Shown: positions 1-64,000 of the stretch, one piece after another
Layout of the letters: each line of letters begins with the position of its first letter
Numbering within the stretch: the first letter of the stretch is position 1
NCBI RefSeq assembly: GCF_001625215.2
Contig: NC_030383.2
Coordinates: forward strand, 1,500,779 to 1,564,778
DNA length: 64,000 bases
Direction of reading: 5' to 3'
From: Daucus carota subsp. sativus
Taxonomy: Eukaryota; Streptophyta; Magnoliopsida; Apiales; Apiaceae
Notes under the pieces: generated by a model
What the model was told of the DNA's origin: nothing
The model's input: only the letters and a program-made list of their open reading frames with translations
The model's database searches: none
Translations under genes and position numbers: made by a program

Positions 1-1543
1 CAAGATTGGCTATGTATAAGGTTATTTGGCATGAGGGACGATATGCTTCAGATGTTCTTGCCGGTATGGACCAGGCTGTTGCTGATGGTGTTGACATCAT
101 TTCAATTTCCATGGGCTTTGATGATGTGCCTTTGTATGAAGATCCTATCGCTATAGCTTCCTTCGGAGCCATGGAAAGAGGTGTGCTTGTTTCTTCTTCA
201 GCAGGAAATGGTGTCCCTGAACCTGGAAATATGCATAATGGTATTCCATGGGTCTTAACAGTTGCAGCAGGCTCCATTGATCGAACACTAGGTGGGAACC
301 TGATTTTGGGAAACGGGGTGAGCCTCACTGGCTGGACCATGTTCCCTGCTAAAGCCTTGGTGGAAGATGTCCCCCTTTTCTACAACAAAAATATTTCCAC
401 TTGCGATTCTGCTGAGAAGTTATCAGGGATTAGCAACGCCATCATAATTTGCAAAAATAAATATTCTGCAGCTCTTGACATGTTGTCATATGTTGCTAAC
501 TCCAGCGCGGTTGCTGGAATCATTATATCCGACGATCATATATACGAGTCCAATGATTTTCCTTATCCTGGAGTCGTAATTAGCACCAAGCAGGGACTTG
601 ATGTGATTAAGTACGCAGAAACAACTTCAAAACCTACAGCTAGCATCACGTTCCAACAAACCTTTGTTGGCACGAAGCCTGCTCCTGCGGTTGCTGGATA
701 TAGTGCAAGGGGGCCTTCACCAAGTTATCCTGGTATTTTAAAACCAGACATCATGGCACCAGGGACATTAGTCTTAGCTGCATGGAATCCCGATAGGCCA
801 CTCGGGCAAATACCCAGTATTGCACCTAACATACAATTGTCTAGTGATTTCAATGCAATTTCAGGAACATCAATGGCATGTCCTCATGCTTCTGGCCTTG
901 CCGCTCTTCTAAAAGGCGCACACCCTGAATGGAGCCCTGCAGCTATCCGTTCTGCAATGATGACCACCGCAAACCCTCTGGACAATTCACAGCACCAGAT
1001 TAAGGATATTGGAAGTCATTTTGAAATTGCTACTCCACTAGCAATGGGAGCTGGCCAGGTTGATCCTAATCGTGCCCTCAATCCAGGGCTTGTATACGAC
1101 GCCACAACACAAGACTATGTCAACTTACTCTGCTCAATGAATTTTACCATGAATCAAATCTATACCATCACAAGAACCAATATTAGTTGCTCCAATCCAT
1201 CTTCTGATTTAAATTACCCGTCATTCATTAGCTTGTATGACAGTACTTTGGCTACTGGTGGAATAACAACGGTACAACATTATTCGAGGACTGTCACAAA
1301 TGTTGGAGATGGTGCAGCAAGGCTAAAGTGTCCGCGCCAAAGGGTTCAGTTGTCACAGTTTCACCAGATACACTAGTATTCGGCAAGATGTACGAGTAAT
1401 TAAGTTACTCCATAGCAATAGCTTTTACAGGTGACAAGAACGGAACTGTCACATTTGGTTCACTTACCTGGATTGAAGAGAACATGAAATATAGTGTCAG
1501 GAGTCCGATAGTGATATCACCGATGGTGAATCCATGGTCATAA
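1..1543 (+). pseudogene. Subtilisin-like serine protease (S8, plant SBT), 5'-truncated by window edge and disrupted
   Basis: This is the catalytic, protease-associated and C-terminal part of a secreted plant subtilase. Reading enters from outside the window (frame of position 3); the upstream part is not visible. The catalytic Ser motif GTSMACPHASG is present at about 868-900, and the oxyanion-Asn block (SSSAGNG) lies near 196. Compared with the intact copy at 59004-61283, seven bases are missing at about 1318-1321. The frame shifts there and stops at 1374-1376. If the frame is followed past this deletion, a second lesion appears: the Lys codon of the MYEKLSYS block is TAA at 1397-1399. Homology continues to the natural stop at 1541-1543. 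Two independent lesions make a sequencing artefact unlikely. The family normally processes extracellular peptides or proteins; this copy would lack its Fn3-like tail. Confidence 0.9.
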
Positions 1544-2489
1544 AATTTATCCAGCAATAATTTATCAATATCGACCTTCGTCATCTTCAAAAACCTGCTC
1601 ACAATGTGACAATGCAAGAAACAAATGGATTTTGAAGGTAATAATATGTGTTGACTGACCTGGAGTTTATCACATGTATAAGTTTTCTGCAGAAAATCAT
1701 AAGTTGTAGAGTTTTGTCATTTTTCTGGAGTTTTTAATGGTCATTATCGATCGGTTGTTGACTCGTTTCTGCAGAGCGATCATTTTACACTCAAAATTAT
1801 TTTTAGGCTGCAATGCAAGCATCCTCGCACGCTAATATGTAGGATTTCAATACCAAAATATATAATTTGCATAGGTTATAAAAAGTATTGCAGAGTGGGT
1901 ATTGCAATACGGGTGTTAACTCAAGTCCCATATACGTAAAGTAAAAACGAACAAATTCATGCAGGTTTGGCCACGACTCAAAGAAGAAGTTGGTTTTACA
2001 ATTGTGTTCAGGGGTAAACAAAATTCCAGTGCTTAAACATCTTCTCACCAAATTCATCGAAAATGGAGTGTGTAAAGGGACTGAAATAAAAGTCAGGCGA
2101 GGGGATAATAATATGGAGAAAGACGAGAAAGAAAAGTTGTGCATATATGATTGACCTTTACCCCTTTTACTACAAGACCAGCATTGCTCCACTTTCACGT
2201 CCTTGATCACATTCATTAGCTATGGTTGACAGCAATGCTCCACTTTGGACAACGCTAAGCCGTGAACATGTGAGTAGGGACATGATCACAAAGACCAGAA
2301 AGGACTTCTGAAATGACATGATTTCCTAGAAAATAAAATATTTACTATTTGTTGAGGATCTCAATTTCAAAAATTCTTTTCCAAAATCAAGTACTTTTCA
2401 GTTTTCAGACAAAAAATACGGAAATAAAAAGTATGACCAAAGCACAAACCAATAATTATGGTAGCTGGTCATTGAGGACGATGTTGTAT
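1544..2489. other. Intergenic, subtilase pseudogene to CNL
   Basis: No convincing gene is seen. The segment around 2040-2095 resembles 18025-18075 on the same strand; both copies lie between a CNL gene and a subtilase relic, so they look like leftovers of one duplicated flank. A 137-codon minus-strand ORF here has no recognisable domain. Confidence 0.5.
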
Positions 2490-2637
2490 TGTTGCAGATG
2501 AACTGATCAATATTCACTCGTTTCTGCTGAACCTTATCCGGGCCAAGAATCTGCATTATTACATTGTAATTTAACTTGTACGCAGTGGAGTTGCTGGAGT
2601 ATCAAATTATAATTTTCATACAACTATACTGATAAAG
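2490..2637 (+). promoter_or_regulatory. Conserved 5' flank of CNL genes (putative core promoter/leader)
   Basis: The 150 bp before the ATG are clearly related to 13940-14091 in front of the second CNL. Shared blocks include the stretches around 2511-2550 and 2590-2625 (a common core TATCAAATTATAAT). The promoter region was therefore duplicated with the coding region. The TATA position is not resolved. Confidence 0.5.
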
Positions 2638-5600
2638 ATGGCTGATGCATTTGTAACCGATCTGGCTAGTGGTCTGGTTTTCAAGCATGTTTCACTTGCA
2701 GCTGAAGAATTGATCCAGGCTTGGAATCTTCAGGAAAATCTTGTAATGCTGCAAGAAAGGTTGGAAGAGATTGATGCTCTCTTGTCCGATGCTCATAGCA
2801 AAAGACTAAACATGTCTACTGTCCAGAGCTGGTTCAACAAACTGCAGGCTGTTGCTCGTGTAGCTGATGCTTTTATGGATCAACTTGCTTATGAAGTCAC
2901 TCGAAGACAGGTTGAAAATCGTAGTACGTTGAGGGACTTCTTTTCTACCAAGAATAGCATACTTTATCGTTTTAAAGTTGCTTATAAGATCAAGTCTATC
3001 AACTCTTCTTTCGACAAAATTTTTGAATGGGCTATAAAACTCGGGCTTCAGCCTGTGGCGCAATTAACTACTGCTGTGCAGCCCAGGGAAATGCGCAATA
3101 CTCCACCCTTTGAAGATGAGTCACTAATAGTTGGAAGAGATGATGAAATATCCTTTTTAGTCGAAACAGTGTGCACAAATTATGCTGAGGATTTACCTGT
3201 CATTGCTGTATGGGGGATGGGAGGTCAAGGCAAAACAACTCTTGCTCGTATGGTTTACAATAGAGATGTTGTAACTGATATGTTCAAGAAGAGGATGTGG
3301 GTCACTGTATCAGATGATTTTGATTTCATCAAGATTTTAAATCAAATGGTTTCTTCCCTCACTTCAACTGCTTCCATGTTAGAAAATCCAGAAGGTCTCA
3401 TTAAGAAACTTCAAAACTCTCTAAGGGGGGTAAAGTTTTTACTCGTCTTGGATGATGTCTGGAATGAGAGACCAGAGGAGTGGGATAACTTAAAGAATTC
3501 CTTGCTCGGGGTTGGTGGGGCGGGTGGAAGCAAGATTTTAGTCACGACTCGAAAACAGAAAGTGGTTGATGTCATGAGCTGTTTTATTACTCATAGAGTA
3601 GAGAAACTATCAAAAGAAAACAGCTGGGAATTGTTCAAGCGAAGAGCATTTTCACGAGGAGTTTTAGAGACGGCGAGATATGAGGCCATGGGAAGAAGAA
3701 TGGTGGAAAGGTGTGGTGGCCTGCCTTTGGCAATAAAAGCACTAGGGGGTTTACTGCACTCTAAGAGGTCTGAGCAAGAGTGGTTTCGGATTCAAGAAAG
3801 TGCAACGTGGGATTCGAATGATGATGTATTGCCTTCCTTGAGGTTGTCTTATGATAATCTACCTCATTCTTCTCTAAAGAAATGTTTCGCATATTGTTCA
3901 ATTTTGCCAAAGGATTCTATTATCTGGAAAGATGAAATGGTACGTCTATGGACGGCATTAGGATTCCTTTTGCCACCTAAAGGTAGCAATAAGCTGATGG
4001 AAGATATAGGGAGCGAATACTTTAACATATTGTTGTGGAATTGTTTGTTACAAGATGGAGGAAGGGATTCGAATGGCGACTTTTGTTACAAGATGCATGA
4101 TCTAGTACACGATCTTGCACTAGATCTGTCCGAACATCATTCTGTAACTGTGAAGGCTGATCATGAGTTAAACTATATTTCCAAGGCCATATATGTGAGG
4201 GCTGATGAAGGGATTTCAAATATTAAGCCACCCATTCTTAAGAGAAATTTTGAGAAAGTACAAGTATTATACGCAAATGCTCGCATTGTCCGTGACTTGG
4301 TGCCTTACCCCAGTCACTTGATTGGTTTAGTTCTAGAAAGAAGTAATGAATTAGATAGGTTGCCAAGTTCATTGAGCAATCTGAAGTATCTTAAGTATTT
4401 GGATATCTCAAGGTGCTTCACTAGGAATAAATTACCTGATTACATTTCGAGACTCTACAACTTGCAGACTTTGAGCGTTCGGAGTGCAACACAGCTTCCA
4501 AGAAAGATTTGCAACTTGATCAATTTAAGACATATTCTTGTCGCTTATGAGGTTGAGTTGGTGAGTTCGGACATGTTCGCTAAGATAGAGAGGTTAACTT
4601 GTCTTCAAACACTGCCTCGATTTGTTGTGAGTAGAGATCATCAGTGTCATGTTGGACAACTGGGGAGTTTAAAAAATCTTCGAGGTACTCTGCAGCTTTA
4701 TGGCCTTGGTGATGTAGAAAATATGGAAGAAGCCAGGAAGGCGAGTTTGCATACAAAATCGAATATTGAGCATTTAACGTTAGTGTGGAGAAAGGATGAA
4801 GATGTGATGGAAGAAAAAGAATACAACGATGAGGATGTGATGGAAGGATTAGAACCTCATGCAAATCTAAAAGCATTGGATGTTGGCAACTTTATGGGAA
4901 AGAAGTTTGCAGCATGGATTACATTCATGACAAACTTGGAAGTTATCACCTTCAAAAATTGCAAAAGATGTGAAGAGTTTCCGCAGCTGGGTCATCTTTC
5001 TAAATTGAGGAGTATTTATATATCAGGGATGGATAACGTCAAGTTTATAAGCAGCCATTTATGTGGAGGTCAGGGTAGCATTAGGAGTGAATTAGATGAA
5101 AATGGGGCAGAAGAAACAGTTGCAACAATGTATCCGTCATTGAAAAATCTTTATTTATGGGATATGCCAAAGCTAGAAGAATGGGTAGACCCATCTATGG
5201 ATACAAGCGGTGAAGACCCACATAATGTGCTAGCATTTCCTAAACTCGAGATGTTAGTTATTCAGAGATGTTCAAAGTTGACGAGGATTCCAAGTAGTTG
5301 TTTTCCGTTGATGAAGACACTGCATATCACAGACTTGGACAGCAGCAAGCTACTGGAATCATTGAGCGGAAAGGCATGCGGTCTCACATGCCTAGACCTC
5401 GATAATATCGGTGGCGGAGTAGGGTGCTCTTCCTCTTCCTCTTTGCCTTGTTCAAGTATGAACTGCATAATGGGCGAGCTCTTGAAAAACAATTCTGTGT
5501 CTTTGGAAACTTTGAGTGTACGAAGGTTACAGGGATTGACATACTTGACACTTGGCGAAGGTTTAAAGAGCTTAAGCGTGAGTGATTTGCCAGACTTGAA

Positions 5601-6042
5601 TACAATTAATGTTGTCAAAGGGTCGGATGCTCTAAAACATCTTTCTATTTCGTGGTGTCCGAACTATGAGGTGCTTGCCCAAAATGTGAATTCTACAATT
5701 GAAACTTTGGAATTGGGAGACTTCTGGGAGGATTTAGATGAATTCCCATGGCCCTCGTCCTTTTCTTTTCCCAATGTAATCAACCTAAGAGTGCGGGGAT
5801 GGGAAAAGCTAAAGTGGATAGTGGATCAAGGACGACCTGATAATTATCTCACCTCCATCTTCCCTGCCCTGCGTCAATTGGACATAATCAATTTTCAAGG
5901 AGTGAAATCTCTTCCCATTTCTCTAGCACAGCTTCCATTTCTGGAGCGGTTATCTATTTGGAGTTGTGGAAATTTGGAGAGTTTGCCAAAGTTCCATGAC
6001 AACTTTCAGTTCCTAGATATATTTGGTTGTCCAGTAATATGA
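2638..6042 (+). CDS. CC-NB-LRR (CNL) disease resistance protein, RGA-like, C-terminally truncated
   Basis: This single-exon gene encodes 1134 aa, an intracellular immune receptor of the Rx-type coiled-coil NLR class. Domains in order are: N-terminal Rx_N coiled coil (about 1-135); NB-ARC with P-loop GMGGQGKTT at 193-201, kinase-2 LLVLDDVW at 268-275, GGLPLA at 360-365, RNBS-D type CFAYCSILPKD and MHD (YKMHDLVHD, Met486-Asp488); then about 550 residues of leucine-rich repeats. All nucleotide-binding motifs are intact. The start is supported by alignment with the second CNL (14092). Two features are odd. The acidic EDVID-like segment is eroded (KLQAVARVADAFMDQ, against KLEDVAREADAFMDE in the other copy). 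The stop TGA at 6040-6042 also falls where the other copy has Lys, and homology continues in frame for 24 more codons to TGA 6115-6117. The protein probably lacks the usual basic C-terminal tail. Function of the truncated form is unknown. Confidence 0.92.
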   Translation: MADAFVTDLASGLVFKHVSLAAEELIQAWNLQENLVMLQERLEEIDALLSDAHSKRLNMSTVQSWFNKLQAVARVADAFMDQLAYEVTRRQVENRSTLRDFFSTKNSILYRFKVAYKIKSINSSFDKIFEWAIKLGLQPVAQLTTAVQPREMRNTPPFEDESLIVGRDDEISFLVETVCTNYAEDLPVIAVWGMGGQGKTTLARMVYNRDVVTDMFKKRMWVTVSDDFDFIKILNQMVSSLTSTASMLENPEGLIKKLQNSLRGVKFLLVLDDVWNERPEEWDNLKNSLLGVGGAGGSKILVTTRKQKVVDVMSCFITHRVEKLSKENSWELFKRRAFSRGVLETARYEAMGRRMVERCGGLPLAIKALGGLLHSKRSEQEWFRIQESATWDSNDDVLPSLRLSYDNLPHSSLKKCFAYCSILPKDSIIWKDEMVRLWTALGFLLPPKGSNKLMEDIGSEYFNILLWNCLLQDGGRDSNGDFCYKMHDLVHDLALDLSEHHSVTVKADHELNYISKAIYVRADEGISNIKPPILKRNFEKVQVLYANARIVRDLVPYPSHLIGLVLERSNELDRLPSSLSNLKYLKYLDISRCFTRNKLPDYISRLYNLQTLSVRSATQLPRKICNLINLRHILVAYEVELVSSDMFAKIERLTCLQTLPRFVVSRDHQCHVGQLGSLKNLRGTLQLYGLGDVENMEEARKASLHTKSNIEHLTLVWRKDEDVMEEKEYNDEDVMEGLEPHANLKALDVGNFMGKKFAAWITFMTNLEVITFKNCKRCEEFPQLGHLSKLRSIYISGMDNVKFISSHLCGGQGSIRSELDENGAEETVATMYPSLKNLYLWDMPKLEEWVDPSMDTSGEDPHNVLAFPKLEMLVIQRCSKLTRIPSSCFPLMKTLHITDLDSSKLLESLSGKACGLTCLDLDNIGGGVGCSSSSSLPCSSMNCIMGELLKNNSVSLETLSVRRLQGLTYLTLGEGLKSLSVSDLPDLNTINVVKGSDALKHLSISWCPNYEVLAQNVNSTIETLELGDFWEDLDEFPWPSSFSFPNVINLRVRGWEKLKWIVDQGRPDNYLTSIFPALRQLDIINFQGVKSLPISLAQLPFLERLSIWSCGNLESLPKFHDNFQFLDIFGCPVI

Positions 6043-6443
6043 GAAAGATACAGGAAGGGAAGTGGGCCAGAATGGTCCAAAATCCAACACATCAAACAAA
6101 TAGTTGGGCTTGATTGACGAGAGTAATGACACCTGGAGGACGAGCAGAGGATGCCACATTAATTTTGGGACATTAATCTCTTTTTTCTTTTAAATAATTA
6201 ACTTGCATATGCTGGGTTGTATGAGGTTTTTAATAACTCTAGAGACTAGAGTACTACTGTACAGTAATTTTGTGCCAATAATTTTTAATAATTCCTATCA
6301 GTTTCATATCAATTCATCATTAAGTGTTTTCCCCTGCAACTTGTAGTGTGTAATGGTTGGCAATTGTTTTAGTTACACCTAAATTGTTTGCAGGAGGAGA
6401 AGGTGACTCTCTCTTGAAATTGTATTGTTTTTATTTTTTGTTA
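6043..6443. other. 3' flank of CNL
   Basis: It contains the 25-codon former C-terminal coding tail (6043-6117) and then AT-rich sequence resembling the 3' flank of the second CNL (17547-17760). No further gene is seen. Confidence 0.6.
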
Positions 6444-6453
6444 TAGAATTTTC

Positions 6454-7590
6454 GGGAAAATTAATTTAAATGTCCCTGAACTATTGGTGTTTTATTGTCT
6501 GGGTCCCTGAAATAAAGATTCCAATATCCGGGTCACTTACGTTTTCAGTTTTCTTGTTTGAGTCCTTCCGTTAACTGAGATTCTAACGGACGTTAGAATC
6601 TCGATGACGTGGCAGAATTAATGACAAGTGTATATGAATTTTATTTTAAGGATCCCTGAACTATTAGTAATTTCCTTATTTGAGTCCTTTCAATGATTTA
6701 AAATTTATATGTATTAAGATACTAACATTTAATCGGCTTAGAAGGTATTCAATCTTTAGTACAACTTAAGTTTTTTAATTCGTAATTATTTTAGACGTCT
6801 AAAAGATAATATTATGTGTCACACTAATTGGAATTTTTGCAAAATTAATATTGATAGTTATTTGACAAATTAATATTGAATTGTTACAGAGCTTTTAAGT
6901 TAAATAAATTCAAAATTGATTTGTTATTAGATTTTTTGACAATGTCTTCTGAGCTTTTTTTTTTTACAATATAACTATAACCTTTGCGTTTTTTTTAACA
7001 GAACCTTTGCGTTTGTTATGACAATATTCTTGGCAAGTCTCTTTTACATGTCATTTATTCTGTGATATAAAAAACTAATACACAATAAATTAAGATTAAG
7101 ATACATAAAAACACGAGTTAAAACATTAATATAACACAGTAAAATAAACATTAATATATTTATTAATATAACACAATAAATATATTAATGTTTATTTACA
7201 CAATAAATAAATTAATGTTTATTAATTAATTAATTAATTAATATACGAAATAAAAATTTACAAATTAAAAAACTTAATTTGTACTAAAGATTGAATAGCT
7301 TACAAGTCGATTAAATGTTAGTATCTTAATACATAATAAATTTTAAATTAACAAAAGGACTCAAACAAGAAAATTACTAATAGTTCAGGGATCTTTAAAA
7401 TAAAATTCATATACACGTTTCAACAATCCTGCCACGTCATCGAGATTCTAACGTCCGTTAGAATCTCAATTAACGGAAGGACTCAAACAAGAAAATTGAA
7501 AACATAAATGACCCGGATATTGGAATCTTTATTTCAGGGACCCAGACAATAAAACACCAATAGTTCAGGGACCTTTAAATTAATTTTCCC
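6454..7590. mobile_element. Mutator-like (MULE/foldback) non-autonomous element with long terminal inverted repeats
   Basis: The outer ~330 bp at each end are inverted copies of each other (6454 to about 6785 against about 7260 to 7590), starting GGGAAAATTAATTTAAA. The element is flanked by an exact 10-bp direct repeat TAGAATTTTC at 6444-6453 and 7591-7600. A 9-11 bp target-site duplication with long inverted repeats is the pattern of the Mutator superfamily. Each arm contains a nested palindrome (GATTCTAACG/CGTTAGAATC). The central ~470 bp are AT-rich with no coding capacity, so the element cannot encode its own transposase. Confidence 0.85.
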
Positions 7591-7820
7591 TAGAATTTTC
7601 CTTATTTGTTGTTACTTTTCTTTGTTGTATTTTCAGCTCTTCCTTTGCAAAATCAAAAGCTGTCTCTCTCTTTTGTTACTTTTGTTCACTTTTCATTAAT
7701 AATCATAATGTTTTTTGTTTTTTTTTTGCAGATTAATGGTCTCGGAGATTAGTTGATATCATGTGTGTGTAAGAGGTCGGAAGTGTGTGACTTGTATCTG
7801 TCCATTTTCTCCGAGACAGA

Positions 7821-8215
7821 GCTTTGACCAATGCAATAGGAAATTAATTTGGCCATTCAAGATGCATATGCTGATGCTTTAAACAAAATTGGTCATGAAC
7901 TTGAAGAAATTGTTGAACGGGTAATCCAACTCATAAACATCTCGAACGTTAATAAAGCTGATATGTGTGTGTGCGCGTGTGCTTAGTGTACTTTGATAAT
8001 AAAATCGAATTTTGCAAGGAAAAAGATGCAGCACTCGGAAATGGTGGTCTAGGAAGACTTGCATCTTGTTTTATAGACTCCATGGCAACATTAAGTTTGC
8101 CAGCATGGTGATATACTGATATGGTTTAAGGTAGAGGTATGGCCTTTTCAAACAGCGGATCACCAACGAAGGCCAGGAAGAAATTGCTAAAGACTGGCTA
8201 GGGGTAGAATACCTT
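7821..8215 (+). pseudogene. Alpha-1,4-glucan (starch) phosphorylase gene fragment
   Basis: Two conserved phosphorylase blocks are readable on the plus strand. The first, at about 7862-7920, reads AYADALNKIGHELEEIVE. The second, at about 8020-8090, reads [18 protein letters not shown] with [10 protein letters not shown] following, and then KQRITNEGQEEIAKDWL-like sequence to 8211. Between them lies non-coding sequence that looks like a retained intron, so this is a DNA-level gene fragment and not a processed copy. Frame breaks occur before the first block (stop after AIGN), at the GYGLRYRYG region and elsewhere. The rest of the ~800-residue enzyme is absent. It lies between a MULE and a MITE, which suggests transposon-assisted capture or local rearrangement. 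Confidence 0.82.
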
Positions 8216-8318
8216 GATGTCCTTTTGAATGTTATATCTGTTTTTGACCTAGAACTTAACTTGATTTTTTGTGAAACCCCCTTTAGAAGTTTTTTAAAAG
8301 ACTTCTATGTTGATTTAG

Positions 8319-8781
8319 AGGGGTGTATTGGATTGGGATTTTAAAGCATTTTTTTGCATTCATGAAATCCGAGGGTATTCGATTGAGATTGTTTGAAATC
8401 CATTAAAATCTTGAGGTATTCAATTGGGATTTTAAATTATGCTACAAAATCTGGTGGTATTCAATTGGGATTTTAAATTATGCTTTAAAATTCTGAGGGT
8501 ATTCGATTGGGATTGTTTGAAATCCATTAAAATCTGATGGTATTCAAATGCTGATGGATTTTTTTTCATTTCATAAAATGATGGATTTTGTGGCATTCTT
8601 CAGTGTATTTTAAGTTTTTTGAAATCCCACCAATTTCAATGGGATTTTGAAGCATTGTACTTGAATCCTATCAACTCTGTGACATTTCGTCAAGAATCCG
8701 CACAAAATCAAAATCCCATACAATCCATTAAAATCCATAAACTAAAAACAATGCATCAAAATCCCAATCGAATACACCCCC
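8319..8781. mobile_element. MITE with GGGTGTATT..AATACACCC inverted termini, copy 1
   Basis: The left end reads GGGTGTATTGGATTGGGATT and the right end is its imperfect inverse, AATCCCAATCGAATACACCC. The interior repeats the motif ATTCAATTGGGATTTTAAA and its complement many times, so the whole unit can fold. A second copy of the same family lies at 62703-63198. The target-site duplication is ambiguous. No coding capacity. Confidence 0.75.
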
Positions 8782-8789
8782 GTTAGATT

Positions 8790-10161
8790 TTGAAACCATT
8801 TTCCATCAGCATGATTGTATCGCCAACAAAACTGTACATTTTGAAACAAAACTGTACATTTTGATTTTTAAAATTCAAATAATTTAAGTATAAAAAGACT
8901 CATTAAAAATTATTATCAAGTTCTAGAATTCAAATAAATAAAGAGCTCAATTATTTTTACCAAATTCATATTAGTATATAATTTAACAAATTTTATCTTT
9001 CATAAGATTGTGATAAAGACGAAAAATAAGGTAGTGATAATACTGTCACGATCGTAATCGACTCAAATTTTTCAGTAATTATTTATTAGTATGTTATTAA
9101 TTTTATAAAAGAGAAGAAATAAAATTTTATATTTAATTTCAATTTGTTGGATTTTGAAAAATAATTTTGTAAGTTATTGCAGTTATATGATTATTTGGCT
9201 TAATTATGTTACGTGTTGAAAGTGCAGTTTTAATTGTTTATTTTCTGTCTGAGCGATTAAATTAAAATTTCAGCTATTTTATTGTTTTTAATAAATTAAT
9301 ATTGTCCTTTGGTTTCAAAATCAAAGTTTGTATTTATCTGAGCTCGAAATTTTTTTATCTAATTGAAATTATCAATATATTCAAGTATTTCGGTATTTAT
9401 ATATTTTTTATTGAATTCAAAAATATTTAAAAAGTTTAAAGGATTATTTCAATCATTTGCCATTTTAAAAATAATTTTCAGAAATTATTTACAAAAATCT
9501 AGAATGGTTTGAAATATTATCTTTAGAAATATTGTATAATTGGACAATTTAGAAATTTTAATTTAGAAAATATTTCTAGGCTCCAAAATTTGATTAACCG
9601 CAGAATAGTTTTATTTCGAAATTCGAGGCTGAGATCGTTATATATCAGTAACTTTTTTAAATCATTTATTACCATTGTTTTTTTTAGCAAGTGATGCGCC
9701 GCAATTGGGGAATAAAATTGCCACATTTCTATTTTTGTGGATCAAATTAACTAATTTTTCATCAAAAATTATAAGTCATTTTTTCATTATTTTAAAAAAT
9801 TGAAAATCAGTAGATTAAAAGTTATTTCCAGTGATATATATTTTTTTATTTTTGGGATAATAATTTTTTTTTACCATCCAACTTATTATTTATTTAGAAA
9901 CCTACCACTGAATTATAATTTTTTTTCTTTTTTATCACTAATGTTAGGTTCGGATTTTTTTGTTACTAAGTTAAGTTCGGATTTGATTATTGACACTATA
10001 TTATTCTTGTTAGATTTATTAAAATATAGTGGTAGTCTGCAATATAATGGTGGTGATATATGTCTATATCCTTATATGTAGTACTCAAAGGCACATGTTT
10101 AGCCTATTTGTAATTAAAGAGGTACTAACTCAACTCTGATAAGAAAGCAAGTTAAATAGCA
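8790..10161. other. AT-rich intergenic with degenerate MITE-like sequence
   Basis: No gene is seen. The part around 9730-9990 is related to the internal sequence of the Stowaway elements at 12963 and 62057 (shared blocks such as AAAAATTATAAGTCA and AAAAGTTATTTCC). It is probably an eroded copy. A 93-codon ORF at 9800 falls inside this low-complexity sequence and is not considered real. Confidence 0.5.
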
Positions 10162-10166
10162 AGTAC

Positions 10167-12564
10167 TGTTGAAGAAATCCGTACGAAGAACGTCAAGTGA
10201 TTTATTGAAATTATATGTCTGAAGAATTTCAGGATGCTGTTGCTGCACACTACTGAAAGAGGTTCATTAATATGTTCAAACCTCAGTGTACAAATAATTT
10301 GTTATTTTACACCAACTATAAGAAAGATTGTAGAAGGGGGGGGGGGGGTTGAATACAATCTTTTACAAATTAAAAGATTCAAGATGCAATACACTAAATC
10401 ACAGTAAAACAGAAAACACCAAGTATTTAAAAATACGGGTGGATTGAATGATCCACCCGTGAGATTTTATATGGAAGAATCTGTGGATTGATTACAATTC
10501 GCACAGCTGCTGGTTCATCACTCAAACAAGTTCTAACTCTCAGATTTTTCTCTCAAGTAATTTGAACAAGTTCAACTGATGCTTCTAACTTGGTTATATA
10601 CTCCAAGTTTTACAAAGCTTTTAGATAGATTACAAAATGCACTCTAATCTAAAAACAATGCTGCACAACTTTGTCTTATGCATGCTTTCTGAGATGTCTT
10701 CATCTTTGACCATCATCTTGATTTGATCTAGATTGCACTGCATGAGATAAGTATGTTTCTGCTTCTTCTTTATTTTCCTAATTAGGCTTCCATGTCTATT
10801 TTAGTGTAATTCGATCCATGTGATTTGTCAGACTTAAGCTCTAGTCACTTTCAACTGCTCTTTGCTTCATCAGTTGAAAGTTCTGGTTGCTTTCAACTGC
10901 TCTTGACTTTATCAGTTGAATGCCCGGCTCATCAGTTGAATGAATTACAAACTCCATCAGTTGAATGCTGTTCCAGTCTCATCAGTTGAATTCCTCAGCA
11001 TCATCAGTTGAACACTTTGTCTTCAGTTGAATGCTTGATTTTCATCAGTTGAAACATCATCCAGTCTTCATCAGTTGAATAGTTACATCTCATCAGTTGA
11101 ATATCCTTCACTTAGATAAAATTACATGGCATTGGATATTTACAATTAGCCATCCTATTCTACCCATCCGTTGATAATTCCCAAAGACAAGAAATATAAC
11201 AATTACAACTGAAATTCGATAAAGATTCTAAGTAAGACATGTTACAAAATGTTTATGTTATCATAAAAAATTATTGATTCCTAACATAATTTTTTGTAGC
11301 ATGTTCAGAAGTCTAGAAGATATAAAGTTTTAATACTTTATTTATACAGAAGATTCCATACTATTTTTATTTATGAAGAAGAACTACGAAGACAAAGACT
11401 CGACGAACAAGCCACGTCTCAAATGTTTATTTGATAAAGAATATTTGATTCAGCTAGACACAGATGAACCGGACAGTACACTTATGTGTCAGCTACTCAG
11501 ATTAAATGTTCTGCACCAGCTATAGGTGGCCGTTTAATCAAGACAAAGATCTACAACGTTCAACAAAGTCTGAAGTCCCTGCTGTTGAAGGAAAATGATT
11601 TTATAAGTATTTATTTAATTATTTCACTTATCAAATTAATTAAATTAGTTGTATAATTTATTTGTTAAATTGATTCACCTTCAAATTGATTTAATTTATG
11701 AATTTATATGATTAATATAATTAATTGAGTAATTATTGAATATATATTTAATTAAAAACATATGGTTTTATACATTTTATAACTCGGTATGATTTTATTA
11801 AATAATGTCATACCGTGCTAATCATACCGACTTTAGCAGTCGATATGACTTTGTTTTACAAAATCATACCTTGTCCTCTTCTATGACATTCTCCACATGA
11901 CATTGAATATGTCATGCCGTGTATTGGTATATGACATTCCACATGTCATACCGTGTATTGCTGTATGACATTTTATATGTCATACCGTTTGTGACTGTAT
12001 GACTTAAAAAGTCATACCGCCTGTTGTCTTATGGCTTTGTCTGAATATGTCATGCCAACTGACCCTTGAAGGCCCAGAAAAGAAGGTCATATCGCGCCTG
12101 GTAGTATGACATTCTTCAAATATGTCATTCCTTCTCTTCTTTTGGCATGTCTTTGCTTTGTAATGTCATTCTTAAGTTAGAATGTCAATCCTATTAATGT
12201 CATACCTAGTTCCAAGTGATTTGCCTATAAATATGGCTTCACTTCTTCATTTGTAAAGTGTTCAAGCATTGTAAAAGTTTTCAAGTTGTTTGTAACTTGC
12301 TATTGTTATATCCACAGTTTTCTGTACTTTGATCACTCGGTTGTTTTATACCGCTAAGTTAGAATACTTCATGTCGAATTTATTCTACGAACTAGTGGAC
12401 ATTAAAACGAATCATATTAATTATATAACGACTTAACCATTGTTATACTAATTAATCTTAATCTGATTAACAAGTCGTATACTAATCAGATTTATTCCTC
12501 CGCGATTATTTTTAAGTGACGATTGTATTCAATCCCCCTTCTACAATCGTTCCAGGACCTAACA
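10167..12564. mobile_element. LTR-type insertion (probable solo LTR), interrupted by a nested element
   Basis: The unit starts TGTTGAAG and ends CCTAACA (TG...CA), with the 5-bp direct repeat AGTAC immediately outside both ends (10162-10166 and 12565-12569). This is the signature of LTR-retrotransposon integration. After subtracting the nested insertion at 10300-11286, about 1.4 kb remain without gag or pol, so a solo LTR or a short non-autonomous element is likely. A CTATAAATATGG box near 12223 could be the LTR promoter. The section 11790-12210 repeats a GTCATACC/TATGACAT motif many times. Family assignment (probably Copia) is inferred. Confidence 0.7.
10300..11286. mobile_element. Nested LTR-type insertion with CAGTTG repeat array
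   Basis: Its ends are TGTTA...TAACA, with the 5-bp direct repeat TAATT on both sides (10295-10299 and 11287-11291), inside the larger LTR-like unit. It carries a run of 13 G (10336-10348) followed by a TTGAATACAATC block that also occurs, inverted, near the end of the host element. That makes the two related LTR families. Between about 10860 and 11105 there are ten copies of (T)CAGTTGAA at irregular 18-45 bp spacing. No ORFs of retroelement proteins. Confidence 0.7.
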
Positions 12565-12571
12565 AGTACTT

Positions 12572-12952
12572 TATATGTGTCCTAGGTAGTTTATTTTGGG
12601 GGACGAGAGTTTGAATTTTTTTACTTAGAATTTTTTTTACCCAGAGGACGTATACATGACTATATATAGTGTTATAGATACATATCATATCATCAAAATA
12701 TTGCAGACTATCAATATATTGTTATAATGCTAAAAAAATTACATATTTTTATTAATCAAATAAAAATCTAACGTCAGTGACCAAAAAAATCCAACATTTT
12801 TTTAAAGAAAAAACCCAACATTAAATTCAAATGTTAAATATTATTCAGAAAAAAATAAAATAAAATAATTTTTGAAACCAAAATTTTTAGGAGACTCAAA
12901 ATGCGTGTCCAACTCTCGTCCTCCATAGTAAACTACCCAGGACACATATGTA
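12572..12952. mobile_element. MITE with ~45-bp terminal inverted repeats
   Basis: The left end TATATGTGTCCTAGGTAGTT...GGGGGACGAGAGTT is mirrored at the right end (…AACTCTCGTCCTCCATAGTA…GGACACATATG). The centre is AT-rich and non-coding. It sits directly between the LTR-type unit and a Stowaway element. The superfamily is not determined. Confidence 0.6.
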
Positions 12953-12962
12953 GTAATACATA

Positions 12963-13293
12963 CTCCCTCTATTCTACTCAATGGTCTACGTATACTGTTT
13001 GCACGCATTTTGATACTCTTATAAAATATAGTTTCGTATAAAGATATTCCAGACTAACACTATATTTCAATGATGCTAAAAAGAATAACATAATGTTAAT
13101 AATAATGTTCGAACTTAATGTTAGTGATAAAAAAATCTGAACCTAAGATTAATGAAAAAAAAGAAAAAATTATATTTCAGTTGTATATTTTTAAATAAAT
13201 AATAAGTTGGGTGGTAAAAAAATTTATTTTTTCATTATTTTTCTATTTTGGTCAATTTCGGCACGAAACCGGTGACAACCGGGACGGAGGGAG
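12963..13293. mobile_element. Stowaway-type (Tc1/mariner) MITE
   Basis: The ends are CTCCCTCT... and ...GGGACGGAGGGAG with TA dinucleotides on both sides (12961-12962 and 13294-13295), the hallmark of Stowaway elements. It is non-coding. Confidence 0.8.
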
Positions 13294-13295
13294 TA

Positions 13296-13939
13296 AAAAC
13301 TAAAAACAGACGTAAGAACACATGACTACATGAGTCGGTTGGAAAAGAGGTTTCAGTCGGTGCTCTACAAATCGAAGTTAGGGTTCATCAAACTGCGGGG
13401 ATCGAAATCAATTGATTGTGTATGTTGGTTTGGTTTGTGAATGTTGATACATTCATATACATAAATCGGGGTTGTTCAGCTGGTACAAGTGGCGGCAAAG
13501 ACGGTGACGGTGGCGGAGTAAGCTGGGATTCGGCGGTGATACGGGAGCACATGTGTCTTTAACCAACTTTCAGCAAAGGTCTCACCAATATGCCGGTATT
13601 GTGATCTCTGCAATTCTCACTGGGCCCTGTGGAATCACAATTGTTTATATTTGAGCTTCAAGAGATTAGTTTGATAATGTCTAATAATAACGATAACTAA
13701 TAATCTCAATAACATTAAATCATCAATAATCGATTAATTTATGTTTCGACTTCATTTTAAACAGTTGAGAATTATTGTCATGGTGATCGGAGACTGTTAT
13801 AAATTATAGTTTATATTTATCCATGAAATTGTTGGATTATGGTAGGTGTAAAGTGGCCTAGTTGACAAGTTGCCAAGGTTGACAGAGTCGGCCAAGTTGA
13901 CGAGTTGGCCGTGTTGTTGCTGATACAAATTGATTTTTT
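13296..13939. other. Intergenic before second CNL
   Basis: No gene is recognised. It contains moderately GC-rich sequence around 13480-13540 without a supported ORF. The last part grades into the conserved CNL 5' flank. Confidence 0.4.
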
Positions 13940-14091
13940 AGTACCCATCATTCACTCTTGTCTGCAGAACCCTCTTCGGGCAAAGAATCAAATTATTTCC
14001 ATGTTATTTTACTTCTGCGTAGTGTAATTGTTGAAGTATCAAATTATAATCTCCATACATTACAAACATTTGTTTTCCTATACTCATAAAC

Positions 14092-17000
14092 ATGGCTGAT
14101 GCATTTGTAACTGATCTTGCCAGTGGCCTGGTTTTCAAGCTTGTTTCACTTGCGGCTGAAGAAGTGATCCAGGCTTGGAATCTTCAGGAAAATCTGGTAA
14201 TGCTGCGAGAAAGGTTGGAAACTATTGATGCTCTCTTGTCTGATGCTGATAGCAAAAAGCTTAACATGTCTGCTGTCCAGAGCTGGTTCAACAAGCTGGA
14301 GGATGTTGCTCGTGAAGCTGATGCTTTCATGGATGAACTTGCTTATGAAGTCACTCGGCGAAAGGTTGAAAATCGCGGTATGTTAGGGCATTTCTTTTCT
14401 ACTAAAAACAGCGTACTTTATCGTTCTAAGGTTGCTCATAAGATCAAGTCTATCCATACTTCTTTCGACAATATTTTTCAATTGGCCAGAGATCTCGGAC
14501 TTCAGCCTGTGGCGCAGTTAACTACTACTGTGCAGCCCAGGGAAATGCGCAATACTCCCCCCTTTGAATACGAGTCGCTAATAGTGGGAAGAGATGATGA
14601 AATATCATTTTTAGTCGATGCAGTGTGCACAAATCATGCGGAGGATTTGCCAGTCATTGCTGTCATGGGGATGGGAGGTCAAGGCAAAACAACTCTTGCT
14701 CGTATGGTTTACAATAGTGATGTTGTCACCGATACGTTCAAGAAGAGGATGTGGGTCACTGTATCAGATGATTTTGATTTCATGAAGATTTTAAATCAAA
14801 TGGTAGCATCACTCACTTCAACTGCTTCCGTGTTGGAAAATACAGAAGGACTCATCAAAATTCTTCAAAACTCTTTAAGGGGGTAAAGTTTTTACTCGTC
14901 CTAGATGATGTCTGGAACGAGAGACCAGAACAGTGGGATAACTTAAGGAATTCCTTGCTCGGGGTTGGTGGGGCGAGAGAAAGTAAGATTTTAATTACGA
15001 CTCGCAAACAGAAAGTCGTTGAAGTCATGCGATGTCTTATTACTCATAGGGTGGAGAAATTATCAGAAGAAGATAGCTGGGAATTGTTCAAGCGAAGAGC
15101 ATTTTCACGAGGAGGAGTTTTAGAGACGGCGAAATTTGCAGCCATGGGAAGAAAAATGGTGGAAAGGTGTGGTGGCCTGCCTTTGGCCATAAAAGCACTA
15201 GAGGGTTTACTGCACTCTAAGAAGTCTGAGCAAGAGTGGTTGCGGATTCAAGATAGTGCAACGTGGGATTCGAATGATGATGTATTGCCTTCCTTGAGGT
15301 TGTCTTATGATAATCTACCTCATTCTTCTCTAAAAAAATGTTTTGCATATTGTTCAATTTTGCCAAAGGATTCTGAAATCTGGAAAGATGAAATGGTATG
15401 TATCTGGATGGCATTAGGATTCCTTTTGCCCCCTAAAGGTAGCAATAAGCTGATGGAAGATATAGGGAGCGAATACTTTAATATATTGTTGTGGAATTGT
15501 TTGTTACAAGATGGTGAAAGGAATTATGAAGGCGGCATATATTCCTACAAGATGCATGATCTAGTGCACGATCTCGCACTAGATCTATCTAAACATCATT
15601 CGGTAACTGTCAAAGCTGATCATGAGTTAAACGATATTTCCAAGGCCATATATGTGAGGGTTGATGAAGGGATTTCAAATATTAAGCCACCCATTCTTAG
15701 GAGAAATTTTGAGAAAGTACAAGTATTATATGCAGAGTCTCGCATCGTTAGGGACTTGGTGCCTTACCCGAGGCACTTGATTGGTTTGGTTCTAAAACAT
15801 AGCTACGAAGGTGAGTTGCCAAATTCACTGAGCAATCTGAAGTATCTTAAGTATTTGGATATCTCAAGATGCTACAATATGAATAAATTACCTGATTACA
15901 TTGCAAGACTCTATAACTTGCAGACATTGAGCGTCCAGAGCGCAACACAGCTTCCTAGAAATATTTGCAACTTAATCAATTTAAGACATATTCTGGTCTT
16001 TGATAGTTATTACAATGACGTTGAGAGTTCGGACATGTTTTCTGGGATAGAGAGGTTAAGTTGTCTTCAAACGCTGCCTCATTTTGTTGTGAGTAGAGAT
16101 CATCAATGTGTTATTGGACAACTGGGAAGTTTCAAAAATCTTCAAGGTACTCTAAGGCTTTTTGCCCTTGGTGATGTAGAGAATATGGAAGAAGCTAGTA
16201 AGACGAGTTTGCATACAAAATCGAATATTGAGCATTTAAAGTTAGTCTGGAAAAAGAATGAAGATGTGATGGGAAAAAAAGAATACAACCATGAGGATGT
16301 GATGGAAGGATTACAACCTCATGCAAATCTAAAAGAATTGACTGTTGAGAACTTTACGGGAAAGAAGTTTGCAACTTGGATTACAATCATGACAAACTTG
16401 GAATTTATCACATTCAGAAATTGTAAAAGATGTGAAGAGTTTCCACAGCTGGGTCATCTTCCTAAGTTGAGAAAGATTTTTATAAAGGGGATGGATAACG
16501 TCAAGGTTATAAGCAGCCATTTATGTGGAAGTCAAGGTGGCATTAGTGGTGAATTAAATGAAAATGGGGCAGAAGAAACAGTTGCAACAATGTATCCGTC
16601 ATTGACACATCTTTATTTACGCAATTCGCCAAAGCTAGAAGAATGGGTAGACCCAGCTATGGATACAAGCGGTGAAGACCCAAACAATGTGCTAGCATTC
16701 CCTAAACTCGAGGTGTTAGATATTAAGAGATGTTCAAAGTTGAGAAGGATTCCGGGTAGTTGTTATCCGTTGATGAAGACACTGCATATCAGAGACTTGG
16801 ACAGCAGCAAGCTACTGGAATCATTGAGCAAAAAGGCATGCGGTCTCACATATCTACAACTGCAGAATATCAGTGGCGGAGTAGGGTGCTCTTCTTCTTC
16901 AAGTATGAACTGCATAATGGGCGAGCTCTTGGAAAACAATTCTGTGTCTTTGAAAACTTTGAGTGTAGGAAAGTTACAGGGATTGACATATTTGACACTC

Positions 17001-17546
17001 GGCGTAGGTTTAAAGAGCTTACTAGTGATTGATTTGCCTGACCTGAATACTATTAATGTCATCAAAGATCTTTCTATTTGGGGGTGTCCGAACTATGAGG
17101 TGTTTGCCCAAAGTGTGAGTTCAGCAATTGAATGTTTGACATTGGGAGGCTTCTCGGAGGATTTAGATGAATTCCCATGGCCCTTATCCTTTTCTTTTCC
17201 CAATGTAATCGAGCTCACAGTGTGGGGGTGGGAAAAGCTAAAGTGGATAGTGGATGAAGAGCAACCTGATGATTATCTCTCCTCCATCTTCCCTTCCTTG
17301 CGTGAATTACATATACACTGGTTTCAGGGAGTGAAATCTCTTCCCATTTCACTAGCGAAGCTTCCTTTTCTGGAGAGGTTATCTATTGTGAAGTGTGAAA
17401 ATATGGAAAGCTTGCCAAACTTCCATGACAACTTGCAGTTCCTGTGGATAGGTGGATGTCCTATAATAAAAGAAAGATACAGGAAGGGTAGTGGCCCGGA
17501 ATGGTCCAAAATCCAACACATCAAACAGATAGATGGGCTCGATTGA
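14092..17546 (+). pseudogene. CC-NB-LRR (CNL) gene with single-base frameshift between P-loop and kinase-2
   Basis: This is a close paralogue of the CNL at 2638, in the same orientation and also single-exon. The first frame (14092-14886) covers the coiled coil with an intact EDVID-like segment (KLEDVAREADAFMDE) and the P-loop GMGGQGKTT. The second frame continues from 14883 through LLVLDDVW, GGLPLA, KMHDLVHD and the full LRR to TGA at 17544-17546, with the C-terminal tail that the first copy has lost. The break is in a G run: five G at 14879-14883 where the other copy has six. Apart from this one base the gene is open for about 1150 codons. It may therefore be a very recent pseudogene, a polymorphic allele or a homopolymer sequencing error. 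No other lesion was noticed. Confidence 0.9.
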
Positions 17547-18078
17547 TGAAAGTAAACACACATGCCGACTGACGAGCAGATGATGCTGTGGTAATTATGG
17601 GACAATATTCTCGTTTTTCTTTTAAACAAAAAACTTGTATTTACAAGGTTGTATGACTTCTTTAATAATTCTATGAATTACGTATAGTAATTTTATGCCA
17701 ATAAATTTGTTATATTATCTATCAGTTAGAATAGTCACCTTATTTTATTTGCCATTAGTAAGAAAATCTAAATAGTAGCCATTTATATCTGTTCACAAAG
17801 TTGATTTTAACTTATTACTACTGTCCTAATGTGGTGATTTCTTCACCTAGTCATATACTCCGAATGTAGAATTTATATGATTAGAACAAATTTTCAAATT
17901 TTTTTCTTGTAGGTAGAAAAAGACAAACAACAGTCACAGGTGATGAATCCTACTGAGTACTGAAGCAGGCCTGTTTTGTTTGTTTCATCGGCCAGACTAT
18001 AAGCACTTGTGCAAAATGCATTAGATTCACTTACCAAATTCATTGAAAATGGAGTGTGTAAGGGGACTGAACTTTCTT
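17547..18078. other. 3' flank of second CNL
   Basis: It is related to the 3' flank of the first CNL at its start. The block 18025-18075 matches about 2040-2095. No gene is seen. Confidence 0.45.
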
Positions 18079-18880
18079 GAAGATGTTCTTGCTGGTATGG
18101 ATCAGGCTGTTCCTGATGGTGTTGACGTCATTTCAATTTCCATGGGTTTGATGATATGCCTTTGTATGAAGATCCTATTGCTATAGCTTCTTTCGGAGCC
18201 ATGGAAAGAGGTGTGTTTGTTTCATCTTCAGCTGGAAATGATGGCCCTGATCCTGGATCCTGGATATCTGCATAATGTTATTCCATGGGTCTTAGTAGTT
18301 GCAGCAGGCTCCATTGATCAAACATCTGGAGGAAACTTGATTTTGGGAAATGGGGTAAGCCTCACTGGCTGGACCATGTTCCCTGCTAAAGCTTTGGTGA
18401 AAGATGTCCCTCTTTTCTACTACAAAAATATTTCTACTTGCGATTCTGCTAAGAGATTAGCGTTACTAAGTCAAACGTAAGGAATAAATTTTCCTTACGT
18501 TATCATTGTATGTAAAAATAAATTTTCCTCAGCTTTTAAGATGTTGTCATATGTTGCCAAGTCAAACGCGGTTGCTGGTATCATTATATCAGTCGATCAA
18601 GAACTAAAAGAGTTTAATGATTTTCCTTATCTTTCTTGTCACAAGACTATGTCAAATTACTCTGCTCAATGAATATTACGAGGAATCAAATCTATACCAT
18701 CTCAAGAAGCAATTCCAGTTGCTTGAACCCATCTTCTGATCTAAATTACCCGTCCTTTATGAGCTTGTATAACAGTGGTACTCTGGCTACTGCGGATGTG
18801 GAATAACAACATTACAACAGCACGAGTACAATATTATTCAAGAACTGTCACAAATGTTGGAGTTGATGCACCAACTTAAC
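18079..18880 (+). pseudogene. Subtilase relic with internal deletion
   Basis: The sequence is recognisable from the LAGMDQAV(A)DGVD block through GNDGPDPG and the GWTMFPAKAL block to the start of the protease-associated domain. It then jumps, near 18635, to the C-terminal QDYVKLLCSMN block and ends at VTNVG (about 18865). The jump removes the catalytic Ser region. Further lesions are a missing base in the MGFDD codons (about 18147), a short duplication of GGATCCT near 18254 and a stop at 18478-18480 beside a short hairpin-forming insert. It lies downstream of the CNL in the same orientation, like the subtilase at the window start lies upstream of the other CNL. Confidence 0.88.
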
Positions 18881-20075
18881 ATATTTTTAAATTATTACAA
18901 ATATATTAAAGTATGATTGATTGAATTAAAAATTACAATAATTCATAATTAAAAAAATTATTAATTCAGCTTATTAAAAATAAAATGTATTATTTGTTTT
19001 TACACACAAGGAAAAAAGCATCATGTTTCAATATAAAATTGTATGGATTTTATGTTAATTATTTGAACAAACAAATTTTTTGATGATACTTTTCCTTTCT
19101 TAGAAATATTATTTAATATTAGATTTATGTCTTTTTTTGAAACTTTTATGTCTTATTTTATTATAAAAAGATAAATGTTCTGTATTTAAAAATAAATTTA
19201 TATCATATTTAATATTATGTCTATATTTTTTTCCATTTCACTCACAAATTACGTGTAAATTATAAAATTTAATAAAATGTTGAAATTCAGAATATAAATT
19301 TTAATTTATAAAATAAAATACAAAATATTAATAATTCTAATTAAAAATAAAAATATTTAATTGATTAGTTATATGTGATTGATTAAAAACAATATGTGAT
19401 AAAAAAAATAGCAATATAATTATTTTTTTATCACACACATTTTGCCATCTTGCAATAAAAACCATTTTTGAATAATATTTATAATATTTGGTCTGGTCGA
19501 GTTTCGGTTTGATTTGGATTCGAATCAAGATTTTGAATATTTGAGTTATATTTTGGTTCATCAAAACATCAAATTCCATCAATGTTTAAAAGTAAAAACC
19601 AAACTCATAATCAAATCTAAAAAATGGGTTCGGTAAAAGGTATTCAATTTAATTCGGTTGAATATCCGTAGCCTACCTTTTTCTTTCAATTGTCTTTCAA
19701 TTGCTCGTTTTTTTTACTAATATGACTAGACTTACAAATGAGTTTTTCATGTTCAGCCAGGTTGAACCCATGACCTGGGACACGGTGTTACAACGTTTTT
19801 TTTTTTTTCGCTAATTCACGGTGTTACAACGTTTTTAGAATCGCACAACCGTAAGGAACTTTATTGGCAATGGTTTGGTTCTTTTGCCATTTTTTGCTGT
19901 TCTGATCAGAAGATTCAAAACATTAATTTGCGTGTTCTTTGTAGAGATTTGTAGCTTACGACACCTTATATGATTCTTCTTTTTTCTTCGTGCCTATGCT
20001 GTTAGATTCCTTGTCTACCAGATTCATAATCTTGATCTTATACTAGCAATTCGATACAGTGAATACAGTTCTAAA
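18881..20075. other. AT-rich intergenic
   Basis: No gene is seen. Near 19780-19840 a 20-bp segment (CACGGTGTTACAACGTTTTT) is directly repeated around a T-rich stretch. Confidence 0.5.
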
Positions 20076-20204
20076 GCAATATTCTTAAAGGCTTGTACTG
20101 ATGTACCTTAGCCAGAAACAAACTACATAAATGCGAAATAAAGTAATATTCTTAAAGGCTTGTACTGATGTACCTTAGCCAGAAACAAACTACATAAATG
20201 CGAA
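20076..20204. repeat. Two-copy direct repeat of about 65 bp
   Basis: The segment beginning ATATTCTTAAAGGCTTGTAC and ending ACATAAATGCGAAA occurs twice in tandem, in the 3' flank of the minus-strand subtilase. The copies are almost identical, so the duplication is recent. Confidence 0.9.
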
Positions 20205-20248
20205 AAATATGAAATGCACTTGCAATGAAATGTAGCTTGACATCTTTC

Positions 20249-22512
20249 TTATTCCCACGCATTCACCATCGGTGATATCACGATCGGACTCCTGACACTG
20301 TATTTCGAGTTCTCGTCAGTCCAGGTGAGTGAACCAAATGTAACAGTTCCGTTCTTGTCACCTGTAAAAGCTATTGCTACGGAGTAACTTAATTTCTCGT
20401 ACATCTTGCCGAATACTAGTGTATCTGGTGAAACTGTGACAACTGAACCCTTTGGCGCGGACACTTTAGCCTTGTAAGTTGCTGCACCGTCTCCCACATT
20501 TGTGACGGTCCTTGAATAATATTGTACCGTTGTTATTCCTCCAGTAGCCAGAGTACTGTTATACAAGCTGATAAAGGACGGGTAATTTAGATCAGAAGAT
20601 GGGCTTGAGCAACTAATATTGGTTCTTGTGATGGTATAGATTTGATTTATGGTAAAATTCATTGAGCAGAGTAAGTTGACATAGTCTTGTGTTGTGGCGT
20701 CGTATATAAGCCCTGGATTGAGGGCACGGTTAGGATCAACCTGACCAGCTCCCATTGACAGGGGAGTTGCAATATTGAAATCTGAGCCTATATCCTTGAT
20801 CTGGTGCTGTGAATTGTCCAGAGGGTTTGCAGTGGTCATCATTGCAGAACGAATTGCTGCAGGGCTCCATTCAGGGTGCGCGCCTTTTAGAAGAGCTGCA
20901 AGACCCGACGCGTGGGGACAGGACATAGATGTTCCTGAAACTGCAGTGTAATCACTTGACAATTGTATGTTAGCTCCAATACTAGATGTTGGAGTAGTTG
21001 GATTCCATGCTGCTAAGACTAATGTGCCCGGTGCCATGATGTCCGGCTTCAAAATACCCGGATAACTAGATGAAGGACCCCTTGAAGTGTATGCAGCAAC
21101 TGCAGGAGCAGGTTTTGTGCCAACAAATGTTTGTTGGAACGTGATGGTAGCTGATGGTTTTGAAGTTGTTTGTGCATACTTGATCACATCAAGTCCCTGC
21201 TTCGGGGTAATAACGATTCCAGGATAGGGGAAGTCATTAAACTCAAATAAGGATTGATCGTCGGATATAATGACACCAGCCACCGCGTTTGCGCTAGCAA
21301 CATAAGACAACATCTCAAGAGCCGCGGATATTTATTTTCACAAACGATGATAGCGTTAGCAGGAACTGTTGATAACTTTTCAGCAGAATCGCAAGAAGAA
21401 ATATTTTTGTCGTAGAAAAGAGGGATATCATTCACCAAGGCTTTTGCAGGGAACATGGTCCAGCCAGTGAGGCTCAACTCATTTCCCAAAATCAAGTTTC
21501 CGCCTAGCGTTCGATCAATGGAGCCTGCTGCAACTGTTAAGACCCATGGAATACCATTATGCAGATATCCAGGATCAGGGCCAGCATTTCCTGCTGAAGA
21601 AGAAACAAGCACACCTCTTTCCATGGCTCCAAAAGAAGCTATAGCAATAGGATCTTCGTACAAAGGCATATCATCAAAGCCCATGGAAATTGAAATGATG
21701 TCAACACCATCAGCAACAGCCTGATCCATACCGGCAAGAACATCTGAAGCATATCGCCCCTCATCCCAAATAACCTTATACATAGCCAATCTTGCCTTCG
21801 GAGCCATCCCTCGTGCAGTTCCTGAGGCATAGCCAAAATATGATGCCCCTTCAACATAGTTTCCACCAGCTGTTGAGGACGTGTGTGTCCCATGTCCTTC
21901 GGTGTCTCTAGCAGAGTTCATACTCAGAGTAATGTTAGGATTAGCAGCAAAAACACCCTTATTAAAGTACCTAGCTCCAATCAACTTCAAATTACAATTT
22001 GAAGCATTGAACTCTTGTCCAACTTCACAAGTCCCTTTCCATCTCGAGGGAACCTCAGACATTCCATCATCCTTAAAGCTTGCACTCTCGGGCCAAATAC
22101 CCGTGTCAATCACACCAATAATAACATCTTTCCCATAATCCGAGGCTGGCCATAGACCTGTAACAAGATTAAGAGAAAGAAACTCAAATGTATGAGTGGT
22201 ATCAAGTGTAACATTTTTGTCACTATAAGCTGAGACAAACCCTGGAGACTTCTTTAGTGTTTCCAATTCATCTTTCGATAGCAATGCAGAAAAGCCATGA
22301 AACGCATGATCATAAGTATAGACCAGAGATGGAGACGATTCGAGATCCTGAGCCTTGACAGAATGAATGGTGTTTGAGTACCAAAGATCATGGCTAGCAA
22401 AAGCCTCTGGCATCAATGATTTGTCCATGTGAACAATGTAAGTGGACCTTCCATTTCCAGAAATCAAGATTGCTTGAAAAGCCAAACATGCAAACAAAAG
22501 TAGAAACTTCAT
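20249..22512 (-). pseudogene. Subtilisin-like serine protease with one-base frameshift
   Basis: This single-exon minus-strand subtilase is close to the intact copy at 59004. It reads from the start MKFLLLFACLAFQAILISG (a signal peptide) and the inhibitor I9 prodomain (STYIVHMDKS) through catalytic Asp (GVIDTGIWPES), catalytic His (DTEGHGTHTSS), oxyanion Asn (SSAGNAG) and catalytic Ser (GTSMSCPHASG) to the Fn3-like tail. The frame breaks once, at about 21327: a single base is missing in the codons after ENKY, relative to the copies at the window start and at 60200. The first frame stops after 442 codons; the second covers the last ~354. Both halves are otherwise undamaged. A recent mutation or a base-calling error are both possible. 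An intact version would be a secreted, extracellular serine protease. Confidence 0.9.
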
Positions 22513-22556
22513 TTTCGAAGATTTTGGTAAGTGAAGCTAATGACTTGTGCATAAGA

Positions 22557-22564
22557 ATTTATAC
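22557..22564 (-). promoter_or_regulatory. Putative TATA box of minus-strand subtilase
   Basis: On the minus strand TATAAATT lies about 45 bp before the ATG. The intact subtilase has the same octamer in a similar position (58949-58956). Confidence 0.6.
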
Positions 22565-23740
22565 ATTAGTCGTTGGAGCAAACAAGAGTGACAGCCTGCT
22601 TCAGCAATTGGTTTCATCACCTGTTATTGTCGTTTGTCATTGTTTTAACTAATCTAAAAATTCTCAGAAATTTTTTAAAGATAAATACTTGTAATATTCG
22701 AATCACAGATGACTAGGTAAATGAAATCGACTTTGTGATATCCACAGAGAAAAGCTGGCTTTTACCTATCTTTTTAATTTTTTAAATAATATGAAGTACA
22801 CATTTGTAATTTATTACCTTAATGATTTATGATGTTGATTGCTCCCGATATAAATTACCAACAATTTTGGAATCACTAACATATAAATTCTTTTTAAAAA
22901 AATTTATGATGATAATCATATTTCGGTATTACTTTTTGTTTATTTGAATTCTGAAATATGATAGGGTTTTCATAGAATTGTTTCATAAATTAAATTTTTT
23001 AATTAAATTGAATAATTTTGTTGGTGAAATAATTATTACATTACAAAAGTCTAATAAATTAGAAGTCTTTTCATATCAATATAATAATAATACTGAAAAG
23101 TTATCTTAGTCAATATCAAAGTTGTTTCATAATATATAATAATATTTATATAGAGTTGTTTGTAAATTAAATTGTTTGAGTTTTTTCATAATATATTTTG
23201 TGCTCGATATAATTAAATAATTATTATACACCACAAAATCTTAGTCAATATAGAAATCTTTTTATAATACTATAACAATAATAATAATTATTATTAAAAT
23301 AAAAAATTATTCTAATCAATATAAGTCTTTTCGTAATATAGTTGTATATTGTAATTATTATTAAATAAAAAAATTATATAATAATAATCAAATTTTGATA
23401 TTTTGATAATTGGGGTTTTGCTTAATGATAAGAGAAATTCTTGTTTGGACTAAGTTATCGTTAAACAGTACTTTCATATATTTCAAGAAATAAAATTGCT
23501 CGAAACAATTTATTAAATTTTTTATCATTAATCGCAAGTAAATCGGACCTAACTCAGAATTTAATTGTTCACGTTTCACAGACAACTCAACCTGATTTCC
23601 AACAATATAAAAAGTTTGATAAAAACAAGTACATTTGATAAATTTAAAACTAGAAATATCTGGGTTTTTTATAAATTTGATAAAAAAAAGTAAATTTTCA
23701 ACTGAGGACATCTAAGAACCAGACCACGTGGCTTACTGTA
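22565..23740. other. AT-rich intergenic
   Basis: The sequence is very AT-rich with no supported gene. ORFs here are stop-poor accidents of low complexity. Confidence 0.55.
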
Positions 23741-23769
23741 GCTCTTTTGCAGTAGAATTCTGAGATGAG

Positions 23770-25062
23770 GATTAATCTTATGCGTAGCAATTCTGAGACC
23801 AAGTCCAAGAAAGTGAAGAAATCATCATTCAGCTTGTTTAGTTGTTCACGCAGAATTTAACCAACACTCAGGGCCGGCGCTATTCGTAGGCTATTTAGGC
23901 CATCGCCTAAGGCCCCCAGAGTAAAAAGCCCCAAAATTAATTTCTATCAGTATGTATATGTATAAGTATATGTAAGAAAAAAATAATTTCATAATATGAA
24001 TTGAAAAATTAAAATTAATAATTAAATCTTGTAGAAAAACTGAATATTTTTGTGTGATCAATTTTATCAAAAAAATAATTAAAATACTAGTATTAGAAGT
24101 ATTAATCATGTTTTTTTACTAACTTTATAAATACTTGACTTGAATTCAAAACTTAAAAATATGTAAATGATTGTTTTATGAGATGTAACTATATTGAATA
24201 TATATGGTGAATATAAGTTCCGGTTCTAACCTGATTTTCATGAATTCTTATTTTGAAATAGAATTCTAAATAAATTATATAAATATATACAAATTATATA
24301 TTCAATTTAATTTTAATAGATATAGTATTTAATTGTGTTTGCTTCTAAGTTTAATATAATTATATATTTTTATTTAGAATAAATTATTGATTTTATTAAT
24401 GCCTAATTCTAATATATTACTTCAATCATTTTTACATTTCAAATTATAGATTAAAATATTAATTTTATATACTACGAGACATAATCGATAAAATTAAATA
24501 TAAAATATTATATATAGTAGTGTGTTGTGGGTATTTTTATGTTTGTAATATTTAAATATTGAAAATTTTGTATTTATATTATTAATTAAATATTATTTTT
24601 TTAAAAAAATTAAGGGCTCGTTTTATTGATTCGCCTAAGGCCCCAAAGTCTCTTGAGCCGGCCCTGCCAACACTCTACCACCGAACCTGGAAGGGATCCT
24701 TCTAAAAATTATACATCATTGTCTGAAAAGGCCATTATAAAGGAAAAATCAGTTGAAACATGTACCTCTGATTGCGGGTCTCAAAACTCAAGAAACAGTA
24801 AAAACTCTGCGGGATAGTGATGGAAATGCACTTATAAGTGTTGAAACGACTACGTTATATAGGTTATTATTGCCTGAGAATACACCAAAACCGGAATATT
24901 GTAAAGATGATTGTTAGTAATGGAGACGAAAGGAACTGTAAATTTCGGAATGTATACTCTGACACTGCTGAGAAGCAGCCGGGCTGTTTTCCGAGGACAA
25001 TGAATCTACATAAGAAGTTACACACACACACATCAGGCAACAGGCATGTAAGTTGCTACTGA
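23770..25062 (+). other. Unidentified coding-like relic, split by a hAT element
   Basis: Three short plus-strand stretches have protein-like composition: about 23775-23858 (Lys/Ser-rich, MRSNSETKSKKVKKSSFS), about 24770-24915 (ends PKPEYCKDDC) and about 24917-25050. They are not in one frame, and the first two are separated by the hAT insertion at 23869-24666. No family was recognised. This may be an old gene remnant or chance. Confidence 0.25.
23869..24666. mobile_element. hAT-type non-autonomous element
   Basis: The ends are CAGGGCCGGCGC and GAGCCGGCCCTG, an inverted terminal repeat of the CAGGG type. They are flanked by the exact 8-bp direct repeat CCAACACT (23861-23868 and 24667-24674), which is diagnostic for hAT elements. 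The inner ends also pair (GCCTAAGGCCCC and complement). The interior is AT-rich and non-coding. Confidence 0.88.
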
Positions 25063-25854
25063 GATGATTACTGTCCGTCTTAATCAATTGCTGCCTTGTA
25101 TAATTCTGGTCAATTTGCAAATTCAAGTCGAGGAAGGAAAGATTCCAAGGTGTACTGTTGGAGGACTCCTACATTTCCCTTTAAGGAGGTACTGACTGTA
25201 AAAGCATGTCCGAGTTTATTTGATATTGATACGAGTCCATAGTTCTATCTTAAATTTTATTCAATTTAGTTCGGTAGGGAGTGCTGACAAACGGTGCTAA
25301 AGAGACACTTTGTGATCCTTTTATATATAGTGTTATGTTTGTATAGAGAATATCTTTGTCAATTTCGTTGTGGTTGTAAATCTCGTCCTTGAAAGAAGCA
25401 GCTTGGTCATTGTTCTTAACCGGTAGTATATATCGGAAGTATTCAAGTAATTAGCATCATAAGATCTGATACCACATAAAAAGCTTACCTATTAGTTCTG
25501 TGCTTTCAGGCTTGGCAATGGAGACACCAGCAACCACAGAGATCACACCTGGTGGGGTGGGTATTTCCTTGTGCTGCAGCTAAGTAGTATTAGAATTGAC
25601 ATGAAGCAGCTATATACCGGAGAAGACTCTACAGCATACAAATATTATTGGTCTTCATGCTTTTAAGGATTATGCAACTTCAAATGTATAGCTTGCATCT
25701 ACAGTGTTTTGGCCATGTGTGCAAATTTGTAGTAAAGCTTTTAGGACAAGATATTTACAGATTACATGCTATTGCTGTTATACTGTGCATTGGTTTAAAC
25801 TTGAAGGTTTTTAGCTGGTCCTATATTTTCATCTCCCGGAGTTGGAAAAAATCT
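25063..25854. other. 3' flank of the minus-strand AGO4-type pseudogene
   Basis: No gene is recognised. It is the downstream side of the AGO4-type pseudogene and may contain its former 3' UTR. Confidence 0.4.
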
Positions 25855-26135
25855 TTAGACAAAAAACATTGATTCGCCCACATCCTTATGCAAACGCGGC
25901 AACTGGGGGATTTGGCTAGAAGATTTTTCAGGCATGAACTTCCTCATCTGAGTAGCTGCCAAGCGAGCATAAGATACTGGAGCAGCTGGAGCAAAGGGAA
26001 AATCAACATCAGTACCAGAATGAAGATACACCAAACATTGCATTTAAATACAAATTGAGAAAGTGAATGCACTGGGTTAATATGTTATATGTACAGACCC
26101 ACGGAGATAGCAGTTGTGCTCCTCTGGGACCTGAA

Positions 26136-26371
26136 AGTGTTACAATTCATGTTTTATCAGCTAAAATGAAGAAGAAATGAGCAAACTCTTGTATTGCAAT
26201 GAAGAAGAAGAATACAATAAAGTGTATGTACTCACAGAAACTACATTGTGTAAAAGTTAGTTACAAGAGGAATGGGAAATGAGGTTATATAGAGCAGCTA
26301 ACTAATTAATAAAGATTGCTAAGGTACCCTAAGACTACTGTCTAATATATCTCAATAGAAAGTGCGACATA
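26136..26371 (-). mobile_element. Probable short solo LTR in intron 20 of the AGO4-type pseudogene
   Basis: The paralogue's intron is about 94 bp; here about 236 extra bases lie between TAATA and CTTTCAG. Read on the minus strand the insert starts TGTCGCAC and ends TTGTAACA, and includes a TATATAACC box, all LTR-like. No target-site duplication was found, so the assignment is tentative. Confidence 0.45.
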
Positions 26372-28962
26372 TTACTTGGATGTTATTGATCTCCTACATA
26401 GACTTAACATTAACTCATAAGAAACACTTAGTAACTTACACGTAAGAAAGTGAATGAACCAACTCTTGCAGATCATCAGGGGAAAAACCAACTTGGTCCA
26501 ACAGAACATGATAATGGGTTGGCCTTGTAGTGCCCTATTGACATGAAAGATAATGTTAAGACGCAACACAAAGAGTGTACACAGAAAATATGACGAAATT
26601 ATAATAAAGAGAATTAGATATACTCATGCATCTGACGCACTTGGAATCAGTAAACTACAATTTAAAAACAATTGAAACTAGTACAGGGAGCACAAGTTAT
26701 ACCAACCTGAGTGCACAAGTAAAAGTCATTGTTTTGGGGATGACAGATCGTATTGTCAATCACAGTTCCTGCACATAGAGAGATTAGTGTTTTATGCAAC
26801 AAACCATGATATTAAAGCCTATGGACTATTTAAGAATCTTGAACATTTTACCAGGGTCAATATGCTCAGTAGATTCAGGCCGAAAAAACCTGGTATGAGA
26901 CTCTTCTGTGCGATAATAACAACAAACTGCGGGGACCAATTTGCATCCCAGAACTTACAGGCCTACAAATATATTTTAGAAGACCCGTTTCAAGAAGAAT
27001 AAAACACAGAACAGATAAGTGAATATTAATACACACACCTTGATGATTTGATTCAGTTCAACATTCAAAACCTTGTCAAACTGAGATTCGCTAACGCCAT
27101 CCCTAATCATGAAAGTGAGAAACAAACTTTTGTTACTGAGCAAATAAGAGTTCATCACAACCTACTCGACATGTTTTTGAAAGGGAGGACAAATCTTTTA
27201 TATTTAAAGTAAATTAAATCGAAGCAAGAGAAAGTAATCTGGGACAATCATCCAATCAATGAAATACACAACAAGATATCCTGATTAAATAAAAGGTACC
27301 TAAAAATAATGATTTGATCAGGTCTTCTGCCTCCCGAACTTGTGCAGAAATCCACTAAAAGTTCCCTGCAATTACGGAGAAGCTTTCTCTCTTACATATT
27401 CTCCCTAATATACTCAATGCTGGCATTAAATCACATAATGGCTTGTATACAATAGTTCAATTAATAAACACATAATAAAATCAAAAAATAAATCCACCTT
27501 ATAATCCCATCATCTTTTCTGTAAGAAACTTTTTGAAACAAAGAGTCAATCATTGCAACCTTCGGGGACTGAGTACGAACCCATGCCCTATACTTTGAGA
27601 TCAGTGGGCAACACCTTGAACTAACGACCTGTGTAAATATTAAGAAAGAAATATAGATAAAATGATACCTAACTGAACCCAACTTGTAATTTCAAATGGT
27701 CGGTAAAATAGATCCCACACTTCACATCTTCCATTCCCATTATCTATATTTCAAATTCCAAAGCTAAAAAGACCTTTCCACAAATGTTGCATTAAATAAT
27801 ACATAGAAGAGAAGATATCACCCCTAGAACAATAGAATTACTTAAAAGGAGACTAGAAGATAGCAAATAATTAAAAGAAGTGCTTAACCGCAGCAACGGA
27901 TGGAACATCAGACTGCCCAGGAGAGCCATGGAAGACACTCATCCCAAGAATGAGCATAGGGACCTCTGATTCAGACGGATTGCTAGGAGAAAGCTCAACT
28001 GATAAATTTGAGTTTAAACCACCAAGCTTCCCAGACGATGAAGAGAATGTCAGAAAAATAACTCAAAAGTGTGTGAGTGCAAAAATTGATTGTAGCAGAA
28101 TATCACAACAGTAATCCGGCAATAAAGAAAACCTTTGCATTGATTTTAAGAAGAACATTCGTCAAATATTGATCATTGACTTCTTTAGGAGCAAGGCATT
28201 GTGTAACTACTCCATACACAGTCAGATTCTTCCTTTTCCAGTAACCTTTCAGAACAATACAAGATGGATTAGCAAATTTGAAACATCGGGAGAAAATTTA
28301 AACAAATTATGAGGCCCAGAGTAATAAATGAAGGGGAGGCAAACCATAAAGAGGGGACTTTTTCCTCTCAGGAAGTAAACAGAGGAGAAATTGTGGCTTT
28401 TCTTTGATCTTCGAAAATAATGATTGCCCCATCATTTCAACTCTCACAAAAGGAGGTGAGAGCTTATGCTCTGAACTCTCCTCAACCACATCGATAGGAG
28501 GAGCAATGTTCTATTAGAAACAAAAATAAAGAAGAATATATTTAGCATTAGCAGTTAAGATCAGAGCATTATAAATAAATGGCAGTCTTAATTAAAGAAC
28601 TGTACTTACCATTCCCTTCAAATTACCACATCTGATGAGGTCTTTTATAAGACAATCAATATCGCAACGAGCAGAAAAGTTAACAACAGCCCAATAGTTT
28701 ATTGTTGTGGGCTCCACAAGTTTCTGCACATCAAACTCACATAAATTTTGCGCCATATGAATGACACATATAAACCTTTAAGAACTCTACAGTAAGGCAA
28801 ACCTTATTGTTGAAATTCCAGCGCCCGTTGCAGGGAAGAATATCATCTCCACCTCCCACTTTCAACTGTAATAAAATATACCCCAAGAATCCATTAACTC
28901 ATATACCTTCTATAAAAAAAAAACATAGCCAAAGACACCAATAAAAGTATATGATACAGGGG

Positions 28963-29230
28963 CCAGGAGGATGTACCCTTAGTGCTGCAAGAATGCGCCC
29001 TTCGACTAATTACTAACTAATTAATAAAGATTGCTAAGGTACCCTAAGACTACTGTCTAATATATCTCAATAGAAAGTACGACATATTACTTGGATGTTA
29101 TTGATCTCCTACATAGACTTAACATTAACTCATAAGAAACACTTAGTAACTTACACGTAAGAAAGTGAATGAACCAACTCTTGCAGATCAATAAAAGTAC
29201 ATGATACAGGGGCCAGGAGGATGTACCCTT
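28963..29230 (-). repeat. Rearranged duplication block inside the AGO4-type pseudogene
   Basis: Bases 29014-29188 are an almost identical copy (one mismatch noticed) of 26308-26482, which spans part of exon 20, intron 20 and the LTR-like insert. The exon-9/intron-9 junction (GGGCGCATTCTTGCAGCAC onward, about 50 bp) is present twice, on each side of the copied segment (about 28967-29008 and 29190-29245). The pattern is a direct duplication with a templated insert from 2.7 kb downstream in the same gene. Confidence 0.9.
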
Positions 29231-31114
29231 GGTGCTGCAAGAATGCGCCCTTGGACTTGAGTAAAGTTATTGCTAAGTGAAACACCACAAGCACGCAGCA
29301 AAGGCTCATCAGCAAAGCTCATGATACCTAGAGCCTGCAGACAACATGAAATTAGTGGAAAATAAACAGCACCAATATGATCTCTCAAAAGGTTGATACA
29401 AAAGAATTACATTTGTCAAAGTAATCATCCTATTTTGTGATTTCTGCCTTGATCCTTCCACAAGCGACGCGCATGGATAAGTGGTCAGAGCTTTTGTATA
29501 ATGTTGCAAGGAAACTAGTGAACAAAGCTACAGAAAAATTGAAGCCAAATGTAATGTCAGAAATTCATATATACTGAAATTGTAAATAATAAAGAGGGGA
29601 AAAGATTTACCTCTAGAGGGATATATGTTGGTCGATCAGGTTTTCCAACATCAATGCATGGCAAATCAGCAGAGTAACTTAGTGGAATTTTTCTGATGTG
29701 TACAAAATAATCATACACGCTGATTCTAATTATTTGTGGCTCCCCATTCTCATCTTTTTTGCCTTTAAGCTTCATTGGAAACCTAGAAGATCACGAAACA
29801 AACATAAATCATCTATTGAAAAGTTCACATAAAAGATGGAAATACAGAAACATACACAAGCTCTTTGCAGATTTTATCGCTCAGTCCAGTAATCTTGTAC
29901 TCAGTGTTAGTTGGACTGGTCTCCACCTTTGAATTTTTCAGCACTCCTTTGGCCTGGACAGAGGGGGAAATAAAGAATCCACAAATAATTAGTTATAGAA
30001 CTAGAGAATGTAGTGAACTTTGGGTTACCTCTTCCCAGTCAAGAGAGAGTGGATCCTTAGCATTCTGATTCGCTGTGAGGAAATCAACAACAGGCCGAGT
30101 CTCGAAAATCTTCTTGGTGGATACATCTGATAGTCACAAAACAAAGCTAGTTAATAATATAATCTGTTGTACAAGCTATTTCTTATATAGAAACATAATC
30201 AAATATACCTATATTCAATGATAAGCCTCCCTGCGAGGTACAGAAACTCGAATGAAGTCCACAAACATGGAGGAATCCCCTGCAGCTCTCTGTATTAGTG
30301 ATCAATAATGAATGACAAGATCTACGAAAGAAAAGGAACAAGAACATACTTTTTAGCTAAATGCTGCCTGAGGATAATATCCAAAACCCTTAGGGCCTTC
30401 CGAGATTTCTCCAAATTCTGACCATTTAAAGTCTTTGCAATGGCCTGCACTGGAATCTTCGCAGCATAAGATATCTCCACCTTGTAAGTCTTTGATGGAT
30501 AAGAATTTCTCAGTCTTTGCAATGGCCTCCATACGGATTTGAGAAGAGAGAACCCGCTGGATGAGATATCTTGAATTATAATAGTAAACTCCAGCTTGTT
30601 TCTTGGAAGAGCTCCAACAGTAAACAAACTCTTTTTACCATCATACGCAAAATCCTTCCCATCCAACTCAGCCTTGTATGTGTCATGAACAAGATCAAGG
30701 ATTTTTCTCCCTACACCTTTACCATCAAGTGGACGCCCATCTCCATAAAAAATGGCAACCTGAAGAAGTACATATGCATACCGTTTACACTTAACTGTAA
30801 GACAAATCAAAACGAAACAAGAAAATAAAACATTGGAAGCACAGTATGCTAATTGAGAGAAATTTACGTACTCTGTATTGATAAAAATATTCATCAGCAC
30901 TAGTCACATCGACTTTAAGGTGATTTGTACAAAGCTGAACGATATTTCCTTTCGTTGCCAAGCCACTTCTGGCCATTGGCACAAATGCAATATTCTCTTG
31001 CATATCCTGCATACAAAAATGTTAAAGTTCATCACCTCTTTCTCTATCCAGAAGCTTCCAGCTTACTCTTTGAAATAATTAAATAAGTGCTTTCTAGGCA
31101 TTAAAATATCCATC

Positions 31115-32129
31115 TGTTAAGCACAATCACTTTTAGTTATTACTAATGTACTAGAAGCTTCACAGAAGCAATATATAAATCTGTAAACCAGTGCAGTTTT
31201 GTAAGTGAGAGAAAGAAGAGGAGGAGAAAAGAGAAGTAAAAGGAGTGGTTTTTCAATAAAGTTCTCTTGTGTGTAGTGTATCAATCTTGTTAGTGTTTGC
31301 AAGTGTCTACTTTGTTCAACAATTTGGCATCAGAGCCAGGCAGTCAGGAACGTTGTCAACACAATATGGTGGACCATACAACAAGTGCAATGGAGAAACT
31401 CACTATAACTATCGAGATTGGAAGACACATGGGCGGACCTACAGCTTGAGGTCTGGGTGCCCAGGAACCCACTGAATTTTCTACTGAAACAAGGCAAACT
31501 TACCATTTTGCTTGTGTACGTAGATGATTTAATCATCACTGGTGATGACATAGATGAATAGAACGCACAAGGAGCAATTTGTCAGTGCGATTTCAAATTA
31601 AAAGATTAGGGGAATTAAAGCATTTCTTGGGCTTGAAATTGAGCAAACAAAAAATGGATTATTTCTTTGTCAACTCAAATATGCAAGAGATCTACCGGGA
31701 AAATTTGGAATGCTGGAATGTAAGACAGTCCCTACTCCGATGGTTCCTAATAGTAAATTATGTTCAGAAGAAGGGCAGGAGCTAAAATTTGGAACTGTGT
31801 ATAGACAATTAGTGGGTAGTCTTATCTCCCTGACTTTGTCACGACCTGATATATCATATGCCGTTGGTGTGATAAGCAGGTTTATGCAGAATCCTAGAAA
31901 GCCACATTTTGAAGCAAAGCCACATTTTGAAGCAGCTAAAAGAATACTTCGCTACATCAAGGGGTCCATTGACTATGGTCTTCTATACAAGAAGAATGAG
32001 GATTGTGAGCTTGTAGGCTACTGCGATGCAGATTATTCAGGTGACTGTGACACTCGACGCTCAACTACTGGATACATATTTACACTTGGCTTGACAGCTA
32101 TATCTTGGTGTAGCAAAAGACATATATAA
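31115..32129 (+). mobile_element. Ty1/copia retrotransposon remnant: 5' LTR, primer-binding site, fused RT/RNase H fragment
   Basis: A 207-bp LTR (TGTTAAGC...TTCAACA, 31115-31321) is followed by a tRNA-Met-type primer-binding site TTTGGCATCAGAGCC (31323-31337). Sequence then jumps to the reverse-transcriptase block LLVYVDDLIITGDD (about 31507-31550) and, in shifting frames, to the RNase H block ([17 protein letters not shown]) ending at 32129. gag, protease and integrase are deleted, stop codons interrupt the RT, and a 15-17 bp in-frame duplication ([12 protein letters not shown]) lies at about 31900-31935. No 3' LTR is found. It lies upstream of the first recognised coding exon of the AGO4-type pseudogene. 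Confidence 0.88.
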
Positions 32130-33297
32130 TTGACTAAAAAGTGTGCTATAAACCAACACTTTAAAGCAAAATATCACAAAATCAACATGTAATAAACACT
32201 ACGGGAACTCACGAATAATCACTAAACATGAAACTGAACCAACGAAAGCAAACAACACATACATATCAAATCTCAAACAACTTACAAAATCATACAGAGA
32301 TGTATATTCACATACATTATACATATATAATTGACTAAAAAGTGTCCTATAAACCAACACTTTAAAGCAAAGTATTACAAAATCAACGTGTAATAAACAC
32401 TACGGAAACTCGCGAATAATCACTAAACATGAAGTTGAAGCAACAAAAGGAAACAACGCATACATATCAGATCTCAAACAACTTGCGAAATCATACAGAG
32501 ATGTATACATAAGCAAAATATTACAAAATCAACATGTAATAAACACTACGTAAACTCACTAATAATCACTAAACATGAAATTGATGCAACGAAAGGAAAC
32601 AACACATACATATCAAATCACAAACAACTTACGAAATCATACAGAGATGTATATTCACATACCTTATACATAAGCAAAATATTACAAAATCAAAATGTAA
32701 TAAACACCACGGAAACTACGAATAATCACTAAACATGAAATTGAAGCAACGAAAGCAAACAACACATACATATCAAATCTCAAACAACTTACGAAATCAT
32801 ACAGAGATGTATATTCACATACATTATACATAAGCAAAATATTACAAAATCAAAATGTAATAAACACCACGGAAACTACGAATAATCACTACAAATGAAA
32901 TTGAAGCAACGAAAGCAAACAACACATGTATATATCAAATCTCAAACAACTTACGAAATCATACAGAGATGTATATTCACATACCTTATACATAAGCAAA
33001 ATATTACAAAATCAACATGTAATAAACACTACGTAAACTCACTAATAATCACTAAACATGAAATTGATGCAACGAAAGGAAACAACACATACATATCAAA
33101 TTTCAAACAACTTACGAAATCATACAGAGATGTATATTCACATACCTTATACATAAGCAAAATATTACAAAATCAAAATGTAATAAACACTACGGAAACT
33201 CACGAATAATCACTAAACATGAAATTGAAGCAACGAAAGCAAACAACACATACATATCAAATCTCAAACAACTTACGAAATCATACAGAGATGTATA
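32126..33297. repeat. Tandem array, seven units of about 160 bp
   Basis: Units begin with AAGCAAAATATTACAAAATC at about 32164, 32365, 32511, 32672, 32832, 32994 and 33155. The last four intervals are 160-162 bp; the first two units differ in length and carry an extra ACTAAAAAGTGT.CTATAAACCAACAC block. Each unit contains AATAATCACTAAACATGAA, CATACATATCAAAT and AAATCATACAGAGATGTAT. There are no evenly spaced identical short repeats with unique spacers, so it is not a CRISPR-type array. Confidence 0.92.
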
Positions 33298-33510
33298 GAT
33301 AAATAAGAGCAGAGAGTCATCGAATGCTACCTCCGAGAAAATCGCTACTTCGGGAAAGATCGGTGAAAACATCGTGAAGAAGAGTAAGCGAAGAAGAGCA
33401 AGCTAAAAAGAGCAAGCGAAGCTAAGAGTGAGAATGTGCGAAGAAGAGTGGGCAAAACCCTGAGAGTCAGAATGTTGGTGGAGTAGAGTTTACTATATAT
33501 AGAGTTCACG
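33298..33510 (-). promoter_or_regulatory. Putative promoter and 5' leader on the minus strand
   Basis: On the minus strand a TATATATA box (33501-33494) is followed by a C/T-rich leader with CTTCTTCGC repeats and an ATG at 33372 that opens into the tandem array. It is oriented toward the AGO4-type pseudogene, 2.3 kb away, and could have been its promoter and first leader exon. No transcript evidence is available and the peptide is not AGO-like. Confidence 0.3.
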
Positions 33511-33584
33511 CTTTAGGACACAGCACGAAGCCTTCTTTTAACCAACAACGGTCTGGTTTATAACACATACTATATACACGATTA

Positions 33585-33964
33585 CGGCTGTTATTCGGTC
33601 GGGCGAGCCGAGTTTCGAGCCGGACATAATTCGGGCAGAGTTTTATTTAGTCGAGCCGAGCCGGTTTTGAGCCTAAATTTTTGTCCGAACTCAACTCGTT
33701 TATTTTCACATGTCGAGTCGAGCTGGCTCGTTTAACTAAACGAGCCGAGTTTAACGAGTCGGGCGAGCCGGCTCATTTAATTTAACACTCAATTGAGCCT
33801 AAAATGCTGCTCGAATCCGACTCGTTAATTTTCACGAGTCGAGCCGAGCCAGCTCGTTTAGCCTCTGCCCGACTCGAGCTCGATTAACTAAACGAGCCGA
33901 ACCGAGCCCATCAAAACGAGTTCGAGCCGGGCGATCTCACGAGCTGTCCGGATCGGATTACAGC
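33585..33964. mobile_element. MITE-like element rich in CGAGCC repeats
   Basis: The GC-rich island repeats CGAGCCGAG and its complement CTCG..CTCGTTTA throughout. The outer ends are imperfect inverses (GGCTGTTATTCGGTC against GATCGGATTACAGC). A clear target-site duplication was not found. Confidence 0.55.
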
Positions 33965-35235
33965 ACTATACACAATGAAGGGAAGTATATCCATTAATTA
34001 ACAATAATATAATTGTGGAACTTCTCGTCTAAGTTAAAAATTAAAAATCCAACATAGATATTAAATTAGCATAATAAAACTAATAGTAGTTATACAATTA
34101 TACTCCCCATTTCATTAAAATTTAATAATATAATCACTGTTTAAAAAAAATCCTTATTTGACCGATTAATCCTGAATTAATTCCCTATAAGTTTGCCGAC
34201 TGTTTCAATTTTTTGAAATTGGATGGATTCTTTTAAATTTTTATTTATTGAGGTATGTATAATAATTTATTAAAATTAAAATAATATATTACTTTAAATA
34301 TGAGCAATTGTAGAACTTATGATATAATAAATATATATTTGTTATAAATAATTAATATAATAAATATTAAATAATATTTTAATATTAAAATACATTTGAT
34401 TTTCAGTTAAATTAGTTCTTCTAATTAATCTCTGATTTTCAATCAATCTTGAATCGACAGCTGAATCTATTATGTCCAATTCCAATTTTTATAATACTAA
34501 ACAATCGGTTAATGTACATATACAATATATTTATAATATTCGAGACACAAGTATAGTAATATTCAACAACTTGGAGTAGGAGACTAGGAGCTTAGAGGAT
34601 TTTCAATGGCCCTCTGAAATCATTTTTTTAAATATAATATAATATATGACTTTTATTAATTTAACACGTTGAAAAATGAAAAATGAAAAATGAAAACTCC
34701 AATACTCCTCCTCTTTGTAGTTGATTTTTATTAATATTTTATTCATATAAATGAGAGAAAAAGATGAAAAGATAGAAAAAAAATTGATGTAAAATTGGAG
34801 GAAAATAAAATATAATATTTTTGAATAAAATGTTAAAAGCTACTTGATACTTTTTATAAAAAAAAGAGAGAGATGATGAGTTTTCAAAATTTTTAAAGAA
34901 CGTTGAGCACTATTTTTGCATTTGCTTTTTAAATTTAAGAATAAGAACCTCTTTGCATTGGAGGCTTGGAGCACAGGCATGTGGTATTTTTGTGCGTTTT
35001 CTCCACCTCACTATGACTGATAGGTGTTCAGTATGATATAAGGATCATTGTTCTAAAAGTCGGTGATTAATCGGGATTAATCGCCGATTAATTGCTGTTG
35101 GGTTGGTCACCGTCTCGATTAAGCGTTAATCGGTGAAAAAAATATTTTTCTAAAAGAATCGGTTAAAGACGGGATTAATCAGTCAAAAATATTGTTAATG
35201 TTGTACTAATGTCGAAATATACTATGTATTCACAG
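33965..35235. other. AT-rich intergenic with a GATTAATCG repeat patch
   Basis: No gene is seen. At 35055-35190 the motif GATTAATCG and variants occur several times in both orientations, suggesting an eroded inverted-repeat element. Confidence 0.5.
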
Positions 35236-35244
35236 GTGAACACA

Positions 35245-35545
35245 TCTATGAAGACAACAACATTGATCTTTGGGAAGGATATCTCTCTTTAGGTCCGCCA
35301 TCCGTGTTGTGTTCCAAGTGCTATTTTGTCATGTGGAATCAGGAGCGTAACAACAAATCTAATATGAATGCACCACCCACCTTTGCATTGTGCTGCAAAA
35401 ATGGATATGTCGTTCTCCCCTATGAGGAGCATGCACCTGAACCTCTAAAATCCCTTCTTTCCACAGATTTGAGAAATAGTAAGAGAAATAGACTACGCTC
35501 TCTTACTATTAATCAGATCCGTTATGCACAAGAATAATGGATCTG
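35245..35545 (+). pseudogene. Helitron helicase-like (N-terminal) protein fragment
   Basis: An in-frame stretch from about 35245 to 35500 reads CSKCYFVMWNQERNN...PTFALCCKNGYVVLP...PEPLKSLL. It resembles the Cys-rich N-terminal region found in plant Helitron-encoded Rep/helicase proteins (pattern C..C...MW.EER.........F.LCC..G.V.LP). Only about 90 residues remain; the Rep and helicase domains are absent. It lies at the left edge of a series of host-gene fragments. Confidence 0.6.
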
Positions 35546-35989
35546 AGAAATAGTAAGAGAAATAGGCTTGGCAATGGAGGACTTTATGCAATTTATATGA
35601 CTCTCCAGGGGGAATTGTCTCGAGTCTCTGATCAACTTTATGAAAATTCCAATATCGCACGTGATGTCTTAGCAGCATAGAGGAAGAAAAATAATAAGCC
35701 TGGAATAAGACCAAGTGTGAAATATAATTAGTTCATATTCTACATAGGTAAAGATCAATTATGTTAGTGTTCTTATTTCAGAATAGTGGCTTGATGGTCT
35801 ATATATTAGGTAAGTTTCTTCATTTTTAAGTTAGTGTTCTTATTTCAGAATGATGTTTGTTTTGGCTTTTCTGGTATGCATATTCTAACTAGCTCTACCA
35901 TGTGCCCTGGGGTTTATACAAAACAATTACATGTGTCAAAGGTATGAAAATATCATAATTTCTCCATTTGTAGTATTGTACATATTTTA

Positions 35990-36215
35990 TGCTAAGAGCT
36001 AGAAGCATGTCCATTCATTTATGTCTATGCCCCTTACAAGTCTCAGATTTTTGAATGATTTTCAGGTCGCTGATCAATTCTATGGCATATTGCATAAGCA
36101 CTGCAACAAAGTGCTGATCAGTTTTATGCTATATGCAGGCTGTTAGTTGTGATGAAGCATTTTTAGATGTCCCAGATCCTAAGATTGAGGATCATCAAAG
36201 TATAAACAATGCTAA
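35990..36215 (+). pseudogene. REV1: REV1 (Y-family DNA polymerase) gene fragment, copy A
   Basis: Exon-like pieces VADQFYGILHKHCNKV (about 36066-36113) and, after an intron-like segment ending in GCAG, AVSCDEAFLDV (about 36139-36171) match the palm region of REV1. SCDE carries catalytic acidic residues of the Y-family active site. The upstream piece around 36005-36055 (ACPFIYVYAPYKSQIFE) is probably the preceding coding segment. The sequence degrades after PDPK. The same segment occurs again at 38285-38540. Confidence 0.7.
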
Positions 36216-36281
36216 TGTGTTATTGTACTGGAGTTAATTGTGCAGAGAATTTGTGCACCTTAGATCAACCATTTAAGAATT

Positions 36282-37381
36282 ATGGAGTCACTGATGAACA
36301 TTTGTAGTTCAGGTGTTTTACTGCTTTTAGCCAAGCCAAGTGCCAAAGATCCATCAGGAAAGGAGATCAATGCACTTGAGCAGCACATCAAGAACCTGCT
36401 GAGCCCCTCAACTCCATTGTTCTTCAACACCCTGGATGACCCTGCCGACTTTGTCCAAGGTTACCCGTTCAGTATGCGTGAGGGTGTCCCAACTGCTGTT
36501 TCTCATGGTCTTTGGCTTAACATTCCCGATTATGATGCCCCCACTCATCTGGTGAAGCCCAGTGAGAGAAACACTAGGTACAAAGTTAAGTTATCTTTAC
36601 TTTGAAATTTGATTGTAACGTCTGGATGTAACATCTGTTCTTTTTTGGTATGTTGATGCAGTGATGACCTTGCCGAAGGGAGCTCTCTTCCCGATGTGTG
36701 GTATGAATATGGGATTTGACCGTGAACTCATTGGGCCTGCAATATACTTTGGACTCATGGGAGATGGTCAGCCAATTAGACGTTACGATGACATGTGGGC
36801 TGGCTGGTGCATCAAGGTATTGTTTAGTTTCCTTTACACCCATATCTCCCTTTAACTGATCGTCTGAAGTCTTAATATTAATATTTCTCAAGACTTCAAA
36901 GGTTGTTACATGTAAACATAGCAGTCACTATTCTTTAATTTTCTTTTTGGTTGCCGACACTGATCATCTGTAGTCTTAATTTCCATGTTTCCTGAGAAAT
37001 TAGATGTTATATTTAAAACTTGGTAATATAACCGCACCTGCATTTAAACTACTTAAACTACTTGAGACACCTATATTCAGATTGTATTTACCTAATATCT
37101 ACCAACATTTGACATGTGTAGGTGATTTGTGACCACCTGGGTTTGGGAGTGAAGACAGGTCTGCCATACATCTGGCACAGCAAAGCAAGCAATCCCTTTG
37201 TTGACTTGAAGAAAGAATACAAAGGCATCTACTGGCAGGAAGAGATTATTCCCTTTTTCCAGGCCGCGACCCTTCCTAAGGAATGCACCACTGTTCCACA
37301 GTGCTACCTCGAGCTCTCCAAGCAAGTTAAGGCGAAGCTGAGAAAGCTTGATGAAGGTGGTAAGTTTCTTTTAAAACTCTA
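36282..37381 (+). pseudogene. UDP-arabinopyranose mutase / reversibly glycosylated polypeptide (RGP) gene fragment
   Basis: Three exon-like blocks match the C-terminal two thirds of RGP/UAM proteins, which interconvert UDP-arabinopyranose and UDP-arabinofuranose. Block one (about 36335-36577) reads [20 protein letters not shown] to VKPSERNTR. Block two (about 36651-36816) reads [17 protein letters not shown] to [10 protein letters not shown]. Block three (37122 to about 37359) reads [20 protein letters not shown] to [15 protein letters not shown]. The N-terminal half with the DXD motif is missing, four residues are lost in the YREGADF region, and the acceptor before block two appears damaged (TTTTTTGG where AG is expected). 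Introns are retained, so it is a genomic fragment and not a retrocopy. It lies between two copies of a REV1 fragment. Confidence 0.85.
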
Positions 37382-38179
37382 GCTAGATGTGAATTGGAAC
37401 ATGGAGTTGTATCTCTGTAAATTAAGGCTTAACCTAAAAAAATTTGGCCTAAAGGAGCCACTGATCATGTGTTTTTATAGAGATTTATATGAAAATTTTT
37501 GGAACGTGTATTATAGGCTGATACAGTTTCTGTAGATCAAATTGAGTCCATATCTAAAGTTTGGAGCATTGAAGGTGTATAATCCGCAATACTCATATAC
37601 GATGATCCATTTGTACTTTACTTATTTGTTTGGTGATTATTTGAATGGTCATGTGTGCTTTTTTTTTTATTATCAAAACTATGGTTTTCTTTTATGCGTA
37701 AATTCACTAATCAGATATTTATTTGCACCACATTTAAACTCTGTGCTCAGGGGATGCTATTTTCCGATTCTACTAGCACTAATGAATGTAATTTAATCAT
37801 AATTTGAAAATTATCTACATTTTTTTCTAATTCATCTACAACTTTTTCTGGGCAAATGGAATATCTATCACCAATAAATGTAATTTAATCAGAATTTGAA
37901 ATTTAGATCATGATATCATTGTAAATAGGGATATGTATCATCACAATTTATAAGTTTGTTTTAAACATCGCAATATTGAACTAATCACAATCTTTCTTAT
38001 TAGGAATAAGTATATGTACTTTCTTGACCAAAGATTGGATTGTTGTGTTCTGTTCAGGTTTGGCTGTAATGAGTAGGTTGGCTCAAAACAGGCTTAGGCA
38101 TACTGGGAATGGTTTGGAAGACACACCAGTTTATTTGGAACTTGATGAGATTTAAAAATAGAGGAGGTATCTTTGTTGC

Positions 38180-38700
38180 CCTACCATGTGCTATGAGATT
38201 TATAAAAAAACAATTACATGTGTCAAAGTGAGATATAATTAAAAATACCATAATTTCTCCAATTGTAGTACTGTACATATTTTATGCTAAGAGCTTGAAG
38301 CATGTTCTTTCATCTATGTCTATGCCCCGTATAAGTCTCAGATTTTTGAGTGATTTTCAGGTCGCTGATCAATTTTATGGCATACTCTGCAACAAAGTGC
38401 AGGTTACACCGAGTTAATTTTGTTTTCTAGCTGTAACGATATGGTTGTTTGGTACATAATACTGAACTGACAATTTAGCTATATGCAGGCTGTTAGTTGT
38501 GATGAAGGATTCTTAGATGTCTCAGATTCTAAGTTATAGGATCATCAATGTTTAGTTTCTATAATAAGGAAGGAGGTATTTGATACTACTGGTTGCAATG
38601 CAAGTGGCATTTCTGAGAACATGCTTATGGCACGCCTTGCAACTGGAAATCCTAAACCAGACGGTCAGTGCTACATCCCTCTGCTGATAAGGTATATCAG
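38180..38700 (+). pseudogene. REV1: REV1 (Y-family DNA polymerase) gene fragment, copy B
   Basis: About 350 bp repeat copy A: the ACAATTACATGTGTCAAAG flank, an ACSFIYVYAPYKSQIFE-like block, and VADQFYGIL with a deletion. Then comes AVSCDEGFLDVSDSK (about 38489-38535) and, after a stop, an extended block IIRKEVFDTTGCNASGISEN...MLMARLATGNPKPDGQCYIP (about 38560-38690), which is the adjacent REV1 palm/finger region. The TAG after DSKL and the mutated first block show it is dead. Confidence 0.78.
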
Positions 38701-39938
38701 CCACCATTTTTCTTTAATTTAATTTTGATAGATTAGAAGTGGAATTCTATGGCATACGGCATACTTCATATGAAAATACCATAATTTTTTTAATGTAGGA
38801 AGACCTTAAATATATTACTCTATGCATTTAAGTTTTAGGATTTAGCATTTAAGCTCTATGCTTCATTTGCGACGGATTTTTCTGATCTAAGATACTAGAA
38901 TATGTTGCACTGCTCCATTATGGCTTGGCATTCCACAAGTACAGGTACTTTACTGTTTAAAGCTGATTTCTCCCATAAATTGCCAGTCGCTAATGTAGCT
39001 GCTAAAAAAATGTGATGCAGTTGTAAGAGAATGCATGTCTCTTTGTGCAAAACAGCTAAACTAAACAAGGGGAGTCAGGATGAGGGTGATCCGGATACAA
39101 CCTGGAGATTGCATTCTTACTTTACAACCTATATTAAACAAGCTCACCTGGTTAAAGGGAGGCATGAAGATGTTTTAACTTGAAATAATAAACCTCATTG
39201 TTCTTTACAGTCCTGGATGTGTCGCACTTTAACTGGTTACGAAGACAATTGAGTTTGTACGTGCACGGTTGAGAGCTTAAAGTTTTGGTGCTAAGGTTTA
39301 TACATCCTTTGAGTGACATTACACAAGTTTTACTGTTTTTTACAGTTTATTGATAGATTATTATTTTCCATCAGAGACTATAGAGAACTGACATATAAGA
39401 ATTACTCTTTGGTCAAGGATAAATGTTTGAGTCTTGACCTATGTATTGTATTTTCTGTTATCCTATCCTATACTATAATGTTTTCATCTAAATTGCATCT
39501 TTTCACTCACTTTTGCTTAGTGTATAATGTTGGAGATTTTATTTTATTATTTTGAGCTAAAATGAGCATTGTTCTTTTGGTTTTTCCGATTTGGAGATTA
39601 ATACTTTGTATATTTCATGAAATATCAAGTTTTTAGTCAAGAATAGATGCTTGACCTGTGTACATTTTGTCATTGAAGAATGTTATGTTTTTGGCAAAAT
39701 TACATATTTTTCGACTCAACTTTATGTACTTTCTTTAATGTATAATGTGGAAGTTTTGATTTGATTTAATGTAATCTTCAAATAAATATTTTTGTAATTT
39801 TAATATAATTGTGAGAGTTTTCTTTATTATATCTTGACTTATAGAAAAATTGCAGAAAAAATAAATATAATATTTTATATATTTTAATTGTAAAACTAAA
39901 ACAAATTAATAGTATCATATCCGAAATATAAAAAAACA
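38700..39938. other. Intergenic with a short unidentified coding-like block
   Basis: At about 39019-39180 a plus-strand frame reads CMSLCAKQLN-like and then PDTTWRLHSYFTTYIKQ and is protein-like, but no family was recognised. The remainder is AT-rich without genes. Confidence 0.3.
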
Positions 39939-39940
39939 TA

Positions 39941-40192
39941 CTCCCTCCGTCCCACAATAAACGTCCTCTTTTTTTCCAAGTTTTTTTCACGCATTTCCAA
40001 ACTTATAAAAAACATACTTGTAGATATTATTTTTTCATATTTTTTGTTTTGTATAAAAATAGGAAGTTCAAATTTTAATACAAAATAAAAAATACGAGAA
40101 AATAATGTCTACAAGTATGTTTTTTATAAGCTTGGAAATGCGTGAAAAAAACTTGAAAAAAAAAGAGGACGTTTATTATGGGATGGAAGGAG
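39941..40192. mobile_element. Stowaway MITE, almost perfect foldback
   Basis: The ends are CTCCCTCCGTCCCACAATAA and the inverse, with TA on both sides (39939-39940 and 40193-40194). About 100 bp at each end are nearly perfect inverted copies (CGTCCTCTTTTTTTCCAAG...), leaving a short loop. Confidence 0.9.
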
Positions 40193-41891
40193 TAATAATT
40201 AAGAGGATTTTAGCCCGCGTAGCAAAGAATTCGAACATTCACAAGCATATTTAACATGACTCACGTATCTTCGATCAAATAATCGAAAAAACACTTTTTA
40301 CACAATTTTCCTAATTTTTCCTAACTTGGCCTTAATCCCTTTTTTAAAAATTTGTTATTTCTTTCAAAAAAAAAAATTTGTTATTTCAAATTTCGTTTAG
40401 ACGTAAATATTAGTTAATAAAACATAAATTCACAAATTTTATAAGATATTTAGAAACAATGACGCCAGCAACCTATCCATTGTTTAATCTATAACACAGT
40501 TAATCACATTTATTAAAAAGTAATATGTTTTGTTAAAATACTAAAAATAAAATGTATTACTATATACATATATTTTATAATGTAGAGCATATCACAAACT
40601 TAAAATCGATTGCAAAGAATATTAATTTTACAAATTTTTTTTATCTCATTTATACTAGAGTACGACTAATATGTTTCGACAAAATATGATACGAAAAAGT
40701 ATTAGTAAGCATATTAATCATTAATATCTGATAAATGTTTATTTTTTTTAAATAATAAACTATTCAAAAGTAACGAAGGTCTTAGCAAGCGTAGCGCGAC
40801 ATAATATATTTTGAATTTAACAGTGTTTTATCGAAGCAGTATACACACATGTCTAATTTTTTATCATTTTTAAATTTAACGAAGTTAATAAAATTAATAA
40901 ATTTTTACGAGGGTCTAAGCACCGCTTGGCATGTCACAAAATTCCTTAAGATTTAACAGTGTTTATCACTGTGATATACACACATATCTAATTCTCTTAA
41001 ATTTTTTGAATTTAATGAAGTTAATAAAATTAATATATTTTTACGAAGGTCCCCGCACGCGTAGCGCGGGCATTCTTAATGAGCGCAATGCCCATTTAGC
41101 TTTTTACCCACGGGTTGTCCATATTTTACCCAATTCGTACTCAAAAAAACCCGTTGCGGATGACCCGTTTTATAAAAATACCCGAAATATAACCGATATA
41201 CCCAACCCATGTATTAAACTTGCCTTCTTGACGGGCATTGAATGCCAATTTATTCCATTTTCTTCTAATTTCGGCAATTTAACAAAGACAATGGAAAGTG
41301 CATGTAATCCGGGATATATGATCTGCTATGTCTGTTTCTTTTCAAAATTCAAATTCAAAGTTTTATATATTTTTATCAAAGAGTAATCTTTGTGGTTTTA
41401 TGATTTGATTTTGGAAGATAGACTCATCAGATATGGATTCATGATCGCAGCAGGCAATGAATAATCATTCAAGCACAAGTAGCTACCCGAGAAACCTGCG
41501 TTTAAAATATTCGAGAGCCTGTATGCTAGGCTACCTGTGAAATCTATTCTAATGTATTGTCTTTGCTGAATGCTAATGTGTAGGTCACAAGAGAAATAAA
41601 GAAAGTCAAGTAGAGAGAGCTTCTTCACTGGTATCACCTTAACCATTCCCTGAAATTCATACGACCAACCATGTATTTGCCACTGAGTTGTACTTGAATT
41701 AGGAATACCGCGTGTTTGTTTTTTGGACTCACGGTTAGCATAATCTAGCAGGTAGTCGAGAACATGCATCCGGTAATGCGTTAGATTCATTTCTTCAAAG
41801 ACGCCTGGAAAATATTAAGAAACTTATTCTTTTGTATATTGGAATTATAAATTGTATTTTGGTAGCGTAAATTTTTAGTTTTTTAATATTA
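40193..41891. other. AT-rich repeat region with GCGTAGCGCG motifs
   Basis: Copies of a (C)GCGTAGCGCGGGC-like motif occur near 40215, 40785, 40915 (degenerate) and 41050, suggesting nested or tandem Helitron-like 3' ends. ACCCG-rich sequence at 41100-41200 resembles the hAT MITE at 54816. A 130-codon minus-strand ORF at 41398-41790 has protein-like composition but no recognised domain. Confidence 0.4.
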
Positions 41892-43662
41892 TACTAGCTT
41901 ATAGCCCGTGCAAGGCACGAGAGCTTTTTAATTATTTATAAATTTTTTAAATATATTTTAAATGGTGTAAAAAAAATTATTTTATAATAATAAATTAAAA
42001 TTATATGTATCATGCCAAAGTATTAAATTCTTTCTATCAAATTTTAAATTATTTTAAGTAAAATATGTGACGCCAACTCCTATTAGATTATATAATGTGA
42101 TTTAAATATTTTTCTAAAAAATTTTATGGTTCGAGATTAAAATTGATAAACACAATTTGTTTTGAATCAAGAAGATGAATCATAAACATGCAATAACATG
42201 GTAGAATTTGGATTAAGAAAAAGTTTTTGTAATCGTTCCTCACATAAATCGGGCTTATTAATTTAAAAATATATTAGATAAAAATAATTTTGTGACGGTG
42301 CGATTTATATGATTCTACAAATAAAATTGGTAGAAAATATTTATTTTGGATTAAAAAAATCATAAACACATGAAATACAGAATTTGTTTTGAATTCAGGA
42401 AAGGATTATAAACATGCAAGTAGATTTCAGTTGTTTTATGAAACAGATGTTATTTTTCTTCTAATCTAACGGTGTTTATTTGTTCAATATACGATCCGAT
42501 GGATAAAGATAATTTTGTGACGGTGCGATTTATACGATTCTACACTTAAATTTTGTAGGAAATATTTATTTTGGATTAAAAAAACCAAAAACACATGAAA
42601 CACAGAATTTGTTTTAGATTCAGAAAAGGAATTATAAACATGTAAGTAGATGTCAGTTTCCTTATAGAACAGAATTTAATTTTGTTCTAATCTAACAGTG
42701 CTTATTTATTCAATATACGATCCAAGATAAGCTTTTGGACCATAGGACCATGCGACCAAATTATCTCCCTTACGCTTATTATATATAAGTATATAATAAG
42801 TATTAGTTTTTTTATTCACTTTCAAATTTAAATTTAATATTATATGCAAACATAACTCAAGTCCAACAAATCAACATAATCAAGAATGATAAGAATCATA
42901 ATTGTAATTTTCAATTAAATTTTACAATTATGATCCAATTACTAATATTATTCCCTTAAATATTTTATTTTATTACTAATTATATCAAAAATAAAAATGC
43001 TATATCAAATATATTATTTAATACCAAAATCTAATATTAAATTTTTATTAAAAGGTAAAAAAAAATTAAGATTGTTCCGACCAATATTTTGTTAGCATTA
43101 AATTCCAATTTTCATATAATCGTGTTATATGAGTGATTAAATTCTAAATTTTCACTTACTTTAAAATTTAATTTAATTATAGAAGTCAATAAATATAAAA
43201 AATCAAGAATTATAAGATAATATTGTTAAATTTTAAGTAATAACTGTTAGAATTAACATAGAATTTTAGTTATCATATTTAACAAAATTCTTAAAATGAA
43301 ACTCTCACTTACGTTACAATTAAACTTAAAATTTTGTGCAGACATAACTTAACGTTTGATAACCAGGAATCTAGAATCTAGAATTTTAAAAAAAATACTA
43401 TAATATATAAAAATTAATAAGTATGATTTAGGTACAAATATTACTTTCACTATATTTTGTTAGCATAAATCTCAATATTTAACGGTGAATACTATATATC
43501 CCAAATAACTAATTTTTGATGATTCAGTACCTGTAAATAAACATAATATGCTAAATAAAGATTTAAAATCTAATGTTAATATTGATTTAATTTATTTTCC
43601 GACTTTATTTTAATGAAAATTTTAATATTACCCACACGCGAAGCGCGGGCATAATTCCCTAG
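41892..43662 (+). mobile_element. Putative non-autonomous Helitron
   Basis: The left side carries TACTAGCTTATAGCCCGTGC and a GCAAGGCACG palindrome. The right side ends with the palindrome CACGCGAAGCGCGGG, then nine bases, then CTAG and T. A GC-rich hairpin shortly before a CTRR terminus is the Helitron 3' signature; the expected 5' TC is not evident. An internal direct duplication of about 225 bp (about 42274-42498 and 42499-42725) contains the block AATTTTGTGACGGTGCGATT. No proteins are encoded. Confidence 0.5.
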
Positions 43663-43712
43663 TTTATGAAATCTATGTTAATAAATATGTAAGAAGAAAT
43701 CTATATGTATTA

Positions 43713-43941
43713 CTCCCTCTATCCCAAATTAGATGATCTCGTTGACTTTGGACACACAATTTAAAATTCTTGACCCCATAGCTATATGACTTATTTCTAA
43801 AATTTTATTTTTACAAATAAAAATTAAAATATGAAATTTTCATTTACAAAAGAAAAAAAATAAAAAATAAATTTCGAAAGTAGACGGTCAATGCTTACGT
43901 GTCCAAAGTCAACTAGCTCATTTAATTTGGGATGAAAGTAG
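43713..43941. mobile_element. Stowaway MITE
   Basis: The ends are CTCCCTCTATCCCAAATTAG and the inverted CTAATTTGGGATGAAAGTAG-like terminus, flanked by TA (43711-43712 and 43942-43943). Confidence 0.75.
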
Positions 43942-44086
43942 TAAAATATTTGTTGATTGATTTGTGTTCGAATTAGTATAGATGCTATATGTTACCATAA
44001 TTTGATGATACAGCACAAATCAAGCAAATCAAATATTTTAATACATATCGATGGTATACATACATACATACTTGCGCACTATAAAT

Positions 44087-44815
44087 TAGGGGTGTCAAAC
44101 GGATAAAACGGATACGGATTTGCCCATATCCGTATCCGTATCCGCCTACTTAAAATCGGATCCGGATACGGATACGGATATGCAAATTTTAGAATAATAA
44201 GATCCGTATCCTTATCCGGCCGGATATTATCCGGATACGGATAATATCCGTATCCGCTTTTTTAAACATCACCAAAAATCAAATATACATTCTGAGATTA
44301 ATTAAAAAAACATATTTTGAACCGTTCAACAACAAATGTATACCGAGTCAGAAATTAATAACATACTTTAACAGAAGTTTGGGCATTCAGACCAAATATT
44401 TTGAAACAAAATATTAATTTTAACAACTTAAAATCACAAAACAACACTATTCGCAACAATTTTAAAAAGAAAAAGCTTGATGAAGATAGTTCCATTTTCT
44501 CCATTTGCAAGATACTTAATGTTTCTTTTTTATTTTAAATATTAATTCTTTTTCAAAATTTATATGATAAAATAAAAAATATAAGTAACTAATAAATTTA
44601 TATAAGTATTATTATATACATATAATAATAATTTCGGATACGGATATTTTCGGATACGGATACACCTATATCCATATCCGTATCCGCAAACCCCGGATTC
44701 GAATACGGATAATATCCGTTTTATTCCGGATACGAATTATATCCGTTTTTTCTCGAATATGGTAACGGATTTTTCGGACGGATATCGGATCTTTCGAATT
44801 TTTTTGACAGCCCTA
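44087..44815. mobile_element. hAT MITE with GGATAC repeats, inserted at a TATA-like sequence
   Basis: The ends are TAGGGGTGTCAAA and TTTGACAGCCCTA. The exact 8-bp direct repeat CTATAAAT flanks both sides (44079-44086 and 44816-44823). Both terminal parts are built of reiterated GGATACGGATA/TATCCGTATCC units, so long hairpins are possible. The interior is AT-rich with no transposase. Confidence 0.88.
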
Positions 44816-44824
44816 CTATAAATA
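44816..44824 (+). promoter_or_regulatory. Putative TATA box of the plus-strand AGO4-type gene
   Basis: CTATAAATA lies 0.7 kb before the first coding ATG, followed by a C-rich TACACTCCACCTCACAG stretch that looks like a transcription start. It is also the right-hand target-site duplication of the hAT insertion; a second copy (CTATAAAT) is left 730 bp upstream. Promoter function is inferred. Confidence 0.45.
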
Positions 44825-44904
44825 ATACACTCCACCTCACAGATGTCTCTGTCTCGGTCCGTTGGCACTTGAATACTATATATTCGAGTTTGCTATTTTT
44901 CTTA

Positions 44905-45118
44905 GGTATCATTCTAGGTCTTGGTCTTGATCATCTTTAACTCTCCTTACTGATGACTTGTGAGTTGTTCTAATATATAGTATTTTTCGATTTTTCCAGA
45001 GGTATCATTCTATGTCTTGATATTGATCATCTTTAAAACTCTTTAGTGATGACTTGTGAGTTGTTCTAATATATACTTAGTATTTTTCGATTTTTCCAGT
45101 GGTATCATTGGATGTCTC
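44905..45118 (+). repeat. Tandem repeat with splice-acceptor-like ends in the AGO4-type 5' region
   Basis: Units at 44905-45000 and 45001-45100, and the start of a third, each begin GGTATCATT and end TATTTTTCGATTTTTCCAG. Each boundary has the pattern of a pyrimidine tract, CAG and then GGT, so the repeat multiplies a possible 3' splice site in the 5' UTR intron. Confidence 0.75.
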
Positions 45119-45532
45119 TCTAGTCTTAATTATCTTGTTTATGTTGTTTAGCACGCCACTTTTGCTTTTTTTGGGTGATACTTCTTGCATTTTCTTTATT
45201 TTATTCAAGTTTTTTGGTGATATTTGCGTGGTTTTTGTTGTTTCAAATTTGATAATTAGTGATGATTTGTGAGTTTTTGTAGTGTTATAATGTTAATTTT
45301 GTTGCAATCCTAGTCAGTGATTTTTGTTGTGTTTAGATTTATTATTGTTTTGAAAAACTCAGTTTGAGATTTTTGTGTTTTCAGTGTGCTTGGGGAGATT
45401 TTTGTCTGTGTATAGTATTCTTGCATCTGTTTATATTGCTATGATAGCACTGAAGTGGCTATTACTGTTATAAATCACTTATGTTGTACTTATGTTGTCT
45501 ATGGAATATTTCTTTTTATGCAGAAAGTGATA

Positions 45533-48500
45533 ATGGCTTCTCCTCATGCACAAGATCGTGAGCCTGCATTGTCAATGACTCGCAGCGGCTTGGCAACGAA
45601 AGAAACAAAAGTTCAACTTTATATTTATACTAATCACTTTAAAGTGAATGTGACCAATGTTGATGGGTATTTTTTTAAATACAATGTAAGTATGTTTCTC
45701 TCAATCATGGGACTCAGTACAATAGGATAGTGTGCTTCCTGTGTTTTTTCCTCGTTTTTATTTGCCTGACAGTTGTGCATTAAGTGTAAATAGTATGCAG
45801 TATCTAAGCATATGTACGTCTCCAGGTTTCAATTTTTTATGAAGACGGTCGTCCACTTAACGATAAAGTTATAAGGAGGAAAGTACTTGATCGTGTTCAT
45901 GAAACTTACAAGGCCGAGTTTAATGGGAATTTTTTTGCATATGATGGTGAAAAGAGTTTGTTTACTGTTGGAGCTCTTCCAAGCAACAAGCTGGAGTTTA
46001 CTATTGTTCTTGAGGATATCTCATCCACTAGGTATCCTCTTCTTAAACTTATAACTACGATTTTTTTACATTCAGTGGCTTTGTCCTGACATAATTATTG
46101 TCATTAATTCTTTTCAGGACCACTGGAATGAGGAGTCAACATGCTCATGGAAGTCCTAATGAAAGTGACTGGAAAAGAGGGAAACATCCTTATCCATCAA
46201 AGACTTACAAGGTGGAGATATCTTATGCTGCAAAGATACCTATGCAGGCCATTGCCAAAACTTTAAGTGTTCAGGACTTAGAGAAATCTCCTGAGGCTCT
46301 GAGGGTTCTGGATATTATCCTCAGGCAGCATTTAGTTAAAAAGTACATTATTGTTCCTTATCTTCTGTATGGCTTGTCATTCATGATTGATATTAATACG
46401 GAGAGCTGCAGCTGCAGGGGATGCCTCCTTGTTCGTGGATTTCATTCGAGGTTCTGTACCACGCAGGGTGGCTTATCGTTGAATATAGGTATATTTGATT
46501 ATGTTCCTATATAAGAAATAGCTTAAACATCAGATTATTTTGTTAACTAATTTTGTTTTGTGACTATCAGATGTATCCACCACGAGCGTCATCCGGACTC
46601 GGCCTGTTGTTGAGTTCCTTATAGCCCATCAGAATGCCAAGGATCCATTCTCTCTTGACTGGGAAAAGGTAAAACACAGTTCACTACATATTTTGGTTCT
46701 ATAAATGATCATTTGTGGATTCATGTTTTCCTCTGTGCAGGCCAAAAGAGCGCTAACAAATTTTAAGGTGAGGACCAGTCCAACTAACACAGAGTACAAG
46801 ATTACTGGACTGAGCGAGAAAATCTGTAAAGAGCTTATGTATTATTCTACTACTTTCAATCTAGCACTTTGTTACATTGTTGATGGTGTTTCGATGCTCT
46901 TAAAAATAATTTTCCTGCCAATCTCAGTTTCTATTTGTGATCTTGTAGGTTTTTTTCGAAGCAGAAAGGGAAAAAAGATGAGAATGGAAAGCCACAAATG
47001 ATTGAAATCACCGTGTATGATTATTTTGTAGACATTCGAAGAATTCCGCTGAGTTACTCTGGTGATTTTCCATGCATTGATGTTGGGAAACCTAATCGAC
47101 CAACATATATCCCTTTAGAGGTGAATCTTTTCCCCCATTTGTTATTTACCATTTCAGTATATCCCTTCACAGGATGATAATGAATTTCTGACATTATAAC
47201 TGGCTTCAATTTGTTTGTAGCTTTGTTCAGTAGTCTCTTCGGAAAATTATACAAAATGTAACTCTTCCGGGTCACTGGTGGAAATAACAAGGCTGAAACC
47301 AAGAGATAGGATGACAGTTTTAACAAATGTAGTTCTCGTTTATCAACCTTTTGAGAGATAGTTTTGGTGCCGTTTATTATCGACTAATTTCATGGTCTCT
47401 GTAGGCTCTTGGAATTAACAACTATGCTGCTGAGCCTTTGCTGCGTGCTTGTGGTGTTTCAATTAGCAATAACTTTACTCCAGTTAAAGGGCGCATTCTT
47501 GCAGCACCAAGGGTACACCCTCCCCCCTTATCATATACTTTTATCGGTATCTTTGACTATGGTTTTTTTTAGAAGGTATATAGTTTTGTGAGTTAATGGA
47601 TCTTGATGAGGAGAACTCGGGGTATATATTATTACAGCTGAAAGCAGGATGTGGAGATGACATTTTTCCCTGCAACGGGCGCTGGAATTTCAGCAACAAG
47701 GTGTGGTTTCCGTAGAGTTCTAAAGGTTTATATGTGCCAAAAAACTTAAGAGTTTGATGTGTGTGTGACCAGAAACTCGTGGAGCCCACAACCATAAATG
47801 ATTGGGCTGTTGTTAACTTTTCTGCGCAATGCGAAATTGATTCTCTTATAAATGAACTCATCAAATGTGGAGAAGAGAAAGGAATTGTAAGTACAATTCT
47901 TTAATTAAATCTGCCATTTATTTAAATGTAAAGTGCTAATGTTAAATGCATTCTTCTTTATTATTTTTTCTAATAGAACATTGCTCGTCCTGTAAACGTG
48001 TTTGAGGAGAGTTCAGAGCACAGGCGTTCACCTCCTCTTGTTAGAGTTGAGATGATGTGTAAATTGTTATTCTCGAAGATTGAACAAAAGCCACAGTTTC
48101 TCCTCTGTTTACTTCCCGAGAGGAAGAATTCCCCTCTTTATGGTTTGCCTGTGCCTTGTAATTTGTTTATATTTTCGACTGATTTTTCAAATTTGCTAAT
48201 CCATCCTGTATTGTTCTGCAAGGTCACTGGAAAAGGAAGAATCTGATTGAGTATGGAGTTGTTACACAGTGCATTGCTCCAGCAAAAGTCAATGGTCGAT
48301 ACTTGACAAATGTGCTTCTCAAAATCAATGCAAAGGTTTTCTTTGTTGCTGGATTACGGTTGTGATATTCTGATACAATCATTTTTGCCCTTACACACTT
48401 ATGAGTTAATTTTCTGACATTTTACTTCATTGTCTTGGCAGCTTGGTGGTTTAAACTCAAAGTTATCAATTGAGCATTCTCCTAGCAATCCATTGGAATC

Positions 48501-50670
48501 AAAGATACCGACGCTCATTCTTGGGATGAGCGTTTTCAATGGATCTCCTGGGAAGTCTGGTGTTCCATCCATTGCCGCGGTTAATCACTTCTTTTAATTA
48601 TTTGCTATCTTTTTTCCATCTTTAAGTAATTCTATTATTCTAGGGAAAGTATTATTTTAGAATTCTGTATTGTTGTGCAGAGGCGGATCTTAGAAGGGGC
48701 AAGAGGGGGCAACTGACCCCCCTTAATTTTTTTGTTTGTTAATATTATACATATTTTTAGGTTGTAAAATTGAAATTGACCCCCCTTAATTTTTTTGTGA
48801 CCCCTTTTAAATTTTTTTACAAAATAATTGACCCCCCTTAACTTTATAGTCAGATCCGCCACTGTTGTTGTGCACTATTTGATTCAACATTTGTGGGCAG
48901 TCTAGGATCTTATTCACCGACAGTTTGAAATTATATGTCGGGTTTAAATAATTATCATTTTATCTAATTTTCTTAAATAAATATTTGCATAGGTCGTCAG
49001 TTCAAGGTGTTGGCCACTGTTCTCAAAGTATAGGGCATGTGTCCGTACTCAGTCCCCGAAGGTTGCAACGATTGAGTCTTTGTTTCAGAAAGTTTCTGAC
49101 AAAAAAGATGATGGGATTATAAGGTGGATTTAAATTTTGATTTTATTATGTGTTTTACTATTGTGTACAATCCATTATGTGATTGGAGGTAATGCCAGCA
49201 TTGAATAAATTAGTGATATAGCTTCTTCATAATTGCAGGGAACTTTTGATGGATTTCTACACAAGTTCGGGAAGCAAGAAACCTGATCAAATCATTATAT
49301 TTAGGTACTTTTTATTTCATCAGGATATCTTGTTGTTTATTTCATTGATTGAATAATTGTCCCCGATTTATTTATCTAGCTTCGATATAATTTACTTTAA
49401 ATGTAAAAGATTTGTCTTTAACTTTTAAAAACATGCCAAGTAGGTTGTGATGAATTCAAATAATAGTTTCTTTCTCACTATAATGATTAGGGACGGTGTC
49501 AGCGAATCTCAGTTTAACCAGGTTCTTAATGTTGAACTGAATCAAATCATCGAGGTATGTGTACTAATATTCAATTATTTGATCTGTATTTTATTCTTTT
49601 TGAAACGGGTCTTCTAAAATATATTCGCAGGCCTGTAAGTTCTGGGATGCGAATTGGTCCCCGCAGTTTGTTGTTATTATCGCACAGAAGAATCATCATA
49701 CAAGGTTTTTTCGGCCTGAATCTACTGAGCATGTTCACCCTGGTAAAATGGTCAAGATTGTTAAATATCTCCATAGGCTTTAATATCATGGTTTGTTGCA
49801 TAAAACGCTAATTCTCTCTCTGTGCAGGAACTGTAATTGACAATACGATCTGTCGTGGACAGAACAGTGATTTTTACCTGTGCTCTCATGCTGGTATAAC
49901 TGTGAGTATTTTTACTTGTTACTTGAATGTCTGATATATTTTATGCCATCATTGCATTAATTTTCTTGTGATATATTTTGTCATTCCCTCACGCCGTGTA
50001 TGCCGACTTGCTCCCAATACTGGTTTCAATTGTTTTTAAATTGTAGTTTAATGATTCTCCTAAACGTCAGATGCATGAGTATATCTTATTCTCTTTACTA
50101 TAATTATGTCATTTGGCTTTATTTTCTGTGTACACTCTTCGTGTTGCGTCTTAACATTATTTTTCATGTCAATAGGGCATTACAAGGCCAACCCATTATC
50201 ATGTTCTGTTGGACCAAGTTGGTTTTTCCCCAGATGATCTACAAGAATTTGTTCATTCACTTTCTTATGTGTAAGTGACTAAGTGTTTCTTATGAGTTAA
50301 TTTAGCTGTTAATTAAGTCTATGTAGGAGATCAATAACATCCAAGTAATATGTGGTAATTTCAGGTACCAGAGCAGCACAACTGCTATCTCTGTGGGTAT
50401 GTACTTATAACATATTAACCCTGTGCATTCACTTTCTCAATTTGTATTTAAACGCAATGTTTGGTTTATTTTCATTCCAGTACTGATGTTGATTTTCTCT
50501 TTGTTCCAGTTGCTCCAATATCTTACGCTCACTCGGCAGCTACTCAGATGGCGAAGTTCATGCCTGGAATTTCTTCTAGCCATGGTGTGATCAATACTGC
50601 TGGATCTGTTCCAATCCCCCAGTTGCCGCGTTTGCATGAGGATGTGTGCAACTCAATGTTCTTTGTCTAA
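45533..50670 (+). CDS. AGO4: ARGONAUTE4-type protein, predicted slicer-deficient
   Basis: Predicted exons: 45533-45685, 45826-46031, 46118-46342, 46418-46488, 46571-46668, 46741-46838, 46949-47120, 47221-47328, 47405-47512, 47638-47700, 47773-47886, 47977-48142, 48223-48335, 48442-48579, 48993-49123, 49239-49304, 49491-49554, 49631-49742, 49828-49901, 50176-50270, 50365-50396, 50510-50670. All have GT/AG borders, and the total of 2568 nt is exactly 856 codons including TAA. Domains are ArgoN (from RSGLATK, about residue 16), DUF1785, PAZ, MID and PIWI, ending NSMFFV. This family loads 24-nt siRNAs and guides DNA methylation in the nucleus. Two features are odd. The first PIWI catalytic Asp (GMDVSHG in canonical AGO4) is GMSVFNG, Ser595. 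Exon 4 joins GCLLVR directly to GFHSRF, lacking about 22 residues. The second Asp (FRDG, 678) and PTHYHVL are kept. The N-terminus is short; an upstream non-coding exon is likely. Confidence 0.88.
48678..48864. mobile_element. hAT MITE in intron 14 of the AGO4-type gene
   Basis: The ends are CAGAGGCGGATCTTA and GTCAGATCCGCCACTG, with the 8-bp direct repeat TTGTTGTG on both sides (48670-48677 and 48865-48872). It is 187 bp, non-coding, and absent from the corresponding intron of the inverted paralogue, so it arrived after the duplication. Confidence 0.9.
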
Positions 50671-51155
50671 GACCGGAGAATGTTTAAACTCTTGAAAGCC
50701 TTGTGTATATACTATCGTCAGTCTAGTTCGCTAATGAGTAATGAGTGTCGGGGAGTGTTAACAACTTGGAATCATTCATATGCTTTTGGACAGCAAGCCA
50801 GTATTGCTTTACTTTCTGCTGCTTGTTATGCAAATATGGCTGCTGAACTCGCTATGCTGAATAATTTTGGTTATTGACTGACAACTTTAAAAATGCGCAT
50901 ATTTTGATCTTCTAGTATGTTTCTGTGCATGTTTGTGCATATATATTTACTCGGTTAAAATTACTCAATTTGTTCAGTGGCATTTCACTTACCTGTTATT
51001 CCTGTTATTATATATTTGCATATTTGTAAGCTTATTGTCCTGATTAATAGCTATGGAATAAGTGAAGTATCCTATGTATTTCATTTATCTGGCATACTTA
51101 CAATCACTTGGCCGATTGAAGATAAAGGCTTAGAGCCGTTTAGAGCTGATACATA
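50671..51155. other. 3' flank of the AGO4-type gene
   Basis: This is the likely 3' UTR and downstream spacer. A 65-codon ORF at 50680 is probably UTR. No gene is seen. Confidence 0.45.
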
Positions 51156-51537
51156 AACGCTGTTGCTGGTATCATAATATTTGTGGTTCCCTATCCTGGA
51201 ATCGTTATTACCCCGAATCAGGGACTTGATGTGATCAAGTACGCACAAACAACTTCAAAACCATCAGCAACCATCGCGTTCCAACAAACATTTGTTGGCA
51301 CAAAACCTGCACCTGCAGTTGCTGCATACACTACAAGAGGCCCTGCAGCTAGTAATCTGAGTATTTTAAAGCCAGACATTATGGCACCCGGGACATTAGT
51401 CTTAGCGTCATGGATTCCAAATGCTCCTGCATCCAGTATTTCCCCTAACATACAATTGTCTAGCAATTTCAATGCAGTTTCAGGAACATCAATGGCATGT
51501 CCTCATGCCTCTGGCCTCGCAGCTTCAACACTATCAT
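51156..51537 (+). pseudogene. Subtilase fragment (protease-associated domain to catalytic Ser)
   Basis: It is nearly identical to 60246-60641 of the intact subtilase, except for loss of about 30 bp after ATCATAATAT (the DDQSVYEFND codons). It starts in the AVAGII block and ends abruptly just after the catalytic Ser motif GTSMACPHASGLAA. Sequence beyond 51537 is unrelated to subtilase. The high similarity points to a recent partial copy of the gene at 59004. Confidence 0.92.
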
Positions 51538-51849
51538 AGTGGTTACCTAAATCACTAGCACAATCTCAAATCTAATCTCAAATCTATTAGCCATTACCTA
51601 TTTTTAAGTGACCCCTAGCCATTACCTATTTAATATTTATCAATAAAATAATCATCTCTCTCCTTTATTTGTCATTTTCCCTCCTTTTCCTCTTCTCTCA
51701 CTCAAATTTATTACTAAAATAATCTTAGGAGAACAAATATAGAGATTGCTATTGATGTTGACACTAAAAATAGATTACCTAAATCACTAAAACTCATTAA
51801 GATTTATTATTTTATATTATTAATAAGTAATGAGTCTCCCAATTAGTTG
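51538..51849. other. AT-rich insert between subtilase and acyltransferase relics
   Basis: A TTACCTAAATCACTA motif occurs at both ends (51543 and 51775), suggesting an inserted repeat. No coding capacity. Confidence 0.4.
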
Positions 51850-52840
51850 AGATTGCGACTTCAGGGACTTACCACCTTAATAGGTTCAATTTAACTGGTA
51901 AGCACGAAAGTAGGTAGTCTGTCATGTTTGATGGATACAAGTGTGCTAATAGTTTTTCAGATTAGTGAGGTGCGTGAAAGCTGTCCGAACCCTTGAGAGT
52001 GGGCTTGAGAATTCCTGATATTCTTTACTTACTTAAATGCCTTCAATCGTTCAGTCATTTTTCAACTATTACAGGGCTATTAGTTATGGTCACAGAGATG
52101 ACCATTTGGTGGGTGTTGGCACCTCTTGTTGGCATTTTTCCGAAATGCTATAGGAAGTTTTTTTGAAAAAAATTGGAAACAAATATATGAGTTATAGGGT
52201 CCATTTTTAAACATTCCCCACCCACTTGTCCAAGTACGATTCCCGTTATCTATTCTGCGAACGCAAGACTGTGGGCTCGCCCGTTGTTATAACTTCACGG
52301 ACATGAAGGAGAAAAACATGCTCACAGGATTTTAGTAACTCTTGCTTTTACACCAGGGGGAGGTTTTTCAAGGGTCAAGGATACAGACAAATTTGGCCTT
52401 ATCACTTAAAATTTGAAGCCAACTATCCATGAACGCTTGTTCCTGATGAATATGGTCAATCTATTAGCAGGTATGAAGTTGAAGCTCCAGAGCTCCAAGG
52501 AAATAAATTTCCTTGGCAAGTATCAAAACAAAGGCAAACTCTAAACGCGGAAACAGGAACATCGGGTTATCAAGTTAACAGGCCTTGTGCGAAATAATGC
52601 GGAAATGTGCGACTCGTGTTTGTGGATTACCAGAAGTTGTAAACTGGTTGCGAATAAACAGATCAAGTTTAGACCTAAGAGTGTCAAAAAATTACTTTGG
52701 GAATTATATTCAAACAGCAGGGGCCACAACCACTGCTGGAAATCTACTCTGCAAATAATTACGAGTGGGAAACTCTGTAGTTGAACATAGCTGTAGTTGA
52801 ACACGATAATAAGGTTATAAGCCACTTTGTGCCAATTTGT
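51850..52840 (+). pseudogene. BAHD acyltransferase relic
   Basis: Degraded blocks follow the order of the intact gene at 63372: a HFYPLAGR-like stretch and GKHES (about 51870-51925), a SFF..DRAI-like stretch with GTSCWHF (about 52043-52120), PTIHERL and an EYGQSI-like block (about 52422-52470), LNAETGT (about 52538-52555), a CKLVANKQIKF block (about 52636) and IQTAGATTTAGNLL across a frameshift (about 52707-52750). The HxxxD region itself is deleted. Many stops and shifts. It sits downstream of a subtilase fragment, as the intact gene sits downstream of the intact subtilase. Confidence 0.82.
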
Positions 52841-54372
52841 TGGAACATGGAACATGATAATATCAAACAGGAAGCATAAACAAAAATGAGGGCCTAGGGG
52901 ATGGACTTTAGTTATCCAGCATTTGATGTAGAGACCTTCGGATCTATTTGACTGATCTTCTCAAGTCAAGAATGTGCTCGAGCTGTCAGCGTGATCATTT
53001 TTCTGCACAATATCAAGCAGGAAGCATAAACATACAAGGGACTATACAGATTAGAAAGAAAATATTGCGCAAACATTAAAAGTTTCACCTAACAAACCGA
53101 AACTTAATTTTCCACATTAAATTATTAGAACCAGAGAAATACAAGATTATTCAAAAAGCCGGCTTTCTTTCCAAGTCGAATAGCCTAAATATCACTGTTT
53201 TGTCTCTGCCAAAGCCACATGGATGAAAACAAGGAGAACAAGAGAAAAGCATAAACCACAGAAAACAATAATTTTGCGAACACTCTATAACACAAATCTC
53301 TGGATAATCGACGCAGACTCTCGCTTCCTAGTATTCTATAACATATACACCACAATTTAGTTTTACGACATTTTTAATAGCGATCAAATCAAAAGTATCA
53401 GTATATAGAAATCCCAATAATACTTCCATTATATAAAACTAAAACCTGTTATATGATAGCTGTTCAATTAAACCTTATTCCATTTCCTAGTACGCTTTAA
53501 AGCATGAAAATCTCAGCAACATGTCATAACTCATAAGCTGTAAGCTCCTTGTGATTCAACAAGCAACCTTCATACTTCATTTTATGTTCCAACTTGTTAT
53601 CTCGTGTAATACCCTAGACAACAAAAGTTGCGAAACAGTCATTTCATCAGTCAATCTGATAGTGCCGGAAGATTCACAGAAGTGACTTTTGCTAATCCGG
53701 CATGCAGTTGATTTTATCCTTACAGTCTGGATCGAAATTATAATATATCCAGCACTTTTTTTTGTATCAAACGGGATATCCTTGAGAATTGAGATAGAAT
53801 AATATTTTCCCAACTTTCCATGCCAATCACAGCAAATTTAACTACAATAACCCGTTAGCTAAATGTGATGTGCCAATTGAAATTTAGAAAACTGGAGATA
53901 ATGTGTTAACTCCAACCATGTTGACCCCTTAGGTAAATTTTTACAAATCTCTGTTTTGTTCTCTATATTAGTGCATCTCCAGGAGCCAACTTAGCATAAT
54001 GGAGTTAAACAGCAGGGAAAAGCTAGCAAGCGGAAGGGGGGAGACATAAAGGAAGTGTAAGAAAAAAGTAGGCATTATCCATTCATTTAAGAGTTTTTGT
54101 TATTTTAATTAGCGGAGCCTGACCCTCTCTAACGCTCAAATCTCTATATAAATTCTCTTTTGAACTCCAAATAAAATATACTTTTAATACTTTTAATTGC
54201 TTTTACCTTTAATTAGCGGAGACTGTCCTTAATACATATAGAAGAGATAGTATTACAGTCTCTAATCCATTATCTATTACCTCTAAATAAACTGATGGTA
54301 CCCCTTAAGTTGGTAATAGATATAATTCTTTACTCAGCAAAACATATTACTATAGCAGATAACTTAAAGAAG
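52841..54372. other. Intergenic
   Basis: No gene is recognised. A 78-codon minus-strand ORF at 53577-53813 has no known domain. Confidence 0.4.
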
Positions 54373-56821
54373 TTAGGAGATGATACTAAATAACAATGAA
54401 CCATAGATTTCAGTACCTAATTGCAAAAACCATTGGCAGAAAGCAAGAACGACGGGGTCTTGTTCTTCCTGTTCTTCTTTATGTAATAGGTCTACTACCA
54501 TGGATGTGGTAGATGCATCCTCTGAGAATTTGTGAGCTCTCATGTTCTCAGTCAGTACAACTGCTTCTTCGTATCTTTTATTGAAAAGACTGCCACGGAT
54601 GATCGTGTTGTAAGTCACATCGTCATGCAAACAACCGCTAGTTTCCATTTCAGAAAGTAATATCTTTGCTTCCTCAAACAACCCTTCTTGACAAAATCCT
54701 TGAAGCATTGCAGTGTATATCTTCACGTCGGGCTGCAAACCTCTCGAAGCAAGCTTATCAAAAATATTTCTGGCCTCATCAATTTTTCTGTTCTTGCAGA
54801 GACCATCGATGAGGATAGGGGTGGCAATTTCGGGTAATGGGTCGGGTTCGTGTCGGGTTGTCTTACCTGGTCCAGTTTTTGGGTCAATTCGAACCCGACC
54901 CGAACCCGAAATGGGTCGAAAATCTCAACCCGAACCCGACCTGTTAAGTACCCGATTGACCCGAAAATGACCCGTTTTGACCCGAAATTTATTAAAAATT
55001 AATTATTTTAATTATATTTAATTATAATATATTAATAATATATTAATAATAATTTAATAAGATTATATGTGACAAAAATATTCTTAATATTATATAAATA
55101 TATCATAAATATATGTAATTTTAAAATATAAATATATATAATTAATATAATATATTTATATATATATATTTCGGGTCGGGTTCGGGTACACTGGGTCAAC
55201 CCGAACCCGACCCGAGTTTTTCGGGTAAAAAACTACCCGACCCGAAATGTAAAAACCCCGACCCTAATTCGTATTTTTTCGAGTCGGGTTCGTGTCGGGT
55301 TTCGGGTCGGGTCTGATTTTGCCACTCCTAGATGAGGATATTATATATTTGAATATCATGAACTATACCTTTGCATTCCATCATTCGAAAGACGGAAATT
55401 GCTTCGTCCATGTATCGGTTCTTGAAAAGGCCATCCAACAAAATTCGATATGTTACGATATCTGGTTAATTACCCTTTTTAAGCATTTCATGGAAAAGGT
55501 TGTGCACCTCAGCAGGTCTACCCATCCGAAAGAGACCATGTATGATGGTGCAGTAGGTTTGAACATTGGGTTTTAAACCTTCAACAGGCATTTGTCTGAG
55601 GAGATTGAAGGCTTTGTCTACTTCCAGCCTCTTACAATAGCCATTTATCAGAATGTTATAGCTACAACAATTTGGCGCTATCCCATTATTCCTCATGGTA
55701 TTCAGCACCTCTAGTGCCCTGTCCATTTTGCCTGTTAAACAAAATCCATCCATTAGTGTGCTGTAGGTTATTACATTAGGAGGTACACTTTTTTCGATCA
55801 TAATTTCAATCACATCTTGAGAATCTTTTGTCCTCCCTTCTTTGCAGTATGCATCAACTAATATATTATAGGTGTGCAAATTAGGAGGGATCTTCTGAAC
55901 ACCCATCTCCCTTAACAACGGGTCAATGTCCTCCCATCGGCCAGAGCTGCAAAGACCTTGAAATAGCGTGCTATAGGTTATAACGTTAGGTGATATGCCT
56001 TTTTCGATCATTTCAGACAAAAGATCTAATGCATGATCAACTCGTCTCTCTTTGCACAAAGAATCAATAATCGAGGTATAAGTTACAGTATCTGGTCTGC
56101 AACCTAACTTCTCCATCTTTCTTAACAACTTGAGCGCCATGGAGGTATTTGAAGTTTTGCACAGACCATCAATGATGGTGTTATACATAACTGCATTGGG
56201 CTGAATTTCCCGAAATCTGATAAGCTTCGAAAACAAACGCTCAGCCTCCAAAGGCCTTTCTTGAGATAGAAGGCCCTTGATGAGAGTGCTGTAGGTCACA
56301 ACATCGGGGACAAGACCGCGTTTAGTAATTCCAGCAAGCAACGAAAAGGCATAATCAAGTGTATTCAAGTGACAACAGGAATGGATGGTGGTATTAAAGG
56401 TAACAATATCAACAGGAATGCTTAAAACACGGAATTCTCTGAACATAGAGACAGCGACAGAGTACTCTTCCATTCGAACGAGGGCGGTTAACAGTTGTGT
56501 GAAATGCAGCACAGAAAGCCTAGATTTCAGAAGGAGCATTTTATCGAACACAAGAAGAGCATCGTTGAGTTTATCAAAACCAACCTTAGATTTATGATAG
56601 AGTAACTGTTTTAGTTCGGGATGAGTGGTGAATGGAGAAGGAATAAAGGGGGCTTTGGGTTGTGAATCAGGGTTAGGTATAGTAGAGAAAAGAAGAAAAT
56701 GAGAATGGACTAAAAGAGAAGGGGTGCTTACAGTTTGAGGCCTTGACATGAATGAAGTGAGAGCATGAAATCGAGTGGTTGGTGGTGTTTGAGCTCTTGT
56801 TTTGAAGAAAATGGCAGACAT
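54373..56821 (-). pseudogene. P-class pentatricopeptide repeat (PPR) gene, RFL-like, broken by a stop and a hAT MITE
   Basis: From the ATG at 56821 an N-terminal segment rich in Ser, Thr, Arg and Phe (a likely mitochondrial presequence) leads into a run of 35-residue P-type PPR motifs. About nine are in the first 451 codons (motif starts such as DVVTYSTLIKGL and NVITYSTLMDGF). TAA at 55466-55468 falls at the junction before a PDIVTYRILLDGL motif. In the same frame the repeats continue to 55339, are interrupted by the MITE at 54816-55330, and resume at NILI/DGLC with the 8-bp duplication to end at 54373. Without these lesions it would be about 640 residues with about 13 motifs. Such proteins bind organellar RNA, and the RFL group includes fertility restorers. 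A product ending at the stop would still carry nine repeats, so residual function cannot be excluded. Confidence 0.88.
54816..55330. mobile_element. hAT MITE with CGGGTC repeats inside the PPR gene
   Basis: The ends are TAGGGGTGGCAATTTCGGG and TTTTGCCACTCCTA, with the 8-bp direct repeat GATGAGGA on both sides (54808-54815 and 55331-55338). Both terminal parts consist of reiterated CGGGT/ACCCG units; the centre is AT-rich. Removing the element and one repeat restores the PPR frame, so it inserted into a functional coding sequence. Confidence 0.93.
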
Positions 56822-56905
56822 GGCTACAATGCGCAGAAATGAGAGATCCAGGAATTGAAATGGAACTCTTTTACCACCTGGGCCTGGAGTAGGTAAATCA
56901 CTGTG

Positions 56906-57483
56906 GGGCCGTTTGGCTCGACTTAAAAGAAGTGACTTATTGCTTAAAATAAAGAAGTGGATTAAAAGTGAAAAATTGATTTAGACTTAAAAGTTATTAC
57001 AAGTGTTTGGATACCGTGACTTATAAGTTCTTATAAGTTATTTAAGTGTTTGGATAACTGAACTTATAAGTTAGTATAGTTGTGTAATTTTGTAATATAA
57101 ATTGTTTTATTTAAAAATAAATTATAATAATACAAAACCTTCTATTATTAATAGACAAAATATTTCATAAATAAAAAATATAAGAACTATGCATTAAAAA
57201 TATAAACACTATGCATTAGAAGAAAAAATTCTACTTTCTGTTAATTAAAGAAGAAGCAAGAAGAATTAAAGAAAAAGAGTTGCAGCAGAAGATCGGCGAC
57301 GAAGAGAAGGAAAAGGAAGTGTTTGTAATAAGCTGGAGTTAAAAAAGAAGCTGGGTTTTGAAGCTTTTTCTTGGAGCTTCTTTAGCTGAAAATAAGCGCT
57401 CTTTACGATTTGCCAAACAGCCGATTTATAAGTGAAGGGGGCTTTTTGGGCTTTTAAGCCCGTAAGCTCAATCCCCAAACACC
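56906..57483. mobile_element. MITE (probable hAT) upstream of the PPR gene
   Basis: The ends are GGGGCCGTTTGGC and CCCCAAACACC (imperfect inverse), with direct repeat CACTGTG at 56899-56905 and 57484-57490. Internal GACTTATAAGTTATTAAG-type sequence and AGCTTTTAAGCC blocks are typical of such elements. It begins about 85 bp before the PPR start codon, so it replaces or displaces the proximal promoter. Confidence 0.7.
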
Positions 57484-57490
57484 CACTGTG

Positions 57491-58948
57491 TCTGTATGCT
57501 CGCTGCTCTAGCCTCTGTCCTCTATGTTTTACCACATTTTGTTTGTACTACCTGTTTACTAGCTGGCTGCTAGTGCTGGCTTTCATCTTCCAAAAATATC
57601 ACACCTACATCTTCTTTCTCATTTAATTGTATACGTTTCGATACGTATTTTTTTAAATTTTAATTTAGAAAAAAAAAATTAAAAATAACTTAGACAACTA
57701 TACTTTACAGAAGCATTAAAGTCCGTGCCGCGTCCCTTTCTACGATGTATACTACGGGACGGACGAAGGGAGTACTCCTTTGGTTTTTTTTATACAACAC
57801 ATATCAACATGTTTTTGACGGGGTCTAAAAAATATTATTTTTCAAAATTATCTTTTTAATAAAAATAAATAAAATATGATTTAATTTGGGAAAAGAAAAT
57901 TTTATAATAAAAATTTTAAGAACCCATTGAAATATAGGAAAAAGTCAAATATCATATTAAAAATATAAAAGAAGTGTAAGTATATATTGTGCCCGCATGT
58001 ATACATGTATAGGACCGTTTTATTGTATTTTGCTATGTGCATGTTTGTAGACGGCTTGTTTTAAAATCACTTTTAATTTTTCTAAAAATATATTTTTTAA
58101 ATTATTTGTTCGGTTAATTAATTCAATTATGAGTCTGATACTCTTAAATACATATCTACTTAATTTAGGTGGGTATAAATGTTTTTTTAATATAAATACA
58201 GGCGGCGATTATGTAATATGAAAAATTTGTTCAAATAATTACAAAATTATTATTAATTTATACTGATTGCTAGTATAACTCATTTGCACTTAGAAACATG
58301 TTTCTTTTAATTTAATTATACTGGGTCAATCTATCCCAGAGGGCCACAATCAGAAAATATTGTTGCAGCCAACAATAATACTAGGAAAAAGAATTGACAT
58401 TCATAATATTTCCATCAGACCAAATAAATAAATATCTTATCAAAACACTTCAAAAGAAGTTTAGAGTTTTTAAAAAAACAATTAAAAATATTTTGGCCCT
58501 AAGAAATTTTCGTGCCTATATAATTTTTTTTTTTTTTTTTGAAACCAAGTGCCTATATAATTTTTAAAATTTTGTTTACAGGAAAGGAATATATGCCCCC
58601 TGAATATTTATATTTTTAGGTGCTAACATAAGCGGCTTGGCCTGGGCTCCTGGCCTGATATTCATTCATAAACATGAATGAACATCAGTAATGTCTACCT
58701 TGTAATAAGTAATAACTACAAATCTGTCTTGTATCCCAGCTCTGCATCTACAGACTACATGTATATTACAAAGTTGATCTTAGCCTCTAACTTTTGGCAC
58801 CATGTGAATTTCATTTGCCTTTGTATTATTCTCAGAATGTAGGATAAAAATCATTGGTTTGTTAAGACAAAGAGCAAAAAACAACAATCAATGATAATCC
58901 CAATAGCTGAAGCTTGCCTGTCAGTCTTGTTTCCATAACTAATTAAAC
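57491..58948. other. Intergenic, 5' region of the intact subtilase
   Basis: The sequence is AT-rich without genes. A GGACGAAGGGAGTA sequence at about 57760 looks like one end of a Stowaway element whose other end is missing. Confidence 0.5.
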
Positions 58949-58956
58949 TATAAATT
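58949..58956 (+). promoter_or_regulatory. Putative TATA box of the intact subtilase
   Basis: TATAAATT lies 55 bp before the ATG at 59004 and matches the octamer at the same place in the minus-strand copy. Confidence 0.65.
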
Positions 58957-59003
58957 CCTAGGAAGGCAGATTGGTTTCACTATCCAAACTGTGTTGAGCA
59001 AAG

Positions 59004-61283
59004 ATGGGGTTTGTGAATGGAGTTTGCTGTGTCCTGTTATTTGCATGGTTGGCCTTTCAAGCCATCTTAGTTTCCGGAAATGAGAGGTCTACTTACATTG
59101 TTCACATGGACAAATCATTGATGCCAGAGGCTTTTGCTAGCCATGACATTTGGTATTCTGCCACCATAGACTCTGTCAAGTCCCAAAATCATGAATCTTC
59201 GCCATTTCTTCTCTATACTTATGATCATGCATTTCATGGTTTTTCTGCGTCGCTAAGTATAGATGAATTGGAATTGTTGAAGAAGTCTCCGGGGTTTGTC
59301 TCAGCTTATGGTGATAAGAAGGCCACAGTTGATACCACGCATACATATGAATTCCTTTCGCTTAATCCACTGACAGGCTTATGGCCGGCTTCAGATTATG
59401 GGAAGGATGTTATTATTGGTGTCATTGACACGGGTATTTGGCCTGAGAGTGAAAGCTTTAAGGATGATGGAATGTCTGAGATTCCTTCTAGATGGAAGGG
59501 GACTTGTGAAGAGGGACAAGAGTTCAATGCTTCAAATTGTAACTTGAAGCTGATTGGAGCTAGATACTTTAACAAGGGCCTCCGTGCTTCAAATCCTAAT
59601 ATAACCATTAGCATGAACTCTGCTAGAGACACTGAAGGACATGGAACACATACTTCATCTACAGCTGGTGGAAACTATGTCGAAGAGGCATCATATTTTG
59701 GCTATGCATCAGGAACTGCACGAGGGATGGCTCCGAGAGCAAGATTGGCCATGTACAAGGTTCTTTGGGATGAGGGAGGATTTGCTTCAGATATTCTTGC
59801 TGGTATGGATCAGGCTGTTGCTGATGGTGTTGATATCATATCAATTTCCCTCGGCTATGATGGTATGCCTTTGTATGAAGATCCTATTGCTATCGGTTCA
59901 TTTGGCGCCATGGAAAAAGGCGTGCTTGTTTCTGCTTCAGCAGGTAATGATGGCCCTGGACTTGGATATTTGCATAATGGTATTCCATGGGCCTTAACAG
60001 TTGCAGCAGGCTCGATTGATCGAACACTAGGTGGGAGCTTAGTTCTTGGAAATGGATTAAGCCTCAGAGGCTGGACCATGTTCCCTGCAAACGCCTACGT
60101 GGAAGATGTCCCTCTTTTCTACAACAAAACCATCTCTACTTGTGATTCAATTGATCACTTAGCAGAGGTTCCAAGTAGCGCCATCATCATCTGCGAAAAT
60201 AAACTTTCCTCAGTTGCTGATATGTTGTCTTTTGTTGCCAACTCAAACGCTGTTGCTGGTATCATAATATCTGATGATCAGTCAGTATATGAGTTTAATG
60301 ATTTTCCCTATCCTGGAATCGTTATTACACCGAATCAGGGACTTGATGTGATCAAGTACGCACAAACAACGCCAAAACCATCCGCTAGCATCGCGTTCCA
60401 ACAAACATTTGTTGGCACAAAACCTGCACCTGCGGTTGCTGCATACACTTCAAGAGGCCCTGCAGCTAGTAATCCGAGTATTTTAAAGCCAGACATTATG
60501 GCACCCGGGACATTAGTCTTAGCGTCATGGATTCCAAATGCTCCTGCATCTAGTATTTCCCCTAACATACAATTGTCTAGCAATTTCAATGCAGTTTCAG
60601 GAACATCAATGGCATGTCCTCATGCCTCTGGCCTTGCAGCTCTTCTTAAAGGCGCGCACCCTGAATGGAGCCCTGCAGCCATTCGTTCAGCAATGATGAC
60701 CACCGCAAACCCCCTAGACAATTCTCATCAACAAATTCGAGACATAGGCACAGATTTTGAAATTGCCACTCCCCTGGCAATGGGAGCTGGTCAGGTTGAT
60801 CCTAACTGCGCCCTCAATCCAGGGCTTGTCTACGATGCCACAACCGATGACTACATCAATTTCCTCTGCTCAATGAATTTCACAATGACTCAAATCTATA
60901 CCATCACAAGAACCAATATTAGTTGCTCAAGCCCATCTTCTGATCTAAATTACCCGTCCTTTATCAGCTTGTATAACAGTACTCTGGCTACTGGTGGAAT
61001 AACAACGGTACAATATTATTCAAGGACCGTCACAAATGTGGGAGACGGTGCAGCAACGTACAAGGCTAAAGTGTCCGCGCCAAAGGGCTCAGTTGTGACA
61101 GTTTCACCAGATACACTAGTATTCAGCAAAATGTACGAGAAATTAAGTTACTCCATAGCAATAGCTTTTACAGGTGACAAGAACGGAACTGTGACATTTG
61201 GCTCACTCACTTGGATTGACGAGAACTCAAAATACAGTGTCAGGAGTCCGATCGTGATATCACCTATGGTAGACGCATGGTAA
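59004..61283 (+). CDS. Subtilisin-like serine protease (plant SBT, MEROPS S8), intact
   Basis: This single-exon gene encodes 759 aa, the usual length for plant subtilases. Order of parts: hydrophobic signal peptide (about 1-25); inhibitor I9 prodomain with STYIVHMDKS (about 28-110); catalytic domain with Asp142 (GVIDTGIWPES), His213 (EGHGTHTSS), oxyanion Asn315 (SASAGNDGPG) and Ser535 (GTSMACPHASG); a protease-associated domain inserted between His and Ser (about 355-480); and a C-terminal Fn3-like domain ending SPMVDAW. It should be secreted to the apoplast and autoprocessed there. It resembles the SBT1-type proteases and the tomato SBT3 group; the substrate is unknown. The start is supported by the signal peptide and by the minus-strand copy. 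It is the only undamaged member of five copies in the window and probably the source of the fragment at 51156. Confidence 0.95.
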   Translation: MGFVNGVCCVLLFAWLAFQAILVSGNERSTYIVHMDKSLMPEAFASHDIWYSATIDSVKSQNHESSPFLLYTYDHAFHGFSASLSIDELELLKKSPGFVSAYGDKKATVDTTHTYEFLSLNPLTGLWPASDYGKDVIIGVIDTGIWPESESFKDDGMSEIPSRWKGTCEEGQEFNASNCNLKLIGARYFNKGLRASNPNITISMNSARDTEGHGTHTSSTAGGNYVEEASYFGYASGTARGMAPRARLAMYKVLWDEGGFASDILAGMDQAVADGVDIISISLGYDGMPLYEDPIAIGSFGAMEKGVLVSASAGNDGPGLGYLHNGIPWALTVAAGSIDRTLGGSLVLGNGLSLRGWTMFPANAYVEDVPLFYNKTISTCDSIDHLAEVPSSAIIICENKLSSVADMLSFVANSNAVAGIIISDDQSVYEFNDFPYPGIVITPNQGLDVIKYAQTTPKPSASIAFQQTFVGTKPAPAVAAYTSRGPAASNPSILKPDIMAPGTLVLASWIPNAPASSISPNIQLSSNFNAVSGTSMACPHASGLAALLKGAHPEWSPAAIRSAMMTTANPLDNSHQQIRDIGTDFEIATPLAMGAGQVDPNCALNPGLVYDATTDDYINFLCSMNFTMTQIYTITRTNISCSSPSSDLNYPSFISLYNSTLATGGITTVQYYSRTVTNVGDGAATYKAKVSAPKGSVVTVSPDTLVFSKMYEKLSYSIAIAFTGDKNGTVTFGSLTWIDENSKYSVRSPIVISPMVDAW

Positions 61284-62056
61284 TAAGAAACGAGTAGTAC
61301 TGCATGCACAAAATTGGGTGTCGGTTACACTTGGTCTCATCTGCATTATCAATTTATCATGCTTTGTTAAATAAGAAAAGTCACAGTTCAGTTAACTTGA
61401 GGTGCAACTTATTAAGTTACATTCTGTACTAGGATGTTTTTCATCCCAAAACCAGGAGGCACCAGTACCTATTAGCTCATAAAGATTCAGGGGAACAATA
61501 AAAGAAATTTAAGAAATAAGAAATTAATAACCTGGACGACTTGGGTTATATTAAGCATGAAACAAGTCAATTTAAGCTGCCAATTTTAGTCATATCTTGC
61601 TCTTCCATGCAACTGAAAGGGTGTCAAGACTTGCCAATTTCAGTTAATTAATTATTAAGCTGACTCAGCCTGTATACTTAAACAAGATATAAGATGTGCG
61701 TCTAGGACCTTTTTAAATATTTTAAATTTAGATATATATTTTTAAATTTAAGAACTTCAAAATTTCAAATTTTAAATACATAGAATATGCAACATAAATA
61801 TGACTTGAAGTTTAAAACAGTACTAATAATTACTTTGATTGTTTTTGGTACTTAAATTTGAGGACCCACCGTGTTTCACTATTTCCATCCATGTTCACAG
61901 GTGGTTCCTTCCATGCAATTGCGTTCGGTCTCACATTGAGTACTTTACGGCTTTTCCTACCAACTTTTCTCCATTATTTTTCGCAGACCCACCAACTGCA
62001 GTCCACCAACTCTAACACCACATATTTAAACATAAAAATCAGACTTTTAAGTGGTA
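61284..62056. other. 3' flank of the subtilase
   Basis: Likely 3' UTR then AT-rich spacer. No gene is seen. Confidence 0.5.
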
Positions 62057-62313
62057 CTCTCTGCGTCCAATTTTAGTTGTCATATTTCTATTTTTATTGG
62101 TCAAATTGACTAATTTTTGATTAAAAATTATAAGTCACTCTTTCATTATTTTTAAAAACTAAAAATTACATCTTAAAGTAGATTAAAAGTTATTTCCGGT
62201 GATATATTTTTTTTATTTTTTTACTTAATAAAATATTAATAAATTTAAGTTAAATTTTGGTCAATTAGACCGGCACAAACCCAAAGGTGACAATTAAAAA
62301 AGGACGAAGGGAG
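62057..62313. mobile_element. Stowaway MITE
   Basis: The ends are CTCTCTGCGTCCAATTTTAG and AAAAAAGGACGAAGGGAG, flanked by TA (62055-62056 and 62314-62315). The interior shares blocks with 9730-9850. Confidence 0.8.
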
Positions 62314-62315
62314 TA

Positions 62316-62702
62316 TAAGATGATCAAATCTATCTTGACTCTTCATCCCAAGTCTTACTTTGTAATTGGTTGGAACTTGGAAGTAGCAAAGACTGAATCC
62401 ACTTCATCCCTGCAAGCCTGCACGTCTGCAATCACAAGTAAAAGACATTTAAATAATGACATAGAGCCTTGATTTATGTGATAAACTGAGAGTTTAAAAT
62501 ATCCGTTTAGGTAATGTCATTTATTCTTGATTTTTTGGAGTTAACGGATCTATATTAACAGCGCTTAACGAGTGCCATCTTATTAAAAGACGGAAGTAAA
62601 CTTCAACCGCTATTACATTATTTTTAAAGTTTGGGCATCTTTTTACAATTTTTGTAAAACTCCGGCCACCCCTTGTCATTTACTCCATAAATTATATTAA
62701 CA
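62316..62702. other. Intergenic
   Basis: No gene is seen; a 61-codon ORF spanning the Stowaway edge is spurious. Confidence 0.45.
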
Positions 62703-63198
62703 GGGGCATATTCGATTGGGATTTTAATAGATTCTTTTTAGTCTATGGATTTTAATGGATTGTATGGGATTTTGATTTTATGCGGATTCCTAATAAAATG
62801 TCGCAGAGTTGATAGGATTTAGGTACAATGCTTCAAAATTCCATTGATTTTGGTGGGATTTCAAAAAACTTAAAATATACAGAATAATGCCACAAAATCC
62901 ATCATTTTATGAAATGAAAAAAAAATCCAACAGCATTTGAATACCATCAGATTTTAATGGATTTTAAACAATCCCAATTGAATACCATTGAATTTTAAAG
63001 CATAATTTAAAATCCCAATTGAATACCCACCAGATTTTGTAGCATGATTTAAAATCTCAATTGAATACCCTAAGATTTTAATGGATTTCAAACAATCCCA
63101 ATTGATACCCATCGGATTTCATGAATGCAAAAAAATATTTTAAAATCTCAATCTAATACACCCTTCTAAATCTATTAAAATCTCAATTGAATACGCCC
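62703..63198. mobile_element. MITE with GGGCATATTCGATTGGGA termini, copy 2
   Basis: It is the same family as 8319-8781, in inverted orientation. The ends are GGGGCATATTCGATTGGGAT and ATCTCAATTGAATACGCCC, with the same internal blocks (for example GATAGGATTTAGGTACAATG and CCACAAAATCCATCATTTTA). It lies just upstream of the acyltransferase promoter. Confidence 0.75.
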
Positions 63199-63308
63199 TT
63201 AAATTACATGCGCCAACTACCACCTACACGGATATGCTAATATTCTTGCAGTCCTACAATAATAAGCATTTAATAATCAAAATTAACATTAAGTAAAGAT
63301 CTTAGATT

Positions 63309-63316
63309 TATAAATA
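63309..63316 (+). promoter_or_regulatory. Putative TATA box of the acyltransferase
   Basis: TATAAATA lies 63 bp before the ATG at 63372. Confidence 0.65.
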
Positions 63317-63371
63317 GAGAGCTTGAGTCTCTTAAGCTGCATAAGCCCCTTTCTCATTCTCAGACACCAAA

Positions 63372-64000
63372 ATGTACTCTGAAAAGGTTGAGCTTGTATC
63401 AGAATGTTTTATCAGACCATCCCATCTGCCCGAAAAGGCGAAAAAACCGTATCATTTAGGGCCATTTGACCTTGCCATGCTCTCAGTTCATTACATCCAA
63501 AAGGGTCTTTTGTTTAAGAAACCTGCAGTGACAAATGATCAAGAAGATCCAGTTGAGGCCCTTCTGCAGAAGCTTAAAAAATCTATTTCTGTTACTCTTT
63601 CGCATTTTTATCCCCTTGCAGGTCGCCTTGCCACAAAAAAAGAAGAATCACCGCAGTCTTATGTGGTGTTTATAGATTGTGTTAATAGCCCTGGTGCTAG
63701 ATTTGTCCACGCGAAATTGGACTTGACAATTTCTGATATTCTGTCACCAAATTATGTTCCTTTAGTCGTTCAATCATTTTTTGATCATGACAGGGCTATT
63801 AATCATGATGGTCACAAGGTGTCATTGTTAACAATTCAAGTCACCGAGCTAAAAGATGGCGTTTTCATTGGATGCTCGCTTAACCACTCTGTCGTTGATG
63901 GTACCTCTTACTGGCATTTTTTCAACACTTTATCAGAAGTTTTTATGAAAGATATTCCTGATGAGGGCTCAGAAATCTCGCGGCCACCTATTCATGAACG
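63372..64000 (+). CDS. BAHD (HXXXD-type) acyltransferase, 3' end beyond window
   Basis: The frame is open from ATG 63372 to the window end (209 codons). The N-terminus follows the pattern of the 'uncharacterised acetyltransferase At3g50280-like' group of BAHD enzymes: IRPSHLPEKAKKPYHLGPFD, then LAMLSVHYIQKGLLF. It continues through SHFYPLAGRLA to the catalytic motif HSVVD (CSLNHSVVDGTSYWHFF, about residues 174-178), whose His is the general base in acyl transfer from CoA thioesters. Family length is about 450 residues, so the C-terminal half with DFGWG lies outside the window. The acyl donor and acceptor cannot be predicted. A TATA box 63 bp upstream and the absence of lesions suggest a live gene. 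It is paired with the upstream subtilase, as in the decayed copy at 51.2-52.8 kb. Confidence 0.92.
   Translation, partial: MYSEKVELVSECFIRPSHLPEKAKKPYHLGPFDLAMLSVHYIQKGLLFKKPAVTNDQEDPVEALLQKLKKSISVTLSHFYPLAGRLATKKEESPQSYVVFIDCVNSPGARFVHAKLDLTISDILSPNYVPLVVQSFFDHDRAINHDGHKVSLLTIQVTELKDGVFIGCSLNHSVVDGTSYWHFFNTLSEVFMKDIPDEGSEISRPPIHE

Follow-up and report, generated by a model that had tools for sequence, protein, structure and literature searches.

When an Argonaute gene has lost residues of its slicer centre and yet keeps an open reading frame, it must be asked whether the frame is held for some role that does not need slicing or whether the gene is decaying and has so far escaped a visible lesion. 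The question is raised by a gene at positions 45533-50670 (+) of the window, by which is meant the whole stretch of 64,000 nucleotides of Daucus carota subsp. sativus contig NC_030383.2 (positions 1,500,779 to 1,564,778) that was analysed. This gene is called the main copy, and a second AGO copy in the window is called copy 2.

Gene model, clade and catalytic centre

The splice model gives the main copy 22 exons that join into 2568 nt in a single unbroken frame, coding for 855 amino acids plus a stop, with GT-AG borders at 21 of 21 introns (Table 1), and a test for pseudogene lesions on this model found no stop, frameshift or lost splice site. An earlier note, made from the sequence, had described 22 exons and a continuous frame of 855 residues, and this description is borne out. 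The Pfam domains ArgoN, ArgoL1, PAZ, ArgoL2, ArgoMid and Piwi occur in that order in the main protein and all score above the curated cut-off; by its N, L1, PAZ, L2, MID and PIWI domains the protein is a eukaryotic Argonaute. The ArgoL1 match is partial (19-51 of 52), and all six domain scores are lower than those of AtAGO4 (for Piwi, 306 vs 375 bits). The AtAGO4 reference used throughout is a provisional sequence of length 924 in which D660, D742 and H874 stand in place, in agreement with the numbering under which these catalytic residues are printed (PMC10069450).

Clade membership was assessed by matching published MEME blocks against the best of 500 shuffles, with 28 of the 50 blocks tried (PMC5007885, Tables 1-2). 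In the main copy, six of the seven blocks specific to the AGO4/6/8/9 clade (28, 30, 32, 37, 42, 46 and 50; PMC5007885) score higher than any of the 500 shuffles; block 50, with 5/11 matches, falls below the best shuffle, and copy 2 matches it at 8/11. None of the 12 comparison blocks, which are specific to or typical of other Argonaute clades (45, 48, 40, 47, 39, 31, 20, 41, 44, 19, 49 and 36), exceeds the shuffles. By these blocks the predicted protein belongs to the AGO4/6/8/9 clade, as the earlier note's assignment to the AGO4 type had anticipated. The DUF1785 blocks 27-33-6 are reported in at least 90% of clade members (PMC5007885); block 6 is present in the main copy, while blocks 27 and 33 do not exceed the shuffles there and are equally low in copy 2. 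Their absence is a deletion shared by both copies of a clade member, and not a feature of another clade.

In an alignment with solved Argonautes, the four catalytic columns read S-A-D-H in the main protein and D-E-D-H in the references, where the human AGO2 residues are, apart from those given in the cited papers, the ones which we take to form the tetrad. Ser595 shares its column with Asp597 of human AGO2 (row numbering), the Asp of AtAGO10 and D660 of the provisional AtAGO4, which confirms the serine that the earlier note had placed at the first PIWI catalytic aspartate. The note had also named the second Asp and PTHYH as retained sites; the second Asp stands, and PTHYH is indeed retained, but the catalytic His is that of YAH instead. 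PTHYH is ruled out as the third catalytic site by the column of human His807, by the plant Argonaute block PPAYYAHLAA, which contains the catalytic YAH His (PMC5007885), and by H874 of AtAGO4, all of which correspond to YAH; in the provisional AtAGO4 these two His are residues 831 (PTHYH) and 874 (YAH). The loss of the tetrad Glu to Ala, which like the second AGO copy was absent from the earlier note, falls at a residue that is present in plant Argonaute block 4 (AHRQEMIQDLF; PMC5007885). With the Asp and the Glu both lost, the predicted protein lacks a normal slicer centre. In a search of solved structures (PDB) with the main protein, AtAGO10 was the best among the 49 sequences listed, none of which is named as a plant AGO4-clade protein.

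The positions of the MID 5'-phosphate pocket, whose membership is partly assumed from human AGO2 residues, are retained in the main protein (Y527, K531, Q543, K561 and K565), and the predicted pocket could hold a 5' phosphate. Four of six PIWI seed-phosphate contacts are likewise retained, at the positions of human K709, R761, Y790 and S798. Arg792 of human AGO2 is a guide-phosphate contact and Tyr804 another named guide contact (PMC4390867, PMC4824133); the main protein has Ser795 for the first, and for the second Ser807, where copy 2 also has Ser and the provisional AtAGO4 has Cys.

Table 1. Coordinates of features of the two AGO copies in the window, counted from its first nucleotide
Feature	Position	Strand	Basis or remark
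Main copy, exons 1-6	45533-45685, 45826-46031, 46118-46342, 46418-46488, 46571-46668, 46741-46838	+	
Main copy, exons 7-12	46949-47120, 47221-47328, 47405-47512, 47638-47700, 47773-47886, 47977-48142	+	
Main copy, exons 13-18	48223-48335, 48442-48579, 48993-49123, 49239-49304, 49491-49554, 49631-49742	+	
Main copy, exons 19-22	49828-49901, 50176-50270, 50365-50396, 50510-50670	+	
L1 linker deletion junction, about 22 residues, blocks 27 and 33 gone	46431..46439	+	both copies
Ser595 (AGC), for first catalytic Asp	48529..48531	+	motif GMSVFNG; splice model and alignments
Ala636 (GCA), for catalytic Glu (glutamate finger)	49065..49067	+	aligned to AtAGO10, human AGO2 and provisional AtAGO4
Asp678, second catalytic Asp, retained	49492..49494	+	alignment
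Ser795, for equivalent of human AGO2 Arg792	50372..50374	+	changed in main copy only
His810 (YAH), catalytic His, retained	50530..50532	+	column of human AGO2 His807
Copy 2, inverted AGO copy, now broken	25855..31003	-	tblastn of main protein on the window
Copy 2, Ser codon AGT at first catalytic Asp (GMSVFHG)	27937..27939	-	
Copy 2, Ala codon GCA at catalytic Glu	27554..27556	-	
Copy 2, exon 18 frameshift, 1-base deletion at QKNHHTRFF motif	region 26895..26905	-	
Copy 2, exon 19 donor GT missing at aligned place	26690..26695	-	99-base gap vs main copy

The second copy and the order of events

Copy 2 is 86% identical to the main copy over aligned exon positions, and its tetrad reads S-A-D-R, with Arg where the main copy has the catalytic His810. 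Its exons 2 and 3 are apparently fused in frame, and at exon 19 a GT one base beyond the donor place would shift the frame. Common to both copies are the Ser, a Phe two residues after it, the Ala and the L1 deletion of about 22 residues; within the GMSVF motif copy 2 retains a His where the main copy has Asn. Since the Ser is found in both copies, spelled AGC in one and AGT in the other, it is ancestral to both, and the loss of the Asp predates the duplication. As read from the two sequences, the order of events is slicer loss, then duplication, then breakage of copy 2. In the explanation preferred here, a lineage of the AGO4/6/8/9 clade first lost the Asp (now Ser), the Glu (now Ala) and a stretch of the L1 linker. 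An inverted duplication of the slicer-dead lineage followed, the frame was afterwards under weak purifying selection, and copy 2 finally broke while the main copy stayed intact. Within the window, the pair of AGO copies and a pair of subtilase genes are arranged in mirror order, which fits an inverted block duplication. A pattern scan of genome contigs for relatives returned 46 pattern matches, of which none was confirmed.

Several smaller features accompany the two copies. A 178-base stretch of the 3' part of copy 2 is repeated in its intron 9 with 99.4% identity (29013-29190 and 26298-26475), which, judged by that identity, is a recent internal duplication. The 3' parts of the two copies (49555-50670 vs 25855-27040) are closer to each other than the rest, with introns 92.6% identical vs 86.0% elsewhere, perhaps through gene conversion. 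Between the copies, divergence is higher at four-fold degenerate sites (JC 0.23, 276 sites) than in introns (p 0.128, 1985 sites). Upstream of copy 2 lies a retrotransposon-like sequence (31084-32129) with a weak RVT_2 match below the Pfam cut-off, whose copia-like call and bounds were set by eye; this element may have severed copy 2 from its promoter.

Selection on the reading frame

Omega was computed pairwise between the AGO copies, so every value given here is a mean over both branches. Codon maximum likelihood gives 0.451 over 779 codons, and an omega of 1 is rejected (2dlnL 35.3, p ~3e-9); 41 of 856 codons are unaligned, and further ambiguous stretches were dropped from the input. NG86 gives 0.453 when all 814 aligned sense codons are used and 0.439 when 779 are. 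Among the domains, the extremes of NG86 omega are 0.30 (95% 0.17-0.53) in MID and 0.63 (0.41-1.07) in L1-PAZ-L2, with intervals that overlap.

The distribution of insertions and deletions bears on the frame directly. The introns of the two copies differ by 60 indel events, of which 47 have a length that three does not divide, and the exons, over about the same length, by 10 events, of which 6 are of such length; in exon 8, indels of +4 and -13 sum to -9. By our own reading of the 10 exonic events, four are damaging (exon 1 +5, the exon 2/3 junction, exon 18 and the exon 19 donor). Exons have about 8-12 times fewer non-triplet indels than introns, and Fisher tests against the 47 intron events give p values of 2e-10, 5e-9 and 7e-7 when 4, 6 or all 10 exonic events are counted. 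This exonic deficit argues that coding selection outlasted the loss of the slicer. A neutral branch would be expected to accumulate 16 to 23.5 frame-breaking indels and the main frame has none; provided that intron indel rates apply and that the branches are equal, no more than 13-19% (95%) of the main branch was neutral. When a single branch is simulated as neutral with 0.03, 0.05 or 0.07 changes at each site, 2.8, 4.5 and 6.2 stops arise, respectively, and the probability of none is 0.06, 0.0085 and 0.002; in copy 2 the terminal stop is the sole stop in 815 aligned codons. Neutrality of the main copy throughout its history is ruled out by the omega below 1 and the unbroken frame.

The earlier note's claim of a frame maintained despite a lost catalytic residue is supported by the omega below 1 and the indel deficit; the dN/dS comparison that it had proposed does reject an omega of 1, at 0.45, but the value is averaged over branches, and exons and introns are alike in identity. 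Over aligned positions, identity is 86.0% in exons (2467 positions) and 87.7% in introns (2065), with 505 intron and 101 exon positions without alignment between the copies. Amino-acid changes in 812 columns, polarised by the provisional AtAGO4, comprise 55 in the main copy only, 65 in copy 2 only, 181 shared and 71 unresolved. At 90 PIWI positions that are invariant in the provisional AtAGO4, AtAGO10 and human AGO2, the main copy has 12 changes, seven of them its own, including the seed-phosphate Arg to Ser; copy 2 has 13, of which one is the frameshift gap and five are common with the main copy. As a yardstick, the neighbouring subtilase pair, which is of similar divergence and in which one gene has frame-breaking gaps, gives an omega of 0.20 over 755 codons; the NLR pair in the window gives 0.41 over 1120 codons. 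By these comparisons purifying selection acts only weakly on the predicted AGO copies, and invariant residues disappear at the same pace from the intact copy and from the broken one. A normally constrained Argonaute is ruled out by the equal exon and intron divergence, the change counts and the invariant PIWI losses.

The main gene is best read as weakly maintained or starting to decay. The reading adopted here, with a probability of about 0.48, is that it represents a slicer-dead AGO4-clade lineage, duplicated and with its frame weakly held, whose product, if made, would be a putative siRNA binder, a poor effector of RNA-directed DNA methylation (RdDM) and possibly a competitor in it. Nearly as likely is that decay of the main copy is already under way, selection having long held the frame and now ended, so that the main copy is on its way to becoming a pseudogene but has yet to acquire a stop or frameshift. 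Such decay would agree with the near-equal numbers of changes in the intact and the broken copy (55 vs 65), the invariant residues lost from the main copy (a guide-contact Arg among them), an exon divergence as high as that of introns, an AGO omega double the value of the neighbouring subtilases, a sister copy that is already broken, and the case of a coffee AGO4 paralog without the triad that was not found expressed (PMC5407642); against these stand the frame breaks expected under neutrality and missing from the main copy, with the small neutral share that this implies, the GT-AG borders retained at all 21 introns, and the omega below 1, though this last is a mean over both branches.

Predicted consequences of slicer loss, and related Argonautes

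If the weakly held, slicer-dead AGO4-clade protein is expressed, it would be predicted to take up DCL3-type 24-nt siRNA duplexes through its MID 5'-phosphate pocket and, once loaded, to cut neither passenger strand nor target and to retain the duplex. It would add little to RdDM, in the manner of an engineered slicing-defective AGO4, and would at most compete with true AGO4 for siRNA or act without slicing; the decoy or slicing-independent RdDM role suggested in the earlier note is a conjecture. AGO4 itself reportedly cuts the passenger strand as well as target transcripts, and where it is competent to slice, methylation increases at virtually all RdDM loci; engineered D742A retains 23- and 24-nt strands, and D660A/D742A/H874A showed no slicer activity (PMC10069450). 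The catalytic loss in these engineered proteins resembles that in the main protein, but they are lab-made, whereas the carrot loss is natural and includes the Glu. A stronger proposal, that the main protein is a natural slicing-defective AGO4, preserved by selection since the Asp and Glu were lost, which holds 24-nt duplexes uncut and so tunes or sequesters the siRNA pool of true AGO4, is considered unlikely.

Retention of slicing, with Ser595 or another group as substitute metal ligand, is very improbable: published discussions regard non-DDH variants such as DDD and DDK as active or possibly so (PMC2576257, PMC3098777), but here the tetrad Asp and Glu are both gone, and triple-alanine AGO4 showed no slicer activity (PMC10069450). 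An artefact of sequencing or of the splice model, which would leave a true transcript with Asp, scarcely merits consideration even though the splice model was derived from sequence only, because the Ser in copy 2 has a different codon spelling (which also rules out a read error at Ser595), because the Glu is lost in both copies as well, and because the Ser codon stands within exon 14, which is 138 nt in both copies, at 87 nt from its start and 48 nt from its end, so deep that a small splice shift would not restore the Asp.

The main protein is like Arabidopsis AGO4 and its clade in six of seven clade-specific blocks and in having the same six Pfam domains, and it differs from Arabidopsis AGO4 in the missing catalytic Asp and Glu, the missing DUF1785 blocks 27/33 and a short N-terminus. 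Proteins of the AGO4 group whose catalytic residues are altered have been published before, and the main protein is thus of a known kind: coffee CcAGO4.1 has the triad ENR/R and showed no expression in that study's RNA-seq libraries (PMC5407642), potato StAGO6b has GQA/P (PMC12885295) and wheat TaAGO8 has YDH/P (PMC9513535). In all three the first catalytic Asp is replaced as in the main protein, but by a residue other than Ser; in CcAGO4.1 and StAGO6b the whole triad is altered, whereas the main protein retains the second Asp and the His.

The rice proteins OsAGO11, OsAGO13 and OsAGO17, which presumably lie outside the AGO4 clade, offer a further comparison. Their first Asp is missing or replaced (GDH, -D- and HDR, respectively; PMC2576257, Table 2), giving Gly, no residue and His where the main protein has Ser; OsAGO17 is expressed, and an effect on grain size and joint action with miR397b are reported for it (PMC7061870). 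Arabidopsis AGO8, a presumed pseudogene of the AGO4 clade for which ovule phenotypes are nevertheless reported in mutants, owes that label to predicted problems of splicing and frame and not to its catalytic residues (PMC5105840). Human AGO1 and AGO4 are natural Argonautes described as catalytically inactive, but they retain the glutamate finger (PMC9262622), which the main protein lacks. Ser at the first triad position is found in none of the triad tables consulted for rice, potato, coffee, wheat and citrus; a few phrasings of a search of the open-access literature gave no report of an SDH-type Argonaute, and for the altered-triad Argonautes of rice, potato, coffee and wheat no report of the glutamate-finger state was found in the passages covered.

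The carrot locus represents an AGO4-clade lineage that is slicer-dead and present in two copies, and past selection for an intact frame has been measured in it, but it also has signs of decay and precedents in print. If the main gene is maintained, it would provide a natural test of which part of RdDM needs slicing and of a dominant-negative action of slicer-dead paralogs; should the gene only be in decay, it would be a record of the collapse of a retired Argonaute, catalysis first and frame last.

The remainder of the window holds other repeated and interrupted genes, and this gene content (NB-ARC, subtilase and PPR genes) marks it as plant nuclear DNA. Subtilase genes or fragments occur in several copies, at 20249-22536 (-), 58998-61283 (+), 51150-51539 (+) and 1-1543; the copy on the minus strand is spread across two reading frames, and the stretch 51187-51524 is 97% like 60304-60641. 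Two related NB-ARC/LRR disease-resistance genes, with the pairwise omega of 0.41, lie at 2575-6042 (+) and 14050-17546 (+), the latter split over two overlapping frames. A tandem array whose copies are shifted by about 160 bases occupies 32120-33297, and a pentatricopeptide-repeat sequence at 54373-56980 (-) falls into two separate open reading frames and is apparently interrupted.
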